From NCBI RefSeq assembly GCF_008119665.1, contig NZ_CP043046.1, forward strand, positions 1,116,001 to 1,180,000: a DNA stretch of 64,000 nucleotides, written 5' to 3'. The notes beneath the pieces were generated by a model. The model made no database searches. It was not told the DNA's origin and saw only the letters and a program-made list of their open reading frames with translations. This DNA is from Pigmentiphaga aceris (GTDB lineage Bacteria; Pseudomonadota; Gammaproteobacteria; Burkholderiales; Burkholderiaceae_B). A program made the translations under genes and the position numbers. Of the stretch, positions 1 through 64,000 are shown one piece after another (position 1 is the first letter of the stretch; each line of letters begins with the position of its first letter).

Positions 1-468
1 CGGTGGCGTCCCTGGCGGCAAGCCGCGTGGGCCCTGGCAGCGTCGCTGGCCATTGGCCCGGCGGTGGTGACGCAGCTGAAATCGATGACGGTGGCGCACT
101 GTCCCTGGGACTTGCGCGAGTTTGGCGGCTACGCCAGTTTTGCGGCGGATTACGCCAGTTCCTGGTGGGCACCGTCGCGGGCAGAAGCAGGGCGCTGCCT
201 GCCCAGCGGGCATGCGGGGGCAGGCTTCTGTCTGCTGGCCTTGTACTTCTTTGCTTGGGCTGTGGGCAGTCGTCGTTTGCGCTGGGCAGGCCTGGCGGTG
301 GGCGTGACTGCGGGGCTGTTGTTCGGCTTCATACGGGTGGTGCAGGGGGCGCATTTTCCGAGTCATGTGATGTGGTCGGCGGTGGTGTGCTGGTTGGCGG
401 CTGCGCTGGTCTATCTGCCCGTGATCGTGGGCAGGGACGTCAGCCCCCACGCACAACCCTACGCGTAA
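1..468 (+). CDS. PAP2-family membrane phosphatase, 5' end outside window
   Basis: The reading frame is open from the first base, so the N-terminus is missing. What remains is a PAP2 (type 2 phosphatidic acid phosphatase) core: a lysine followed by CPWDL near the start (motif 1 region), PSGHA (motif 2) and an R...GAHFPSHV block (motif 3, with the catalytic histidine in SHV). Three hydrophobic segments lie around these motifs. Relatives remove phosphate from lipids such as undecaprenyl pyrophosphate or lipid A at the periplasmic face of the inner membrane. The substrate cannot be read from the fragment. The C-terminus is polar and short. Confidence 0.8.
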   Translation, partial: RWRPWRQAAWALAASLAIGPAVVTQLKSMTVAHCPWDLREFGGYASFAADYASSWWAPSRAEAGRCLPSGHAGAGFCLLALYFFAWAVGSRRLRWAGLAVGVTAGLLFGFIRVVQGAHFPSHVMWSAVVCWLAAALVYLPVIVGRDVSPHAQPYA

Positions 469-598
469 CCCCACGCACAAGCCCACGCATAAGGTCATAG
501 AAAATCCATCGTTCCTGCGGCATGCGCTTTCTTCTAAGTTGATCGGCTAATCGCGCGACCGTGGGCGTTGCGCATACTGCGATCAAGAGGGGAAGCAC

Positions 599-1969
599 AT
601 GGCTGCTGGGCGTCAGGATCAACTGAAGCTGGGCGCGTTTCTGTATCCGACCGGGCATCACGTGGCGGCCTGGCGGCACCCGCAGGCTCAGGCAGATGCG
701 GGCGTGAATTTCGGGCACTACAAGCAATTGGCGCAAACCGCCGAACGCGGCAAGTTCGACCTGCTGTTCATGGCTGACAGCGTGGGCACCCGAGGTGCAC
801 CCAGCGAGCAGGAATCCTTGTCGCGCACCGCCACGCGTTATGTGGCGCAGTTCGAGCCGATCTCTTTGTTGTCGGGGCTGGCAGCGGTGACCGAGCACGT
901 GGGGCTGGTTGCCACGGCGTCCACTACCTACAACGAGCCGTATCACATTGCCCGCAAATTCGCGTCACTGGATCACATCAGCGGCGGGCGCGCCGCGTGG
1001 AATCTGGTCACCTCGTCCAACGCCGAAGAAGCCCATAACTTCGGCCGCGACAGCCACGTGGCACACGCTGACCGATACGCGCGCGCACGTGAATTTGCGC
1101 AGGTGGTCACAGGTTTGTGGGACACCTGGGAAGACGATGCCTTCAGCCGTGACAAGGAAGCAGGGCAGTTCTACGACCCGGACAAACAGCACTTGCTGAA
1201 TCATCGCGGCAAGCACTTTTCCGTGCGCGGACCGCTGAACGTGGCCCGGCCGCCGCAGGGGCATCCAGTGGTCGTGCAGGCAGGTTCATCCGAGGCAGGC
1301 AAGGCCCTGGCTGCCGAATCGGCCGAGGTCATTTTCACGGCGCAACTGACGCTGGCCGATGCGCAGGAATTCTATGGTGACGTGAAAGACCGGCTGGGCA
1401 GTTTCGGGCGGCATCGGGACAGCCTGAAGATCATGCCGGGCATCTTCCCGGTGGTCGGGCGCACGGAATCCGAAGCGCGTGAGAAATTCGACTTGCTGCA
1501 GTCGCTGGTGCATCCGGCAGTGGGCTTGCAACTGCTGGCCGGCATGGCGGGCGGGGTGGATTTGTCGCAGTTCCCGCTCGATGGCCCGGTGCCGCAAGAC
1601 ATTCCCGAGACCGAAGGCAGCAAAAGCCGCCAGTCGCTGCTGCTGGGCCTGGCGCGACGCGAGAACCTGACGATTCGCCAGTTGTATCTGCGCGTGGCCG
1701 GTGCACGTGGCCATTGGCAGATCGTGGGTACCCCCGCGCAGATTGCCGATGAAATCGAGGAACGCTTTCACGGACAGGGCGCAGACGGCTTCAATGTCAT
1801 GCCGCCCTTCATGCCGGGCGGGCTGGATGATGTGGTCGAGCTGCTGATCCCGGAATTGCAGCGTCGTGGCCTGTTCCGCAAGGAATACGAAGGGCGCACC
1901 CTGCGCGAGAATCTGGGCTTGCAGCGCCCGGTGCACCCGGCAACACGGTCGCGGCAGGCGGCTGCGTGA
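599..1969 (+). CDS. LLM-class flavin-dependent monooxygenase (NtaA/SnaA/DszA type)
   Basis: The protein is 456 aa, a normal length for the NtaA/SnaA/DszA branch of the bacterial luciferase-like family. These are FMNH2-dependent monooxygenases that work with a separate flavin reductase on substrates such as nitrilotriacetate, sulfones or aminopolycarboxylates. The N-terminus has the family's opening (LGAFLYPTGHH..AWR, then a long block ending FDLLFMADS), and there is a STTYNEPYHIARKFASLDHISGGRAAWNLVTS segment typical of the group (the part quoted spans roughly residues 103-135). The ATG at 599 is preceded by a GGGGAAG ribosome site. No reductase or sulfur-scavenging genes lie next to it, so the substrate is unknown. 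Confidence 0.85.
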   Translation: MAAGRQDQLKLGAFLYPTGHHVAAWRHPQAQADAGVNFGHYKQLAQTAERGKFDLLFMADSVGTRGAPSEQESLSRTATRYVAQFEPISLLSGLAAVTEHVGLVATASTTYNEPYHIARKFASLDHISGGRAAWNLVTSSNAEEAHNFGRDSHVAHADRYARAREFAQVVTGLWDTWEDDAFSRDKEAGQFYDPDKQHLLNHRGKHFSVRGPLNVARPPQGHPVVVQAGSSEAGKALAAESAEVIFTAQLTLADAQEFYGDVKDRLGSFGRHRDSLKIMPGIFPVVGRTESEAREKFDLLQSLVHPAVGLQLLAGMAGGVDLSQFPLDGPVPQDIPETEGSKSRQSLLLGLARRENLTIRQLYLRVAGARGHWQIVGTPAQIADEIEERFHGQGADGFNVMPPFMPGGLDDVVELLIPELQRRGLFRKEYEGRTLRENLGLQRPVHPATRSRQAAA

Positions 1970-2000
1970 TTTGATTCGGGTGTGAATGAAAACAGCGGAA

Positions 2001-2074
2001 AACGGCGGCCCCTTAGCCGCCGTTGCATCACATCAAATGCGCCTACAACACGGCGGCCACTTGGCTGCCGTGTT
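2001..2074. terminator. Two hairpins between convergent genes
   Basis: The first stem pairs 2001-2009 with 2016-2024 (9 bp, perfect). The second pairs 2047-2058 with 2063-2074 (12 bp, one mismatch). They lie between the ends of the flavin monooxygenase (+) and the transglutaminase (-). Neither has a clear T-tract, so a bidirectional transcription end or mRNA 3'-end stabiliser is inferred from position and stem strength. Confidence 0.5.
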
Positions 2075-2085
2075 CACTTCCCACA

Positions 2086-2946
2086 TCACCACGTGGATAT
2101 CGCCAAGGGCGTGAACACCGGCAATGCAAACCCCTTGGCAGCATCTTCCACCGGTTCGATGCTGATCACCGGCGGCTGCGACACCACATTGCCAAAGATG
2201 GCGGCAAACGGAATGTCGCTGGCATCGCGCCCGGTGCCGATGCGCAGCAGGCCGGTCGGAATCGATGCGCCCGACGGGTCGATCAGGTACCAACCGCCTG
2301 ACAGGTAGACCTCGACCACGGCGTGAAAGTCCGGGGGGCCCAGGGCAGGGTCGGCACCGTAATCCAGGCTGCTGGAAAAGCGGGCAGGGATGCTGATCGC
2401 CCGGCAAATAGCGATCATCAAGTGCGCGAAGTCGCGGCACACGCCGGTGCGCTCCACGATGGTGTCCAGCGCCGAGGTACGTTCATTGGTCGAGCGCGAC
2501 AGGAAGCGCACGTGGTTGCGCACCCAGGCACGAATGCCTTCAATGCGGCTGTAGCCCCATTGCTGATTGCCGAATTCACGCATGGCGAATTCCAGCAGCC
2601 GATCGGACTGACAGTAACGGCTGGGGGCCAGAAACGGCAGCACCTCGAACGGCAATTGCGCGATCGGTACCTCTACCAGGTCGGCGGGGTAGTCGAGCCG
2701 GTGGTCGATATCCACCGTGGCTTCGTAGCGGATGTTGAGCGGGCCTTTCGGCGCGCGCACGCGAGCCACCCGATTGGCCAATACCGGGTCGGTATAACGC
2801 TCGACATTGATACCCTGCGTGATCGTGAATTGCTCATTCACGATGGTCTGTCGTTCGGTCTTGGCGACCTCGATGTTGAAGATGAAGTCGGCGGTCGGAT
2901 CCACGACTTCATAAGCTAGGTCTACCGAGTAGTTGAGACGGTTCAT
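2086..2946 (-). CDS. Transglutaminase-like cysteine protease-fold protein
   Basis: This 286-aa cytoplasmic protein has a beta-rich N-terminal domain (about residues 1-110, bacterial transglutaminase-like N-terminal region) followed by a transglutaminase core. The catalytic triad is visible: Cys170 in the GVCRDF motif, His208 in DFHAVVEVY and Asp223 in LIDPSG. Relatives in proteobacteria are often annotated only as transglutaminase family and may act as proteases or amidases. No signal peptide is seen. The gene is transcribed away from the hemolysin III gene across a 318-bp intergenic region that carries short repeats. Confidence 0.85.
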   Translation of the reverse strand: MNRLNYSVDLAYEVVDPTADFIFNIEVAKTERQTIVNEQFTITQGINVERYTDPVLANRVARVRAPKGPLNIRYEATVDIDHRLDYPADLVEVPIAQLPFEVLPFLAPSRYCQSDRLLEFAMREFGNQQWGYSRIEGIRAWVRNHVRFLSRSTNERTSALDTIVERTGVCRDFAHLMIAICRAISIPARFSSSLDYGADPALGPPDFHAVVEVYLSGGWYLIDPSGASIPTGLLRIGTGRDASDIPFAAIFGNVVSQPPVISIEPVEDAAKGFALPVFTPLAISTW

Positions 2947-2970
2947 GTCAGCCCTCAGGGCAGGTAATGG

Positions 2971-3046
2971 GCTTGGTTAAAGGAGGTTGATTAAAGGGGC
3001 TTGGTTAAAAGGGAACTTGCTTAAAAGCAGGCGTGGTCAAAAGCAG
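2971..3046. repeat. Degenerate tandem repeat, five copies of about 13-16 bp
   Basis: Successive imperfect units begin at 2971, 2986, 2999, 3015 and 3031. They share a GCTTGGTTAAAAG-like core (for example TTAAAGG, TTAAAAG, TCAAAAG). They lie just upstream of the transglutaminase start, in the divergent promoter region shared with hemolysin III, which is otherwise without a gene from 2947 to 3264. The array could be a cluster of regulator sites or a slippage product. Confidence 0.6.
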
Positions 3047-3264
3047 CGTTCAGAACGCGCTTTCTCGAAGATCCGGCAAAGGTCTGCTGGAACGCGCAAG
3101 CAGATTTGCCCGTATGAATGTGCGCTTATGGGAAAATTCATGGGTATTCGGGCGGTTTGCCTGACCTTCAGCAAGATCAGCGCCCAGGCCGCATTACGGA
3201 TTCAAATCGCTACCATCCGGCTTAATGCCCCATGCAGACGAAAGTCTCATCACGTCGGAGCCTC

Positions 3265-3879
3265 ATGTACCAAGGTGAACGTTTCAACGGATACAGCCAT
3301 CTCGTCGGCACCCTGCTGGCGGTGTTCGGCACAGTGGCATTGCTCTGGTCTTCCGTGCAGCAAGGCGATGTCTGGCGCATCGTCAGCTCAGCCATCTACG
3401 GCACCACGCTGATCCTGCTCTACCTGTTTTCCACGCTGTATCACAGCGTGCAAGGACCAAGAAAGCCGCTGTTCAGACGGCTGGATCATTGCGCGATTTT
3501 TCTGCTGATCGCCGGAAGCTACACGCCGTTTGCGCTGGTTACGCTGCGCGGCCCCTGGGGCTGGGGGCTGTTTGCGCTGAACTGGACACTTGCCCTGATC
3601 GGCATCGTTCAGGAAATGCGCGTCGGGCGGCGATCGCGCGCGTTGTCGATTGCGGTCTATGTGGTAATGGGCTGGATGGTGTTGTTTGCAATCAAGCCGC
3701 TGATGGACGCCTTGCCAAGCGCTGGCATGGCCTGGCTGGCTGCGGGCGGATTGTTCTATACCGGTGGCGTGGTTTTCTATGCGCTGGACAAGAAGGTCCG
3801 GCACTTCCACGGCATCTGGCATCTGTTTGTGATGGCCGGCAGCGCATGCCAGTTCATCAGCATTTTTTATTACGTCTGA
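3265..3879 (+). CDS. Hemolysin III / YqfA family (PAQR-type) membrane protein
   Basis: The 204-aa integral membrane protein has about seven hydrophobic segments. It shows the family's metal-ligand motifs: STLYHS in the first third, LDHCAIFLLIAGSYTPF in the middle and HGIWHLFVMAGS near the end. Bacterial members are called hemolysin III but belong to the PAQR/CREST membrane hydrolase-like superfamily, and their physiological role is poorly defined. The ATG at 3265 is chosen because a CGGAG site sits 5 bases upstream; an ATG at 3232 would add 11 polar residues with no ribosome site. A strong terminator follows. Confidence 0.85.
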   Translation: MYQGERFNGYSHLVGTLLAVFGTVALLWSSVQQGDVWRIVSSAIYGTTLILLYLFSTLYHSVQGPRKPLFRRLDHCAIFLLIAGSYTPFALVTLRGPWGWGLFALNWTLALIGIVQEMRVGRRSRALSIAVYVVMGWMVLFAIKPLMDALPSAGMAWLAAGGLFYTGGVVFYALDKKVRHFHGIWHLFVMAGSACQFISIFYYV

Positions 3880-3897
3880 ACTGGCAATGGTTCAAAA

Positions 3898-3938
3898 GAA
3901 AAATGGCCCGAGTCCTGACAGGACTCGGGCCATTTTTT
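3898..3938. terminator. Strong bidirectional intrinsic terminator
   Basis: A 15-bp perfect stem (3901-3915 with 3921-3935) has a 5-base loop. It is followed by a run of six T on the plus strand and preceded by a run of A, which gives a T-tract on the minus strand. It sits between the converging ends of hemolysin III and the GlsB-type gene and serves both. Confidence 0.92.
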
Positions 3939-3983
3939 CTTGCGCTGCGTCGAGGCTGACCCGGTTCACAGCGCGGCAGGGTA

Positions 3984-4232
3984 TCAGCGCTTCTTGATCA
4001 TGCCGTAGATGACCAGCAGCACAATCGCGCCGATGATCGATGCGATCCAGCCCACCGGTTCACCGGGGGCATACCAGCCAGCGGCGCGGCCAACGTAACC
4101 TGCGATCAGCGAACCACCGATACCCAGCAGGATCGTCATGATCCAGCCAAGCTTGTCGTCACCTGGTTTGAGCGCGCGGGCAAGCAGGCCCACGATGAAA
4201 CCGACGATCAACATACCGATGAATGCGAACAT
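3984..4232 (-). CDS. GlsB/YeaQ/YmgE-family small membrane protein
   Basis: The 82-aa protein has three hydrophobic segments: MFAFIGMLIVGFIVGLLARA, a central ILLGIGGSLIAGYVGRAAG segment and a C-terminal IIGAIVLLVIYGMI. Glycine-rich small-residue patches are typical of the transglycosylase-associated/GlsB family. Members are induced by envelope or acid stress and their molecular role is unclear. The start at 4232 follows an AGGAG site 6 bases upstream and replaces a longer in-frame reading that lacks one. The gene stands alone. Confidence 0.85.
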   Translation of the reverse strand: MFAFIGMLIVGFIVGLLARALKPGDDKLGWIMTILLGIGGSLIAGYVGRAAGWYAPGEPVGWIASIIGAIVLLVIYGMIKKR

Positions 4233-4346
4233 GAACTGCTCCTGCGTAAATGGGTGGTGAACCCACTTTAGCAAGAAGCTTGCCCATTGCTACGGGTTTG
4301 CCCGCATCAAGCTTGTAACCGGTTGGCAGGCAGTCACGGGCCTGAT

Positions 4347-5237
4347 TCAGCTGGTCTTTTCCAGCAGCAGTTCCACCGTCACCAACACCGGATTCTTGCC
4401 GCGCACCAGCACGCCGTCGGCAAGTCCTGCTTCGTAGTCGACCAGCACGACATCGATATGCGCCACGGCCTGGCCGCTTGCGTCACGCGATACGTGGCCG
4501 TCGCGCACCAGCAGTTCGGTGGCGATCGGGGTGACCACGTGTCCGTCTTCGAACAAGGCGCCGATCACGCTTCCCACGCCGCCGCGAATCACGGCAGTCT
4601 GAATGCTGTGTTCGTCGCAGAAATCTTCCAGCGCACCGCAGAAATCCTGGTTGGGTCGCAGGCGCATGGCGTAGAACCGTTTTTCCGTGACCTGCGCGGG
4701 TACGTTGTCGGCCAGGGCGACCTCGTGGGCGCGCGGCTGGAACAGCGAGAAATTCGTTTCGGTGTCCTTGTCCACCTGGAAGCGCATGCCGGTCATGCCC
4801 CAGGCCTGCGCGCGGATCGGCGACGACACCATGGCATCGTGCGGAATCACGTGGCCCGCCAGCTTCTTGCCATCGGCTTCTTCCCACAGGGCATGGCAAT
4901 GCAGGAAGGCTTCGCCGTCACGCACACCGAAGGTCACGGTGGCACGTTCCAGGGTGGTTTCGCCAACCGGGCGATGGATGTCGCTGTACCAGACGGCGTG
5001 TTCGGGGGTGGATGACAGGGATGGAATCACGTAGACGAAGGGGCAGAAGCTGCCGCCCTCCAGGTCGAGCACCGCGTCTTCATAGCCGTGTGCGGCCAGG
5101 CCACGGCGGATGGATTCCAGAATGCTGAAACCGGGTTCAAGCATGAACTCGAACTTTTCCGCGTGCCCAGCTACGTATTGAATACGGTCGGCAGCAGGAA
5201 TGCCAGGATGAGAAATGCGTCGAATCGGGGTGTCCAT
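4347..5237 (-). CDS. Protein with two tandem PCC/DUF296 domains
   Basis: The 296-aa protein appears to contain two copies of the PCC (plant and prokaryote conserved, DUF296) fold. The first spans about residues 20-155 (block with GGSFCPFVYVIPS and a histidine-bearing HCHALW strand) and the second about residues 175-292 (block with GGVGSVIGALFEDG, then HIDVVLVDYE). PCC domains form trimers and occur fused to AT-hook DNA-binding motifs in plants; bacterial stand-alone forms are mostly of unknown function. The start at 5237 has a GGAG site. An upstream extension to 5534 would be arginine-rich and has no support. Confidence 0.7.
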   Translation of the reverse strand: MDTPIRRISHPGIPAADRIQYVAGHAEKFEFMLEPGFSILESIRRGLAAHGYEDAVLDLEGGSFCPFVYVIPSLSSTPEHAVWYSDIHRPVGETTLERATVTFGVRDGEAFLHCHALWEEADGKKLAGHVIPHDAMVSSPIRAQAWGMTGMRFQVDKDTETNFSLFQPRAHEVALADNVPAQVTEKRFYAMRLRPNQDFCGALEDFCDEHSIQTAVIRGGVGSVIGALFEDGHVVTPIATELLVRDGHVSRDASGQAVAHIDVVLVDYEAGLADGVLVRGKNPVLVTVELLLEKTS

Positions 5238-5516
5238 ATTGCGTCTCCGCCTGCGCGTCTGGGCGGCAGGCATGCTGTTTTGGGTGCCGGTTGTGCACTG
5301 AGAAATCATCTGCAAGGAATGCACCGGCGTGCCGCCAGCGTAGCGCGTGATGACGCGCGTGGCGTGACCGGCAGGCGGCACGTGCGCCACGATGCGGAAC
5401 GTGGCCGACGCCATTGAATGGCTGGATTGCTGCGCAATAAATGGCTTGCCGTTGATGTGAAAAAGCGGGTCCGAAAGCCACTTTGCGGGTACCCGGCATA
5501 CCCTGCCGTGACCATA

Positions 5517-5565
5517 TGAAAAACGGGGAGCCAACAGCAGAAAATGCTGCTGTTGGCTCCCCGTG
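5517..5565 (-). terminator. Intrinsic terminator of the XapX-amidohydrolase-DoxX-MFS operon
   Basis: A perfect 18-bp stem pairs 5523-5540 with 5547-5564 around a 6-base loop. On the minus strand it is followed by TTTTT. It ends the operon read from 9930 down to 5601. The remainder of 5238-5600 holds no gene that can be supported and is the upstream region of the twin-PCC gene. Confidence 0.88.
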
Positions 5566-5600
5566 TCGGTCTACGCGCAAACGACGTGTGTGGATTGATC

Positions 5601-7202
5601 TCAGCCCGGTGGCGCAACACCGATCAAATGTTGCACCTTGGGCGCATCGGGGCCGGTGTGGAAGCGCACGACTTCGCGTTGCAAATCTGCATCAGCATTG
5701 GACACCCGGTGATGCTGGCGCAAGTGTTCTGCCCAGGATTCGACCATGAACCACTCGACAATGCGTTGCGGTTCAGCCGAGTCTTCGCTGATGCCCCATG
5801 CATAGGCACCGTCGCGCCGACGCTCTGACGACAGCTGTTTCATCGCTTGCAGGAAGCCTGCACGATTGGTGTCTTCGATGCGGTATTCAATCAGGATCAA
5901 CACCGGGCCTCGGTCGTGGTCTACCGGTGCTGCGGTCAGCGGATCAGGCCAGTGACGCGAGGCGTCCAGGTCAGCATCGCCAGTTGGCAGCGCCAGGCGA
6001 TTGCAGATGATGCCCACGACCACCAGGCCCGCTGCACCCGCCCACAAGGCAACCGGCACGCCCCATTGTTGCGCGACCGCACCCCAGCCCAGGCTGCCTG
6101 CGGCCATGGCTCCGTTGAAGACGGTCAGGTATACCGCCAGGCCACGTCCGCGCACCCAGTTGGGCAGCACCGACTGTGCGGCACCACTGAACGTGGTCAG
6201 GGACACAATCCACGCCGCGCCCAGCACCAGCAACATGGCCAATGCAGCCCAGCGCGGCGGGCCGAACGCCAGGCCAACCATGACCGCGGCGGCGGCAACC
6301 GCCGCACCCAATACCAGGCCGTCGCCATCGGTCAGGCGACGCAGTTGCGGCATGACCAGCGCACCGATGATGGCACCCGCGCCGACCGCGCCCAGCAGCA
6401 GGCCATAGAAACCGGCGTCACCATTCAACAGCTGACGCGCAACCAGCGGCAGCAAGGCCCAGATCGCGCTGCCGAATGCGTAGAAAATGCCCGCGCGCAG
6501 CAGCACCACATGCAAGGGGCGGCTGGCGCGGGTGTAGCGCAGCCCGGCACGGAAGGCACCCAGAAAGTGTTCCGGCACATCGTCGTCGCTGTCGGCTTTG
6601 CGCTTCCACCAGAACAGGGCCGCCAGCACGAACACATAGCTGACCACGTCTGCGCCGTAGGTGACTGCCGCCCCAAAACTGGCAAGCAGCAGTCCGCCCA
6701 CGGCCGGGCCGATAGCGCGTGCAATGTTCACGCCCAGGGAATTGAGCGCGACCGCACCTTTCAGGTCCGCCTTGGGGACCAGTTCAGGCACGATGGCCTG
6801 CCAGGTCGGTCCCATCAGTGCAGCCCCGATGCCGCCGATGAAGGTCAGGCCGATCAGGTAACTCACGGTCAGACCACCGGTCTTGGCCATCAGCATCAAG
6901 GTGACGCTGACCGCTGCCAGCAGCAGCTGGATGACAATCAGGAAGCGCCGTCGATCCAGGATGTCGGCCAGCACGCCAGCGGGAATCGCCAGCAGGAAAA
7001 TCGGCAGCAGGCCCGCTGCCTGCACCATGGCGACTGCCGTGGGCGATGCCGACAGATCGGTCACCAGCCAGGCACTGGCCACGTCGCGCATGAAGCTGCC
7101 GGTGTTGCCCAGAATGGTGGCGATCCACAGGACGGCGAAGACCGGGCGACGCAGGGCGGCAAAAGCGCCCGGCGTGGCCGTGGTGGTAGGGGTGGCGCTC
7201 AT
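5601..7202 (-). CDS. EntS-like MFS exporter with C-terminal ABM-like domain
   Basis: This 533-aa protein has twelve hydrophobic segments over about residues 15-410 and resembles the MFS_3 group that includes the enterobactin exporter EntS. Residues about 435-533 form a soluble tail resembling an antibiotic-biosynthesis-monooxygenase (ABM, ferredoxin-like) domain, with YRIEDTNRAGFLQAMKQL and RIVEWFMVESWAEHLRQH as its clearest parts. This fusion recurs in proteobacterial MFS_3 proteins and its purpose is unknown. The start overlaps the stop of the DoxX gene in ATGA, so the two are translationally coupled. It could export a small aromatic or lipophilic compound processed by the operon; that is inference. 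Confidence 0.82.
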   Translation of the reverse strand: MSATPTTTATPGAFAALRRPVFAVLWIATILGNTGSFMRDVASAWLVTDLSASPTAVAMVQAAGLLPIFLLAIPAGVLADILDRRRFLIVIQLLLAAVSVTLMLMAKTGGLTVSYLIGLTFIGGIGAALMGPTWQAIVPELVPKADLKGAVALNSLGVNIARAIGPAVGGLLLASFGAAVTYGADVVSYVFVLAALFWWKRKADSDDDVPEHFLGAFRAGLRYTRASRPLHVVLLRAGIFYAFGSAIWALLPLVARQLLNGDAGFYGLLLGAVGAGAIIGALVMPQLRRLTDGDGLVLGAAVAAAAVMVGLAFGPPRWAALAMLLVLGAAWIVSLTTFSGAAQSVLPNWVRGRGLAVYLTVFNGAMAAGSLGWGAVAQQWGVPVALWAGAAGLVVVGIICNRLALPTGDADLDASRHWPDPLTAAPVDHDRGPVLILIEYRIEDTNRAGFLQAMKQLSSERRRDGAYAWGISEDSAEPQRIVEWFMVESWAEHLRQHHRVSNADADLQREVVRFHTGPDAPKVQHLIGVAPPG

Positions 7203-7639
7203 GCCGTGTCTCGACTGTGTTGCGCTGCGCGTCGTTCGCGCAGGTCCATCCAGGCCACCAGCACGAATGCGCCGATCAGCCCGATGTGTTCAAAAAATGC
7301 ATTGGTCGTCATGAAACGTTCCTGTCCGCTCATTTCCCAGAAGCGGTTGGCAACCAGGGTGGCGAATACCGTGAAACCAGCCAGCGCAAGTGCGCCGGCC
7401 CAGCGCCAGATGCCCGCCAGGATCAACACGGGCGCGCCCAGTTCGACCACGATGGTGAGCGCGGCGAACAGGGCAGGCGGCGCAATGCCGAAGTGCTGCA
7501 TCTCGCCCACCGCACCGGGAAAGTCCAGCAGCTTGAACAGCCCGCCTTGTATATATGCGGCGCACAGGCAGAGCAGGGCGATCCAGCGCACCGCTGGCGA
7601 CGAGGCCCAGTGCGGGGCGTCGAGATGCTTGAAGGACAT
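7199..7639 (-). CDS. DoxX-family membrane protein
   Basis: The 146-aa protein has four membrane segments and the DoxX/SURF4-like pattern, including YIQGGLFKLLDFPGAVGEMQ in the first helix and an amphipathic loop before each following helix. DoxX proteins occur near quinone or sulfur oxidoreductases and redox-stress genes, but most have no known activity. Its start abuts the stop of the amidohydrolase with no gap, and its stop overlaps the next start. It is therefore a central member of a four-gene operon. Confidence 0.8.
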   Translation of the reverse strand: MSFKHLDAPHWASSPAVRWIALLCLCAAYIQGGLFKLLDFPGAVGEMQHFGIAPPALFAALTIVVELGAPVLILAGIWRWAGALALAGFTVFATLVANRFWEMSGQERFMTTNAFFEHIGLIGAFVLVAWMDLRERRAAQHSRDTA

Positions 7640-9526
7640 TTACACTGCCCAGCACGCGCAGCCGAGCGCGCCCCAGAACTGCTTGAAGTCTGACACCGGT
7701 GCGTTGCTGCCCCAGGCCGCGCCGTGGGCATGGCCGTGGACATTGCAACTGGTGTCGCAGGCGCACAGGGCGGCCATCCTGGCGGCGGCTGCCGGATCGG
7801 CTTCCTGGTCTTTGCCCCAGGCTGCAAAACCGCCGTAACGGCGCACCGGCGACCAGTCCGGCATGGCGGGCGGCACCGAGGTGTCGTCGAGGCGCGCGAA
7901 CTCGCCCGCGCCGTAAACCACCTTGCCACCAACCAAGGTCAGCAGGGCGGTCGTGCCGGCGATCTCGTCTTCCGTGCAGCGGAAGAAATCGCGGTCCGGC
8001 ACGATAAGGTCGGCCAGTTGACCGGCTTCGATGCGCCCCTTCTTGCCTTGTTCGTTCGAGAACCAGGTGACGTTCTCGGTCCACATGCGCAGCGCGGTGT
8101 CGCGGTCCAGGCAGTTGCGCTGCGGGGTGATGCGCAGGCCACCTACCGTGCGACCGGTGACCAGCCACGACAAGGACACCCACGGGTTGTAGGACGCCAC
8201 ACGCGTGGCATCGGTACCTGCCGACACGTTCACACCTGCCGCCAGAATGCGCGACACGGGCGGCGTGGCTTCGGCGGCAGCCGCGCCGTAGCGTTCCACG
8301 AAGTCTTCGCCTTGATAGGCCATGCGGTGCTGCACGGCCACGCCGCCGCCCAGTTCTGCGATCCGCGCAATCGACTTGTCGGAAATGGTCTCCGCATGGT
8401 CGAAGAACCAGTTCAGGCCAGCCAGCGAAATGTCGCGATTGACCTTCTCGAACACGTCGAGCGCGCGGGTGATGGTTTCGTCGTAAGTAGCGTGCATACG
8501 CCATGGCCAGCGGTTTTCCGCCAGCACGCGCACTACGCCTTCCAGGTCTTCTTCCATCTCGGCCGGCATGTCGGGGCGAGGTTGGCGGAAGTCTTCGAAG
8601 TCAGCGGCCGAGAACACCAGCATTTCGCCTGCGCCGTTGTGGCGGAAATAGTCGTCGCCCTGTTTGTAGGTCGAAGTGGCCGTCCAGTTCAGGAAGTCGG
8701 CCTTTTCTTCTTTGGGCTTTTGCGTGAACAGGTTGTAGGCCAGGCGAATCGTCAGCTGATTGGCATCGGCCAATTGCTGGATCACCTGATAGTCCTCGGG
8801 GTAGTTCTGGAAACCACCACCCGCGTCGATGGCTCCGGTCACGCCCAGGCGATTCAGTTCACGCATGAAATGGCGCGTGGAATTGACCTGGTATTCCGGC
8901 GGCAGCTTCGGACCTTTGGCGAGCGTCGCGTACAGAATCGACGCGCTGGGTTTGGCCAGCAGCAGGCCGGTGGGATTGCCAGCTGCGTCACGCAGAATCT
9001 GTCCGCCCGGGGGTTCCGGCGTGTCGCGGGTGTAGCCCACGGCGCGCAGGGCAGCGCCGTTCAGCAGCGCACGGTCATACAGGTGCAGGATGAACACGGG
9101 CGTATCGGGTGCGACTGCGTTCAGTTCTTCCAGCGTGGGCAGGCGCTTTTCCACGAACTGGTGTTCGGTGAAGCCGCCCACCACGCGCACCCACTGCGGG
9201 GCGGGGGTGATGGCTACCTGGGCCTTCAGCATGGCCATCGCATCGGCCAGGCTGGGTACGCCGTCCCACCGCAATTCCAGATTGAAGTTCAGCCCGCCAC
9301 GAATGATGTGGATGTGGTTGTCGATCAAGCCCGGCAAGACCGGCTTGCCTTTCAGGTCGATGAGGCGCGTGCCGGCACCGGCCAGCGGCAGAATCTCTTC
9401 ATTGCGGCCGACCTGGGTGAAGCGCCCGGCCTGGATCGCGACCGCCTGGGCGACCGGGTTGCTGCGGTCCAGTGTGGTGAACTGGCCGTTGTGCAGAATC
9501 AGGTCTGGCGTCTGGGGTGTGGACAT
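7640..9526 (-). CDS. YtcJ-like amidohydrolase (amidohydrolase 3 family)
   Basis: The 628-aa metal-dependent hydrolase has the amidohydrolase N-terminal beta domain (PDLILHNGQFTTLD), the HxH metal motif in GLIDNHIHIIRGG near residue 75, a WRMHATYDE strand with a further histidine, a FDHAE motif, and an AGTDATRV block carrying the late aspartate. This is the YtcJ/amidohydrolase_3 type, for which few substrates are known. The ATG at 9526 is preceded by GGAAG; a TTG 15 bases further upstream is less likely. The C-terminus (about the last 60 residues) is cysteine- and histidine-containing (CACDTSCNVHGHAHG) and looks like an appended tail. Confidence 0.8.
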   Translation of the reverse strand: MSTPQTPDLILHNGQFTTLDRSNPVAQAVAIQAGRFTQVGRNEEILPLAGAGTRLIDLKGKPVLPGLIDNHIHIIRGGLNFNLELRWDGVPSLADAMAMLKAQVAITPAPQWVRVVGGFTEHQFVEKRLPTLEELNAVAPDTPVFILHLYDRALLNGAALRAVGYTRDTPEPPGGQILRDAAGNPTGLLLAKPSASILYATLAKGPKLPPEYQVNSTRHFMRELNRLGVTGAIDAGGGFQNYPEDYQVIQQLADANQLTIRLAYNLFTQKPKEEKADFLNWTATSTYKQGDDYFRHNGAGEMLVFSAADFEDFRQPRPDMPAEMEEDLEGVVRVLAENRWPWRMHATYDETITRALDVFEKVNRDISLAGLNWFFDHAETISDKSIARIAELGGGVAVQHRMAYQGEDFVERYGAAAAEATPPVSRILAAGVNVSAGTDATRVASYNPWVSLSWLVTGRTVGGLRITPQRNCLDRDTALRMWTENVTWFSNEQGKKGRIEAGQLADLIVPDRDFFRCTEDEIAGTTALLTLVGGKVVYGAGEFARLDDTSVPPAMPDWSPVRRYGGFAAWGKDQEADPAAAARMAALCACDTSCNVHGHAHGAAWGSNAPVSDFKQFWGALGCACWAV

Positions 9527-9537
9527 GGCGTCTTCCT

Positions 9538-9930
9538 TCAAGCGTTGGGGTCGCGGGCAATCGGCGCATCGGCCTTGCCGTCGGTCTTGAGCGGGGTGTT
9601 GGTGTCAGTCTGGGAATCGGACGAGGCGGGCTCGCCCACGTACTGCATCCAGGGCGGGCTGTCGGGCGGCGTGGCGGCCGCGTCGCCGGCCGCAATGGTG
9701 GCACCCGGCAAGTGGCCGAACATGTGAGGCTTGACCTGCTCGTGCCAGGACGTGGCGGCAGGTTGTTTGTCCAGGTAATGCCGGACAAGTGCGGGAATTT
9801 GTTCGCCGGCCAGAATGCCGAGCAGGCCTACCAGGGCAATGATCGGTGGCGCGGGCGAGCGCACGTTCAACAGCCCATACAGCACACCGACCAGCAGGCC
9901 TGCGCCAAGGGACAAGACATACATCTTCAT
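9538..9930 (-). CDS. XapX (DUF1427) domain membrane protein, first gene of operon
   Basis: The 130-aa protein has an N-terminal XapX domain of about 50 residues: two membrane helices with LSLGAGLLVGVLYGLLNVRSPAPP and an ALVGLLGILAGEQ segment. A polar, proline- and aspartate-rich tail of about 75 residues follows. XapX domains are short membrane units of unknown function that often neighbour hydrolases of the YtcJ kind, as here. The ATG at 9930 has a GGGAGG site. Its stop is 11 bp before the amidohydrolase start. Confidence 0.8.
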   Translation of the reverse strand: MKMYVLSLGAGLLVGVLYGLLNVRSPAPPIIALVGLLGILAGEQIPALVRHYLDKQPAATSWHEQVKPHMFGHLPGATIAAGDAAATPPDSPPWMQYVGEPASSDSQTDTNTPLKTDGKADAPIARDPNA

Positions 9931-10116
9931 GGCGAACGCCTCCCAGATTATCGAGCCCCATAGTGCTCGTGATCAGGCGTCCGGTCTTGTTCAGAAGTCA
10001 GGTCGGTGGAACGTTACGGCGGTCCAGAATCTGGAGGGGCCGGGCACCCACCCGATGACCATATCGATTGGCAGACGGCGTTGCGCGCGTCGGTATCGGG
10101 TGGGTGCTGTCTTGGT

Positions 10117-10158
10117 TCTGCGTGCTTGTGTCTGCGTACTTGTGTCTGCGTACTTGTG
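10117..10158. repeat. Three tandem copies of a 14-bp unit
   Basis: TCTGCGTACTTGTG repeats at 10117-10130 (one base different), 10131-10144 and 10145-10158. The array lies directly before the end of the S-formylglutathione hydrolase gene, in the 233-bp gap upstream of the XapX operon. It may affect the XapX operon promoter or simply reflect slippage. Confidence 0.85.
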
Positions 10159-10163
10159 TCTAC

Positions 10164-11009
10164 TTACGCCAGTTGCTTCGCGTGGAAGGCCACGTGGTCG
10201 GCCATGAAGGTCGAGATGAAGTAATAGCCGTGGTCGTAACCCGCCTGGCGGCGCAGCGTCAGCGGTTGGCCGGCCTTGGAGCAGGCCGCTTCGAATGCCT
10301 CAGGCAAAAGCTGGCCGTCTTTCAGGAATTTGTCGTCCAGACCTTGATCGACCAGGATGCCGGCCGGGAAGGGCGCAGACGACTTGTCAGCCATCAGCGC
10401 GCTGGCGTCGTGCGCGGCCCAGCTGCTGCGGTCGGCACCCAGGTAGCCCGTGAATGCCTTCTCGCCCCAGGGGCACTTGCTGGGCGCAGCGATCGGCGCA
10501 AACGCCGATACCGAGCGGAATTTTTCCGGGTGTCGCAGCGCCAGCGTCAGTGCACCGTGGCCACCCATCGAATGGCCGAACACACCGACGCGTGCGGCGT
10601 CCACGCCCAGTTCCCGGGTCACCAGGTCGAACAGTTCATCGGTGATGTAGCTCTCCATCCGGTAATGCTTGGCCCAGGCGGCCTCGGTGGCGTCCAGATA
10701 GAAACCGGCACCTACGCCGAAGTCCCAGCTGTCGGCCTCGCCCGGTACGCCTGCCCCGCGCGGGCTGGTGTCGGGAGCGATCAGGATCAGTCCATGCTCG
10801 GCTGCATATTGTTGTGCGCCGCCCTTGGTGACGAAGGTTTCTTCCGTGCAGGTCAGGCCGGCCAGGTAGAACAGGCCGGGCAGAGGGCCTTGGGCCGCTT
10901 GTTCCGGGACGAAGACGGAAAACCGCATCGGCAGGCCGATGGTGGTGGAGTCGTGCTTGTAGAAACGTTGTTCACCGCCAAAGCAGCGGTGCTTGTTCAG
11001 AAGTTCCAT
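10164..11009 (-). CDS. fghA: S-formylglutathione hydrolase
   Basis: The 281-aa alpha/beta hydrolase of the esterase D family hydrolyses S-formylglutathione to formate and glutathione in the glutathione-dependent formaldehyde pathway. The whole length matches the family: the start MELLNKHRCFGGEQRFYKHDS, the LTCTEETFV and TSPRG blocks, the nucleophile Ser147 in GHSMGG, and the C-terminal DHGYYFISTFMADH block with the catalytic histidine. The usual partner, glutathione-dependent formaldehyde dehydrogenase (frmA/adhC), is not adjacent in this window. Confidence 0.93.
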   Translation of the reverse strand: MELLNKHRCFGGEQRFYKHDSTTIGLPMRFSVFVPEQAAQGPLPGLFYLAGLTCTEETFVTKGGAQQYAAEHGLILIAPDTSPRGAGVPGEADSWDFGVGAGFYLDATEAAWAKHYRMESYITDELFDLVTRELGVDAARVGVFGHSMGGHGALTLALRHPEKFRSVSAFAPIAAPSKCPWGEKAFTGYLGADRSSWAAHDASALMADKSSAPFPAGILVDQGLDDKFLKDGQLLPEAFEAACSKAGQPLTLRRQAGYDHGYYFISTFMADHVAFHAKQLA

Positions 11010-11268
11010 GAGGTTCCTGTGCTGAATAAGGGCGGCACGGGTCGCGCCGAAAGCCTAATGGTAGCTGCATGGCAGTTCCGGGGCGGCAGAGCCGCAATTC
11101 ATCCGATCAGATGATTTTTGCGAATAGTTGTTGCAGGTTGTTGCCGATCGATATCGCGGTGTGGCCTGGGATTTGCCCTTAATTTGTGACATGCCTGCGA
11201 TCGGTGCAAGTTATCGTGTTGCAGCCCGTTACACTGAATATGCCGCCCATTTTCTCTTAGTTGAATCT

Positions 11269-12852
11269 ATGTCAAAGCCTCCTACAAATAATGTTGAGCA
11301 CCTGGTCGATAAGGCGCGTCCTATCGTCACCAAAACTGACATGAAGGGACATATCACCTACGCCAATCCGTCATTCGTGGAGATCAGCGGATTCAGCCGT
11401 GAGGAACTGATCGGGGCCCCCCACAACGTCGTGCGTCACCCCGATATGCCGGCAGAGGCGTTCACGGATCTGTGGAAGACCGTGCTGCGCGGCCAGCCCT
11501 GGCAGGGCATGGTGAAAAATCGCGCCAAGGACGGCGGTTTCTATTGGGTGATGGCGTTTGTGACGCCGCTGTTCGAGGGCGGTCGGCAAGTCGGCTTCAT
11601 GTCGGTGCGCAATGCGCCCTCACGTGCCCAGATCGATCACGCCGCGGCCCTGTACGCGCAGGTGAAAGCGGGTCAGGCCAAGTTCCCGATGACACCCCGC
11701 GCGCGCTGGTGGCATCGCCCGGCACCCGTGGCAGCCAGCTTGGGGGGGATCGGGTTGGCCTTGTTCGCTGGCGCTGCAGCGCTTCCGCATTGGGGCTGGT
11801 CGGCGGGTGGCGCGGCGTGGTTGCTGACAAGCGTCCTGGTGTGGCGCGGGTTGGTCAGCGCGCCGCTGAATGAGGCAATCGACGCCTTGGTCGCCATTGA
11901 ACACGGCGAACTGGATCGTGCCGCCGGTCCGGACGCGCGTTTCGGCCTGGGCAGCTTGCGACTGCATATCGAAGCTGTGCGCATTCATCTGCGATCCACG
12001 CTGTGCGACGTGATGCTGAGCGCGCGTGCCGTCGAGGCCAGTGCTGGTCAGGTCAACGATGAAGTCGCCGCACTGACCACCGCAATCGGTGCCCAGCGCG
12101 ATCGCATCGCCCAGATCGCCAGCGCCGTGCAGCAAATGAGCGTATCCATCCGCGATGCCTCGCAACATACGGCCAGCGCGTTGGCCTTGTCGGAGTCGGC
12201 CATGGCCGATGTCGACGGGGCCGAGAGCAAGATTTCCCAATCGGTGACTGGCACCACATCGGTTGCTGATGCCGTGGGCCGCACCAGCACGCAGGTCGAT
12301 TCCCTGCATACGCTGGTTGCCACCATTACTCGCGTCACCCAGTCGATCAGCGACATCGCCACGCAGACTAGCCTGCTGTCGCTGAACGCCGCTATCGAGG
12401 CGGCACGGGCGGGTGAAGAAGGCCGAGGTTTCGGCGTGGTGGCCGACGAAGTACGTTCCTTGTCCGAACGCACCGCGCGCAGTACCGAAGACATCGGCAA
12501 GGCGCTGGAAGCGATCACCCGCTTTGCCACCGATACCGCCGCGTCGATGCAGGACGCCGTGTCGTCGGTCGCCGTCAGCGGCAACCAGATCCGCGACAGC
12601 GCTGGCTTCTTTGTGCGCGTGCGCGAATCGTCGGGCGCGGCGGTGGACCGCTCGCGTGACATTGCGGGCATGCTGGATCAACAATCGTCGGCGTCACGCG
12701 ACATCGCGGGCAGCATGGACGCAATTTCCGAAGCCGTTGACCGGACCGCCGCGTCAGTCGATGGCCTGGGCACTGCGTCGCACGAATTGCACGACGTGGC
12801 GGGCGAGATTCGCCAGCTGCTGGCCCGCTTCGAAGCGTCAATCTCAAAGTGA
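11269..12852 (+). CDS. Aer-like PAS-containing methyl-accepting chemotaxis protein
   Basis: The 527-aa receptor opens with a cytoplasmic PAS domain (about residues 15-130) with the Aer-like motifs [31 protein letters not shown] and [16 protein letters not shown]. It follows with two hydrophobic segments around residues 150-200, a HAMP-like linker and a signalling coiled coil. The hairpin tip carries the kinase-contact consensus, [24 protein letters not shown]. It should sense redox or energy state through a PAS cofactor (FAD or haem not determined) and signal to CheA/CheW. The start at 11269 gives the usual Aer-type N-terminus; the ribosome site is weak. No other chemotaxis genes are nearby. 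Confidence 0.9.
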
Positions 12853-12991
12853 TGGGTGGTGGTCACAGTGTGGTCGCCCGATGACCGCGCTGTGACTGCA
12901 GCGGGATGTAAATCCTGGGAGGCATCGCGTTTTCCCGTGGACGGCGCAGGTATGCTGTGCGATTGCGAGTTGAATCGGCCAGGGCGGTAAC

Positions 12992-14464
12992 GTGAGCAAG
13001 ATGTTGGCAACAGGCAATAACGGCAACGGCGTGGTGCGCCGTGCGGCACGACAGGTAATTGGCGCAGGTTTTGCGCTGCTGGTTGCACTCAGTGCTCCAG
13101 TCAAGGCAGCCGATGCGCTGCCGCCCGAATTGGCTCGCGCGCTCGCGCAAACCAAACTGCCAAATTCCGCCGTGTCGGTGGTGGTCGAGGAACTCGACGG
13201 TCGCCGTGTCGCGGCTTTCAACAGCAGCACGCCACGCAATCCGGCCTCGGTGATGAAGCTGGTCACCACCTATTCGGCGCTCGAAGGCCTGGGTCCGGCA
13301 TACACCTGGCGCACCGAATTGCTGGCCTTGCCGCAGCATTGGCCCGGCCCCGACGGCGCGTTGCGCGGGCCGCTTTATCTGCGTGCCAGTGGCGACCCTA
13401 TCCTGCGTATGGAAGACCTGTGGGCCATGCTGCGCGAACTGCGTCTGCACGGCGTTACCCGCCTGCCTGAACTGGTGGTCGACCGTTCCCTGTTCGGTGA
13501 TGTACGTATCGACACCGGGGCGTTCGACGGAGATGCCGCACGCCCTTACAACGCCAGCCCCGACACCTGGATGGTGGGGTTCGGTGCCATCCGCCTGATG
13601 TTCCTGCCTGACGCGGCACAGCGTCGCTGGCGCGTGGTCACCGACCCGGTGCTGCCGAACGTGCGGGTAGAAGGTGCACCTGTCTGGTCCGATGTTGCCT
13701 GCCCCGGTTCTCCGTCGGTTCAGGCCGACCCGGTGATCGATGCGCGCGGCGTCACGCTGCGCCTGTCGGGCACGGTGTCAGGGGATTGCGGCGAATTCAG
13801 CATCTACCGCATTGCTTTGCCGCAGGCCGATCACGCCAGTGCTGTATTGCGCAAGCTATGGGAAGAGATGGGCGGAACCATCGATGGCCCGGTGCGTGTG
13901 GGCGTGGTGCCGCCGGGTGTGATGCCGCTGGCAAGCCATGAATCGCCAGCCCTGGCCGAAGTGATCCGCGACATCAACAAACGCAGCAACAACGTGATGG
14001 CGCGCCAGCTTCTGCTGACCTTGGGTGCCGCCAATCCCACCAGTGGTGCTACCCAACGTGATGGCGCGGCGGCGGTGCATTCGGTCTTGCAGGCGCACGG
14101 CATGGAATTCCCGGAACTGGTGGTGGACAACGGGTCGGGTCTGTCGCGCAATGGGCGGGTGTCGGCCGACAGTCTGGCCAAGCTGCTGAATACCGCGTAC
14201 CACTCGCCGGTCATGCCCGAGTTCATGTCCTCGTTGTCGATCTCCGGCACCGACGGCACGGCGCGTCGCCGCTTGCGTGGCAGCGCCACACTGGGCATGG
14301 CGCATCTGAAGACCGGCACCTTGCGCGACGTGCGTGCCATTGCCGGTTATGTGCTGGCATCCAGCGGCAAACGTTATCTGGTCGTCGGCATGGTCAATCA
14401 CGAAGAAGCCTCGCGCGCCGGCCCGTTCCTGGACGCACTGGTCGCCTGGGTCGCGGCGCGATGA
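12992..14464 (+). CDS. dacB: D-alanyl-D-alanine carboxypeptidase/endopeptidase (PBP4)
   Basis: The 490-aa periplasmic penicillin-binding protein is of the S13 class, which trims or cleaves peptide cross-links in peptidoglycan. All three active-site motifs are present: SxxK at Ser86-Lys89 (PASVMKL), SxN at Ser332-Asn334 (KRSNNVM) and KTG at Lys440 (HLKTGTL). The long insertion between the first two motifs is characteristic of PBP4. An N-terminal signal peptide ends near KAADA. A GTG at 12992 follows AGGGCGG; an ATG at 13001 is a possible alternative start. The stop overlaps the next start in ATGA. Confidence 0.93.
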   Translation: MSKMLATGNNGNGVVRRAARQVIGAGFALLVALSAPVKAADALPPELARALAQTKLPNSAVSVVVEELDGRRVAAFNSSTPRNPASVMKLVTTYSALEGLGPAYTWRTELLALPQHWPGPDGALRGPLYLRASGDPILRMEDLWAMLRELRLHGVTRLPELVVDRSLFGDVRIDTGAFDGDAARPYNASPDTWMVGFGAIRLMFLPDAAQRRWRVVTDPVLPNVRVEGAPVWSDVACPGSPSVQADPVIDARGVTLRLSGTVSGDCGEFSIYRIALPQADHASAVLRKLWEEMGGTIDGPVRVGVVPPGVMPLASHESPALAEVIRDINKRSNNVMARQLLLTLGAANPTSGATQRDGAAAVHSVLQAHGMEFPELVVDNGSGLSRNGRVSADSLAKLLNTAYHSPVMPEFMSSLSISGTDGTARRRLRGSATLGMAHLKTGTLRDVRAIAGYVLASSGKRYLVVGMVNHEEASRAGPFLDALVAWVAAR

Positions 14465-16188
14465 TCGGTATCGGCAGGTGGGGAGCCGCGAAGGCCCACC
14501 TGCCCAGTACCCCAGCACCACGTACCGGCGGCAGTGTCGATGCGTTGGCGGATGTTCGTGCCGATGCGCCACGCGTGAAGCCAGTCCGTACCCGAACCGG
14601 TCTGGCCAGCTGCCTTGCCATCCTGCTGACCAGCGCAGCCGTGTTTGCGGCGACGCCTGCAGCCGTGGCAGAAACCTTGCGCTGGGCGCGCGCCAGCGAT
14701 GCCACCACGCTCGATCCGCACGCCGGCAACACGACGGCCAATCACAGCCTGTTCCATCAGATTTACGAACCGCTGCTGACGCGGGAGCGAGACGGCAGCC
14801 TGCAGCCTGCGCTGGCCACTGCCTGGCAGATGCAGGCAGACCCGACGGTCTGGCACTTCACAATCCGTGAAGGCGTGCGTTTCCACGACGGACAGTTGCT
14901 GAGCGCCGACGACGTGGTGTTCTCGCTTGAACGCGCACGTGCCGCCAGTTCCGACATGAAAAGCTGGCTGGCGACGGTTGCTGAAATTTCCAAACTGGAT
15001 GCGCACACGGTGGTGGTGCGCACCCATCGGGTCAATCCGATCCTGCCCAGCTACCTGGTCCACATCCACATCCTGAATGCGGCCTGGGCGCGGGCCAACC
15101 ATGCCTTGTTGCCCCAGGCACCGGGGCAAGCGTCGTCGCCGTTTGCCGAAACGCATGAAAACGGCACGGGCCCGTATCGCGTGGTGTCGCGCGAGCCTGA
15201 CCGCCGCACGGTGCTGACCCGCTTCGATGCCTACTGGGGACGGGATCGTTTCCCGCTTGGCGTGAGCGACATCATCTGGCTGCCGATCAGCAACGCGGCG
15301 ACCCGCACCAGCGCCTTGATGGCGGGTGAGATCGACTTCCTGCAAGACGTGCCGGTACAGGACGTGTCCCGCCTGGAGCAGCAGCCAGATATCCGCGTGA
15401 CGCGTGGCGCGGAAAACCGCACGGTGTTCTTCGGTTTCAACGTAGGGGACAAGACACTCCGTCGTGGTGATGGCCTGAGCGCCAATCCGCTGGCTGATCT
15501 GCGGGTGCGTCAGGCCTTCAACCTGGCGATTGATCGGGCCAGCATCGTGCGCGTGGTCATGCGTGGCATGGGTCAGCCCACGGGATTGGTAGTGCCGCCG
15601 TCGGTGAACGGCTACTCCGATGCGCTTGACCTGGTGCCGCCTCCCGATCCTGCCGTTGCGCGTACGCTGCTGGCCGAAGCCGGATACCCAGCCGGCTTCC
15701 AGCTGGTGATGAACTGCCCGAATGATCGTTATCTGAACGACGAGGCCATCTGTGTGGCTGTGTCGGGCATGCTGGCCCGGATTGGCGTGAACGTGACCCT
15801 GGAATCCCGGCCGTCTGCCGTCCACTTTGCCAAGGTGCTCAAGCGCGAAACCGATTTCTGGCTGTATGGGTGGAGTGTCCCGACCCTGGATTCGGCCTAC
15901 ATGCTGGACGCGCTTTTTCACAGCAGCGGCAAGGCTTATGGCGCGGCCAACCTGACTGGCTACGCCGATCCCGCCATGGATGCCCGCATCGAATCCCTGT
16001 CCACGGCAGACCTGAGATACCGCAACGCCATGCTGCACAACATCTGGACACGGGCCAATCAGGAGCTGGTCTACCTGCCGATGCACACGCAGGTGCTGCA
16101 TTACGCCACGCGTGCGCGCTTCGACATTCCCATCGATCCCTTCGACATTCCGTTCATCAAGCAGGTGCCACCACCCCGGGTTCCATGA
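14461..16188 (+). CDS. Peptide/nickel-type ABC substrate-binding protein (SBP_bac_5)
   Basis: The 575-aa DppA/OppA-like periplasmic protein has a mature region beginning near ETLRWARASDATTLDPHAG and a long family-5 binding fold (FTIREGVRFHDGQLLSADDVVFSLERA, then NGTGPYRVVSREP). No permease or ATPase gene is adjacent, so it must work with a transporter encoded elsewhere. The N-terminus is odd: about 45 polar residues precede the hydrophobic signal segment, so the true start may lie further in (a GTG at 14575 is in frame). The ATG used here overlaps the dacB stop, implying coupling to a cell-wall enzyme. Cell-wall peptide recycling is one possible role, by inference. Confidence 0.85.
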   Translation: MIGIGRWGAAKAHLPSTPAPRTGGSVDALADVRADAPRVKPVRTRTGLASCLAILLTSAAVFAATPAAVAETLRWARASDATTLDPHAGNTTANHSLFHQIYEPLLTRERDGSLQPALATAWQMQADPTVWHFTIREGVRFHDGQLLSADDVVFSLERARAASSDMKSWLATVAEISKLDAHTVVVRTHRVNPILPSYLVHIHILNAAWARANHALLPQAPGQASSPFAETHENGTGPYRVVSREPDRRTVLTRFDAYWGRDRFPLGVSDIIWLPISNAATRTSALMAGEIDFLQDVPVQDVSRLEQQPDIRVTRGAENRTVFFGFNVGDKTLRRGDGLSANPLADLRVRQAFNLAIDRASIVRVVMRGMGQPTGLVVPPSVNGYSDALDLVPPPDPAVARTLLAEAGYPAGFQLVMNCPNDRYLNDEAICVAVSGMLARIGVNVTLESRPSAVHFAKVLKRETDFWLYGWSVPTLDSAYMLDALFHSSGKAYGAANLTGYADPAMDARIESLSTADLRYRNAMLHNIWTRANQELVYLPMHTQVLHYATRARFDIPIDPFDIPFIKQVPPPRVP

Positions 16189-16320
16189 ACGCTTGACGAC
16201 GCGCAAGCTTGTGCCCCTGCCGAAAAATGTAACCACTCCGAGGCATGCCAGGCGTCCCAGGCCGTAGGTGAGGCTGTATCATCGATCAGGTGATCAACCC
16301 GCGTATCCAGGAGGTGCCAC

Positions 16321-16623
16321 ATGGCAACGAGCAATAAAGAACGAATCATCACCGACGTCAAAGGCGTGCTGGACGACGCAGAAGATCTGTTGAAACAAGC
16401 CGCGACCTCAAGCGGCGATCGCGCCATCGAATTGCGCGAACGTGCACTGGACTCGCTCAAGCGCGGTGCCGAGCATCTGCAAGACCTGCAGGATTCGCTG
16501 GTCGAGCGCAGCCGCGCTGCTGCCCGCGTGACCGACGACTACGTGCACGACAATCCCTGGCGTTCGATTGGCATCGCTGCCACTGCAGGCTTCCTGATCG
16601 GCCTCCTGGTCAATCGTCGATAA
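16321..16623 (+). CDS. YqjD/ElaB-family ribosome- and membrane-associated protein (DUF883)
   Basis: The 100-aa protein is mostly helical and charged (residues 1-75, with repeated leucines suited to a coiled coil), followed by a C-terminal membrane anchor in WRSIGIAATAGFLIGLLVNRR. The arrangement and the DNPWRSIGIAATAGFLIG ending are typical of ElaB/YqjD, which tether ribosomes to the inner membrane in stationary phase in E. coli. An ideal AGGAGGT site precedes the ATG. It heads a three-gene cassette with YqjE-like and hypothetical genes. Confidence 0.9.
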   Translation: MATSNKERIITDVKGVLDDAEDLLKQAATSSGDRAIELRERALDSLKRGAEHLQDLQDSLVERSRAAARVTDDYVHDNPWRSIGIAATAGFLIGLLVNRR

Positions 16624-16635
16624 GCACGACAGACG

Positions 16636-17052
16636 ATGACTGCACCCCGCCACCCACTCTCCGGCTCTTTGCGGGCGCTCGGTGCGACCGTCATCGGCAT
16701 CCTGCGTACTCGCCTCGAACTGCTTGCAGTTGAACTGGCCGAGGAAAAGAATCGCCTGCTGACGATTCTGCTGTGGGCGCTTGGTGGGCTGCTGGCCCTG
16801 GCAATGGGCATCTTGATGTTGTCCTTGCTGGTGGTCGCAGCCTTCTGGGACACCCCGAATCGGCTGACCGCACTTGGTGTGGTGGCAGCCTTGTACTTCC
16901 TGACGGGAGTTGGCGCACTGCTATTCGTGCGCAAGAAGGTTGCTGACGCACCGTTCACGTTCGATGAAACCTTGGCCGAACTTGAGCGCGACCGCCAGGC
17001 ACTTGGTGCCGCCGCCGATGCGCCGACGCCCGCCCGACGAGGTCATCCATGA
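16636..17052 (+). CDS. YqjE-like phage-holin-family membrane protein
   Basis: The 138-aa protein has an amphipathic N-terminal helix and two central membrane segments (ILLWALGGLLALAMGILMLS and ALGVVAALYFLTGVGALLFV), with a charged C-terminus. It matches the phage holin/YqjE family (DUF1469), which despite the name is a chromosomal stress-related family usually found directly after yqjD, as here. Its stop overlaps the following start (ATGA at 17049), so the cassette is co-translated. No phage genes are present. Confidence 0.85.
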   Translation: MTAPRHPLSGSLRALGATVIGILRTRLELLAVELAEEKNRLLTILLWALGGLLALAMGILMLSLLVVAAFWDTPNRLTALGVVAALYFLTGVGALLFVRKKVADAPFTFDETLAELERDRQALGAAADAPTPARRGHP

Positions 17053-17582
17053 GTTCACCCCCGCTGCATGTTCGCAAGGAATTGCTGAAGGTTCGTGCCT
17101 CGCTTGAACGGCTTGAACTGACGCACAACGTCATGGAAGTACGCGAGGCTGCGTCACCGCGCAACCTGGTTCGCTCCATGTTCGGCGGCAGTCCGGTGCA
17201 GCCCGGCGTTCGCGGGCAAGCGCGCCCGCAGGGCGGCCTGGCTGGTGCCGTATCTGGTGCGTTGGCCAGCGTTGGTGGCCTGCGTGGCCTGAGCATGATG
17301 GTTCCTGGCGGCCTGGCCGCTGGTGGACCGGCATTGTTGCTGCAATTGCTGCGCATGTTCCGCCAGTCGCCAATCAAGGTCTCAGCCATTGCGCTTGGCG
17401 GCGCAAAGCTGGCCAAGTCCGGTTTCAAGATTGGCGTGCTCGGCTTCCTGGGCTACCAAAGCTTCAAGCTCTGGCAGCACTACAACCGACCGCGACGGTT
17501 CCGGGGCAACCCGATTCCGCACGATGTCGGGTACGAGTCGGCTCCGCCCAGCGCTTCCGGGCAGACGTCGGCATATCCCTGA
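17049..17582 (+). CDS. Hypothetical glycine-rich membrane-associated protein in yqjD cassette
   Basis: The family is not recognised. The 177-aa protein has a charged helical start (residues 1-45), a glycine/alanine-rich middle with a possible membrane segment (GLAGAVSGALASVGGLRGLSMM and following), a further hydrophobic stretch near IGVLGFLGYQSF, and a proline-rich polar tail. Its place, overlapping the holin-family gene, is that of yqjK in E. coli, and such third genes are poorly conserved. It is likely a membrane stress accessory; function is unknown. Confidence 0.7.
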   Translation: MSSPPLHVRKELLKVRASLERLELTHNVMEVREAASPRNLVRSMFGGSPVQPGVRGQARPQGGLAGAVSGALASVGGLRGLSMMVPGGLAAGGPALLLQLLRMFRQSPIKVSAIALGGAKLAKSGFKIGVLGFLGYQSFKLWQHYNRPRRFRGNPIPHDVGYESAPPSASGQTSAYP

Positions 17583-17628
17583 TATGCCAAGCTGGAATCA
17601 AGTTCCGGCAAGTTCGCCTAAGCTGAAA

Positions 17629-17663
17629 TGAAAATCGCCGATTTATCGGCGATTTTCATTTTC
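17629..17663. terminator. Intrinsic terminator between convergent genes
   Basis: A 13-bp stem (17629-17641 with 17646-17658) is formed by AAAATCGCCGA and its complement, with T-rich flanks on both strands. It lies between the end of the yqjD cassette (+) and the end of ubiD (-). Confidence 0.88.
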
Positions 17664-17679
17664 TGGCATGGCTTTGCGA

Positions 17680-19224
17680 TTACAGCCCCAGGCTGTCCCA
17701 CATGTCGTCGATGCGCGCTTTCACGCCAGCATCCATGGTGATGTCGCGTCCCCACTCGCGATTCGTCTCACCCGGCCACTTGTTGGTCGCGTCCAGCCCC
17801 ATCTTGCCACCCAGGCCCGACACCGGCGACGCAAAGTCCAGGTAGTCGATGGGCGTGTTTTCCACCAGCAAGGTGTCACGCACCGGGTCCATGCGGGTGG
17901 TGACCGCCCAGATGACTTCCTTCCAGTCACGCACGTTGATGTCCTCGTCCACCACGATGATGAACTTGGTGTACATGAACTGGCGCAGCACGCTCCAGAT
18001 GCCGAACATCACGCGTTTGGCGTGGCCCGCGTACTGCTTGCGGATCGACACCACCGCCAGACGGTAGCTGCAGCCTTCCGGGGGCAGGTAGAAGTCCTGA
18101 ATCTCGGGCAACTGACGGCGCAGCAGCGGCACGAACACTTCGTTCAAGGCCAGGCCCAGCACGGCGGGTTCGTCCGGCGGTTTGCCGGTATAGGTCGAGT
18201 GGTAGATCGGGTCGCGACGCATGGTGATGCGATCCACCGTGAACACCGGGAACCAGTCCTGCTCATTGTAGTAGCCGGTATGGTCGCCATACGGACCTTC
18301 CAGCGCCACTTCGTAGGCCGAATCAGGGGCAGCAGGCCCGCCAGGCGGCGATTGCGGGGCAATCGCGCGTGGGTCGGTGCTGGGCAGGATATGGCCTTCC
18401 AGCACAATTTCGGCCGAGGCCGGCACCGACAGTTCGCTGCCCAGGCACTTCACGGTTTCCGTGCGGCCACCGCGCAGCAGGCCGGCGAACTGGTATTCGG
18501 ACAAGGCATCGGGCACCGGCGTGACCGCGCCCAGAATGGTGGCCGGGTCGGCACCCAGCGCCACGGCGATGGGGAAGGGCTTGCCCGGGTTGGCCAGCGC
18601 AAACTCGCGGAAGTCCAGCGCGCCGCCGCGCTGGGCCAGCCAGCGCATGATGAGCTTGTTGCGGCCCAGCGGCTGCTGTCGGTAGATGCCCAGGTTCTGC
18701 CGCTTGCGCTGCGGTCCCTTGGTCACCACCAGGCCCCAGGTCAGCAGCGGTGCCACGTCACCGGGCCAGCAGTGCTGGATGGGCAGGGTGGACAGGTCCA
18801 CGTCATCGCCCTCGATCACCACTTCCTGACAAGGCGCAGAGCGCACCACCTTCGGTGCCATGTCCCACAAGGCCTTGAGCATGCTGACCTTGCCGACGGC
18901 ATCTTTCAGGCCCTTGGGCGGCTCGGGTTCACGCAAGGATGCCAACAGTTCGCCAATACCGCGCAAGGCACTGACATTTTCCGCGCCCATGCCCAGGGCC
19001 ACGCGGTGCGGCGTGCCGAATAAGTTGGTGAGCACTGGCATGCTCGAGCGGCCGCGCCCTGGTTGCTGGACGTTCTCGAACAGCAGTGCCGGCCCGCCCG
19101 CGCGCAACACGCGGTCGCTGATCTCGGTCATCTCCAGGTGAGTGGAGACCGGCGCGGTGATGCGCTTGAGCTCGCCGGTGCGTTCGAGCTGCTGGAGGAA
19201 GTCACGTAGATCGCGGTATTTCAA
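17680..19224 (-). CDS. ubiD: UbiD prenylated-FMN-dependent decarboxylase
   Basis: At 514 aa the protein is close to E. coli UbiD in length. It decarboxylates 4-hydroxy-3-polyprenylbenzoate in ubiquinone synthesis using prenylated FMN made by UbiX. The start [21 protein letters not shown], the [12 protein letters not shown] block, the [21 protein letters not shown] block near the C-terminus and the ending [14 protein letters not shown] are characteristic. The start codon appears to be [12 protein letters not shown] aligns with the known N-terminus, there is an AAGG site 8 bases before it, and no in-frame ATG lies between it and the upstream region inspected (to about 19260). UbiX is not in the window. 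Confidence 0.94.
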
Positions 19225-19537
19225 GACGGAAACCTTGCAGAAAAGCGGTAAGAACGAAGCTTAATGCGCCCCGGGCAGGGCGTTCGCCAAACCGTACGTC
19301 GGATAGCTTACGGCTTGAGTATTCGGGGGGCTTTATGGTCGCCGATATGCCTGGGAAAACGCTAAAAATCGGGAAATTCACGACACTTTCATACATGTAT
19401 CAGGCTGTACGCACCTGGCAAAGATAGTGGTTACTCACTATTTGTTATGTCCCGCTATACCGGTGGATATTGCGTGAGTTGCATTTAGTAGCAAAATAAA
19501 ACGCTTACTGTTGGCTGCCGGGTCTGGAATTTTTTAT

Positions 19538-19567
19538 TTGACCGTTTGAAAACTCAGTCCCTACAAT
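19538..19567 (+). promoter_or_regulatory. Strong sigma-70 promoter
   Basis: TTGACC at 19538-19543 and TACAAT at 19562-19567 are separated by 18 bases, close to consensus at both boxes. Transcription should begin near 19574. The next coding start is at 19912, so the transcript has a leader of about 340 bases or begins with a separate small RNA. Confidence 0.75.
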
Positions 19568-19574
19568 CGGTTCA

Positions 19575-19911
19575 CTTTCAGCGCGGGTTCAATTCCAGTC
19601 CTTCGCCACTCGACCGATCTGCCAGATGCAGCGGCGACGCGAGACTGATTGGGCTAATGCAACGGGCCGTCGGGTGCCCACTGTCCACTGGAGTTTCTCT
19701 CTTCCCGGCGCGTATTTCGCGCCACTCGCCCGAGTTGGGCACGACCGAAAAAAGCACCGCTCTGGTGCCGAGGTCGTGCAGATGTGTCAACAAGCCGTTT
19801 TCTGGCGTTGGCTCGAAGTGCAGTACCACGAAGTTGTCGCATCCCTAGCAGCAAATGGACCAACCATCTGTCGCTCGGGCGATGTCGTGTCTGCAAACCC
19901 AAGGGGAAAAA
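19575..19911 (+). ncRNA. Possible structured leader or small RNA upstream of the lytic transglycosylase
   Basis: The stretch follows a strong promoter and has no convincing protein reading. It contains several self-complementary pieces. One is a GTCGGGTGCCCA segment that can pair with a later TGGGCACGAC segment and encloses a GGCGCG/CGCGCC hairpin. Another is a nested pair with GCACC/GGTGC inside CGACC/GGTCG. It does not show the conserved blocks of tmRNA, RNase P RNA or 4.5S RNA. It may be a 5' leader that controls the transglycosylase, or an independent small RNA. The rest of the gap (19225-19537) is AT-richer and holds no gene I can support. Confidence 0.35.
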
Positions 19912-20781
19912 ATGCAAGACGCAAGATCCGAATCGGCGGAGTTAACGCCGGTTCTGTCAGCCAAGCGTGAACTCACGTGGATGTACAAGCAGGCCACCAG
20001 CTGGATGGGCATTTTTGCCTTCGTGATGGTCGGCATTGTCTGGGCTGATCCGAACATGCGCGCACAAGTGCGCGACGTGTACCTGTCGATGACGACCGAC
20101 GAGGCCGCGCTGCCACTGGTAGTGGCAACCGCGCCCGTACCGGCCGTGGCTATTCCGGTGACGCTGCCGAGCCATAACAAGTCGTTCCCCTTGATGGGCA
20201 ACGTCTTGCATGCTCAGCCGGTTGCCGTCGTGCCTGCCGGCGTCGCATCGCCCGCGCAGATCGAAGGCCTGCGTCGCTACATCGCCCGCAAGTACCGCGT
20301 GTCGCATGACGCAACGGAACTGCTGGTGAAGGAAGCCTACGGCGTCGGTCAGGATATGGACATCGATCCGCTGCTGCTGTTGTCGGTGGCCGCCATCGAG
20401 TCTCGCTTCAATCCCTTCGCCGAAAGCGGCATGGGTGCGCAGGGCCTGATGCAGGTCATGACGAGCGTGCACCACGAGAAGTTCAAGAGCTTCGGTGGCA
20501 TGCAGGCTGCGTGGAATCCGATCGCCAACCTGCGCGTCGGTGCCATGATTCTGCAGGACTGTATTGCGCGGGGCGGCTCGATTGAAGCCGGCCTGAAGCG
20601 TTATGTCGGTGCCACTGGCCCCAACGATGGTGGCTACGGTGCCAAGGTGCTGGCCGAGCGCCAGCGTCTGGCTTCCGCAGCCGGTATCCGCCCGGCTGCG
20701 CCCAAGCCTGCCGAAGCGGTGGCCGAAGCCAGCGTATCGAAGGACGGCAAGCCGCAGGAGCAATCGGTGGCTGCGCTCTGA
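19912..20781 (+). CDS. Membrane-anchored lytic transglycosylase (SLT domain)
   Basis: The 289-aa protein has one N-terminal membrane segment (about residues 31-45, WMGIFAFVMVGIVWA) without a clear cleavage site. An alanine/proline/valine-rich linker follows, then a family 1 lytic transglycosylase domain from about residue 115. The catalytic glutamate is Glu163 in AAIESRFNPFAESGMGAQGLMQVM (first and last parts at residues 161 and 184). It cleaves peptidoglycan glycan strands in the periplasm. The ATG at 19912 follows AAGGGG with good spacing, which rules out an upstream in-frame ATG at 19855. The polar C-terminal tail is alanine/proline-rich. Confidence 0.88.
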   Translation: MQDARSESAELTPVLSAKRELTWMYKQATSWMGIFAFVMVGIVWADPNMRAQVRDVYLSMTTDEAALPLVVATAPVPAVAIPVTLPSHNKSFPLMGNVLHAQPVAVVPAGVASPAQIEGLRRYIARKYRVSHDATELLVKEAYGVGQDMDIDPLLLLSVAAIESRFNPFAESGMGAQGLMQVMTSVHHEKFKSFGGMQAAWNPIANLRVGAMILQDCIARGGSIEAGLKRYVGATGPNDGGYGAKVLAERQRLASAAGIRPAAPKPAEAVAEASVSKDGKPQEQSVAAL

Positions 20782-20802
20782 CGCCAGTAATTGCCTGACC
20801 CG

Positions 20803-20860
20803 AGCGTGGCGCATGCCACGCTTACAATGACCAAGCGCGGCGTGTGTCCGCGCTTTGTCA
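20803..20860 (+). terminator. Two hairpins between transglycosylase and aminotransferase genes
   Basis: AGCGTGGC (20803-20810) pairs with GCCACGCT (20815-20822). AAGCGCGG (20833-20840) pairs with CCGCGCTT (20848-20855) and is followed by TGTCATTTTC. The second may terminate the upstream transcript, or both may lie in the leader of the aminotransferase. Confidence 0.5.
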
Positions 20861-20875
20861 TTTTCAGGTGTTGTC

Positions 20876-22036
20876 ATGCCCCGTCTTGCATCACGCGTCG
20901 ATCGTATTTCGCCGTTTTACGTCATGGAACTGGTCAAGCAGGCCGCCCGTATGGAAGCTGCCGGCCAGGACATCGTCCACATGAGCATCGGCGAGCCCGA
21001 TTTCACTGCGGCTCCCGAAGTGGTCGAAGCCATGGAACTGGCCGTGCGCCAGGGCCGCAGCCAGTACACCCCCGCCGTAGGCATTACGCCGCTGCGCGAA
21101 GCCATCGCGGCGTTCTACCGGACTCGCTTCGGCGTGGATATCGATCCGGCCCGGGTGATCGTCACTGCCGGTGCCTCGGGTGCCCTGAGCCTGGCCTGCG
21201 CGGCCCTGGTCGAGCACGGTGCCAAGGTGTTGATGCCGGACCCGGCTTACCCCTGCAACCGCCATTTCGTCACCGCAGCGGGTGGGCAGCCGATTCCGAT
21301 CCCGTCCGGCCCGGAAGACCGCTTCCAGCTGTCTGCCGAACACGTGCGCAAACATTGGGACGACCAGACCGCAGGCGTGCTGATTGCCTCGCCTAGCAAT
21401 CCCACCGGGACGGCGATTGCGCCCGACGCCTTGGTGGAACTGGTGGACGAGGTCCGCAAACGAAACGGCTTCGCCATCGTCGACGAGATCTACCTGGGTC
21501 TGCAGTACGACGGCGAGCGCAAGTCCGCCGCGTCCTTGGGTGACGACCTGATCATCGTCAACAGCTTCTCCAAGTACTTCCACATGACCGGCTGGCGTCT
21601 TGGTTGGTTGATCGTGCCGCCGACGCTCGTCGGTGCCTTCGAGAAACTGGCCCAGAACCTGGTGATCTGCGCGTCGTCACTGGCGCAGCATGCCGCGCTG
21701 GCCTGCTTCACGCCGACCTCGCTCGATGTTTTCGAGGCCCGACGCGAAGCTTTCCGCGAGCGGCGCGACTATTTGCTGCCGGAATTCGAGCGCCTGGGCC
21801 TGCATGTCCCGGTCAAGCCCGACGGTGCCTTCTATATATATAGTGATGTGAGCGAACACAGCCCCGACAGCGGGGCATTTGCGGCACGTTTGCTGGCCGA
21901 GGCCGGCGTATGCGCGGTGCCCGGCATGGACTTCGGCACTGCCGATCCCGGCCGTTACATGCGCTTTTCCTACGCCACCGATCTGGCCCGTCTGCAAGAG
22001 GCGGTGGATCGCATGAGCCGGCTGCTCGGACGCTGA
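20876..22036 (+). CDS. Pyridoxal-phosphate aminotransferase, class I/II
   Basis: The 386-aa fold-type I aminotransferase has the usual landmarks: VHMSIGEPDFTAAPEV near the start, ASPSNPTGT before the centre, the PLP lysine Lys233 in the SFSKYFHMTGWRLGW motif, and the substrate-carboxylate arginine in GRYMRFSYA near the end. It resembles AspC/AlaA-like enzymes that transfer amino groups between amino acids and 2-oxo acids; substrate is not assigned. The ATG at 20876 has CAGGTG upstream. A gene for a flavin-domain protein follows after 5 bp and is probably co-transcribed. Confidence 0.9.
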   Translation: MPRLASRVDRISPFYVMELVKQAARMEAAGQDIVHMSIGEPDFTAAPEVVEAMELAVRQGRSQYTPAVGITPLREAIAAFYRTRFGVDIDPARVIVTAGASGALSLACAALVEHGAKVLMPDPAYPCNRHFVTAAGGQPIPIPSGPEDRFQLSAEHVRKHWDDQTAGVLIASPSNPTGTAIAPDALVELVDEVRKRNGFAIVDEIYLGLQYDGERKSAASLGDDLIIVNSFSKYFHMTGWRLGWLIVPPTLVGAFEKLAQNLVICASSLAQHAALACFTPTSLDVFEARREAFRERRDYLLPEFERLGLHVPVKPDGAFYIYSDVSEHSPDSGAFAARLLAEAGVCAVPGMDFGTADPGRYMRFSYATDLARLQEAVDRMSRLLGR

Positions 22037-22041
22037 CCGAC

Positions 22042-22989
22042 ATGGAGCCGGGGCGTCGTGCGTTTTTCCTGCCCGGTCGGGCGCAGCGCGACCCCTGGGC
22101 ACAGTTCTGCCAGCGTCTGTCGCGACTGGTGGCGGGCAAGGTCGAAGACGAAAGCGCAACGTCTGGTGGCCAGACCGTGCACCGGGCGCGCCTGATTGCC
22201 GCGCGCGCAGCCGATATCCATCACGCCCGTGCCTTGTGTGCCGAACTGGGCGTGGTGCTGGCCGATGCGCATGCCGGCTTGTCGGTAGATGCCGCCAGGT
22301 CGTGGCTGTGGGCGGACAGCAGTCGGCTGAACGGGGTGGGGGCGTTCGATAGCCGGCTTGGTCTGATCAGTGTGGAAGCTGGTTGCCAGGTCGGCAGCTT
22401 GCGCGATGCGCTGGCGGGAAGTCCTTGGCTTGCGCCTGGCCTGAACGGTGCAAACCCGAACCAGACCCTGGGGCAGTGGCTGCTGACGGCCGATCACTGG
22501 TTGCCTGGGGAATGCGCGGCATCGAACCTGCACGCCGTCGATGTCATGCTGGCAGATGGCGGCAGCGAACAGCTGGGCAGCTTCGGCCACGCCGCGACCC
22601 GGCCACTGAGCCAGGCCCTGCGCGCGCTGGTATCGGGCCTTTTTGAGACAGCCGCATCGCCTGCCGCAACGGCCATGCGCGCCCAGCCACGCTGGCCCGG
22701 GCACTATCGGCTGGATGCCTTGTTGCCGCTGACGCCAGCGGGCCTGACGCCCATCCCGAATCTCGCCCATCTCCTGCTGGGAAGCCGTGGATCGCTGGCC
22801 TGGGTCGAACGTATTCACCTGCGTCTGCATGCTGAAGATGTACCGTCCACCCAGGTCTCAGTACCGCAGGGTGGCACCCCTGTACGTGGTCTGGACCAAC
22901 AGATGGAACCCGGTGCTGTGCGCCATATTGACGCATACGTAAAGTCCCGTTTCGATCCTGAGACGCGTTTACCGGCACCATTTGTATAA
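22042..22989 (+). CDS. FAD-binding (PCMH-like) domain protein lacking a catalytic half
   Basis: The 315-aa protein resembles the FAD-binding PCMH half of glycolate oxidase (GlcE)/D-lactate dehydrogenase-type enzymes: an IAARAADIHHARALCAELG strand-helix, a VEAGCQVGSLRDAL block and a GANPNQTLGQWLLTADHWLPG block where the family usually has TIGG. These are diverged, so FAD binding is uncertain. GlcE itself is also a short protein of this kind that works in a complex; here no glcD or glcF is adjacent. It lies 5 bp after the aminotransferase and before maeB. Function is unknown. Confidence 0.55.
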   Translation: MEPGRRAFFLPGRAQRDPWAQFCQRLSRLVAGKVEDESATSGGQTVHRARLIAARAADIHHARALCAELGVVLADAHAGLSVDAARSWLWADSSRLNGVGAFDSRLGLISVEAGCQVGSLRDALAGSPWLAPGLNGANPNQTLGQWLLTADHWLPGECAASNLHAVDVMLADGGSEQLGSFGHAATRPLSQALRALVSGLFETAASPAATAMRAQPRWPGHYRLDALLPLTPAGLTPIPNLAHLLLGSRGSLAWVERIHLRLHAEDVPSTQVSVPQGGTPVRGLDQQMEPGAVRHIDAYVKSRFDPETRLPAPFV

Positions 22990-23052
22990 GCGTGCTGTCA
23001 GGGGGATAATTCGCGGCTCGCTCAACGCGCCCGCCGGGCAAGGTTCCAATCC

Positions 23053-25350
23053 ATGGCTCAACCCCTCGATCCTCAACTGCGCAAGGCTGCGCTCGAATAT
23101 CACGAGCAAGGTCGTCCCGGCAAGATTTCGGTCACGCCAACCAAGCAGCTTTCCAATCAGCGCGATCTGGCGCTGGCGTATTCGCCCGGCGTTGCTGCGG
23201 CGTGTGAAGAGATCGTTGACGATCCCGCCAACGCGTTCCGCTACACCGCCCGTGGCAATCTGGTCGGTGTGATCAGCAACGGCACCGCGGTGCTGGGTCT
23301 GGGCGCAATCGGCGCACTGGCATCCAAGCCGGTGATGGAAGGCAAGGCCGTGCTGTTCAAGAAGTTCGCCGGCATTGATGTCTTCGACATCGAAATCGAC
23401 GAAACCGACCCGCACAAGCTGGTCGAGGTGATCGCGGCGCTTGAGCCCACCTTCGGTGGCATCAACCTGGAAGACATCAAGGCCCCGGAATGCTTCATCG
23501 TCGAGCGCGAATTGCGCAAGCGCATGAAGATCCCCGTCTTCCACGATGACCAGCACGGCACGGCAATTACCGTGGCAGCTGCTTTCCTGAACGGCCTGAA
23601 GGTCGTCGGCAAGAGCCTGTCCGAGATCAAGCTGGTGGTGTCGGGTGCTGGCGCTGCTGCGCTGGCCTGCCTGGATCTGCTGGTCGACCTGGGTCTGCCG
23701 ATTGAAAACATCTGGGTGACCGACCTGGAAGGTGTGGTCTACACCGGCCGTGTCGAACTGATGGACCCGGACAAAGAGCGTTTCTGCCAACCGACCGAAC
23801 TGCGTACGCTCGGTCAGGTGATCGATGGTGCCGATGCCTTCCTGGGCCTGTCCGCAGGCGGCGTGCTGAAGGCCGACATGGTCGAACGCATGGGCCCGCG
23901 TCCGCTGATTCTGGCGCTGGCCAATCCCACGCCGGAAATCCTGCCGGAAGTTGCCCACGCCGTGCGCAGCGACATCGTGATGGCCACCGGCCGTTCCGAC
24001 TACCCGAACCAGGTCAACAACGTCCTCTGTTTCCCTTACATCTTCCGCGGCGCGCTGGATGTGGGCGCGACCACCATCACGCGTGAGATGGAAATCGCCG
24101 TGGTGCACGCCATCACCGAACTCGCTCAGAAAGAACAGAGCGAAGTGGTGGCGGCGGCCTATGGCATTTCGGACCTGGCCTTCGGCCCCGAATACCTGAT
24201 TCCGAAGCCCTTCGATCCGCGTCTGATCGTGCGCATCGCTCCCGCCGTGGCCAAGGCTGCGATGGAGTGCGGCGTTGCCACGCGTCCGATCGAAGACATG
24301 GACGCCTACATCGAACAGCTGGAACAGTTCGTGTATCACTCGGGCGCGTTCATGCGTCCGCTGTTCTCGTCGGCCAAGCGCATCGTGCGCGAGGGCGGCA
24401 AGTCGCGCATCGTGTTTGCCGAAGGCGAAGACGAACGCGTGCTGCGCGCGGTGCAAGTCATCGTCGACGAAGGCCTGGCCAAGCCCATTCTGGTCGGTCG
24501 TCCGGCCGTGCTGGAAAAGCGCATCGAGAAATTCGGTCTGCGCCTGCGCCTGGGTGTCGACATCGAAGTCACCAATCCTGAACACGACGAGCGCTTCAAA
24601 ACCTACTGGACCACGTACTGGAACAAGTCGGCGCGTCATGGTGTGACCGCCGAATACGCCAAGATCGAAATGCGTCGTCGCCTGACCCTGATCGGTGCGA
24701 TGATGGTCGATCTGGGTGATGCCGACGGCATGATCTGCGGCACCGTGGGCTTCTATCACAAGCACGTGAAGTTCATCGACCAGGTGATCGGTCGTCGTCC
24801 GGGCGCAAGCGTCTACGCCGCGATGAACTTCCTGGTGCTGGCCAACCGCACTGTGGTCTTGGTCGACACGCACGTGAACGAGAACCCGACTGCCGCACAG
24901 ATCGCCGAGATCACCATCATGGCGGCTGAGGAAATGAAGCGTTTGGGCGTCGAGCCCAAGGCTGCGCTGCTGTCGCATTCCAACTTCGGCACCAGCGATG
25001 CACCGTCGGCGCTCAAGCAACGCGAGGCGCTGGCCATCCTGCGCGAAACCGCGCCGTGGCTGGAAGTTGACGGTGAAATGCATGGCGACTGCGCACTGAG
25101 CGAATCGCTGCGTCACACCATCATGCCGAACACCACGCTGAAGGGCGAAGCCAATCTGCTGGTCTGCCCGACCATCGAATCGGCCAACATCTCGTACAAC
25201 CTGCTGAAGACGACGGCCGGCGGCGGCGTGGCCATTGGCCCGATCCTGCTGGGTGCCAACGCAGCAGTCAACGTGTTGACCGCCAGCGCGACCGTGCGTC
25301 GGATCATCAACATGACCGCACTGACGGTGATGGACGCCAACGTCAAATAA
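23053..25350 (+). CDS. maeB: NADP-dependent malic enzyme, MaeB type
   Basis: At 765 aa it has the MaeB layout: a malic enzyme N-terminal domain (about 1-160, with [20 protein letters not shown]), an NAD(P)-binding domain (about 165-420) and a C-terminal phosphotransacetylase-like domain (about 430-765, with [13 protein letters not shown] and [16 protein letters not shown]). It converts malate to pyruvate and CO2 with NADP+, supplying NADPH and pyruvate in organisms living on organic acids. The PTA-like part is regulatory in studied members. AAGG precedes the start, and a very strong terminator follows. Confidence 0.96.
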
Positions 25351-25430
25351 GTAAAAGGGAGCGTGCCGGGACATGTGCCCGGTACTATCCGGATGGACCT
25401 CGCGCCTGGGTGCAAACCTGGGTGGCGGAC

Positions 25431-25484
25431 ACCGCGCCTTGCATGACAATCTTTCGAGATGACATGCAAGGCGCGGTTTTTTTT
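25431..25484 (+). terminator. Very strong intrinsic terminator after maeB
   Basis: A 15-bp stem (25431-25445 with 25463-25477) has a loop of 17 bases and is followed at once by eight T. It closes the maeB transcript. The stretch up to the RNase start at 25647 holds no other gene. Confidence 0.93.
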
Positions 25485-25646
25485 CGTCATTTTTCAGCGT
25501 GATGAAGCCAGAAATTTGCCGAGTGGACAGCATCGATGTCGAAGATGTTTCCGCGTGCATGACGATTGCGTTTTTGCCCTGGCCGGCTGTTGATCGGCCC
25601 GGGGTTTGCAGATACGCTCAAAGCGACCTTCGATCCGGAGTTTTCG

Positions 25647-26045
25647 ATGCATTCCCTGTTCCAGCGCTGGTGGCGCACCCTGGTGTTGATGCTGGTTCTG
25701 GCCGCCTGCGCCGTGCCGGCATCTGCGCGCGACGCCGCGGCCATCAAGAGCGACATCGCTTTTTCAGAACTGCCGCGCGAAGCCCAGCAGACGCTTGCGC
25801 TCATCAAGCAGGACGGCCCGTTTCCATACACCAAGGACGGCACCGTATTCGGCAATCGCGAGGGGCGCTTGCCCTCACAGGCGCGCGGCTATTATCGTGA
25901 GTACACCGTGCCTACGCCGGGTGCCCGCAATCGCGGCGCACGTCGCATTGTCGGAGGCCAAGGGCCTGGCCGCAATGTGGCCACGAGCGGTGAGTACTGG
26001 TACACCGCCGACCATTACTCAACCTTCCGTCGAATCCGGGAGTAA
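25647..26045 (+). CDS. Secreted guanyl-specific ribonuclease (RNase Sa/barnase-like)
   Basis: The 132-aa protein has a signal peptide (residues 1-27, with a possible lipobox LAAC around Cys21). A microbial RNase domain of the N1/Sa/barnase group follows, with the landmarks GPFPYTKDGTVFGNRE, GYYREYTVPTPG (catalytic Glu85), RGARRIV (Arg99-Arg100) and ADHYSTF (catalytic His123). It would hydrolyse RNA after guanosine outside the cytoplasm. The start has a GGAG site. The barstar-like gene begins 3 bp downstream, forming an RNase-inhibitor pair. Confidence 0.9.
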   Translation: MHSLFQRWWRTLVLMLVLAACAVPASARDAAAIKSDIAFSELPREAQQTLALIKQDGPFPYTKDGTVFGNREGRLPSQARGYYREYTVPTPGARNRGARRIVGGQGPGRNVATSGEYWYTADHYSTFRRIRE

Positions 26046-26048
26046 GCC

Positions 26049-26495
26049 ATGACATCCGTTTCTCCAAGCCTGCACGAGCAGTTCGAATCGGGCACCGCGC
26101 TGCAAGAGCCGGGTATCCCCACGGCCACCCTGGCCGCCACCGCGCGCGACTTGAAGCTCGGCTTCTTCGACATCGACTGCGCGCGCGCCAAAAGCAAATC
26201 GGCGGTATTGCGCGCGATTGCCAAGGCGCTGGATTTCCCCGAGCATTTCGGCAACAACCTGGACGCCTTGTACGACAGCCTGACCGATGTGCTGATGGAA
26301 CAGAAACACGGCATGGTGGTGGTGCTGCGCGACCTGCACGTGAACGATCCGGTGCTGGCCGAACATGTGCCCGCCATCGGCGATGTGTTCCGCGATGCGA
26401 TCGAATACGCCCGTGAAAACAAGCGTGCACTGAGCTTCATCCTGGAGCCCGCGCACGACGAGGCGACGCCAGCCGAGCCGACCCCCAGCGCGTGA
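26049..26495 (+). CDS. Barstar-family ribonuclease inhibitor
   Basis: The 148-aa cytoplasmic protein has a barstar fold over about residues 35-130. The diagnostic segment FPEHFGNNLDALYDSLTD (residues about 62-80) supplies the helix and acidic residues that plug the active site of barnase-type RNases. It lies 3 bp after the RNase gene with GGGAG upstream and presumably protects the cell against RNase that fails to be exported. The N-terminal 30 residues and C-terminal tail are low-complexity and outside the family core. Confidence 0.9.
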   Translation: MTSVSPSLHEQFESGTALQEPGIPTATLAATARDLKLGFFDIDCARAKSKSAVLRAIAKALDFPEHFGNNLDALYDSLTDVLMEQKHGMVVVLRDLHVNDPVLAEHVPAIGDVFRDAIEYARENKRALSFILEPAHDEATPAEPTPSA

Positions 26496-26698
26496 TCTGG
26501 CGTGCGGGTTCTGTGGGCGGCTGGGGTGCCCACATGGATGTCGCTCATGGATGTCACCCCACGCAGGTATTGCCTGTAAATACCGTTGTCCGCATGGTGG
26601 TATGGCGATATTGCTACATGCGCGTATTCGCTTGGTTGGCATCGGCCGAGGCTGATAGAGTTGACGTCCCACTGCTGCACGCCAACCCCTGAACCCAG

Positions 26699-27889
26699 AT
26701 GTCCCCCTTGCCAGACCCGCAGGCCGGCCTAAGCCGGGCCGATGCGATGAAGTTATGTGTCCTGGGTTCGGCAAACAGCATTGCCCTGAGCGGTAGCCGG
26801 GTGACAGTGTCCTTGACGGCACTGAATCAGCAGTTTTCCACCTTGACGGTGGGTCTGTTGCTGGCGGTTTTCTCTTTCTTGCCCCTGTTGCTGGCCGTGC
26901 CCTCTGGGCGCTGGATCGATCGCATCGGCGCGTACCGGCCGCTGCTTCTGGGTTCCGGGTTGCTGTGTCTGGGCATGTTGGTGTCGGGGGTACTGTCCGG
27001 GCCGTGGGCGCTGTTGGCGACAGCCAGCATGATGGGTCTGGGCGGCATGTTGCAGCAGGTTGCCTCACAAAGCGTGCTGGGTCGTGGTGACCCGACAGAC
27101 CGTCTGCGCAATTACTCGTGGTCGGCCTTGTCGCAGTCATCTGCTGCCGCGTGCGGCCCCGCGCTTGCCGGTCTGATGATCGATCACGCTGGGTTCTCGC
27201 AAGCCTTCCTCTTGCTGGCTCTGCCACCCTTGGGTGCAATCTGGATGCTGCATCGCGGCCAGCGCGCCCTGAAGACTGTCGCGCCGCCACGAGTCAGCGC
27301 CCCGGCTGCAAGACACCGCATTGCCGACCTGCTGATGGTGCCATCGCTGCGACAACTGTTGGCGGTCACCATCATTCTGACCGGTGCGTGGGACACCCAC
27401 ATGTTTGCGGTACCGATCTTCGGCAACGAGATCGGCCTGAGCGCCACCCGCATCGGCGCGATCCTGTCCTCGTTCGCAGCCGGTACCTTTGCCATCCGAC
27501 TGGTGGTGCCATTCCTGCACAACCACGTTCACCCCTGGACCTTGACCCGCGCGGCCATGCTGCTGACCGTGTTCAACTTTCTGGCCTACCCGCTGTTCAC
27601 GGGCGGCTATGTGCTGATGGGCATGTCCTTCCTGCTAGGCCTGGCACTGGGTGCCAGCCAGCCCGGCGTCATGGCGATGATCTACCAGGCCACGCCGCCC
27701 GGGCGGCAAGCCGAGGCGGCCGGTTTGAGACTGGCCTGTGTGAACTGTTCACAGGTGTCGCTGCCGCTGTTGTTCGGCCTGTTGGGCAGCGCCATCGGCG
27801 TGGGGCCGCTGTTCTGGGTCTATGCCGTGTGTCTGGCAATCGGCAGCTGGAAATATCGCCGGCCGCCTGTCGAGACGCGGCACGGGTAG
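26699..27889 (+). CDS. MFS transporter
   Basis: The 396-aa protein has twelve hydrophobic segments and an MFS loop 2-3 signature in PSGRWIDRIGAYRPLL. The group is drug/metabolite efflux-like, with no substrate clue. The ribosome site is weak, and the gene is preceded by a 200-bp stretch (26496-26698) that contains two CATGGATGTC copies but no other gene. It converges on rsmE with 13 bp between stops. Confidence 0.85.
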   Translation: MSPLPDPQAGLSRADAMKLCVLGSANSIALSGSRVTVSLTALNQQFSTLTVGLLLAVFSFLPLLLAVPSGRWIDRIGAYRPLLLGSGLLCLGMLVSGVLSGPWALLATASMMGLGGMLQQVASQSVLGRGDPTDRLRNYSWSALSQSSAAACGPALAGLMIDHAGFSQAFLLLALPPLGAIWMLHRGQRALKTVAPPRVSAPAARHRIADLLMVPSLRQLLAVTIILTGAWDTHMFAVPIFGNEIGLSATRIGAILSSFAAGTFAIRLVVPFLHNHVHPWTLTRAAMLLTVFNFLAYPLFTGGYVLMGMSFLLGLALGASQPGVMAMIYQATPPGRQAEAAGLRLACVNCSQVSLPLLFGLLGSAIGVGPLFWVYAVCLAIGSWKYRRPPVETRHG

Positions 27890-27902
27890 GGGCGAGCAGC
27901 CT

Positions 27903-28664
27903 TTACAACCACCCCAACGCTGCACTACTGGCGGCAATCATCGCGGTGCCGGCAGTTTCCGAGCGCAGTACACGCGGGCCGAAGGACACCGCTTCGACGC
28001 CGCCGGCCTTGGCGCGCTTCAACTCTTCGTCTGACCAACCGCCTTCCGGTCCGACCACCAAGACCAGGTCTTGCAGATCGGCTTGCGCCTGCAGGCGCGC
28101 GGTCAGGGCTTGCTCGGCACCGGGGTGGCACAACAGGCGTATCACCTGGTCATCCACCTTTGCGCCGCCGTGCCCCACATCGCTGGTCAGCCATTGGGCC
28201 AAGGTCATCGGCGCAAAGACCTCGGGCACGCGGTTACGCCCGCATTGTTCACAGGCCGCCTGTGCAATGCGTCGCCAGTGCGCCAGACGCTTTTCCAGCC
28301 GATCACCCGTCAGCTTCAACACGCTGCGTTCGGCGGCAATCGGTACTACCGCATGCACGCCAGTTTCCACTGCCTTCTCGATGATCCAGTCCATCTTGTC
28401 GCCCGATGCAATGCCTTGCACCAGTGAGATACGGCCAGCGAGTTCGGCTTCGCGCGGATCATGCTCGGCCAGTTTCACGACCGCATGTTTGCCCTCGAAG
28501 CTGAGGATGGCGGGGTATTCACCGCCACGGCCGTCGAACAGCACCACGCTGTCACCGTCGCGCAGGCGCAGTGCGCGCCCGGCGTGATGGGCCACGGCAT
28601 CGGGCAGGAACAACTCGGCACCCGGAGCAAGTGGCAGGTCAACGTGGAAGCGCGGCAGGGACAT
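27903..28664 (-). CDS. rsmE: 16S rRNA m3U1498 methyltransferase
   Basis: The 253-aa SPOUT-class methyltransferase methylates U1498 of 16S rRNA using S-adenosylmethionine. It shows the N-terminal PUA-like region (MSLPRFHVDLPLAPG) and the C-terminal knot motifs VVGPEGGWSDEE and SFGPRVLRSETA typical of RsmE. The start at 28664 gives the standard N-terminus; an upstream extension to 28745 would be unusual for the family. Confidence 0.95.
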   Translation of the reverse strand: MSLPRFHVDLPLAPGAELFLPDAVAHHAGRALRLRDGDSVVLFDGRGGEYPAILSFEGKHAVVKLAEHDPREAELAGRISLVQGIASGDKMDWIIEKAVETGVHAVVPIAAERSVLKLTGDRLEKRLAHWRRIAQAACEQCGRNRVPEVFAPMTLAQWLTSDVGHGGAKVDDQVIRLLCHPGAEQALTARLQAQADLQDLVLVVGPEGGWSDEELKRAKAGGVEAVSFGPRVLRSETAGTAMIAASSAALGWL

Positions 28665-28731
28665 GGTGGTCAGACGGTAATGAAGAGGCAGGGGAGAGGT
28701 GAAGCGCAGGACGAAGCAGATTGAAATCCAG

Positions 28732-28806
28732 TATCGGACATCCACGCCAGGAAATCCGGCATCAAAAGCCCGACCTCAGAAATCGGACATCAGAATATCC
28801 AGCATC
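28732..28806. repeat. Four degenerate 11-bp repeats
   Basis: Copies of an AATCGGACATC-like word lie at 28732-28742, 28753-28763, 28781-28791 and 28796-28806 in the 166-bp gap between rsmE and the LysR gene. Their spacing is irregular. They could be regulator sites for rsmE; no match to a known motif is recognised. Confidence 0.5.
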
Positions 28807-28830
28807 CGGTATTGAAGATCACATCACCCA

Positions 28831-29721
28831 TCACACAGATTGCGACGGTGTGCGGGTGGCATCGAGTATCCAGTTTACGACGGGCACCACGCGCTCGGCA
28901 CCCGCTGCCGGGAACACCACGTGGTGGGCGCTGACCGGCACGGCATGGCTCGCATCGAACACCGGCTGCAGCCTGCCGTCGGCCAGGTAGCTGGCGGCCA
29001 GCAAGGTGCTTTCCAGACAGACGCCCAGGCCTTGCTGCGCGGCTTCCAGCGCCATGTAGGAACGGTCGAAGAACAGTTCGTAGCCCAGGTCGCGCTGCGA
29101 CACGCCCACGTTGGAAAACCACTGCGGCCATTGCACCAGTGGGCTTTCCGAAAATATCAGCGGCACCCGCAGCAAGTCGGATGGTTGCCGCAGACCGTGG
29201 GCGGCAATGAATTCACGGCTGGCCATCGGCGTGAGGGTTTCACCGCCAATGGTGCGCACGTCCACCCCCGGCCAGATGCCATGACCATGACGGATATCGA
29301 CGTCATACGCCCCGCCTGAAAACGATACCGGTTCATACGAACACGACAGCCTGATCTTGAAGCCTTGCTGTTCTGCTTGCAGCGCACGGATGCGCGGCAG
29401 CAGCCACAGCAGGCCGAAGCTCGGGCTGGAATGGATGCGGATGACTTCCGGCGCGCGTGCACCGCTGGCGTGGTCGGTGGCCCGGCCAAGCTGCACCAGC
29501 AACTGGGATATCTCACCGAAATATTGCTGGCCCGCTGGGGTAAGTACCAGGCCACGCCCTTCGCGGGTGAATAGCGGTCGGCCGATCAGGGTTTCCAGAT
29601 TGGTGATCTGGTGGCTGATCGCCGATGGACTGATGCCCAGCTCATCGGCTGCTCGCGTGATGCTGCCGGTACGACCCACGCTTTCGAACGCGATGATCGA
29701 CTTGATGGGTGGAATACGCAC
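28831..29721 (-). CDS. LysR-family transcriptional regulator (GcvA-like)
   Basis: The 296-aa protein has an N-terminal winged helix-turn-helix (about residues 5-64, with ITRAADELGISPSAISHQI) and a two-lobed effector-binding domain from about residue 95. The sequence style is that of the GcvA/AmpR subgroup. The start is a GTG at 29721 preceded by GGGGG. It is divergent from the SDR-transketolase-TRAP run across 108 bp and is the natural candidate for its regulator, probably responding to the pathway substrate. Confidence 0.9.
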   Translation of the reverse strand: MRIPPIKSIIAFESVGRTGSITRAADELGISPSAISHQITNLETLIGRPLFTREGRGLVLTPAGQQYFGEISQLLVQLGRATDHASGARAPEVIRIHSSPSFGLLWLLPRIRALQAEQQGFKIRLSCSYEPVSFSGGAYDVDIRHGHGIWPGVDVRTIGGETLTPMASREFIAAHGLRQPSDLLRVPLIFSESPLVQWPQWFSNVGVSQRDLGYELFFDRSYMALEAAQQGLGVCLESTLLAASYLADGRLQPVFDASHAVPVSAHHVVFPAAGAERVVPVVNWILDATRTPSQSV

Positions 29722-29829
29722 GTGACCCCCAGAAATTTCATGTCGGGTTGAGGAAAACCGTCTTTATGCTGCGCCGCGGTTCTCTCTACGCTCCTTCTCA
29801 CAACAACACTTAATCAGGAGATCGAGGCG

Positions 29830-30579
29830 ATGTTACTAGACGGAAAGGTGGCAATCGTGACGGGGGCTGCGTCATTGCGTGGCATCGGCCGGGCAACCGC
29901 AAAAGCCTTTGTTGCACAAGGGGCGCGCATCGTCGTGCTGGACCTGGACGAGGCACAGGCGCAGGCCGCCGCCGCTGATCTGGGTCAAGGCCATCTTGGC
30001 CTGCGGGCCGATGTGACCGACCGGCAAGCCTGCGTCGATGCGGTGGCCAAGGTGCAAGAACAATTCGGGCAGATCGACATCCTCATCAACAACGCCGGCA
30101 TCACCCAGCCGATCAAGACGCTTGATATCTCGCCCGCCAATTACGAAGCCGTGCTGGACGTGAACCTGCGCGGCACGCTGTACATGTCCCAGGCTGTGCT
30201 GCCGGTCATGCGTGCGCAACGGCGCGGCAGCATTGTCTGCATGTCGTCGGTGTCGGCGCAGCGGGGCGGCGGCATCTTCGGCGGGCCGCATTACAGCGCC
30301 GCCAAAGCCGGCGTGCTGGGCCTGGCGCGCGCGATGGCGCGTGAATTCGGCCCCGACAACGTCCGTGTGAACGCCGTTACTCCCGGCCTGATCCAGACCG
30401 ACATCACTGCAGGGAAACTCACCGATGCCATGAAAGTCGACATTCTGAAAGGCATTCCGCTCAATCGCCTGGGCGACGCCCAAGATGTGGCCAATGTCTG
30501 CCTGTTCCTGGCCAGCGACCTGTCGAGCTACCTGACGGGTGTGACGCTGGATGTCAACGGCGGCATGCTCATTCATTAA
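29830..30579 (+). CDS. Short-chain dehydrogenase/reductase
   Basis: The 249-aa classical SDR has the nucleotide motif TGAASLRGIG (residues 11-20), NNAG at 87-90, the catalytic serine at about 140 and Tyr155-x3-Lys159. It probably oxidises a polyol, sugar or hydroxy acid with NAD(P)+. The start is preceded by AGGAG and GAGG. It begins the run with transketolase subunits and a TRAP importer, so the substrate is likely the imported compound. It is not the EntA dihydroxybenzoate dehydrogenase: it is 20 kb from the siderophore genes and its context is sugar-like. Confidence 0.9.
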   Translation: MLLDGKVAIVTGAASLRGIGRATAKAFVAQGARIVVLDLDEAQAQAAAADLGQGHLGLRADVTDRQACVDAVAKVQEQFGQIDILINNAGITQPIKTLDISPANYEAVLDVNLRGTLYMSQAVLPVMRAQRRGSIVCMSSVSAQRGGGIFGGPHYSAAKAGVLGLARAMAREFGPDNVRVNAVTPGLIQTDITAGKLTDAMKVDILKGIPLNRLGDAQDVANVCLFLASDLSSYLTGVTLDVNGGMLIH

Positions 30580-30589
30580 GGACACGTAG

Positions 30590-31468
30590 ATGACTACGCA
30601 AGCGACAACCACGCAAACGCTTGAACGACGTCCTGGCGAAGCAAGTCGGGATGAACTGGCCGGGCGCGCACACAATATCCGCCGCCATGCCTTGCGCATG
30701 GGGGCAGTGCAAGGGCAGGGCTACATCGCCCAGGCACTGGGGGCGGCAGATTTGCTGGCCGTGTCCTACTTCCACGCCATGCACTACCGGCCGACCGACC
30801 CGCACTGGGCACCACGCGACCGTTTCCTGCTGTCGATCGGCCATTACGCAATCGCGCTGTATGCCGCGCTGATCGAAGCCGGTGTGATTCCCGAAGATGA
30901 ACTCGACACCTATGGCGGTGACGACAGCCGCCTGCCGATGTCGGGCATGGCCGCCTACACCCCGGGCATGGAAATCACCGGTGGATCGCTGGGCCAGGGG
31001 CTGAGCATCGCCGTTGGCATGTGCCTGGGCTTGAAGCGCAAGGCTTCGTCTTCCTTTGTCTACAACCTGTTGTCCGATGGCGAGTTGAATGAGGGATCGA
31101 CCTGGGAAGCCGTGATGTCGGCCAGTCACTGGAAGCTGAACAACCTGATTGCGATTGTCGATGTGAACAATCAACAGGCTGACGGCCCGTCCACCCAGAT
31201 GCTGAACTTCGAACCGCTGCACGACAAATGGTCGGCGTTCGGCTGGTTCACGCAGCGTGTGGATGGCAATGACATCGACGCGCTGGTGGCTGCCTTCGAC
31301 GCGGCACGGGCGCACCCATTGCCGCAGCCGCGCGTGATCATCTGCGACACCAAGATGGCCAAGGGCGTGTCCTTCCTGGAAGCGCGCGACAAGACCCACT
31401 TCATTCGCGTGGATGCGGGTGAATGGGATCTGGCACTGGATGAACTCGACGCACGGAGGCCCGCATGA
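30590..31468 (+). CDS. Transketolase, N-terminal subunit
   Basis: At 292 aa it covers only the thiamine-pyrophosphate-binding half of transketolase. It contains GSLGQGLSIAVGMCLGLK and the metal/TPP motif SDGELNEGSTWEAV followed by IVDVNNQQADG. The rest of the enzyme is encoded by the next gene, with which it overlaps in ATGA, so the two form a heteromer. Split transketolases handle ketose or 2-oxo compounds in catabolic clusters and are distinct from the full-length housekeeping enzyme at 35722. Confidence 0.93.
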   Translation: MTTQATTTQTLERRPGEASRDELAGRAHNIRRHALRMGAVQGQGYIAQALGAADLLAVSYFHAMHYRPTDPHWAPRDRFLLSIGHYAIALYAALIEAGVIPEDELDTYGGDDSRLPMSGMAAYTPGMEITGGSLGQGLSIAVGMCLGLKRKASSSFVYNLLSDGELNEGSTWEAVMSASHWKLNNLIAIVDVNNQQADGPSTQMLNFEPLHDKWSAFGWFTQRVDGNDIDALVAAFDAARAHPLPQPRVIICDTKMAKGVSFLEARDKTHFIRVDAGEWDLALDELDARRPA

Positions 31469-32502
31469 ATCAGGCAGCAAAACTCGATACGCCGCAGGGC
31501 ACCAGCACGGCTGAAGCGCCCAAAAAACGCCTGACCACCTCGGCGATGATCGCGTCGATTGCCAGCGAAGGGCAGGCCACGAAGCCTGCACCGTTCGGTC
31601 ATGCGCTGGTTGCGCTGGCCGAGCAGCGGCCCGGCATCGTGGGCCTGTCGGCAGACTTGTCCAAGTACACCGATCTGCACATTTTCGCCAATGCCTTCCC
31701 GGACCGTTTCTATCAGATGGGCATGGCCGAACAACTGCTGATGGGGGCGGCGGCTGGCCTTGCGCGTGAAGGCTTTGTGCCCTTTGCCACGACCTATGCG
31801 GTGTTCGCGTCGCGGCGTGCCTACGACTTCATCTGCATGGCGATTGCGGAAGAAAACCTGAACGTGAAGATCGTCTGCGCCTTGCCGGGCCTGACCACCG
31901 GCTACGGTCCCAGCCACCAGGCAACCGATGATCTGGCGATCTTCCGCGCCATGCCGAATCTGACCGTGGTCGATCCGTGTGATGCGCTGGACATCGAGCA
32001 GGCCGTGCCCGCGATTGCGGATCACCAGGGGCCTGTCTACATGCGCCTGCTGCGTGGCAACGTGCCGCTGGTGCTGCACGAGCACGAGAACTATCGCTTC
32101 CAGCTGGGCAAGGCCGCATTGCTGCGCGATGGGCGCGACGTACTGCTGATTTCCTCGGGCCTGATGACCATGCGGGCACTGGAAACCGCCGAGGCACTGC
32201 GCAAAGACGCGGTGGATGTCGCGGTGCTGCACGTGCCGACCATCAAGCCGCTGGATACCGAAACGATTCTTCGCGAAGCCCGGCGCAGCGGGCGTCTGGT
32301 GGTGGTGGCCGAGAACCATTCCATCGTGGGTGGGCTGGGCGAGGCAGTGGCCGGTGTGTTGATGCGTGAAAGCGTGCATGTGCCGTTCCGCCAGATTGCG
32401 CTACCCGATGCTTTCCTGGATGCGGGTGCGCTGCCAACGCTGCATGATCGCTATGGCATTTCCACTACCAGCATGTCGGCATCGATCAAGAGCTGGCTGT
32501 GA
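31465..32502 (+). CDS. Transketolase, C-terminal subunit
   Basis: The 345-aa protein carries the pyrimidine-binding and C-terminal domains of transketolase. It shows FPDRFYQMGMAEQLLMGAAAGLAREG (about residues 75-100, with the conserved glutamate), a GPSHQATDDLAIFRAMPNLTV block and the C-terminal domain ending in ISTTSM. It partners the N-terminal subunit encoded immediately upstream. The product should transfer two-carbon units between sugars or accept a small aldehyde; the substrate is unknown. Confidence 0.93.
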   Translation: MNQAAKLDTPQGTSTAEAPKKRLTTSAMIASIASEGQATKPAPFGHALVALAEQRPGIVGLSADLSKYTDLHIFANAFPDRFYQMGMAEQLLMGAAAGLAREGFVPFATTYAVFASRRAYDFICMAIAEENLNVKIVCALPGLTTGYGPSHQATDDLAIFRAMPNLTVVDPCDALDIEQAVPAIADHQGPVYMRLLRGNVPLVLHEHENYRFQLGKAALLRDGRDVLLISSGLMTMRALETAEALRKDAVDVAVLHVPTIKPLDTETILREARRSGRLVVVAENHSIVGGLGEAVAGVLMRESVHVPFRQIALPDAFLDAGALPTLHDRYGISTTSMSASIKSWL

Positions 32503-32552
32503 AGGCTGGTTCTGACGCCTCCGTTTCATCGTAAGACGCGTTTTTGCACGAC

Positions 32553-32583
32553 GGCCGGCCCCGGGCCGACACCGGGCCGGTTT
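32553..32583 (+). terminator. GC-rich hairpin between transketolase and TRAP genes
   Basis: CCGGCCC (32555-32561) pairs with GGGCCGG (32574-32580), followed by TTT. It may act as a partial terminator or as a 5' mRNA-end stabiliser, giving different expression of the transporter and enzyme genes. Confidence 0.45.
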
Positions 32584-32632
32584 CCATCACAAGAAGTATC
32601 GAGTGGCCTCAGGCCACCAACAGGAGATAGAC

Positions 32633-33619
32633 ATGAAGCGATTCACCCAACTCGCAGGCATCGTCACGCTCGCGCTGTGCGCAGCCACCTCGGCCAGTGC
32701 CCAGACCAAGCTCACCCTTGGCCATGGTGCCGCACTGGACAATCCCCGCCACCTTGCCAGCGTCGCCTTCGCCAAACGCGTGGCCGAACTGACCAACAAC
32801 GAAATCCAGATTCAAGTGGCCGGCAGTGCGCAGTTGGGCGATGACCAGGCACTGCTTACCGGCAATCGCACCGGCTCGATTCAAATGTCGGCCAACTCCC
32901 AGGGCCAGGTGTCGTCCGTGGTGCCCGAGATCAACGCCATCGGCATGCCTTTCCTGTTCGACTCGCCGGAACATGCGTGGAAGGTGATTGACGATCCGAA
33001 GGTCTTCGACATTCTGAAGTCGCGCTTCGACGCCAAGGGTTTGATCCTGCTGGGCCTGATGGACAACGGCATTCGCCACGTGTCGAACAACAAGCGTCCG
33101 GTCAATGCCGCTGCCGACCTGAAGGGCATGAAGGTGCGCACACCGGCCGACCCGGTCACCGTCGACATTTTCCAGGGCTTGGGTGCCGAGACGCAGCAGA
33201 TCAAGTTCTCCGAGCTGTACATAGCCCTGCAGCAAGGGGTGGTCGATGGTCAGGAAAACCCCTTGGTGAACATCGCAGCCAGCAAGCTGTATGAGGTGCA
33301 GAAATTCCTGTCCCTGACTGGCCACAAGTACGAAACCAACCCGCTCATCATGTCCAAGACCGCGTGGACCAAGCTGACCGAGCCGCAGCGCCAGGCGCTG
33401 TCCACCGCAGCCAAGGAAGCCGTGGCCATACAGCGCAAGATGATGCGTGAGTCCGAGGTCAAGGCCGAAGCCGATATCCGGGCGGCAGGCGTGCAGATCA
33501 ACAAGGTGGACCCGGCCGGCCTGCGTGCGGCAACCGCGCCGGTGGTCGAGAAGTGGCGCAATGGCGGTATCGCCCCGATGGTCAAGCAGATCGAAGCCTC
33601 GGCAATCGCTGCGCGCTAA
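32633..33619 (+). CDS. dctP: TRAP transporter solute-binding protein (DctP type)
   Basis: The 328-aa periplasmic protein has a signal peptide (residues 1-23, ending SASA) and the DctP fold. The AADLKGMKVRTP motif and a VVDGQENPL block (the arginine and neighbouring residues that contact the ligand carboxylate) are present. It captures an organic acid or sugar acid for the DctQM permease encoded next. AGGAG precedes the ATG at 32633. A nearly perfect inverted repeat at 32603-32617 lies just before it. Confidence 0.93.
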   Translation: MKRFTQLAGIVTLALCAATSASAQTKLTLGHGAALDNPRHLASVAFAKRVAELTNNEIQIQVAGSAQLGDDQALLTGNRTGSIQMSANSQGQVSSVVPEINAIGMPFLFDSPEHAWKVIDDPKVFDILKSRFDAKGLILLGLMDNGIRHVSNNKRPVNAAADLKGMKVRTPADPVTVDIFQGLGAETQQIKFSELYIALQQGVVDGQENPLVNIAASKLYEVQKFLSLTGHKYETNPLIMSKTAWTKLTEPQRQALSTAAKEAVAIQRKMMRESEVKAEADIRAAGVQINKVDPAGLRAATAPVVEKWRNGGIAPMVKQIEASAIAAR

Positions 33620-33628
33620 GGGGGCACC

Positions 33629-34162
33629 ATGCAAGCCGCTTCGCTGTTGAGGTCCATTGACCGCACCGACCAGGCCATTCGCACGCTGTGTACTGTGATC
33701 ATGGTCCTGGCAGTGGCCGGCATGTTCTTCGTGTTGCTGGCCTCGGTGTTCGCGCGTTATGCCGGGGTCGGCAACATGCTGACCTGGGCATCCGAGCTGC
33801 CTGAGCTGCTGTTCCCGTGGTTGGTCATGGCCGGTGTGGTGCTGGCCGCCAGTCGCGGCACGCACCTGTCGATCATGTTCATCACCCAGCGCCTGCATGG
33901 GCGCTGGATGACCGCAGCAGTCACGCTGCGCGCCGTGGTGGTGATCTACGTCTACGGCCGCCTGACCGCCGCCGGCCTGGAAATCCTGCCCATCGTGGCC
34001 GATGAACACACGGCCATTCTGGGGGCGTCGAGCGCCTGGACCTATGGCTGTGTGGTGGGTGGAGTGGTGTTGCTGGTGGTCGAGGAAATCTTCGGCTGGT
34101 TGCGTCATGTGCTCGGCGTCAGCCGCGCGGCTGAGCCGGTTGCGCATGTGGAGGCGGCATGA
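33629..34162 (+). CDS. dctQ: TRAP transporter small membrane subunit (DctQ type)
   Basis: The 177-aa protein has four predicted helices and the DctQ pattern: an N-terminal helix LCTVIMVLAVAGMFFVLLAS, then WASELPELLFPWLVMAGVVLA with SRGTHLSI. It joins the large subunit to form the sodium-driven permease. It follows dctP by 9 bp with a GGGGG ribosome site. Confidence 0.9.
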   Translation: MQAASLLRSIDRTDQAIRTLCTVIMVLAVAGMFFVLLASVFARYAGVGNMLTWASELPELLFPWLVMAGVVLAASRGTHLSIMFITQRLHGRWMTAAVTLRAVVVIYVYGRLTAAGLEILPIVADEHTAILGASSAWTYGCVVGGVVLLVVEEIFGWLRHVLGVSRAAEPVAHVEAA

Positions 34163-34232
34163 GGATCTTTCACATGTCTGTCCCTCACATGCATTCCTTT
34201 CGCATGAATCCCCTTGATACTCGGAGCACCGC

Positions 34233-35501
34233 ATGAGCCTGCTCGCCTTTTCGGTATTCATGCTGACTGGCTTGGTCGGCATTCCGCTCGCCCATGCGCT
34301 GATCGTGGGGTCGCTGGTAGCGCTGGAGCGCTACGACGTGGGCTCGACTTCCATCGTGCTCGAACAGATGGTGACCCAGGCCAGCAGCTTCCCCTTGCTG
34401 GCCATCCCGTTCTTCATCCTGACCGGCAGTGTGATGCTGCACGGTGCGCTGGGCCAGCATCTGCTGGGCATGTTGACCAGCTTGCTGGGCCGCGTGCACG
34501 GCGGGCCAGGGCAGGTAAGTGTGATGTCGTCCACGCTGTTCGGTGGACTGAGCGGTTCCGCCGTGGCCGATGCGGCGGCGCTGGGGCCGCTGCTGATCCC
34601 GTGGCAGAAACGGCTGGGTTACCCGGCGGCATTTTCGGCGGCCACGCTGGCCTCGGCCGCCACCATCGACATCCTGATCCCGCCGTCGATCCCGTTCATT
34701 CTGTACGCCCTGACGGCGAATGCGTCCATCGCCGCCTTGTTCGTGGCGGGTGTGTTGCCAGGCTTGCTGCTGTGCGTGGGGTTCATGGGCGTGTGCTACG
34801 TGAGCGGCCGGATGCGCGGCTTCCCGCGTGACACTCAGCCCTTCGTGTGGAAAGTGTTCCTGCGCCAGCTGATCTTTGCGCTGCCGGCCATCATTTTGCC
34901 GATCTGCATTCTGGTCTTGTTGCGCTTCGGCATTGCCACTCCCACGGAAGTCAGCGTGCTGGCGGCTTTCCTGGCGCTGATGTTCTCGTGGCTGATTTAC
35001 CGTGACCTGACCTGGAAGCGGCTGGTGGAATCCATCACGGAAGCGGGCACCGCCACCGGTGTGGTCTTGCTGCTGATCATGGCGTCCAGCGTGCTGGGCT
35101 GGATCTTCACCTACGAGCAGCTGCCGGAACGCGTCGTGGCATGGATGCACACCTATGTGACCACGCCCGGCATGATCATCCTGGCGATGAACCTGCTGAT
35201 GTTGGCGCTTGGCATGGTGATCGACCTGTCGGCGGCAATCCTGCTGCTGGCGCCGATTCTGTTGCCCTTGGCGATTTCCATCGGCATGGACCCGATCCAG
35301 CTGGGCGTCATCATGGTGGTCAACCTGGCGATCGGGCTGTACACGCCACCAGTTGGCACCACGTTGTTCATCACCAGTTCTGTCGCCTCGGTGGGGATCG
35401 GCAAGGTGGTGCGGGAACTGGTGCCGTTCTACGCGGTGGCCTTGGCAGTGCTGGCGCTGGTCAGTTATTTCCCGGCTGCAACCATCACGCATCTGTTCTA
35501 A
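34233..35501 (+). CDS. dctM: TRAP transporter large membrane subunit (DctM type)
   Basis: The 422-aa permease has about twelve to thirteen helices. It contains the DctM landmarks SLVALERYDVGSTSIVLEQM, LFGGLSGSAVADAAALGPLLIP and AATIDILIPPSIPFILYAL, and ends in MVVNLAIGLYTPPVGTTLFI. With dctP and dctQ it completes an importer for an anionic solute. The start at 34233 has CGGAG upstream. Confidence 0.93.
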   Translation: MSLLAFSVFMLTGLVGIPLAHALIVGSLVALERYDVGSTSIVLEQMVTQASSFPLLAIPFFILTGSVMLHGALGQHLLGMLTSLLGRVHGGPGQVSVMSSTLFGGLSGSAVADAAALGPLLIPWQKRLGYPAAFSAATLASAATIDILIPPSIPFILYALTANASIAALFVAGVLPGLLLCVGFMGVCYVSGRMRGFPRDTQPFVWKVFLRQLIFALPAIILPICILVLLRFGIATPTEVSVLAAFLALMFSWLIYRDLTWKRLVESITEAGTATGVVLLLIMASSVLGWIFTYEQLPERVVAWMHTYVTTPGMIILAMNLLMLALGMVIDLSAAILLLAPILLPLAISIGMDPIQLGVIMVVNLAIGLYTPPVGTTLFITSSVASVGIGKVVRELVPFYAVALAVLALVSYFPAATITHLF

Positions 35502-35586
35502 GAAGCGGGCCAGGCAAGGGTTGTCCCAGGGGCGGCGGGCTGTTGAAGGCCTTCCGCCTCTTGTAACGGACGCCAGTCCGACCGGA

Positions 35587-35595
35587 TGCTAAAAT
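35587..35595 (+). promoter_or_regulatory. Possible extended -10 promoter for tkt
   Basis: TGCTAAAAT matches an extended -10 (TG-n-TAAAAT). No good -35 box lies at the normal distance. The transcript would carry a leader of about 120 bases before the transketolase start at 35722. Confidence 0.4.
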
Positions 35596-35721
35596 CATGA
35601 GCTTCGCAGGCTTGGCCCTCCCCGGTGGGTCCGAACTATCGCAGGGTCGGCCGACAGGCTCCCGGCGTCAGGGCGGATTTGTCGAAGGCAACCAGGCTTC
35701 GCCAAACTCCCCCGAGCCGTT

Positions 35722-37857
35722 ATGAGCCTTTCGACTGCCACTTCGAGCGCTGTCCAGCGTCTTATCTCTTCCCCCTCGAACGCCATCCGCGCCTTGGCCA
35801 TGGACGCTGTCCAGAAGGCCAACTCCGGTCATCCGGGCGCACCGATGGGCATGGCGGAGATCGCCCAAGCCCTGTGGCATGGCCACTTGCGCCACAACCC
35901 GGCCGATCCGGCCTGGGCAGACCGCGACCGCTTCGTGCTGTCGAACGGCCACGGCTCGATGCTGATCTACGCACTGCTGCACCTCACCGGCTACGACCTG
36001 CCGATGGATGAGCTGCGCAACTTCCGCCAGCTGCACTCGCGTACCCCCGGTCACCCGGAAGTGGGCATCACCGCTGGCGTGGAAACCACCACCGGTCCGC
36101 TGGGCCAGGGCCTGTCCAACGCCGTTGGCATGGCGCTCGCCGAAGCGCTGATGGGCGCGGAATTCAACAAGCCCGGCCATGACATCGTTGACCACTACAC
36201 CTACGCATTCGTGGGTGATGGCTGTCTGATGGAAGGCATTTCGCACGAAGTCTGCTCGCTGGCCGGCACGCTGAAGCTGTCCAAGCTGGTCGTGCTGTAT
36301 GACGACAACGGCATCTCCATCGATGGCGACGTCAAGCACTGGTTCGCCGACAACACCGCTGACCGCTTCCGCGCCTACGGCTGGAATGTGATCGCTGGCG
36401 TCGACGGCCACGATGTGAAGGCGGTCGACCAAGCCATCGTGCAGGCCAAGGCAAACGCTGACGCCCACGGCGGCCCGACCCTGATCGTCTGCCGCACCGT
36501 GATCGGTCTGGGCGCGCCCAACGTGGCGGGCACCGACAAGGTCCACGGCGCACCGCTGGGCGACAAGGAAATTGCTGCCACGCGCGAAGCCATCGGCTGG
36601 TCGCACGCCCCGTTCGAAGTCCCGGCCGACATCTACGCCTTCTGGGACGCCAAGGCACGTGGTGCGGAACAGCAAGCAGCCTGGGAAAAGCGCTTCGCCG
36701 CGTACACCGCTGCGTTCCCCGAACAAGCCGCTGAATTCACGCGTCGCATGGAAGGCAAGCTGCCGGCAGACTTCGCGCAGACCGCTGAAAAGCTGATCGC
36801 CGACACCGCTGCCAAGCAAGAAACCATTGCCACCCGCAAGGCGTCGCAAGCCGCGATCACGTCGCTGGTGGAAACGTTGCCGGAAATGCTGGGCGGCTCG
36901 GCCGACCTGACCGGTTCGAACTTCACCGACTGGAAGGGTGCTGTTGCCGTGCGTGCAAACGTCGGCACCCCCTCGAATGACGCCGAAGGCGAAAAGCTGG
37001 AAGTTGCTGAACAAGCACGTGCAGCTACGCGCATCGGTCTGGGCCGTCACATCAACTACGGTGTGCGCGAGTTCGGCATGAGCGCGATCATGAACGGCGT
37101 GGCGCTGCATGGCGGCTACCTGCCCTTCGGCGGCACCTTCCTGACTTTCGCCGACTACTCGCGCAATGCACTGCGCATGGCCGCGTTGATGAAGCAGCGC
37201 GTGGTCTACGTGTTCACCCACGACTCCATCGGCCTGGGCGAAGACGGCCCGACCCACCAGTCGGTCGAGCACGCCACCAGCCTGCGCATCATCCCGAACC
37301 TGTCGATGTGGCGTCCGTGCGATACGACGGAAACCGCGGTTGCCTGGGCGGCTGCCGTATCGCGTCCGGCCAGCATCGGCATGGATGTGCACGACGGCGG
37401 CCCGACGGCACTGCTGCTGTCGCGTCAGAACCTGCCCTTCGTCCAACGCGACGAAGCCACCGTGGCGGCCATTGCCCGTGGCGGTTACGTGCTGCGTGAC
37501 GCCGAAGGCGCGCGCGCCGTCATCCTGGCCACCGGCTCGGAAGTGGCGCTGGCACTGGCTGCACAGGAACAACTGAAGGCCGAAGGCATTGCCGTGCGCG
37601 TGGTGTCCATGCCCAGCACTGACACCTTCGACAAGCAGGATGCCGCCTGGCGCGCCTCGGTCTTGCCCAAGGGCTTGCCGCGTCTGGCCATCGAAGCCGG
37701 CGTAACCGACTTCTGGCGCAAGTATGTGGGCCTGGAAGGCGCGGTCATCGGTCTGGATCGCTTTGGCGAATCGGCCCCGGCGGGCGTGTTGTTCAAGCAC
37801 TTCGGCATCACCGCAGAACACGCGGTCGCGGAAGTCAAAGCAATCCTGGCGAACTGA
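35722..37857 (+). CDS. tkt: Transketolase (housekeeping, full length)
   Basis: The 711-aa enzyme moves two-carbon units between pentose, hexose and triose phosphates in the pentose phosphate pathway with thiamine pyrophosphate. The N-terminal motifs [31 protein letters not shown] and [13 protein letters not shown], the pyrimidine-domain [17 protein letters not shown] block and the [14 protein letters not shown] motif are all present. It is about 40 residues longer than typical enterobacterial transketolases, mostly in the middle (around [17 protein letters not shown]). It heads a run with gapA, pgk, pyk and aldolase. Confidence 0.96.
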
Positions 37858-37950
37858 GGCAGGCAGGCCGCCGCGTTGCCTTGGGCACGCGGCTGGCCCC
37901 GCTCAGGTCGGCCGATGTCATTTCTCTCAAGCTAACAAGGAACCATCACC

Positions 37951-38961
37951 ATGACTATCCGTGTCGCGATCAATGGCTACGGCCGTATTGGCCGTAACGT
38001 ACTGCGTGCGCATTACGAAGGCGGCAAGAAGCATGACATCGAGATCGTTGCGATCAACGACCTGGGTGATCCGAACACCAACGCCCACCTGACCCAGTAC
38101 GATACCGCCCACGGCCGCTTCCCCGGCACCGTGTCGGTCGACGGCGAATTCATGGTCGTCAACGGCGACAAGATCCGCGTGCTGGCCAACCGCAACCCGG
38201 CTGAATTGCCCTGGGGCGAGCTGAACGTGGACGTGGTGCTGGAGTGCACCGGCTTCTTCACCACCAAGGAAAAGGCCAGCGCCCACATCAAGGGCGGCGC
38301 CAAGAAAGTCATCATCTCGGCCCCGGGCGGCAAGGATGTCGACGCCACCATCGTCTACGGTGTGAATCACCAGGTGTTGAAGGCCACGGACACCGTGATC
38401 TCCAACGCGTCGTGCACCACCAACTGCCTGGCTCCGCTGGTTCAGCCGCTGCACGCCAAGCTGGGTCTGGTTGCCGGCCTGATGACCACCGTGCACGCCT
38501 ACACCAACGACCAAGTGCTGACCGACGTCTATCACGAAGACCTGCGTCGCGCCCGTTCGGCACCGCACAACATGATCCCGACCAAGACCGGTGCTGCCGC
38601 TGCGGTGGGCCTGGTGTTGCCGGAGCTGAACGGCAAGCTGGACGGCTATGCCATCCGCGTTCCGACCATCAACGTGTCGCTGGTTGACCTGACCTTCACC
38701 GCTGGCCGCGAAACCACCGTTGAAGAAGTCAACGCGATCCTGAAGGAAGCCGCAGACGGCGCACTGAAGGGCGTGTTGGAGTACAACACCGCCCCGCTGG
38801 TGTCGTCCGACTTCAACCACAACCCGGCCTCCAGCAGCTTCGACGCCACGTTGACCAAGGTCACGGGCAACCTGGTGAAGGTGTCCAGCTGGTACGACAA
38901 CGAGTGGGGCTTCAGCAATCGCCTGCTCGACACGACCACGGCCCTGATGGCTGCCAAGTAA
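37951..38961 (+). CDS. gapA: Glyceraldehyde-3-phosphate dehydrogenase
   Basis: At 336 aa it interconverts glyceraldehyde-3-phosphate and 1,3-bisphosphoglycerate with NAD(P). It shows the Rossmann start [16 protein letters not shown], the catalytic Cys155 in [12 protein letters not shown] and the [11 protein letters not shown] ending. The residue after the second strand is in an [18 protein letters not shown] segment. It lies between tkt and pgk, typical for Burkholderiales central-carbon operons, with AAGGA upstream. Confidence 0.97.
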
Positions 38962-38978
38962 GCGTTGTTGCTGGATAT

Positions 38979-39037
38979 GGAAGGAGTTTTCGCGCCAGTG
39001 CGTTCTGGTGTGGAATCTCCTTCTGTTCTTTTCCCCT
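38979..39037 (+). terminator. Possible attenuator or processing hairpin between gapA and pgk
   Basis: GAAGGAG (38980-38986) pairs with CTCCTTC (39017-39023), enclosing a smaller CCAG/CTGG hairpin, and is followed by TGTTCTTTTCCCC. The weak T-rich tail suggests partial termination or a stabilised 3' end, which would raise gapA over pgk. Confidence 0.4.
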
Positions 39038-39059
39038 ACGATTTCTTTACCGGATTCCC

Positions 39060-40253
39060 ATGCCAGCAGTCCTGACCCTCGATCATCTCGCCGCTAACGG
39101 CCAACTCGCAGGCAAGCGTGTGTTCATCCGCGCCGATCTCAACGTGCCGCAGGACGACGAAGGCCGCATCACTGAAGACACGCGTATTCGCGCGTCGGTG
39201 CCGGGTATTCGGATGGCGTTGGATGCAGGTGCAGCCGTCATGGTCACGTCCCATCTGGGCCGCCCGACCGAGGGCACGCTGACCCCCAAGGATTCGCTCA
39301 AGCCCGTGGGCGAGCGCCTGGCGGAAGTGCTGGGCCAACCGGTACGTCTGGTCGCCGACTGGGTCGATGGCGTGGACGTGAAGCCGGGCGAAGTGGTTCT
39401 GCTTGAGAACTGCCGCGTTAACAAGGGTGAAAAGAAAGACGACGAAGCCTTGTCGCGCAAGCTGGCGGCACTGTGCGATGTCTATGTGAACGACGCTTTC
39501 GGTACCGCACACCGCGCCGAAGCCACCACCCACGGTATTGCGCGTTTCGCGCCCGTGGCTGCGGCCGGCCCGCTGTTGGCGGCTGAACTGGACGCGCTGG
39601 GCCGTGCCCTGCAAGCGCCGCAGCGTCCGCTGGTGGCGATTGTGGCTGGCTCGAAAGTGTCTACCAAGCTGACCATTCTGAATTCGCTGGCCGACAAGGT
39701 CGATCAACTGATCGTCGGCGGCGGCATTGCCAATACTTTCCTGCTTGCCGAAGGCCACCCCATCGGCAAGTCGCTGGCTGAACCCGACCTGGTCGAAGAC
39801 GCCCGCGCCATCATTGCCAAGCTGCGTGCGCGCGGCGCGGCCGTGCCGATCCCGACCGATGTCGTGGTCGCCAAGAAATTCGCCGCTGACGCGCCTGCGC
39901 GCACCGTGGCGGTGGCCGATGTGGAAGAAGACGACCTGATCCTGGACATCGGTCCGCAGACCGCCGCCACGCTGGCCGGCATTCTGAAAGACGCCGGCAC
40001 CATCGTCTGGAACGGCCCGGTGGGCGTGTTCGAATTCGACGCCTTCTCGCAAGGTACCGAAGCCCTGGCGCGCGCCATTGCTGCGTCGCAAGCTTTCTCG
40101 ATTGCAGGTGGCGGCGACACCTTGGCAGCGATTGCCAAGTACGGCATTGCTGACGACGTAGGCTACATCTCGACCGGTGGCGGTGCATTCCTGGAATTCC
40201 TGGAAGGGCGTACCTTGCCGGCCGTGGCAATCCTGCAAGAGCGTGCAGCATGA
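39060..40253 (+). CDS. pgk: Phosphoglycerate kinase
   Basis: The 397-aa glycolytic kinase transfers phosphate between 1,3-bisphosphoglycerate and ADP. It shows [25 protein letters not shown] near the start (first part residues 22-39), [23 protein letters not shown], and the nucleotide-domain GGGDTLAAI and [13 protein letters not shown] motifs near the end. The ATG at 39060 gives the standard N-terminus, although the ribosome site is poor. Its stop overlaps the pyk start in ATGA. Confidence 0.97.
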
Positions 40254-41725
40254 GCGCCAAGATTGCTGACCGCGCAGGTTCCTTCCGCGCCACCAAGATC
40301 GTCGCCACCATCGGTCCGGCATCCAGCTCACGCGAAATCCTTACGCAGATGATTGCTGCGGGCGTGGATGTCGTGCGCCTGAACTTCTCGCACGGCACCG
40401 CCGCCGACCACATTGCACGTGCCGCATTGGTGCGTGAAGTAGCTGAAGCGGCCGGGCGCGAAGTCGCGATCATGGCCGACCTGCAAGGCCCGAAGATCCG
40501 GGTCGGCAAGTTTGCCGAAGGCCGCACCAACCTGAACGCCGGCCAGCGTTTCATTCTCGACGCCGCCTGCGAACTGGGCGACGACGAGCGTGTCGGCCTG
40601 GACTACCCGAACCTGCCGCGCGACGTGCGCGCAGGCGACACGCTGCTGCTGAACGACGGCCTGATCCGCCTGATCGTGTTGCGCGTGGCGGGCACCGAGA
40701 TCCACACCGAAGTGGTGGTGGGTGGTGAGCTGTCCAACAACAAGGGCATCAATCGCATGGGTGGCGGACTGACCGCCCCGGCCTTGACCGCCAAGGACAT
40801 GGACGACATCAAGACGGCCATGCAGCTGGGTGCCGACTACGTTGCCATCAGCTTCCCGAAGAACCGCACCGACATGGAAATGGCGCGTCAACTGGCGTCC
40901 ATCGCCGGTGCCGCCACCGGCCAGCGTCCGCAGATGATCGCCAAGATCGAACGCGCCGAAGCGATTCCCGCGCTGGAAGAAATTCTGGACGCCAGCGACG
41001 GCATCATGGTCGCCCGTGGCGACCTGGCGGTGGAAGTGGGCGTGGCAGCCGTGCCCGCGCTGCAAAAGCGCATGATCCGCCTGGCCCGTGCGCGCAACAA
41101 GACGGTGATCACCGCGACCCAGATGATGGAGTCGATGATCGTCAACGCCGTGCCCACCCGTGCAGAAGTGTCCGACGTGGCCAACGCCGTGCTCGATGGC
41201 ACCGACGCCGTCATGCTGTCGGCCGAAACCGCGTCCGGTCGTTACCCGGTGTCCACCGTCGAAACCATGTCGGCCATCTGCCTGGAAGCAGAAAAGTCGC
41301 ACAGTTTCGAGCTGGAAAAGGACTTCCTGGATGCGACTTTCGAACGTATCGACCAGTCGATTGCGTACGCGGCCTTGTTCACCGCACACCATCTGCAATG
41401 CGCCGCTATCTGCGCACTGACCGATTCGGGCGCGACTGCACTGTGGATGAGCCGTCACGACACGGCCACGCCCATCTACGCACTAACCCCGCGTATCGGC
41501 ACGCGCCGCAAGGCTGCGCTGTATCGCAATGTGCGCACGTTGCACATGGACGAAGCCAGCAATCGTGAAGATGCGCTGGCAGCGGCCGAAGCCCTGTTGC
41601 TGGCGCGTGGCATTGCCCGCGTGGGTGATCTGGTGGTGTTCACCATCGGTGAACCCCTGGGTTCGCCGGGCGGCACCAATACCTTGAAGATCGTGCGCCT
41701 GGGCGAAACCCTGGCCGCGAGCTGA
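40250..41725 (+). CDS. pyk: Pyruvate kinase
   Basis: The 491-aa enzyme converts phosphoenolpyruvate and ADP to pyruvate and ATP. It contains [24 protein letters not shown], the active-site [18 protein letters not shown] and [12 protein letters not shown] motifs and the [11 protein letters not shown] signature. The C-terminal regulatory domain runs from about residue 355. It overlaps pgk by 4 bp and is thus translationally coupled to it. Confidence 0.97.
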
Positions 41726-41842
41726 GCGACATCGATCAACACGCCGGCGCGCGGTCGCGTCGGCGCGAGGTGCAAGGGTAGGCCAGCGGGAAGCCGCCGA
41801 CCGCTTATTCGCCTCGATACCAATTCTAATCAGGAGTTATTC

Positions 41843-42730
41843 ATGAACCAGGAACAACTGAGCAAGGTCACCGAAGGCCAAGGCTTTATCGCAGCACTGG
41901 ACCAGTCCGGCGGCAGCACCCCCAAGGCGCTGAAGCTGTACGGCGTCGAAGAGTCGGCCTATTCGAACGACGCTGAAATGTTCGACCAAGTCCACGCCAT
42001 GCGTAACCGCATCGTCGCCAGCCCGGCGTTCAACGGCAAGCGCGTGCTGGGCGCGATCCTGTTCGAAATGACCATGGACCGTCAGTTCGAAGGCCAGGAC
42101 GCCGCCACCTACCTGTGGAACACCAAGCAAGTCGTCCCGTTCCTGAAGATCGACAAGGGCCTGGCTGACGAAGCCGACGGCGTGCAACTGATGAAGCCGA
42201 TCGGCGGCCTGGACGCACTGCTGGCACGTGCCGTGTCCAAGGGCATCTTCGGCACCAAGATGCGCTCGGTCATCAACTCGGCCAACCAGAAGGGCATCGA
42301 TGCCGTGCTGGATCAGCAGTTCGAAGTCGGCCAGCAAATCTTCGCAGCCGGTCTGGTGCCGATCATCGAACCGGAAGTGAACATCAAGGCCGTCGACAAG
42401 AAGGAAGCCGAAGAAATCCTGAAGGCTGGCTTCATCAAGCGTCTGGATGCACTGACCGGTGACGTCAAGGTCATGCTCAAGCTGACCCTGCCGGAAGTCG
42501 ACGGCTTCTTCCAGGAACTGGTCGATCACCCGCGCGTCGTGCGCGTGGTGGCACTGTCGGGCGGCTACGTCCGTGACGAAGCCAATGCCCGTCTGGCCCG
42601 CAACAAGGGCGTGATCGCCTCGTTCAGCCGCGCGCTGACCGAAGGCCTTAGCTTCCAGCAGACCGACGCTGAGTTCAACGCTGCACTGGACAAGAGCATC
42701 GAAGGCATCTACCAGGCTTCGATCGCCTGA
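41843..42730 (+). CDS. Class I fructose-bisphosphate aldolase
   Basis: The 295-aa Schiff-base aldolase is of the type found in Staphylococcus and some proteobacteria. It shows the start [19 protein letters not shown], the GILFEMTM-like [10 protein letters not shown] strand, [12 protein letters not shown], and the Schiff-base region [14 protein letters not shown]. It cleaves or forms fructose-1,6-bisphosphate without a metal. Many Burkholderiales carry a class II (zinc) enzyme at this site after pyk, so the class I type here is notable. AGGAG precedes the start, and a terminator follows. Confidence 0.93.
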
Positions 42731-42772
42731 TTGAGCTGTGCTGACGGCGTTCTGCGGAACGCCTGAAGAAAG

Positions 42773-42802
42773 AAGGGCTTCGCCGTGTGCGAAGCCCTTT
42801 TT
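42773..42802 (+). terminator. Intrinsic terminator after aldolase
   Basis: An 11-bp stem (42773-42783 with 42789-42799) with a 5-base loop ends in TTTTT. It closes the tkt-to-aldolase run. A smaller GGCGTTC/GAACGCC hairpin lies just upstream at 42746-42763. Confidence 0.92.
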
Positions 42803-42865
42803 GCCTATGGGGGTGGAGAAGCTTGTTTTGGGGACACTACGACGTGTGCCGTCCCCACATCGCAA

Positions 42866-43681
42866 TCAAGAAGCAGGGGCCGTCTGTTGCGCTGGCGATG
42901 CCTGTTCTTTCTCTTCCTTCTCCCGCTCCTGCTTCCATTTCAGTCGTTGTTCCTCGACACGCTGGCAACGTTCGCCAGGGTTGGCTACACCGTCCGGGCA
43001 GATGGAAAAGACCTCGATCATGTCGTCGTCAAACTGCACGTTCTCCATCGGCAGGCTCATCTCCACCTTGCCGTCCTTGACTGGCAGCATGTCCTGCGCC
43101 ACCAGCTCGCTGGTCAATGCCCGTTCCAGGAACGGGAAGGTCTGGCGCATGTGGGGCGTTGCCCACTTGGGTGGTTCGACGATCCGGTAGGCATATTGCA
43201 CATACGGAATGGAGCCGTGGGCTGACCACTTCTCATCCACCCACACGCGGGTCACCTGGCGCTTGCCGTAGCAAAGGTCCAGCGTCTGCTGTTCCTGGTT
43301 CAAGGGACGTTTGCGAACCTGCGCCTGGACCTCGGGTGTGGCGGTGCTGCGGTAGGTAGGGCGCTCGCCAGCAGGCTGATTGGGGGTGCGCTCGATAAGG
43401 CCAGCATCCATCAGCGCACGCATGCTGGGCAGTTCAAGGTCTTCAGGGCCTGTCAGATCAAACGGCTCCCAGCCGTACATCACCCGTGCACACTGCGCCC
43501 GACCATCGACCAGGGCCTTTACCTGTTTGAGCGCGGTGCCATCGGCCACCGCTTCGGCAGCGGCAATCTTCGGGTCTTTGGTGCAGGCAGCGAGCGCAAC
43601 CGCGACAGACAGCACGCCGATGGTGGCGAGCGGTCGCCATGAGGCGTTGCGGTACTGCTTTGTGGTGGGCGTGCTTGGCAT
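42866..43681 (-). CDS. Hypothetical lipoprotein
   Basis: The family is not recognised. The 271-aa protein has a lipoprotein signal with the lipobox ALAAC followed by TKD (the cysteine is at about residue 33). The mature part is mostly soluble and ends in a charged, glutamate/lysine-rich helix (EQRLKWKQEREKEEKEQ) and an alanine/proline tail. It has five further cysteines. The start at 43681 has AGGA 7 bases upstream. It stands alone between the aldolase and purC, on the opposite strand. Confidence 0.8.
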   Translation of the reverse strand: MPSTPTTKQYRNASWRPLATIGVLSVAVALAACTKDPKIAAAEAVADGTALKQVKALVDGRAQCARVMYGWEPFDLTGPEDLELPSMRALMDAGLIERTPNQPAGERPTYRSTATPEVQAQVRKRPLNQEQQTLDLCYGKRQVTRVWVDEKWSAHGSIPYVQYAYRIVEPPKWATPHMRQTFPFLERALTSELVAQDMLPVKDGKVEMSLPMENVQFDDDMIEVFSICPDGVANPGERCQRVEEQRLKWKQEREKEEKEQASPAQQTAPAS

Positions 43682-43928
43682 GAAACGTCCTGGTCGGACT
43701 GCCGTCATGCTGACGGCAGGGGTGGGCGGATAGCTGCAGCGGCGGGCCGGCCGAGTATACGAAGGCAGTGGCTGAGTACTCCCGCAGGGTTGCTTGGGGT
43801 TGCGTTTCGATACGCCCGGTCACCTTGGTTCAAACGCGTTGAAAATGACTTGGCATTGGGTTCGACGCCTTAACGCGGCCCAGCGTCACCCATCTGCTTG
43901 ATGGATTGAACAGATCTTCGGCAGTGAG

Positions 43929-44033
43929 GGGCAGTGCCCCACGCTGTGCCGTTGCTGACTGAAGGCATCCGCAGCGGCTTTCACGCGACACACATAGCGC
44001 GCTATGAGCCAGTCGCGCCGAGCGTCGGCGCGA
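43929..44033 (+). promoter_or_regulatory. Structured purC leader/operator region
   Basis: Three symmetrical elements lie upstream of purC: GGGGC-AGT-GCCCC around 43929-43941, a 14-bp perfect palindrome CATAGCGCGCTATG at 43993-44006, and a 9-bp perfect hairpin pairing 44013-44021 with 44025-44033, followed by TTT. The palindrome suits a dimeric repressor, and the hairpins suit mRNA leader control. The remaining part of 43682-44146 has no gene I can support. Confidence 0.4.
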
Positions 44034-44146
44034 TTTGCAGTAACCTAGCGGTCCTGCGTGGACTTGCATCGCGCACTGCACTATCCAGATTTCCGCGCCG
44101 TGGCCATCGCCCCGGCGTTTCTATTTCTTCCTCGTGGATTCCCGCC

Positions 44147-45028
44147 ATGTCCGCACCGCTTTATCAATCGTCCATCACCTCGTTGCCGCTGCTGTCGCGC
44201 GGCAAGGTGCGCGACATGTACGCCGTCGGCGACGACAAGCTGCTGATCGTGACCTCCGATCGCCTGTCGGCCTTCGACGTGATCCTTGATGACCCGATCC
44301 CCGGCAAGGGTGAAGTGTTGAACTCGCTGACCAACTTCTGGTTGAAGCGCCTGTCGCACATCATCCCGACCCACGAAACCGACGTGAAAGCCGAAGACGT
44401 GGTCACCGCTGAAGAGCGTGAACAAGTCGAAGGCCGCGCCGTCGTGGTCAAGCGCTTGAAGCCGATCATGGTCGAAGCCGTTGCACGCGGCTACCTGATC
44501 GGTTCCGGCTGGAAAGACTACCAAGCTACCGGCAGCGTCTGCGGCATCGCCTTGCCTGCCGGTCTGAAGCAAGCCCAGAAGCTGCCCGAGCCGATCTTCA
44601 CCCCGGCTGCCAAGGCCGAAATGGGCGACCACGACGAAAACGTCAGCTTCGACCACGTGATAGCCGAAGTCGGTCAAGAGATGGCCGAGAAGATCCGTTC
44701 TATTACCTTGCAGATCTACCGCGAAGCCTCGGAATACGCCGCCAGCCGCGGCATCATCATCGCCGACACCAAGTTCGAATTCGGCCTGGATGAGGCCGGC
44801 ACGCTGTACCTGATGGACGAAGTGCTGACGCCCGATTCCTCGCGTTTCTGGCCCGCCGACACGTACAAAGAAGGCACCAGCCCCGCATCCTTCGACAAGC
44901 AGTTCGTGCGCGACTGGCTGGAAACGCAGCCCTGGGGCAAGACCGCCCCCGCCCCGCGCCTGCCGGCCGAGGTGATTGCTGGAACGGCTGCGAAGTATCG
45001 CGAAGCGCTGGATCGTTTGACTGCCTGA
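44147..45028 (+). CDS. purC: SAICAR synthetase (phosphoribosylaminoimidazole-succinocarboxamide synthase)
   Basis: The 293-aa enzyme condenses CAIR with aspartate using ATP in purine synthesis. It shows [32 protein letters not shown] near the start (first part residues 15-30), [16 protein letters not shown] [45 protein letters not shown] with the catalytic block (first part residues 206-221), and a [10 protein letters not shown] ending. The longer SAICAR synthetase form found in plants and proteobacteria fits. The ATG at 44147 gives the expected N-terminus. purE/purK are not adjacent. Confidence 0.96.
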
Positions 45029-45094
45029 AGTCGATTGCTGGGGTGACCGTCAATAGTTGACCCTGGCAACGGATTATCAGAAAGTGAACGCCTG

Positions 45095-45121
45095 AACGGC
45101 ACCCGCAATGGGTGCCGTTTG
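45095..45121 (+). terminator. Intrinsic terminator after purC
   Basis: A 10-bp perfect stem (45095-45104 with 45110-45119) with a 5-base loop is followed by a short T run. It separates purC from nhaA. Confidence 0.8.
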
Positions 45122-45266
45122 CATTTCAGATTCGGTGCGCGAAGAACCGGTTTTGATGGAAATTCAAGTACGTTGGCCGTAAAATGCCAGCTGGGTGTTG
45201 CCGCTGCAAGGTGCAGTGGCGCAGGTTCAAGCGTCGGTCGGGCCGCCACGCGGAGCCTCTACGACC

Positions 45267-46646
45267 ATGACACGCCCCGTCTCCCGGCAGACCTTGCCGC
45301 GCGCGCAGCTTATTGCTGAACGCACCTTCACTGCGGTTTCCCACTTTCTGCATATCGAGGCCGTCAGCGGCATCGTATTGCTGCTCGCTGCGGCCATTGC
45401 GCTGCTGTGGGCAAATTCCCCAGCTGCCGCCAGTTATCACGCGCTTTGGCATACCTCGTTGTCCATCGGCCTGGGTAGCCACGTCGTGTCCCAGACTCTG
45501 CATTTCTGGGTCAACGATGCCTTGATGACTGTCTTTTTCTTGGCCGTCGGCATGGAGATACGGCGCGAGGTGCACGCCGGTTCGCTATCCAGCATTCGTC
45601 TGGCGGCATTGCCACTTGCCGCAGCGGCAGGCGGCGTCATAGTGCCGGCCCTGATCTACCTGGCCTTGAACGGCGATGTATTGCAACGGCAAGGCTGGGC
45701 AGTGCCAACGGCCACTGACATCGCCTTTGCGCTGGGCGTACTCGCCTTGCTCGGCAAATCAATTTCGGGTTCCGTGCGCGTGTTTCTGCTGGCGCTGGCC
45801 ATCATCGATGACATCGTCGCGGTGTTGATCATCGCCGTCTTCTATTCAGGCGGGCTGGACTACAGCGGCCTGCTGATTGCCGCACTTGGCGTGTTGATGG
45901 TCATGGCGATGCGTGCGATCGGCATTGGCCTGGCTTGGATGTATGTGGTGCCCGGCGCGATTCTTTGGGCAGGGTTGCTGAAAACAGGTGTGCACCCAAC
46001 GCTGGCTGGCGTGGTGCTTGGCCTGATGACCCCGGTATTGTCCCGTCGTTCCCATGCGCTACCGCTGGACACGGCAACACACGCCATCGACGCCATCGGC
46101 ACCCAGTCCAAGACAGCCAGCCCTGATCCCGTCGCAATGGCGTTGCCTCTCAAACAGCTACGCCAAGCACAACGCGACATGTTGCCGCCCGTCACGCGCC
46201 TGCAGATGGCCTTGCATCCCTGGGTGGCATACGGGGTCATGCCCCTGTTTGCGCTGGCCAATGCTGGTGTCACGTTGAATGGTGTTGACCTTGCCGCCGA
46301 CGGCGCGCAAGGCGTCATGTTTGGCGTGTTGATTGCATTGGTGCTGGGCAAACCGCTGGGGGTGATCGCCACGAGCTGGCTGGTAGTGCGCTTAGGCTGG
46401 TGCAGCCTTCCTGCTGGTGTGACCTGGCCAGGCGTGATGTTGATCGGGCTGCTGGCGGGTATCGGTTTCACGATGTCGATCTTCATCGCATCGCTGGCCT
46501 TCGACAGCGTGAACCTGCTGAATGCCGCCAAGCTGGGGGTGTTGCTGGCGTCGCTGTTAGCCGCGGTGTTGGGACTGGCGTGGGGCGGTCTCCAATTACG
46601 CTTTCGGAGGCACCACCATCAAGCCCAAACCAGTGGTCGGGCTTGA
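45267..46646 (+). CDS. nhaA: Na+/H+ antiporter NhaA
   Basis: The 459-aa inner-membrane antiporter exchanges sodium for protons in pH and salt homeostasis. It has about twelve helices, with the pattern [28 protein letters not shown] (first part residues 77-96), the unwound-helix [15 protein letters not shown] motif and the [15 protein letters not shown] motif holding the paired aspartates for ion binding. Start choice is uncertain: ATG 45267 has GGAG at a long distance, and a GTG at 45195 is in frame. The C-terminus ends in a histidine-rich tail (RRHHHQ). Confidence 0.94.
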
Positions 46647-46694
46647 TGTTCAAAATTAACTAAATTGCTGACCTGCAATTCCGGTCTTTGGCGA

Positions 46695-47663
46695 TCAATT
46701 CATGAAATGAATCGCCGGCCCGATCGACGCGGGCAGCATCTCGCTGTGGTTCTTGTCGGGGATCAGGCGAAAGCGCGTGCTGAAGCTGCTTTGGCGCATC
46801 AGCTGTTCCGAGAAGAACTGCGCATCCGGCATATCTGGCGACAGCGGTTGCGGGGTGCCCGGGCGCGGTTGGCGGCGTTCCTTGCCGCCTACCAGTACGA
46901 ACAGCTTTCGCCCACCGGGAACTGCCTGTCTCTGGAAATACTCCTTGGCTTCTTCAGACACCGCACGGTTCTGCCACCACAGCGATGGGCTGGTGGCAAT
47001 GTAGGTCTGGAACATGTCGGACCGGGTGAACAGTGCGTGCAATACAAACAGGCCGCTGTATGAATGGCCGTACAGGCCCAGGCGCGAGGTGTCGACGGGG
47101 ATCTCGCGTTTCACCAGCGGAATGACCTCGTTATCGAGAAATACCAGGAAATCGTCTGCACCGCCGCCTTGTTCTTCACCAGGTTGCGGGGCGTTGCCGG
47201 GGCGTGGGCCGGGCAGGTAGTCCCAGGCGCGGAAGCCGCCTGAATTCGGCTGGTCGGCTTCGTAGTCGATGAAGACAGTCGCGATTTTTGCCGGTGGCGC
47301 GCCTTCAAGATAGGCACCATTCAATGCGCCCAGTGCCGTGCGTCCATCCAGGATGAACAGCACCGGAAAACCTTTGTCGGGTGCCATGCCGGATGGTGCC
47401 GCGATCTTGATTTCGTAGCGGCGTTTGCCGTCCTTGGACACCAGCCGATGTTCGCGCGCTACCGCTGCGGGCACGCCTACCGGAATGTCGTCAGCAATGA
47501 CCACGGGCGATGACAGGGGCGGGATGGCGGCGGGCAGTGGAGTGGTCTGCGCAAAGGCGGGCAGGGCACAGGCCGAGAGCAGCAGCATCGCCGCGATGCG
47601 CATGCGGCGTGGTGCAAAAAGGGGGGAGATGGACGCAGACGAGGCGGGCAAGATGGGATGCAT
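46695..47663 (-). CDS. Exported siderophore-type esterase (IroE-like alpha/beta hydrolase)
   Basis: The 322-aa alpha/beta hydrolase of the Fes/IroE-type esterase group (PF00756 style) has an N-terminal signal (RRMRIAAMLLLSACALPAFA), so it acts in the periplasm. It has the family's FRAWDYLPGPRPG block (R..DY.P motif), the nucleophile in GLYGHSYSG, SPSLWW, and the late KNHSEMLP histidine. The closest role is IroE-like, single-cut linearisation of a trilactone catecholate siderophore. The ATG at 47663 has an AGG site, while a later ATG at 47603 lacks one. It follows a second esterase on the same strand. Confidence 0.82.
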   Translation of the reverse strand: MHPILPASSASISPLFAPRRMRIAAMLLLSACALPAFAQTTPLPAAIPPLSSPVVIADDIPVGVPAAVAREHRLVSKDGKRRYEIKIAAPSGMAPDKGFPVLFILDGRTALGALNGAYLEGAPPAKIATVFIDYEADQPNSGGFRAWDYLPGPRPGNAPQPGEEQGGGADDFLVFLDNEVIPLVKREIPVDTSRLGLYGHSYSGLFVLHALFTRSDMFQTYIATSPSLWWQNRAVSEEAKEYFQRQAVPGGRKLFVLVGGKERRQPRPGTPQPLSPDMPDAQFFSEQLMRQSSFSTRFRLIPDKNHSEMLPASIGPAIHFMN

Positions 47664-47774
47664 GGAAGCGCCTGGAAGTCGAACAAAAATCATACCCAGT
47701 TTCATGCGATGCGGATGGGCCCGTCACCATCCGTCGCATTGATGCATCGCGGTTTTCTGACGATCAGCTAGCTG

Positions 47775-48683
47775 TCAGCATTCATCCCACGCCGTGGCTT
47801 CGTCCGGCATCCATTCCGACGCCAGTGCCGCACACAACCCCGCCAGCAAGGCGACCGGCACGATGGTGCGGTGGGTTTCATTCGCAAAGTAGCGAAAGCC
47901 GACACGCAGGTCGCTGCGGGTGCGCAGTGCGTTGGCAATCTCGCGGTTGTGATCGACCATGAATCGGGTGTCGCGCTGTTTGCGGGCAACCTCGATGTCG
48001 GGGCCGTTTTCCGCCAGTTCTGCCGGGCTGAGCGCTTGCTCATATTCACCCGCGCTCAGCCAAAGACGCGCAACGGGCACGTCAGCCGTGGCATCTTGTG
48101 CGGCAAAACGCTTGGCCATTTCCAGCAACTGCGCATCGCGCCACCAGACCGAGGGGCTGGATGCCAGGTAGGACTGGAACGCGTCGGGTTGTCTGAACAG
48201 CGCCAGCAACACCAGCATGCCGCCCAGCGAATGGCCGGCGAAGGTCTGCGCGCCGCGATCGACGGGCAGCACGTTTTCCACGGCGGGCCGAAGGTCGTCC
48301 AGCACAAAGTCCAGGAAGGCGTCGGCTCCGTGGTGCTTGGGGTTCGGCTCGCCATGCAGCGCGGCAGGGGTGTAGTCGAATACACGACGGTTCTCAGCCG
48401 GGTAGCCAATGCCGACGATGATGCCCGCCCGCAAGCTGTCTGCCGTGCCGCCGCCTGCCCGGTAGCGCAGCATCTCGGTGGCCAGCAGGAAGGTGTCGCT
48501 ACCCAGCAGGTAGACAATCGGCCAGCCCGCTGCGGGTGCTTCGCCCTCGGGCCAGGAAATCAGAATGCGATAGGGCGCGCCGCTGCGGGCGGTGATCAGG
48601 CACTCATGGGTGCGCGGAACGATCATGCCGCCCTGATGGCGAGTCGGATCGAAAGCGAGAAGGGCGGTCAGGTCCAGCGACAT
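47775..48683 (-). CDS. Cytoplasmic siderophore-type esterase (Fes/IroD-like hydrolase)
   Basis: The 302-aa alpha/beta hydrolase is of the same Fes/IroE group as its neighbours but has no signal peptide, so it should act in the cytoplasm. It shows an NRRVFDYTPAAL block, the nucleophile in AGHSLGGMLVL, SPSVWWRDAQ, and a late ETHRTIVP histidine. It probably hydrolyses the ester backbone of the ferric siderophore after uptake so iron can be reduced. It is divergent from the permease gene across 383 bp. The ribosome site is weak. Confidence 0.82.
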   Translation of the reverse strand: MSLDLTALLAFDPTRHQGGMIVPRTHECLITARSGAPYRILISWPEGEAPAAGWPIVYLLGSDTFLLATEMLRYRAGGGTADSLRAGIIVGIGYPAENRRVFDYTPAALHGEPNPKHHGADAFLDFVLDDLRPAVENVLPVDRGAQTFAGHSLGGMLVLLALFRQPDAFQSYLASSPSVWWRDAQLLEMAKRFAAQDATADVPVARLWLSAGEYEQALSPAELAENGPDIEVARKQRDTRFMVDHNREIANALRTRSDLRVGFRYFANETHRTIVPVALLAGLCAALASEWMPDEATAWDEC

Positions 48684-49066
48684 GGAAGCACTCACAACAA
48701 ACGGGGGATCGGGACGGAAAACAGCCGGTGCGCAAGTTCCGGTCTGCACGCGTCCAAAGACAGACCATCAGGGCAATCGAAGGCCTGCCAACAAGCGTGC
48801 ATGGCACCCGCGTCTTTATACGTGGGTGCAAATCATGGGATACTGAATGATTACGATTCAGGTGTCTAATCCTGGTCGGTTGTATCTCGGTGGTGTTGGG
48901 TCAACCCCGCCGACGTGCTCACCGCCGTGTCATTGGCCGCTTGCTATCGTCCGGGGATATTGGCGTGAATTTTTCGTCGTTAATTGTCGGCGTGCGTTCC
49001 TCGCCGTTAAGTTTTCCCGCTCGTTCCAGCCGTTAATTCCTTTCCTGTCAGGCAGCCCCCGCGTCC
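48684..49066. other. Divergent control region of siderophore transport genes
   Basis: The 383-bp gap lies between the minus-strand esterases and the plus-strand FecCD gene. It holds a 17-bp inverted sequence TGAATGATTACGATTCA at 48844-48860. This is a partial match to a Fur box, with 10 of 19 positions of the classical site, so it is weak. Three CGTTAA words at 48978, 49005 and 49031 are spaced 26-27 bp apart. The leader of the FecCD gene is pyrimidine-rich and has no good ribosome site. Confidence 0.4.
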
Positions 49067-50143
49067 GTGAAGCGTTCTCCTTCAGCATCTCTCCCGCTCA
49101 GCGGTGATCCCCTCGATACCGCCACGCTTTACCGCGGCATGTTGCGGCGTCGGATCGGCCTGGTGGCCTTGTTGGCTGGCATCATTGTGCTGGCCATTCT
49201 TGCCGACTTCATGCTTGGCCCGGCCGGCCTGGGCCTGCGTGACCTGGCCTATGCGCTGTTCAATCCGCAGGCCACCGACCCCACCACGCGGGTCATCGTC
49301 TGGGACATCCGGCTGCCGCAGGCGCTGATGGCCATGGCAGTGGGCATGGCGCTTGGCCTGGCCGGTGCCGAAATGCAGACCATTTTGAACAACCCGCTGG
49401 CCAGCCCATTTACGCTGGGTCTGTCGTCGGCCGCTGCCTTTGGTGCGTCGCTGGTCATCGTGCTGGATATCGGCATTCCTGGCCTGCCGGCATCGTGGCT
49501 GATCGCGGGCAACGCCTTTGCCTTCGCCTTGCTGGCTGCCTTGCTGCTGGACGCGGTCGCGCGCTGGGGCGGCATGAACGCATCGGGCGTGGTGCTGTTC
49601 GGTATTGCGTTGGTGTTCTCGTTCAACGCACTGGTGGCCCTGGTGCAGTTCGTAGCCAGCGCCGAAGCCCTGCAAGGACTGGTGTTCTGGACCATGGGCA
49701 GCCTGACGCGCGCCAGCTGGGGCAAGCTGGGCATGTTGCTGCTGGTGTTTGCGATCATCCTGCCGCTGTCAATCCGCGATTCCTGGCGTCTGACTGCCAT
49801 GCGCCTGGGCGAAGACCGCGCGGCCAGCTTCGGCATCAATGTGCGCCGTCTGCGCCGCACGGCGCTCATCCGCATCAGTGTGCTGTCGGCGCTGGCCGTG
49901 GCCTTTGTCGGCACCATCAGCTTCATCGGCCTGGTCGCGCCGCACATTGCGCGCCGGTTGTTTGGTGAGGATCACCGTTTCTATCTGCCCGGCAGCGCGC
50001 TGGTGGGCGGTGTGATTCTGTCGCTTGCGTCGATCGCGTCGAAGAATATCGTGTCGGGCATCGTCATTCCGGTCGGTATCGTCACGTCGCTGGTCGGCAT
50101 TCCGTTCTTCCTGGCGGTCGTGTTCCGCCGTCAGATGCAGTAA
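49067..50143 (+). CDS. FecCD-type siderophore ABC transporter permease
   Basis: The 358-aa inner-membrane permease has about ten helices and the BtuC/FecCD signature blocks: DIRLPQALMAMAVGMALGLAGAEMQTILNNPLASPFTLGLSS (beginning residue 81), GIALVFSFNALVALVQF and a C-terminal VGTISFIGLVAPHIARRLFGEDHR region. It carries a ferric siderophore across the inner membrane together with the ATPase encoded 8 bp downstream. The start is GTG at 49067 with a poor ribosome site. A single permease gene suggests a homodimer. Confidence 0.92.
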   Translation: MKRSPSASLPLSGDPLDTATLYRGMLRRRIGLVALLAGIIVLAILADFMLGPAGLGLRDLAYALFNPQATDPTTRVIVWDIRLPQALMAMAVGMALGLAGAEMQTILNNPLASPFTLGLSSAAAFGASLVIVLDIGIPGLPASWLIAGNAFAFALLAALLLDAVARWGGMNASGVVLFGIALVFSFNALVALVQFVASAEALQGLVFWTMGSLTRASWGKLGMLLLVFAIILPLSIRDSWRLTAMRLGEDRAASFGINVRRLRRTALIRISVLSALAVAFVGTISFIGLVAPHIARRLFGEDHRFYLPGSALVGGVILSLASIASKNIVSGIVIPVGIVTSLVGIPFFLAVVFRRQMQ

Positions 50144-50151
50144 GGCTGTCC

Positions 50152-50934
50152 GTGTTCGATATCCGTCACCTTCGCGTCGCTTACGGCGAGCGCACCATCA
50201 TTTCCGACCTGTCGGTGCAGCCGCTGCAAACCGGCACTGTCACAGCACTGCTCGGCCCCAACGGCAGTGGCAAGTCCACGCTGTTGAAAGCACTGGCTGG
50301 CCTGACCCGTATTTCTGGCGGCCAGGTGCTGCTGGATGACCAGGACCTGACCTCGGCCAGTTTCGAGACACGTGCGCGACAAGTGGTGTATTTGCCGCAG
50401 TCTCTGCCGGCCGCCGTGCACCTGCGGGTGTTCGAATCGGTGTTGGTGGCAGCCAATGCGTCCACGTTTGCAGATGGCGGCAGCGCCAGTGTCGCCGCCG
50501 TGCAGAGCTTGCTGGAACGCTTGGGCATTGGCCATTTGGCCATGCAGTACCTAGACAGCCTGTCCGGTGGTCAGAAGCAGCTGGTTGGCTTGGCACAAGC
50601 CATGATCCGCCGTCCGCGCCTGTTGTTGCTGGACGAACCCCTGTCGGCGCTGGACTTGAACTATCAATTCCACGTGATGGACCTGCTGAATCAGGAAACC
50701 CGCGAAAACGGCTTGATCACCGTGATCGTGTTGCACGACCTGAACATCGCGCTGCGCCACGCCGATTACACCCTGATGATTCGCAAGGGCGAACTGATCG
50801 CCGAAGGCTCCCCGCGTGAGGTGATCAGCCCGTCTTCGCTAGCTGATGTCTACGGGGTGGTGGGGCGCGTCGAACCTTGCTCGCGCGGCATTCCCCAGGT
50901 GCTGATCGACGGCTTGCACAACCCGATTCATTGA
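50152..50934 (+). CDS. FepC-type siderophore ABC transporter ATPase
   Basis: The 260-aa ATPase shows Walker A GPNGSGKST (residues about 35-43), the signature LSGGQKQ, Walker B LLLLDEP and the switch histidine in VIVLHDLNIALRH. This is the FecE/FepC pattern. It powers the FecCD permease encoded 8 bp upstream. The start is GTG at 50152. No siderophore-binding protein follows at once; a matching one starts at 51281 beyond a Fur box. Confidence 0.93.
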   Translation: MFDIRHLRVAYGERTIISDLSVQPLQTGTVTALLGPNGSGKSTLLKALAGLTRISGGQVLLDDQDLTSASFETRARQVVYLPQSLPAAVHLRVFESVLVAANASTFADGGSASVAAVQSLLERLGIGHLAMQYLDSLSGGQKQLVGLAQAMIRRPRLLLLDEPLSALDLNYQFHVMDLLNQETRENGLITVIVLHDLNIALRHADYTLMIRKGELIAEGSPREVISPSSLADVYGVVGRVEPCSRGIPQVLIDGLHNPIH

Positions 50935-51009
50935 CGCCTGCCGGGCAGAAATCTTCCCCAGATCCGTGTGCTGGCCGGGTCTTGTCCAGTGTCCACGCGG
51001 CCGGCGCGG

Positions 51010-51039
51010 TTGTGCCTGCCTGCGGGGAACGGGTAGAAT
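51010..51039 (+). promoter_or_regulatory. Promoter overlapping the Fur box
   Basis: TAGAAT at 51034-51039 is a fair -10 box, and TTGTGC at 51010-51015 an imperfect -35 box, 18 bases apart. The -10 box overlaps the Fur-box candidate at 51037, so bound Fur would block RNA polymerase. Confidence 0.5.
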
Positions 51040-51055
51040 GAGAATCAACCTTATT
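51037..51055. promoter_or_regulatory. Fur-box candidate
   Basis: AATGAGAATCAACCTTATT lies 225 bp before the siderophore-binding-protein gene. Shifted by three bases it matches the classical 19-bp Fur site at 12 of 19 positions. It also agrees with an AATGAGAATCATTCTCATT-type symmetrical site at 16 of 19 positions. Iron-loaded Fur should repress the downstream run here when iron is plentiful. It is the best such site seen in the window. The rest of 50935-51280 holds only the leader. Confidence 0.75.
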
Positions 51056-51280
51056 AAATCCGTGCGGCGCGATGATTGGCTGTCGCCCGCCAGCGGATGC
51101 GCGAACCCAGGCCGGAGATGCCCGGGACCCGCTCGCGACGATGCCGCCGCCTGAATGTCGATTAATGCCGGGCAATTGTTCGGTGTTTCCTTCTCGTCTC
51201 GTTCTTGCTTCGTATCTGCGCCGTACTTCCGTATTGCTTGTTCCGTCACGTCTGTCCCGTTCCCCTCACGTCGATCCGTC

Positions 51281-52429
51281 ATGACCTTGCTGCGCCGCTT
51301 TGTTTGCCTCTTCCTGTTCTGCACCGCTTTGGCGGGTGGACTCGCCAGCGCAGCGCCGATCACGCTGACAGACGTTGCCGGGCGCAAGGTCGTGTTGCCC
51401 AAGCCCGCAACCCGCGTGGTGTTGGCGCAGGCGCGTTACCTGCCCATGCTGGGCATTCTTACGCCTGACCCGGTGGCGATCCTGGCGGGCTGGTCCGACG
51501 AGTTCAAGACCTCTTACGCCAGCGACTACGACGATTACCTGGCGAAATATCCGTCCCTGGCCAAGGTGCCGGTGGTGGGTCGTCACACGGCAGACACTTT
51601 CTCGGTCGAAACCACGCTGGCACTGCGTCCCGACCTGGTGATCCTGACCTCTGCATTTGCCGGCATTCGCCCGGGCACCGACGCATCGGCCTCGCCGCTG
51701 GTTCGCGCCTTCGATGCGGCAGGCGTGCCGGTAGTGGTGGTCGACTTCTTCATGAAGCCGCTGGAAAACACGGTGCCCAGCATCCGTATTCTGGGTCAGG
51801 CACTGGGCCACGAAGATCGTGCTGAAGCCTTCATCAGCTTCTACGAATCGCACATGAAACGCATCGGCACGCAGACTGCCAAGGTCAGCAGCAAGCCGCC
51901 GGTGTTTGTGCACGCGCATGCCGGCAGCACCGACTGCTGCAACTCGCCGGGCGTAGGCACCTTCAATGACATGATCACGTTCGCAGGCGGCCACAACATC
52001 GGTGCCGATGTGATCAAGAGCGCCACCGGTTCGCTGGGCTTCGAGTACATCAACAGCCGCAATCCGGTCGTCTACGTGGCCACCGGCACGGGTGCCGGTC
52101 GTCGCAGCGGCACCGGTCTGGCAATCGGTGCCGGGGTGGAGCTGGACGCCGCCCAAGTCGGCCTGAAGCGTGTGCTGGACGGCGCTGGCCTGGGTGCCCT
52201 CAGCGCAGTGCGCAAGGGCAATGCCCATGGTATCTGGCACGGCTTCAATGACTCGCCGCTGCACGTGGTGTTCATCGAATCGCTGGCGCGCTGGATCGAC
52301 CCGGTTGGTTTCAAGGACGTGTCGCCGCAGCAGACGCTGGACGAGATCAACCAGAAATTCCTGACGGTGCCGCTGCGCGGTACCTACATGGTGGATTTGC
52401 CGGTCGCGCCGGGTGGCGCGAGCCGCTGA
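51281..52429 (+). CDS. Ferric siderophore ABC transporter substrate-binding protein (FepB/FecB type)
   Basis: The 382-aa periplasmic protein has a signal peptide (residues 1-23, ending LASAA). A class III siderophore-binding fold follows, opening with ITLTDVAGRKVVLPKPATRVVL and continuing with an ALRPDLVILTSAF block. A CC pair lies in a HAGSTDCCNSPGVG segment. It should deliver a ferric catecholate to the FecCD permease encoded upstream, from which it is separated by the Fur-box region. The ATG at 51281 is chosen for the signal peptide; no ribosome site is visible. Confidence 0.9.
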   Translation: MTLLRRFVCLFLFCTALAGGLASAAPITLTDVAGRKVVLPKPATRVVLAQARYLPMLGILTPDPVAILAGWSDEFKTSYASDYDDYLAKYPSLAKVPVVGRHTADTFSVETTLALRPDLVILTSAFAGIRPGTDASASPLVRAFDAAGVPVVVVDFFMKPLENTVPSIRILGQALGHEDRAEAFISFYESHMKRIGTQTAKVSSKPPVFVHAHAGSTDCCNSPGVGTFNDMITFAGGHNIGADVIKSATGSLGFEYINSRNPVVYVATGTGAGRRSGTGLAIGAGVELDAAQVGLKRVLDGAGLGALSAVRKGNAHGIWHGFNDSPLHVVFIESLARWIDPVGFKDVSPQQTLDEINQKFLTVPLRGTYMVDLPVAPGGASR

Positions 52430-52434
52430 GCGCC

Positions 52435-53346
52435 GTGCTTTCTTCACCCAGACCGTTGGCTGGCGAAACCCGCTGGCAGGTCGAAACCCTGGCCCCGCCG
52501 CGTGCGCTGGGCCAGTCGCCGTCAGAGACGCCTGCCCCTTGGCGCTCTGTTGACGGCGAACGCGCCTACACCGTGCAAGTGGTGTCGCCGCTGCATACCG
52601 ACCCGGACACGTGTCTGCCCTTGCTGTATGCGCTGGATGGCGAACTGGTCTTGGCGGCGCTGCATGCTTTGCCGGCCTGCCCGGTGCGGGTGGTGGCGAT
52701 CTCGCACGACAGTGACCGCAAGTCGGGCCGGGCCTACGACTACACCCCACCCATTGCACAGCGCGGCGTGCTGCATGACCCGCGTGTGCCCGAATGGCGT
52801 GCAGGTGGGGCCGATGCGTTTCTGTCGTTCATTGTGGATACCTTGCAGCCCGAGGTAGCAGAGGCTTTCGCGGTCGATCCCGATTGCCAGATCTTGTACG
52901 GGCATTCCTACGGTGGCCTGTTCGTGCTGCATGCACTCAGCACCCGTCCGCATGCGTTTTCGGCGTATCTGGCCGCCAGCCCCGCGCTGTGGTGGTTTGA
53001 ATTGCAGGCGTCTCGTCCGATCCAGCTGGTTGAAACGCTGGCTGCGCAGTCGCTGACGCACGCGGTCGATGTGGTAGTAACGGCGGGTGGGCAGGAAGCC
53101 TGGCACCCGGTTGCCATTGGTGCAGACGGCACGCCTGCCAGCCGAAGCGGTGGCGTGCCTACGCTGCCCGCTGCGCGCGGCTTGGCCGCGCTGCTGGCCA
53201 ACGTGCCCGGCGTGCATGCCCGTTTCCATGATTTCCCCCAGGCCACGCATCACACCATGCTGGCCGAGTCGGCGCGTTTCGCGCTGGACTTTGCGGCGCA
53301 CGCTGCCGCCTCGCATGCCCCCAGCGCGTCTCCGCTTTCCCGATGA
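52435..53346 (+). CDS. Siderophore-type esterase (Fes/IroE-like hydrolase), third copy
   Basis: The 303-aa alpha/beta hydrolase lacks a signal peptide. It shows the R..DYTP motif in GRAYDYTPPIAQ, the nucleophile Ser158 in YGHSYGGLFVL, SPALWWFELQ and a late QATHHTMLAES segment with the catalytic histidine. It belongs with the two esterases at 46695-48683 but sits in the Fur-controlled run. The start is GTG, 5 bp after the binding-protein stop. Its stop overlaps the next start (ATGA), linking it to the Liv-type transporter. It is likely a cytoplasmic hydrolase of the ferric siderophore. Confidence 0.85.
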   Translation: MLSSPRPLAGETRWQVETLAPPRALGQSPSETPAPWRSVDGERAYTVQVVSPLHTDPDTCLPLLYALDGELVLAALHALPACPVRVVAISHDSDRKSGRAYDYTPPIAQRGVLHDPRVPEWRAGGADAFLSFIVDTLQPEVAEAFAVDPDCQILYGHSYGGLFVLHALSTRPHAFSAYLAASPALWWFELQASRPIQLVETLAAQSLTHAVDVVVTAGGQEAWHPVAIGADGTPASRSGGVPTLPAARGLAALLANVPGVHARFHDFPQATHHTMLAESARFALDFAAHAAASHAPSASPLSR

Positions 53347-54581
53347 AATTTTCAGACAAGTTTTCAGAAACCCGCCCCATGACTTCGACTTCGATCACCC
53401 GCCGCCATCTGCTTGCCGCCACTGCTGCCTCTGCGCTTGGTCTCGGCCTGATGCGCCCCGTGCGCGCAGCCGGTGGCACCACGCCGATCAAGATCGCGCT
53501 GGTCACGTCCTTGTCCGGCCCGTTCGCGGCCCTGGGCGAAAGCATGCGTGCCGGCCTGGAATTGTTGATTGCTGAATCGGGCAGGCAGATGGGCGGACGA
53601 CCGGTCACGTTGCTGGTCGAAGACGACCAGGGCAAGCCCGACGAAGCCGTGCGCAAGGTGCGCAAGCTGCTGTCGCAAGACAAGGTCGATGTGCTGTGCG
53701 GCGTGATCAGTGCTGCCGTGGCGCTGGCCATTCGCGATATCGTGGCCGATGCCAAAGCACTGACCTTCATCTCGATCGCCGCCGCCAACGGCCTGGCGCG
53801 CGAAGCCGCCAGCCCCTACATCTTCCGTCCCACCAAGACCAGCTGGATGCTTGGCCACACCGGTGCGCTGTGGACCTACGACAAGATTGCCAAGGAAGGC
53901 GGGATCACGCTGGGCTCGGACTACGCGGCCGGCCGTGAATACGTGGGCGACTTCATCAATACCTATCGCCAGCAGGGCGGCAAGGTCGGCCAGCAACTGT
54001 GGACCCCGCTGGGCACCGCCGACTTCGCGCCCATTGTGATGAACCTGGCTGCTGCTGCCCCGTCCTTCGTCTACGCCTTCTTCCCCGGCGCCGACGCCGT
54101 GCGTTTCCTGCAGCAGATGCGTGACTTCAAGTTGCAGGACAAAATTCGCGTGATCGGCCCGGGCGCATTGTTCGATCAGGAAGACGTGTTGCCGGCTGCT
54201 GGCGACGCGGGCCTGGGCGGCGTCAACACCTACCATCAGTCACCGGGTGCACCGGCCTCGGCCGCGTTTGCTGCGGCCTACCTGAAGGCACGCAACCGCA
54301 TCCCGGGCGAAGCCAGCACCTCGGCCTACGCCACTGGTCAGGTCATCCGCGCAGGCATCGAAGCCGTGGCCGGTGACATCGCGCAGAAGGACAAGCTGAA
54401 AGAGCGCCTGCTGTCTGCACCGGTATCGACCGCACTCGGCCCGATGCGCTTCGACGCGCGCAACAACCAGGCCATTCTGGACATCTACGTGAACGAAGTG
54501 CGTCGCGGTGCCGACGGCAAGCCGTTCAACACCGTGGTCCACACCTACCCGGCGATCCAGGACCCGGGTCCGAAGGCCTGA
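53343..54581 (+). CDS. Branched-chain-amino-acid-type ABC substrate-binding protein (LivK-like)
   Basis: The 412-aa periplasmic protein of the HAAT family has a twin-arginine-like signal (TRRHLLAATAASALGLGL), a leucine-binding-type fold starting PIKIALVTSLSGPFAALGESM and an LVEDDQGKPDEAVRKVRKLL block. Family members bind branched-chain amino acids, amides or aromatic acids. Its place between a siderophore esterase and phosphopantetheinyl transferase suggests a ligand linked to the siderophore, such as DHB or DHB-serine, but that is inference. A second possible start is ATG 53379. Confidence 0.88.
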   Translation: MKFSDKFSETRPMTSTSITRRHLLAATAASALGLGLMRPVRAAGGTTPIKIALVTSLSGPFAALGESMRAGLELLIAESGRQMGGRPVTLLVEDDQGKPDEAVRKVRKLLSQDKVDVLCGVISAAVALAIRDIVADAKALTFISIAAANGLAREAASPYIFRPTKTSWMLGHTGALWTYDKIAKEGGITLGSDYAAGREYVGDFINTYRQQGGKVGQQLWTPLGTADFAPIVMNLAAAAPSFVYAFFPGADAVRFLQQMRDFKLQDKIRVIGPGALFDQEDVLPAAGDAGLGGVNTYHQSPGAPASAAFAAAYLKARNRIPGEASTSAYATGQVIRAGIEAVAGDIAQKDKLKERLLSAPVSTALGPMRFDARNNQAILDIYVNEVRRGADGKPFNTVVHTYPAIQDPGPKA

Positions 54582-54600
54582 TCGGGGCCGCGCACACATC

Positions 54601-55470
54601 GTGTCCTACTACCTTGTCCAGACGCTGAACGCGCTGTCCTTCTCGGTGTTGCTGATGCTCACCGGGCTGGGCCTGTCGCTGGTGCTGAGCCTGATGAACT
54701 TCGTGAACCTCACGCACGGTTCATTTTTCCTGCTGGGCGGCTACGTGGCTATCCATTGGATAGGCGCAGGCGCACCGTGGTGGATGGCATTCCCCGCTGC
54801 TTTTGTGATCGCTGGCGCGGTCGGTCTGGTGCTGGACCGCTTCCCCTTCGGCCGCTTCTATCCGCGCACGCACCTGATGCAGGTGCTGCTGACCTACGGC
54901 CTGTCGGTGATCTTTGCCGACCTGATGCGCTGGGGCTTCGGGGCAGATACGGTGTCGCTGCCCACGCCAGAACTGTTGCGCGGCGTGGTGTTTGTCGCGG
55001 GTCTGCCATTCCCGATCTATCGCCTGTTCATCATCGCCACGGGCGGTGTGCTGGCGCTGGGGCTTTGGTATGCGATTGACCGCACCTTGTGGGGCGCGGC
55101 GATCCGCGCCTGCGTGATCGATCGCGGCATTGTCGAAACCCTGGGTTTGAATACGCGGCGCATCTTCACTGTGGGCGTGGTGCTGGCGGCGGGCCTGGGC
55201 GGCCTGGGTGGCGCACTGGGCTCGGGCATGTTGTCGGCATATCCGGGACTGGATGAAGAAGTGCTGTTGCTGGCCTTGCTGGTGGTGGTGGTCGGTGGCC
55301 TGGGTAGCTTTGGCGGCACGGTGCTGAGCGCCTTGCTGCTTGGCTTTGTCACGACCTTCAGCCGTGTGTGGCTGCCGGAATTCGCCAACTTCCTGTCGCT
55401 TGGCATCATGGCAGCGGTGTTGGTCATGTGGCCGTCGGGCCTGGTCGTGCGCAAGATGAGGCAGGTATGA
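54601..55470 (+). CDS. LivH-like branched-chain-amino-acid-type ABC permease
   Basis: The 289-aa permease has about eight helices and the LivH blocks LMNFVNLTHGSFFLLGGYVA and GLGGLGGALGSGMLSAYPGLD, followed by VVVVGGLGSFGGTVLSALLLG. The proposed start is a GTG at 54601, 19 bp after the binding protein; its ribosome site is weak. It overlaps livM in ATGA. With LivM, LivG and LivF it forms a HAAT importer. The sequence alone does not fix the solute. Confidence 0.9.
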   Translation: MSYYLVQTLNALSFSVLLMLTGLGLSLVLSLMNFVNLTHGSFFLLGGYVAIHWIGAGAPWWMAFPAAFVIAGAVGLVLDRFPFGRFYPRTHLMQVLLTYGLSVIFADLMRWGFGADTVSLPTPELLRGVVFVAGLPFPIYRLFIIATGGVLALGLWYAIDRTLWGAAIRACVIDRGIVETLGLNTRRIFTVGVVLAAGLGGLGGALGSGMLSAYPGLDEEVLLLALLVVVVGGLGSFGGTVLSALLLGFVTTFSRVWLPEFANFLSLGIMAAVLVMWPSGLVVRKMRQV

Positions 55471-56456
55471 GCGCCCATCTGAACACCACCACGCATCAGG
55501 CACCTGCGCCTGCCAAGTACCGTTTGGGCGACAAGATTGCGGCCGGGCTGGTGCTGCTGTTGGCGCTGATCCCGTTGGTATCTGGCGACGGATTTTCGCT
55601 GCGCTTCGGTGCCGAAATCCTGTTGATCGGCACCGCGGTGATGAGCCTGAATCTGCTGATCGGTGGCGGTGGCCTGGTGTCGCTGGGCCATGCGGCGGTG
55701 TTTGGCGCGGCGGGTTACAGCGCGGCAGTTGCTGCCGGTTCCTGGGGGGCACAACTGCCGGTAATGCTCGTGATCGGTATCTTCGCCGGCATGCTGATCG
55801 CCAGCATCATAGGCCTGGTTACCTTGCGCAGTGCCGGCCTGTTCTTCCTGGTGCTGACCTTGGTGGTTGGTCAGATGGTCTGGGAACTGGCCTTCCGCTG
55901 GCGCGATGTCACCGGTGGTGCAGACGGCCTGCGCGGCTTCCCGAAACTGGCGCTGGGCAGCCTGCGCCTGGACACGCCTTTGGCTTTGTATCTGGTGGCG
56001 GCTGCCATTGCGCTGGTCGGGTGGGCAGTCACGCGCAGCTTCCAACGGGCACCGATTGGCCAAGCCTTGGCCGGTGTGCGCGATCAGCCGATTCGCATGG
56101 GGGCACTGGGTTATCAGGTTGGCCGCATCCGTGTGACTGCCTTCCTGTTGGCAGGTGCGGTGGCCGGTGCAGCGGGTGCGATCTATCCCTTCGTGAACCA
56201 ATATATCGGCCCGAACTCGGTTCACTGGAGCATGTCGGCAGCGCTGATCATCATGGCGGTGATCGGCGGCGTGGGCTCTCTGTACGGCGGGTATCTGGGC
56301 GCATTGGTCTACCTGTTCGTGCAGACCGAAGTCAGCTCGTACACCGACCGCTGGCAACTGGTGATCGGCCTGATCTTCGTGGCCACCGTCATCTTGATGC
56401 CCAACGGCATTGCGCACTGGCTGGGCCAGCGCGGTGTGCGGGGAGGGCGGTCATGA
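55467..56456 (+). CDS. LivM-like branched-chain-amino-acid-type ABC permease
   Basis: The 329-aa permease has a polar N-terminus of about 25 residues, then about nine helices. It includes GGGLVSLGHAAVFGAAGYSAA (starting about residue 67) and a VIGGVGSLYGGYLGALVYLFV block near the end, both typical of LivM. It overlaps livH and livG by ATGA at either end, so the permease and ATPase genes are translationally coupled. It pairs with LivH in the membrane. Confidence 0.9.
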   Translation: MSAHLNTTTHQAPAPAKYRLGDKIAAGLVLLLALIPLVSGDGFSLRFGAEILLIGTAVMSLNLLIGGGGLVSLGHAAVFGAAGYSAAVAAGSWGAQLPVMLVIGIFAGMLIASIIGLVTLRSAGLFFLVLTLVVGQMVWELAFRWRDVTGGADGLRGFPKLALGSLRLDTPLALYLVAAAIALVGWAVTRSFQRAPIGQALAGVRDQPIRMGALGYQVGRIRVTAFLLAGAVAGAAGAIYPFVNQYIGPNSVHWSMSAALIIMAVIGGVGSLYGGYLGALVYLFVQTEVSSYTDRWQLVIGLIFVATVILMPNGIAHWLGQRGVRGGRS

Positions 56457-57352
56457 GTCTGTTGCCGACCTTCGCATGGCCGACGTTTGCCTTGCCGACT
56501 TCTGTGTCGTCCGCTGCAATGCCTGCCGATGCATCATCCGGTGCTGCATCACCAAACGCCGCATGCCCAATTCCTACGTCTGCCGATGCCCAGCCGCACG
56601 CGCTGCTGCGCATCACCGACATCGCCAAGTCCTTCGGCGCGTCACGTGTGCTGGAATCGGTCAGCCTTGATGTGCGCGCCGGCGAAACGCTTGGCCTGAT
56701 CGGGCCGAACGGCGCGGGCAAGACCACCTTGTTCAACATCATCACCGGGTTCCTGCACGCCGATACCGGCACGGTGCTGTTCGAGGGGCGTGACCTGGGC
56801 ACCATGCCGTCGCCTGCGCGCGCGCGGCTTGGGCTGGTGCGCACCTTCCAGAAAAGCCTGGTGTTCCCGACGCAATCGATTCGCCGCAACGTTGCCATGG
56901 CCGTGCGTGCGCAAGGGAGCGGAGCTTATCGCTGGTGGGGTGGCCGCGCTGCCCATGCGCAGGCCGACGCCACGGCGCAGGCGCTGATCGATGGCTGCGC
57001 ATTGGCCGGTCGTGGTGACGAGCTGGTGGCTGACCTGTCTTACGGTGAACAACGCATCGTCGACATGCTGATCGCGCTGGCGCAATCGCCGCGTGTGCTG
57101 CTGCTGGACGAACCCACGGCCGGGCTATCGACTGAGGAAGCTGCGCAGTTGCTGGCGCTGGTGCGTCAGCATCATGCGCAGACCGCCGTTGTACTGATCG
57201 CCCATGACATCGACGTGGTGTTCCGCGAATGCGACCGCATTGCGGTGCTGGACCTGGGACGCTTGATCGCCATCGATACGCCTGAAGTCGTGCGCCAGCA
57301 TCCGGGTGTGCGCGCAGCCTACCTGGGCGCACTGGCCGAGGTGCAGGCATGA
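56453..57352 (+). CDS. LivG-like ABC ATPase with an N-terminal extension
   Basis: The 299-aa ATPase starts with about 45 residues of alanine/serine/proline-rich sequence not seen in typical LivG proteins, then the ATPase core: Walker A GPNGAGKTT, signature LSYGEQRIV, Walker B LLLDEPTAGLS and switch HDIDVVF. The ATG at 56453 follows GGGAGG, so the extension seems genuine. It overlaps livM and livF. It hydrolyses ATP to drive the Liv-type importer. Confidence 0.88.
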   Translation: MSLLPTFAWPTFALPTSVSSAAMPADASSGAASPNAACPIPTSADAQPHALLRITDIAKSFGASRVLESVSLDVRAGETLGLIGPNGAGKTTLFNIITGFLHADTGTVLFEGRDLGTMPSPARARLGLVRTFQKSLVFPTQSIRRNVAMAVRAQGSGAYRWWGGRAAHAQADATAQALIDGCALAGRGDELVADLSYGEQRIVDMLIALAQSPRVLLLDEPTAGLSTEEAAQLLALVRQHHAQTAVVLIAHDIDVVFRECDRIAVLDLGRLIAIDTPEVVRQHPGVRAAYLGALAEVQA

Positions 57353-58092
57353 GCAACACCGATCAACTCGTGCGTTTCGAAAGCGTCTCGGCGGGCTATG
57401 GCGGCGTTACGGTCCTGGATCGCATCGATCTGAGCCTGGCGCGTGGCGAGGTGTTGGCCGTGCTCGGTCGCAACGGTGCGGGCAAGACCACGCTGCTGAA
57501 CGCCTTGTTCAACCTGGGGCCGGAACTGAGCGGACGCATCACGGTGAAAGGCGAGTCCGTCACCAACTGGCCCACGCATCGCATCGCTCGCCTGGGCCTG
57601 GCTTTGGTGCCGCAAGGGCGCGGCGTGTTCCACACCCTTGCCGTGCACGAAAGCCTGCGCCTGGCGACGCTGGCACGCAAGCCGGCTGGCAGGTCGGTTA
57701 GCCCCTCGGCTAGCCCCTGGACGCTCGATCGCGTCTACCGCGAATTCCCCCGCCTGCATGAGCGTCGTCTGGCATCCAGCGGCGCACTCAGCGGCGGCGA
57801 GCGGCAGATGCTAGCGCTGGCGCGTGCGCTGCTGACGCAGGCCGACACCATCGTGCTCGACGAGCCCAGCGAAGGTCTGGCCCCGCTGGCGGTCGAAGAA
57901 GTGCTGGTGCATCACGTCTCCCGGCTGGCGGCAGAAGGTCTGACGGTGGTACTGGCGGAACAGAACGTGGCGATGGCCTTGCGGGTTGCCACCCGCGCGC
58001 TGGTGCTGTCGGCAGGACGTATGGTGTTCGACGGCACCCCGGCGGCGCTTGCCGCCGACCATGCGCTGCATCAAGAGCACCTTGGGGTCTAG
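57349..58092 (+). CDS. LivF-like ABC ATPase
   Basis: The 247-aa ATPase has Walker A GRNGAGKTT, signature LSGGERQMLALARAL, Walker B IVLDEPSEGLAPL and the LivF-type Q-loop region with LVPQGRGVFHTLAVHESL. It contains a short insertion (KPAGRSVSPSASPWTLD) before the signature. It completes the five-gene Liv-type transporter, overlapping livG by 4 bp. The phosphopantetheinyl transferase gene starts 5 bp after its stop, so the transporter and synthesis genes are one run. Confidence 0.9.
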   Translation: MSNTDQLVRFESVSAGYGGVTVLDRIDLSLARGEVLAVLGRNGAGKTTLLNALFNLGPELSGRITVKGESVTNWPTHRIARLGLALVPQGRGVFHTLAVHESLRLATLARKPAGRSVSPSASPWTLDRVYREFPRLHERRLASSGALSGGERQMLALARALLTQADTIVLDEPSEGLAPLAVEEVLVHHVSRLAAEGLTVVLAEQNVAMALRVATRALVLSAGRMVFDGTPAALAADHALHQEHLGV

Positions 58093-58097
58093 GCGGC

Positions 58098-58991
58098 ATG
58101 ATCCACGTCACCCTGGTCCGCACCGATATCCACGACATGCTGCTCGCGCAGATGATGAACGCCTTGTCGCCTGCCGAACGCGCCCGTGCCGCGCGCTTTC
58201 GCACGGCGGCGGACCGGCGTCGACACGTGGTGGCCAGGACGGTGTTGAAAAGCCTGCTGGCCGAGCAATTGGATGTGCAGGCGCAAGACGTGCAACTGTC
58301 GGTAGGTGCGTATGGCAAGCCGGTGTTGGTGCGGCATGGCTATGACGCACATCTCCAATACGGTGCACGCGCATCCATGCCCAACGCAGCGCCGGCCCAT
58401 CTGTCATCCGTTCACACTTTTGACGCGCTGCACTTCAACCTGTCGCACAGTGGTGATCTGGCCCTGATTGCACTGGCTCCGGTGCCTGTTGGCATCGACC
58501 TGGAACGCGATACCCCGGCCGATGCAAATGCCTTGGTGCAGGCGTGGTTCACCCCGGCCGAACAAGGCCGGCTGGCGCGCGGTGACGATGATTTCCTGTC
58601 GCTCTGGACTGCGCGCGAAGCCGTGCTGAAAGCGGTTGGAACCGGCTTGTCTGCCGACCCGGCTGCTTTCTCGTTGCCATCGCAGAAGTCGACCACGATG
58701 CAGTCTGCAAGTGGCCTGCCGCAGTTCGAGCCGGTACAGATTCCAGCTGCAAGTGCAGGGTCTGAATTCCAGGGCTATATCGTGGCTGCGCTCGCGCTCG
58801 ACGCTGCCCAGGCCAATGCCCACGCTGCGATTCCACCCACGCTGATCGCCCCCTACCGCGCCGCCATCGCCTTGCGCGGCGCAGCGCTGCCCGTGCAACT
58901 TCATTACGCCGACGCTGCCCGGTTCAGCCCACGCGTTACGCTGGATGCCCTTGCACCCGCGTCTGCCGACGCCATGTGCGTGCTCTCCTGA
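58098..58991 (+). CDS. Sfp-type 4'-phosphopantetheinyl transferase
   Basis: The 297-aa enzyme converts apo carrier proteins to the holo form by attaching phosphopantetheine from CoA. It has the Sfp/EntD motifs: FNLSHSGD near residue 113, VGIDLE with the metal-binding acids near residue 135, and the late FLSLWTAREAVLKAVGTG block. It is somewhat longer than Sfp, with insertions between the first halves and a C-terminal extension. It should activate the aryl carrier and peptidyl carrier domains of the adjacent siderophore NRPS. It follows livF by 5 bp. Confidence 0.92.
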   Translation: MIHVTLVRTDIHDMLLAQMMNALSPAERARAARFRTAADRRRHVVARTVLKSLLAEQLDVQAQDVQLSVGAYGKPVLVRHGYDAHLQYGARASMPNAAPAHLSSVHTFDALHFNLSHSGDLALIALAPVPVGIDLERDTPADANALVQAWFTPAEQGRLARGDDDFLSLWTAREAVLKAVGTGLSADPAAFSLPSQKSTTMQSASGLPQFEPVQIPAASAGSEFQGYIVAALALDAAQANAHAAIPPTLIAPYRAAIALRGAALPVQLHYADAARFSPRVTLDALAPASADAMCVLS

Positions 58992-59005
58992 TTCGAAGAC
59001 ATTCC

Positions 59006-60640
59006 ATGACCCTGACCGCTCAACAAATCTGGCCCGAGGAATTTGCCCAACGCTACCGCGCTGCCGGTCATTGGCGTGGCGAAACCTTCGGCAGCTATCT
59101 GCGCGAACGCGCCGCCGCCCACCCCGAGCGGGTGGCGATTGTCGCGGGCGACACGCGCTGGACCTATGCCGAATTGGATGCACGCGCCGATGCGCTGGCG
59201 CGTGGGCTGCTGGACGCAGGTATCAAGCCGGGCGAGCGGGTCATCGTTCATCTGCCGAACATCCCGGAATTCCTGTCGGTGGTGTTCGGCCTGTTCCGCG
59301 CTGGCATCTTGCCGCTGTATGCGCTGCCCGCCCACCGCATCACGGAAATCGAACACTTCGCCAACAGTGGCGAAGCCGTGGGGTACGTTGCCGCCGAGCG
59401 CCACGATGGCTTCGACTACCGTGCCCTGGCACGAGAACTGAAAACCCGCGTGGCGTCAGTAAAGAACGTGTTCATCGTTGGTAATGCTGATGAATTCACT
59501 TCGTTCGACGCGCTGGAAGCGCAGGGCCGCGCAAGCAACACGGAACCCGTGCCGCCCGTGCCGTCCACGGTGGCCTTCCTGCAGATTTCGGGCGGCAGCA
59601 CTGGCCTGTCCAAGCTGATCCCGCGCACGCACGACGACTACATCTACACGCTGCGCGAAAGCGCGCGCATCTGCGGGCTGGATGGCGACAGTGTGTTTAT
59701 GGGCGCGCTGCCCATTGCCCACAATTACCCCATGAGTTCGCCGGGCGTACTGGGTGCCCTGTACGCCGGGTCACGCGTGGTGCTCAGCCCCTCGCCCAGC
59801 CCGGAAGCTGCCTTCCCGCTGATCGAGCGCGAGCGTGTCACCGACGTCAGTCTGGTGCCGCCTCTGTTGCTGGTGTGGATGCAGGCAGCGCCGGGAACCA
59901 AGGCCGACTTGTCGAGCCTGAAAGTGGTGCAAGTGGGTGGTGCAAAGCTGATGCCGGAAGTGGCACGCCGTGTGCGCCCGACGCTGGGCGTGACTTTGCA
60001 GCAGGTGTTCGGCATGGCCGAAGGGCTGGTCAACTACACGCGCCTGGATGACCCGGAAGAACTCATCATCCAGACCCAGGGTCGTCCGATCAGCGAAGAC
60101 GACGAAGTACTGGTGGTCGATGACCAGGGCAATGCCGTGCCGGAAGGCGAAGCCGGTTATCTGTTGACGCGTGGTCCTTACACGATCCGTGGATATCACA
60201 ACAACCCGTCGGCCAATGCGCGCTCGTTCACGGAAGACGGTTTTTACCGCACCGGCGACATCGTGAAGCGCACGCCGGAAGGTTACGTGGTGGTGCAGGG
60301 GCGGGCGACCGATCACATCAATCGTGCAGGCGAAAAAATCTCGGCAGAAGAGATCGAAGATCACTTGCTGGCGCACCCGCAGGTCTTCGATGCGGCGGTG
60401 GTGTCCATCCCCGACGAATACCTGGGCGAGCGCAGCTGTGCCTTCATCATTGCGCAGGGCGAGCGGCCCAAGGGCGCAGTGCTGAAGCAGTGGATACGTT
60501 CACGCGGGCTGGCCGAGTTCAAGGTGCCGGACCAGGTGGTGTTCGTTGACAGTTTCAGTGCCACGGCGGCACTCAAGGTCAGTCGCAAGGAATTGCGTGC
60601 GGCCTTGCGTGCGCAGTTGACCGCGCAAGACGACGCTTAA
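59006..60640 (+). CDS. entE: 2,3-dihydroxybenzoate-AMP ligase (EntE/DhbE type)
   Basis: The 544-aa stand-alone aryl-acid adenylation enzyme activates 2,3-dihydroxybenzoate as acyl-AMP and loads it on the aryl carrier protein. It shows [18 protein letters not shown], the P-loop [19 protein letters not shown], the aryl-binding [10 protein letters not shown] segment, [18 protein letters not shown] and the C-terminal lysine in [11 protein letters not shown]. The serine following SS in the pocket segment corresponds to the DHB-type residue (salicylate enzymes have cysteine), supporting DHB over salicylate. An ATG at 59006 is preferred to a longer in-frame reading from 58976. A 95-bp gap with a tandem 12-mer follows. 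Confidence 0.93.
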
Positions 60641-60664
60641 AACGCCACATCGAACGCCACATCA
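60641..60664 (+). repeat. Tandem 12-bp repeat, two copies
   Basis: AACGCCACATCG/A is repeated at 60641-60652 and 60653-60664 directly after the entE stop, in the short gap before the aryl carrier protein gene. It is probably slippage and has no obvious function. Confidence 0.8.
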
Positions 60665-60735
60665 AACGCAGGGCACAACCCGGTATCGAATTTTTTCCCG
60701 CCAGTCGGGACGGCGCATGGCGCCAAGGTAACCCC

Positions 60736-60990
60736 ATGACAGATGCAACGCAGACCCTGAGCCTTGAACAAATGCGCGCCGACATCGCGCGGATTCTGCA
60801 TGAAGACCCGTCCGAGATCGGTGACGAAGACAGCCTGATCGACCTGGGCCTGGACTCGATCCGCGCGATGGCGCTGGTGACGCGCTGGCGCGACGCTGGT
60901 GCCACCGTCGAGTTCTCTGAACTGGCGGAAGATGCACGCCTGAGCCACTGGTGGGCCGTGGTCGAACGTGCGTTGGCACGCAAGGCCTGA
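60736..60990 (+). CDS. Free-standing aryl carrier protein (ArCP)
   Basis: The 84-aa carrier protein has the phosphopantetheine site Ser41 in [12 protein letters not shown]. Further features are typical of EntB-type aryl carriers: RWRDAG after helix 2 and a WW pair in [10 protein letters not shown]. It should receive dihydroxybenzoyl from EntE and pass it to the condensation domain of the next gene. In E. coli the aryl carrier is fused to isochorismatase in EntB; here the isochorismatase half is missing and is not elsewhere in the window. AAGGT precedes the ATG. Confidence 0.93.
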
Positions 60991-60997
60991 ACCACCC

Positions 60998-63900
60998 ATG
61001 ACGACGCACCACGCAGACCAAGGCAGCGCTGAGTTGACCCAAGACGATCCGACCGGCACGCAGGTGAGCCAAAGCGCGCTGACGTCATCTCCCTTGACGT
61101 CATCTCCATTGACGCCTTCCCCGCTTACCGAAGCCCAGACCGGTCTTTGGTACGCGCAGCGCATGGATCTGAACAATCCGATCTTCAATACTGGGCAATA
61201 CGCAGAGCTGCGTGGCCCGCTGGATCTGGAAGCCATGCGCCGCGCAGTCGACACCAGCATGGCCGAGGCCGATGGCCTGGCCGTGCGTGTTATCGACATG
61301 CCCGAGGCACCGCAGCAAGTGGTCGATCCGGCGCTGCGGCCAACGCTGCAAGTCATCGATCTGCGTGATGAGTCCGACCCGATGGCAGCCGCCCAGGCGC
61401 GCATGCGTGCAGACCTGCACGGCCCTATCGACACCGCCATTGGTCCGCTGGCCTCGCAACGTCTGTTCATCTTGGGCGACGAACACCATCTTTGGTATCA
61501 GCGTGTGCACCACGTGGCCACCGACGGCTACGGCATGGCCTTGATCGACGGCCGGGTGTCCCAGCTGTATGCCGCCTACACGGGCGCAAGCCAGGACACA
61601 GGTTCTCCACTGGGCAACTTCCAGGCGGTACTGAACGAAGACGCGGAGTACCGAACGTCGGCATTGCGCGAACGTGATCGGGCATTCTGGCTGAATGCGT
61701 TTGCGCAGCCTGCGCCGGTTGCCAATCTGGCTGACGGCATGCCGGTCAGCGGTCACCGTTTCCTGCACGCATCGCAGCCTTTGCCCGAACCGCTGGCTGC
61801 CGCCATGCGCACGCTGGAATCTGCCACGCAGGTGTCGTGGCCCGATATCCTGGTGGCGCTGACGGCCGCTTATCTGTGCCGGCATTCCGGTCAGCAAAGC
61901 ACGGTAGTCGGTGTGCCGTGGATGGGCCGTCTGGGCAGCCCCAGCGCGCGTGTGCCGGCCATGGTGATGAACATCGTGCCCTTGCAGGTCACGGTGGACG
62001 AAGATGCACCAATCGGGGATTTCCTGGTCGAGACCTCGAAAGCCATGCGTCGTGCGCGTCGTCACGGTCGTTATCGCAGTGAACAGCTGCGTCGTGATCT
62101 GGGCTTGCTTGGCGGTCGCAAACGTCTGTACGGACCCTTGATCAACGTGCTGCCCTTTGATGATTCCTGGGGCATGGCGGGGCTGGCGGCGCAGCGGCAT
62201 ATCCTGGGCACCGGCCCGGTCGATGACCTGAGCGTCACCTTCCGCGCCGACAACACCGGTCGCGGGCTGCGGCTGGCTATCGATGCCAACCCGGCGCTGT
62301 ATTCGCAGGCCGATGTGGCGGCGCACTTGGCGCGCCTGGAACACTTCCTGGCCAAAGCGCTGGCAGCCGCAAGCCTGGCGCATGTCCCGACGCTGACCCC
62401 GGCAGAGACGCATCGCTGGCTGGTGGAAGTCAACAACACCAACCACCCGGTGGACGCCACTACGCTGTCGGCGCTGATTGCCAGCACCATGCAGGCACAC
62501 CCGGATGCCGACGCGCTGGTATATGGCCCCAACACGCTGACCTACGCCGAGCTGGATGCGCGCACCGCCGGGCTTGCACAGCGCCTGCGTGATGAAGGCG
62601 TGCAACGCGGCGACATCGTTGCGGTTGCCATCCCGCGTTCGATTGAACTGGTGCTGGCCCTGGTGTCCATTCTGCGCGCGGGTGCTGCCTACCTGCCGCT
62701 GGACATCAGCCATCCGCGCGAACGCCTGGCAACCATTCTGCGTTCGGCCACGCCACGCCTGTTGCTGTCGGTGCCGAAGGTGGTGCCGGTCCTGCCCGAC
62801 AACGCACCCTTGCTGTTGCTGAACGCCTGCGAGCCGGACGCCTTGCAAGCAGGCCAGACCCTGGCCCCCACCACTACGATTGCCATCGAACCGGCTCGCC
62901 CGACCGATGCCGCCTACGTGATCTACACCTCGGGTTCCACCGGTGCGCCCAAGGGCGTGGTGGTGGAACACGATGCCATCGTCAACCGTCTGGAATGGAT
63001 GCGCACGCAGTACGCCGTGGGCGCTGGTGACCGCATTCTGCAGAAGACGCCGGCGACCTTCGACGTGTCGGTCTGGGAATTTTTCCTGCCGCTGCTGGTG
63101 GGTGCCACCCTGGTCGTGGCCCCGCCCGAAGCGCACAAAGACCCGGCCTGGTTGGCTGCCATCGTGCGCACGCACGGCATCACCACCATGCACTTCGTGC
63201 CGTCGATGCTGGCTGCGTTCCTGGCTGAACCGAGCGCCGCAGGACTGTCGCCGCGCCTGGTGTTCTGCAGCGGTGAAGAACTGCCTGCAGCCTTGCGTGA
63301 TCGCTTCCATGCCGTGATGCAAGGCGAGCTGCACAACCTGTATGGCCCGACCGAAGCGGCCGTGGATGTGAGCTACTGGCCAGCATCCGCAGACGATCGC
63401 TCGCAGCCCGTGCCCATCGGTTTCCCGGTGTGGAATACCGCCTTGTACGTGCTGGATGACCGCATGCGCCCGGTGCCGGCAGGGGTGCCCGGCAACCTGT
63501 ACCTGGCAGGCCGGCAACTGGCGCGTGGTTATCTTGGCCAACCCGAACTGACTGAATCGCGCTTCGTACCCAACCCCTTCCAGCCGGGTGCGCGCATGTA
63601 CGCAACCGGTGACCTGGCGCGCTGGCGCGAAGATGGTGCCATGGTCTTCCTGGGGCGTTCAGACCATCAGGTGAAGATTCGCGGCCAACGCATCGAACTG
63701 GGCGAGATCGAAAGCGTGATCGCCAGCGTGCCTACCGTGGCGCATGTGGCGGTCATCGTGCGCACCGACCGTCCGGGCGACCAGCACATCGTGGCCTACG
63801 TAGTGGCGCAAGACGATGCCACGCTGGATGTCGACACCTTGCGCACCCATGCTGCGGCGCGCTTGCCCGACTACATGGTGCCCTCGGCCTTCATGCCGCT

Positions 63901-64000
63901 GGCTGCCTTGCCGGTCACGGCAAACGGCAAGCTCGACCGCAACGCCTTGCCGGCCCCGGCCTTTGCTGCGCGGGTGGGTCGTGCGGCAGCGGCAGGGTCC
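60998..64000 (+). CDS. Non-ribosomal peptide synthetase, EntF-like, 3' end outside window
   Basis: The first 1001 residues are present. After an N-terminal linker with a TSSPL repeat (residues about 28-39), a condensation domain (about 45-470) carries HHVATDG at His171-Asp176 and takes an aryl acid. An adenylation domain follows (about 485-990) with [43 protein letters not shown] and the late NGKLDR lysine. The pocket residues read D-V-W-H-F-S-L-V-D-K, the standard L-serine code. The carrier and thioesterase or further modules lie beyond the window. It starts 7 bp after the aryl carrier gene. Confidence 0.93.

Follow-up and report, generated by a model that had tools for sequence, protein, structure and literature searches.

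We analysed 64,000 nucleotides of Pigmentiphaga aceris (assembly GCF_008119665.1, contig NZ_CP043046.1, positions 1,116,001 to 1,180,000 of the forward strand; hereafter the window) and found five intact HAAT-type genes, livKHMGF, at 53343-58092, with all five frames open. Around them, in the same orientation and in one run, lie the genes for a ferric-siderophore importer, an esterase, a phosphopantetheinyl transferase (PPTase), a 2,3-dihydroxybenzoate (2,3-DHB)-AMP ligase and a standalone carrier protein, followed by that of an NRPS (C-A-T-TE). A preliminary description had reported five livKHMGF-type genes coupled by overlaps to the esterase and lying 5 bp from the PPTase, and the coordinates and Pfam searches confirm this: LivK overlaps the esterase by 4 bp, 19 bp separate LivK from LivH, LivM, LivG and LivF each overlap the preceding gene by 4 bp, and 5 bp lie between LivF and the PPTase (Table 1). 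The importer of the LIV type is complete, with one Peripla_BP_6 protein, two BPD_transp_2 permeases and two ABC_tran ATPases encoded together, all above the Pfam gathering cut-offs. Profile searches (Pfam, NCBIfam) also recovered the set of a DHB siderophore operon, comprising DHB-AMP ligase, carrier protein, PPTase and an NRPS with C-A-T-TE domains.

Table 1. Features of the siderophore locus in the window.
Feature	Position	Strand	Evidence
Putative esterase, N-terminal stretch resembling a signal peptide (by eye)	46695..47705	-	PF00756 E 1.3e-14
Second putative esterase, signal peptide not obvious (by eye)	47775..48749	-	PF00756 E 1.6e-17
FecCD-type permease, ferric-siderophore importer	49067..50143	+	PF01032 E 8.5e-80
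FecE/FhuC-type ATPase	50152..50934	+	PF00005 E 1.5e-31
Weak Fur-box-like site, gap FecE / binding protein	51034..51052	+	13/19 match
Periplasmic binding protein, ferric-siderophore importer	51155..52429	+	PF01497 E 4.9e-17; PRK14048 under its cut-off; true start possibly downstream
Putative siderophore esterase, operon copy	52435..53346	+	PF00756 E 3.4e-12; enterochelin esterase model far under cut-off
LivK-like binding protein, predicted hydroxybenzoate (2,3-DHB) binder, Tat-like signal by eye	53343..54581	+	PF13458 (Peripla_BP_6) E 1.2e-65; fold neighbours; pocket residues
LivH-like permease	54601..55470	+	PF02653 (BPD_transp_2) E 3.2e-23
LivM-like permease	55467..56456	+	PF02653 (BPD_transp_2) E 6.1e-28
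LivG-like ATPase	56453..57352	+	PF00005 (ABC_tran) + PF12399 (BCA_ABC_TP_C)
LivF-like ATPase	57349..58092	+	PF00005 (ABC_tran)
PPTase	58098..58991	+	PF01648 + PF22624
2,3-DHB-AMP ligase (DhbE/EntE type)	59006..60640	+	TIGR02275 726.6 bits, barely above cut-off 723.55; best solved relative 1md9 (2,3-DHB-AMP ligase), E 3.7e-213
Standalone carrier protein, presumed aryl carrier	60736..60990	+	PF00550 E 3.6e-10
NRPS, condensation + adenylation domains in window	60998..64000	+	PF00668, PF00501; carrier (PF00550) + thioesterase (PF00975) domains beyond window end, L010:2-1054

The reading frame of the NRPS continues past the window end; for the part searched, EntF is the best NCBIfam model with a score under its cut-off, and the A-domain code, read by eye, suggests serine. 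The host genome encodes entC, entB and entA outside the operon (TIGR00543 and TIGR04316 above cut-off, the isochorismatase by PF00857 only). Note that these three genes, the standalone carrier protein, the continuation of the NRPS and the two minus-strand esterases are absent from the preliminary description. Loci of the enterobactin or bacillibactin type have in common with the present one the DHB-AMP ligase, the EntF-like NRPS, the PPTase, an esterase, the FecCD-type importer and genomic entC/entB/entA, but the locus studied here differs in its standalone carrier protein, an isochorismatase devoid of a carrier domain, the location of entCBA outside the operon and the additional, complete HAAT importer.

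The linkage is conserved. In searches that scored only the best few candidates per genome, a LivK orthologue was found in 15 of 151 genomes of the family, all of them among the 29 with a ligase orthologue, and in 14 of the 15 the two adjoin; the block also recurs together with siderophore genes in other genera. This is the comparison proposed earlier, for liv genes beside entE-type genes. The absence of liv from related siderophore loci, put forward as the mark of a chance insertion, does hold for the remaining 14 of the 29, but recurrence with siderophore genes and adjacency in 14 of 15 genomes rule out such an insertion. Analysis of dN/dS in close pairs showed strong purifying selection on the liv genes; in certain pairs the LivG and LivF values are too high, a probable consequence of using stop-to-stop frames. 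The tree was calculated without L034 and L029, included every fourth of P0121-P0240, and has its sole outgroup on a very long branch. Within the flanks examined, no PPTase was seen in locus L014, no FecCD in L014 or L015 and no esterase in L015. In Paenalcaligenes the liv set (L034) is 1.1 Mb away from the siderophore locus (L067), and the frames of LivK in the former and of ligase, FecCD and NRPS in the latter are split, reflecting either decay or sequencing error.

The liv transporter is probably co-transcribed with the siderophore genes and under iron control. The Fur-box-like site in the window was equalled in 9 of 500 local resamples; a similar site occupies the same gap in loci L011, L012, L013 and L033, and stronger ones immediately precede LivK in L017, L018 and L020. 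Single Fur values need care, as many of the 18 gaps tested locally were chosen after earlier scan results. No such site emerged upstream of FecCD (282/500 resamples as good) or in the ligase-carrier gap (492/500) of the window, nor in the esterase-LivK gap of L014 (81/500), and a scan of the whole window gave 6 matches against a mean of 8.3 in resampled sequence, hence no excess. Between 48700 and 61300 we found no sigma-70-like promoter, where shuffled sequence gave 2.1, and 7 terminator-like sites, fewer than the 9.9 expected by chance.

With LivJ/LivK-LivHMGF from E. coli the transporter shares the subunit set, the gene order K-H-M-G-F and the Pfam families, but it differs at binding-site positions 102, 121 and 226 and scores far under the NCBIfam LIV cut-offs (LivK 58.2 bits, cut-off 477). 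The LivJ residues T102, D121 and E226, the ligands of the alpha-amino acid, are kept in none of 24 LivK orthologues, with an uncertain register near 226; the amino-group ligands are likewise absent from most paralogues, and a LivJ-like paralogue is present elsewhere. The residue table covers neither L034 nor L099, one of the 26 paralogues. Judged by these lost ligands, neither serine nor a branched-chain amino acid is a likely substrate. Among the best six structural neighbours of LivK, several of them tied with Z differences under 1, four carry titles naming 4-hydroxybenzoate or vanillate, one has an incomplete title and one a ligand-free title; a control with the nearest solved relatives revealed that this LivK is not alone in giving hydroxybenzoate-type matches.

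That HAAT proteins can bind hydroxybenzoates is already known (PMC3223731). The earlier statement that HAAT binding proteins take aromatic acids agrees with this, and from the assertion of a function not standard for the family the unusual siderophore setting is what remains. The binders from Rhodopseudomonas, RPA0668/HbaE with hbaEFGHI, RPA0985 and the 4ey3/4eyg protein, show 25-28% sequence identity to LivK and belong to a catabolic setting, whereas LivK here resides in a siderophore operon.

A second context was found in Alphaproteobacteria, where the liv orthologue stands with meta-cleavage enzymes in 10 of 11 close loci, and those relatives of the dioxygenase that have a named reaction are 2,3-dihydroxy-p-cumate/2,3-dihydroxybenzoate 3,4-dioxygenases. 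An enzyme set similar to the one beside the Bosea/Rhodobacterales liv orthologues occurs in known operons for 2,3-DHB meta-cleavage, namely the dhb operon of P. reinekei MT1 and opa of Pseudomonas PTH10. In opa the transporter differs: it is of the TAXI-TRAP type and presumed to act on phthalate, and the authors of that work suggest that absent DHB uptake explains the lack of growth on DHB (PMC6362003). A search of ten catabolic genomes (L021 left out) for ligase relatives returned two at 65-67%, three at 45-46%, two at 33-34% and none in three; the siderophore and catabolic contexts are not mutually exclusive. The alphaproteobacterial context points to 2,3-DHB as the substrate.

We consider it rather probable that livKHMGF encodes an ABC importer of the HAAT family whose substrate is 2,3-DHB or a closely similar hydroxybenzoate, and that a catecholate siderophore operon of the DHB-serine type has recruited it for salvage. 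The intact genes, the conserved linkage, the second context pointing to 2,3-DHB, the resemblance to hydroxybenzoate binders and the lack of a close DHB 3,4-dioxygenase in the host were computed here; ligand, direction, co-transcription and physiological role we infer. DHB originating from leakage, siderophore turnover or release by neighbours would be captured by LivK in the periplasm and pumped into the cell by LivHMGF, where the adjacent ligase could attach it to the carrier protein, from which the NRPS would build it back into siderophore. Retrieval of DHB, DHB-serine or serine had been suggested before, and conserved linkage, second context, structural neighbours and missing amino-group ligands support import of an aromatic acid (DHB) tied to the siderophore; serine is disfavoured, and DHB-serine may be taken up in place of DHB. 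Supply of a siderophore precursor, also suggested, is possible, but not as the sole source: with entC, entB and entA in the genome, import supplements synthesis, and obligatory import by a host devoid of DHB synthesis is rejected here. Use of DHB as a carbon source through a 2,3-DHB 3,4-dioxygenase of the L031 type was also rejected, as the host has no close enzyme; among 16 genomes with both liv and siderophore genes, 15 lacked a match at 1e-20 and G062 gave one of 31%, and all three catabolic control genomes matched.

Alternatively, the transporter might import DHB-serine or its linear oligomers once a periplasmic esterase has freed them, and so recover both halves or a weak ferric chelate. 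Esterases on both sides, one of which by eye begins with a signal-like stretch, fit this, as does the fact that pocket positions in siderophore-linked LivK differ from the catabolic clade, and an amide-linked serine would not require the ammonium-binding triad; the catabolic orthologues, however, stand beside enzymes with relatives whose names refer to free DHB or dihydroxy-p-cumate, and the closest structures bind simple hydroxybenzoates, so that we regard it as unlikely. Slightly less credible is import of another aromatic acid (salicylate, 3-hydroxybenzoate, protocatechuate or dihydroxy-p-cumate), the operon position reflecting shared regulation or a modified siderophore. In its favour, binders of this group can be promiscuous, RPA0668 being stabilised by benzoate, 4-hydroxybenzoate and salicylate (PMC3223731), two Bosea-type loci have a close relative of 3-hydroxybenzoate hydroxylase, and the dioxygenase name also spans dihydroxy-p-cumate. 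Against it, that hydroxylase occurs in 2 of 10 catabolic loci (flanks examined), and the adjoining ligase scores above the cut-off of the DHB model. A conventional importer of branched-chain amino acids or serine that hitch-hikes in the operon, as the family name and an NRPS module fed by serine might suggest, is very improbable in view of the amino-group ligands lost in 24/24 orthologues, the LivJ-like paralogue, the adjacency and the purifying selection.

The usual picture of siderophore producers includes an importer for the ferric complex. If salvage of DHB is the true role, an aryl building-block importer in the same operon adds a recycling or scavenging step and bears on the recovery of costly catechols or their capture from neighbours. 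It also makes livKHMGF a candidate, at the level of genes, for the active uptake of 2,3-DHB by bacteria, and shows that a siderophore part can hide under the label 'branched-chain amino acid transporter'. Aromatic importers of the HAAT family are known, as are DHB siderophores, each on its own; in the open-licence PMC literature we found no DHB siderophore operon that includes a transporter of the Liv type, though this does not prove absence.

A bolder version holds that the transporter is dedicated to 2,3-DHB with high affinity, like those serving alphaproteobacterial DHB degradation, and is placed in an iron-regulated siderophore operon, where it closes a catechol salvage loop and lets some hosts build siderophore from scavenged DHB; we deem it doubtful. 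If it were true, Verticiella sp. GG226 (G023), which has liv together with entB and entA, would be expected to live as a natural scavenger of DHB. EntC, the isochorismate synthase, was not found there at E 1e-20 in a draft genome that is possibly incomplete, and DHB import might be obligatory in this strain. The draft does contain a single chorismate-binding protein, and EntB and an EntA-like frame lie side by side.

All five genes of the HAAT-type ABC transporter (livKHMGF, with LivK as the binding protein) stood up to re-examination as the preliminary description had placed them, in coordinates, intactness, overlaps and the 5-bp gap from LivF to the phosphopantetheinyl transferase (PPTase) gene. 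Overlaps of 4 bp join esterase and LivK, LivH and LivM, LivM and LivG, and LivG and LivF, four junctions in all, while LivK and LivH are separated by 19 bp. Every product exceeded its cut-off in the Pfam search, but none did so against the NCBIfam LIV and urea transporter models, so that the family assignment is sound and any substrate label provisional. The host genome contains 27 Peripla_BP_6 matches.

Coordinates of the transporter genes and the carrier protein in the window
Feature	Position	Remark
LivK	53343-54581	intact
LivH	54601-55470	intact
LivM	55467-56456	intact
LivG	56453-57352	intact
LivF	57349-58092	intact
Standalone carrier protein	60736-60990	between ligase and NRPS

The transporter is preceded by FecCD, FecE, a periplasmic binding protein and the esterase and followed by the PPTase, a ligase, the carrier protein and an NRPS; two further esterases lie on the minus strand. 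The ligase, whose best solved relative is 1md9, scores 726.6 bits against the curated model for 2,3-DHB-AMP ligases, barely over the cut-off of 723.55. The condensation and adenylation domains of the NRPS lie inside the window, its carrier and thioesterase domains beyond the window end, and its adenylation code, read by eye, may be that for serine. Note that the protein 3' of the NRPS (1205-2605 of L010, the stretch continuing past the window) has a faint beta-propeller likeness, with every Pfam match below cut-off, and that a relative occupies this place in 13/14 loci lacking liv.

A scan of genome contigs yielded 53 loci, 24 of them at at least 59% identity (L011-L034). Eleven of these (L011-L020, L033) share with the window a liv set that leads on to ligase and NRPS (12/12), with the PPTase in between in all except L014 (11/12). 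The esterase stands immediately 5' of LivK in eight of the twelve; in three Alcaligenes loci additional genes separate the two, and the upstream half of L015 is missing. This Alcaligenes block (L018, L019, L020; about 3600-9750) encodes opine-dehydrogenase-like and 3-hydroxyacyl-CoA-dehydrogenase-like proteins, an NMT1/SsuABC-like ABC transporter and a MarR regulator. Among 151 family genomes, 29 have a ligase orthologue (at least 65% identity) and 15 a LivK orthologue, all within those 29, and the two are adjacent in 14 of the 15, the exception being G150; both are missing from the five listed genomes of the same genus. Where the ligase occurs without liv (14 genomes), FecCD, FecE, binding protein, ligase and NRPS stand in the same order throughout (14/14); 12 of these loci also have an esterase and nine a recognisable PPTase. 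No additional LivK orthologue was found at E 1e-100 in 300 order and 398 phylum genomes (host genome counted), but sampling this sparse also failed to pick up the alphaproteobacterial orthologues already known, so that the gene is rare rather than confined. In Paenalcaligenes niemegkensis (L034, L067) the liv set and the siderophore locus are about 1.1 Mb apart; the LivK frame is split, as are those of ligase, FecCD and NRPS, and sequencing errors are therefore possible.

Fur-box-like sites recur in several of these loci, so that liv appears, by prediction, to lie within an iron-controlled unit. In gaps picked partly after the fact, the window has a weak site at 51034 (13/19; 9/500 resamples), the matching gap scores 13/19 in L011 (6/500) and L033 (1/500) and 14/19 in L012 and L013 (1/500 each), and sites directly 5' of LivK score 15 in L018 (1/500), 15 in L020 (0/500) and 14 in L017 (0/500). 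In relatives without liv such a site falls in the esterase-PPTase gap (L067, L110) or 5' of the ligase (L107, L111, L118).

A second context is found in alphaproteobacteria, where 10/11 close loci (L022-L028, L030-L032; LivK about 60% identical) combine the liv set with a GntR regulator, two extradiol dioxygenases, a class II aldolase, an HMS dehydrogenase, a hydratase and an HpaI-type aldolase; in L021 (Geminicoccus) none of these was present within the stretch examined. Family searches were run on L031 and L023 proteins, and of the L031 pathway enzymes the HMS dehydrogenase alone passed its family cut-off. For the second L031 dioxygenase, 31 of the 120 relatives listed carry the name 2,3-dihydroxy-p-cumate/2,3-dihydroxybenzoate 3,4-dioxygenase from a source, the others bearing a general name or none. 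One study (PMC6362003) reports that an extradiol enzyme of type I carries out 2,3-DHB meta-cleavage and that in P. reinekei MT1 the decarboxylase yielding the semialdehyde is a class II aldolase. Judged by family, gene set and automatic names, 2,3-DHB would be the simplest compound common to both contexts. In a 54-row LivK tree a branch sets off all 12 siderophore-linked rows, and the same holds for the 10 catabolic rows (100/99 support in either case), unassigned rows being interspersed; this topology is compatible with a single recruitment of liv in either direction.

We consider it somewhat probable that liv imports 2,3-DHB or a close hydroxybenzoate. Two points weaken this reading slightly: most LivK paralogues, too, lack the amino-acid triad (the amino-group ligands of LivJ), and one title among the nearest solved structures does not show its ligand. 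Of the initial proposal that DHB, DHB-serine or serine is retrieved, the conserved linkage and the catabolic context favor aromatic-acid import tied to the siderophore, with DHB or DHB-serine as the possible ligand; serine finds no such backing. The parts are of known kinds, and what seems new is the combination of a liv importer with a siderophore operon.

The host has its own DHB synthesis genes at 5.93 Mb, where isochorismate synthase (TIGR00543) and 2,3-dihydro-2,3-DHB dehydrogenase (TIGR04316) pass their cut-offs beside an isochorismatase-domain protein; the isochorismatase (11449-12120 of locus L064) is without a carrier domain. Among the 16 genomes with both liv and siderophore genes (G005 plus 15 from the family sample), EntB is universal (16/16) and EntC was found in all but one draft genome (15/16). 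The catabolic dioxygenase has no match in 15 of them and a 31% match in the remaining one. The adjacent ligase is thus the evident DHB user, and import would serve as salvage or supplement in most hosts. Verticiella sp. GG226 (L120) has EntB and an EntA-like frame without EntC beside them; none was found in its genome sequence, possibly marking a DHB scavenger or an assembly gap. In small and related samples, EntB lies apart from the siderophore locus in 8/16 liv-positive genomes and within the siderophore stretch examined in 11/14 liv-less loci (L105-L118).
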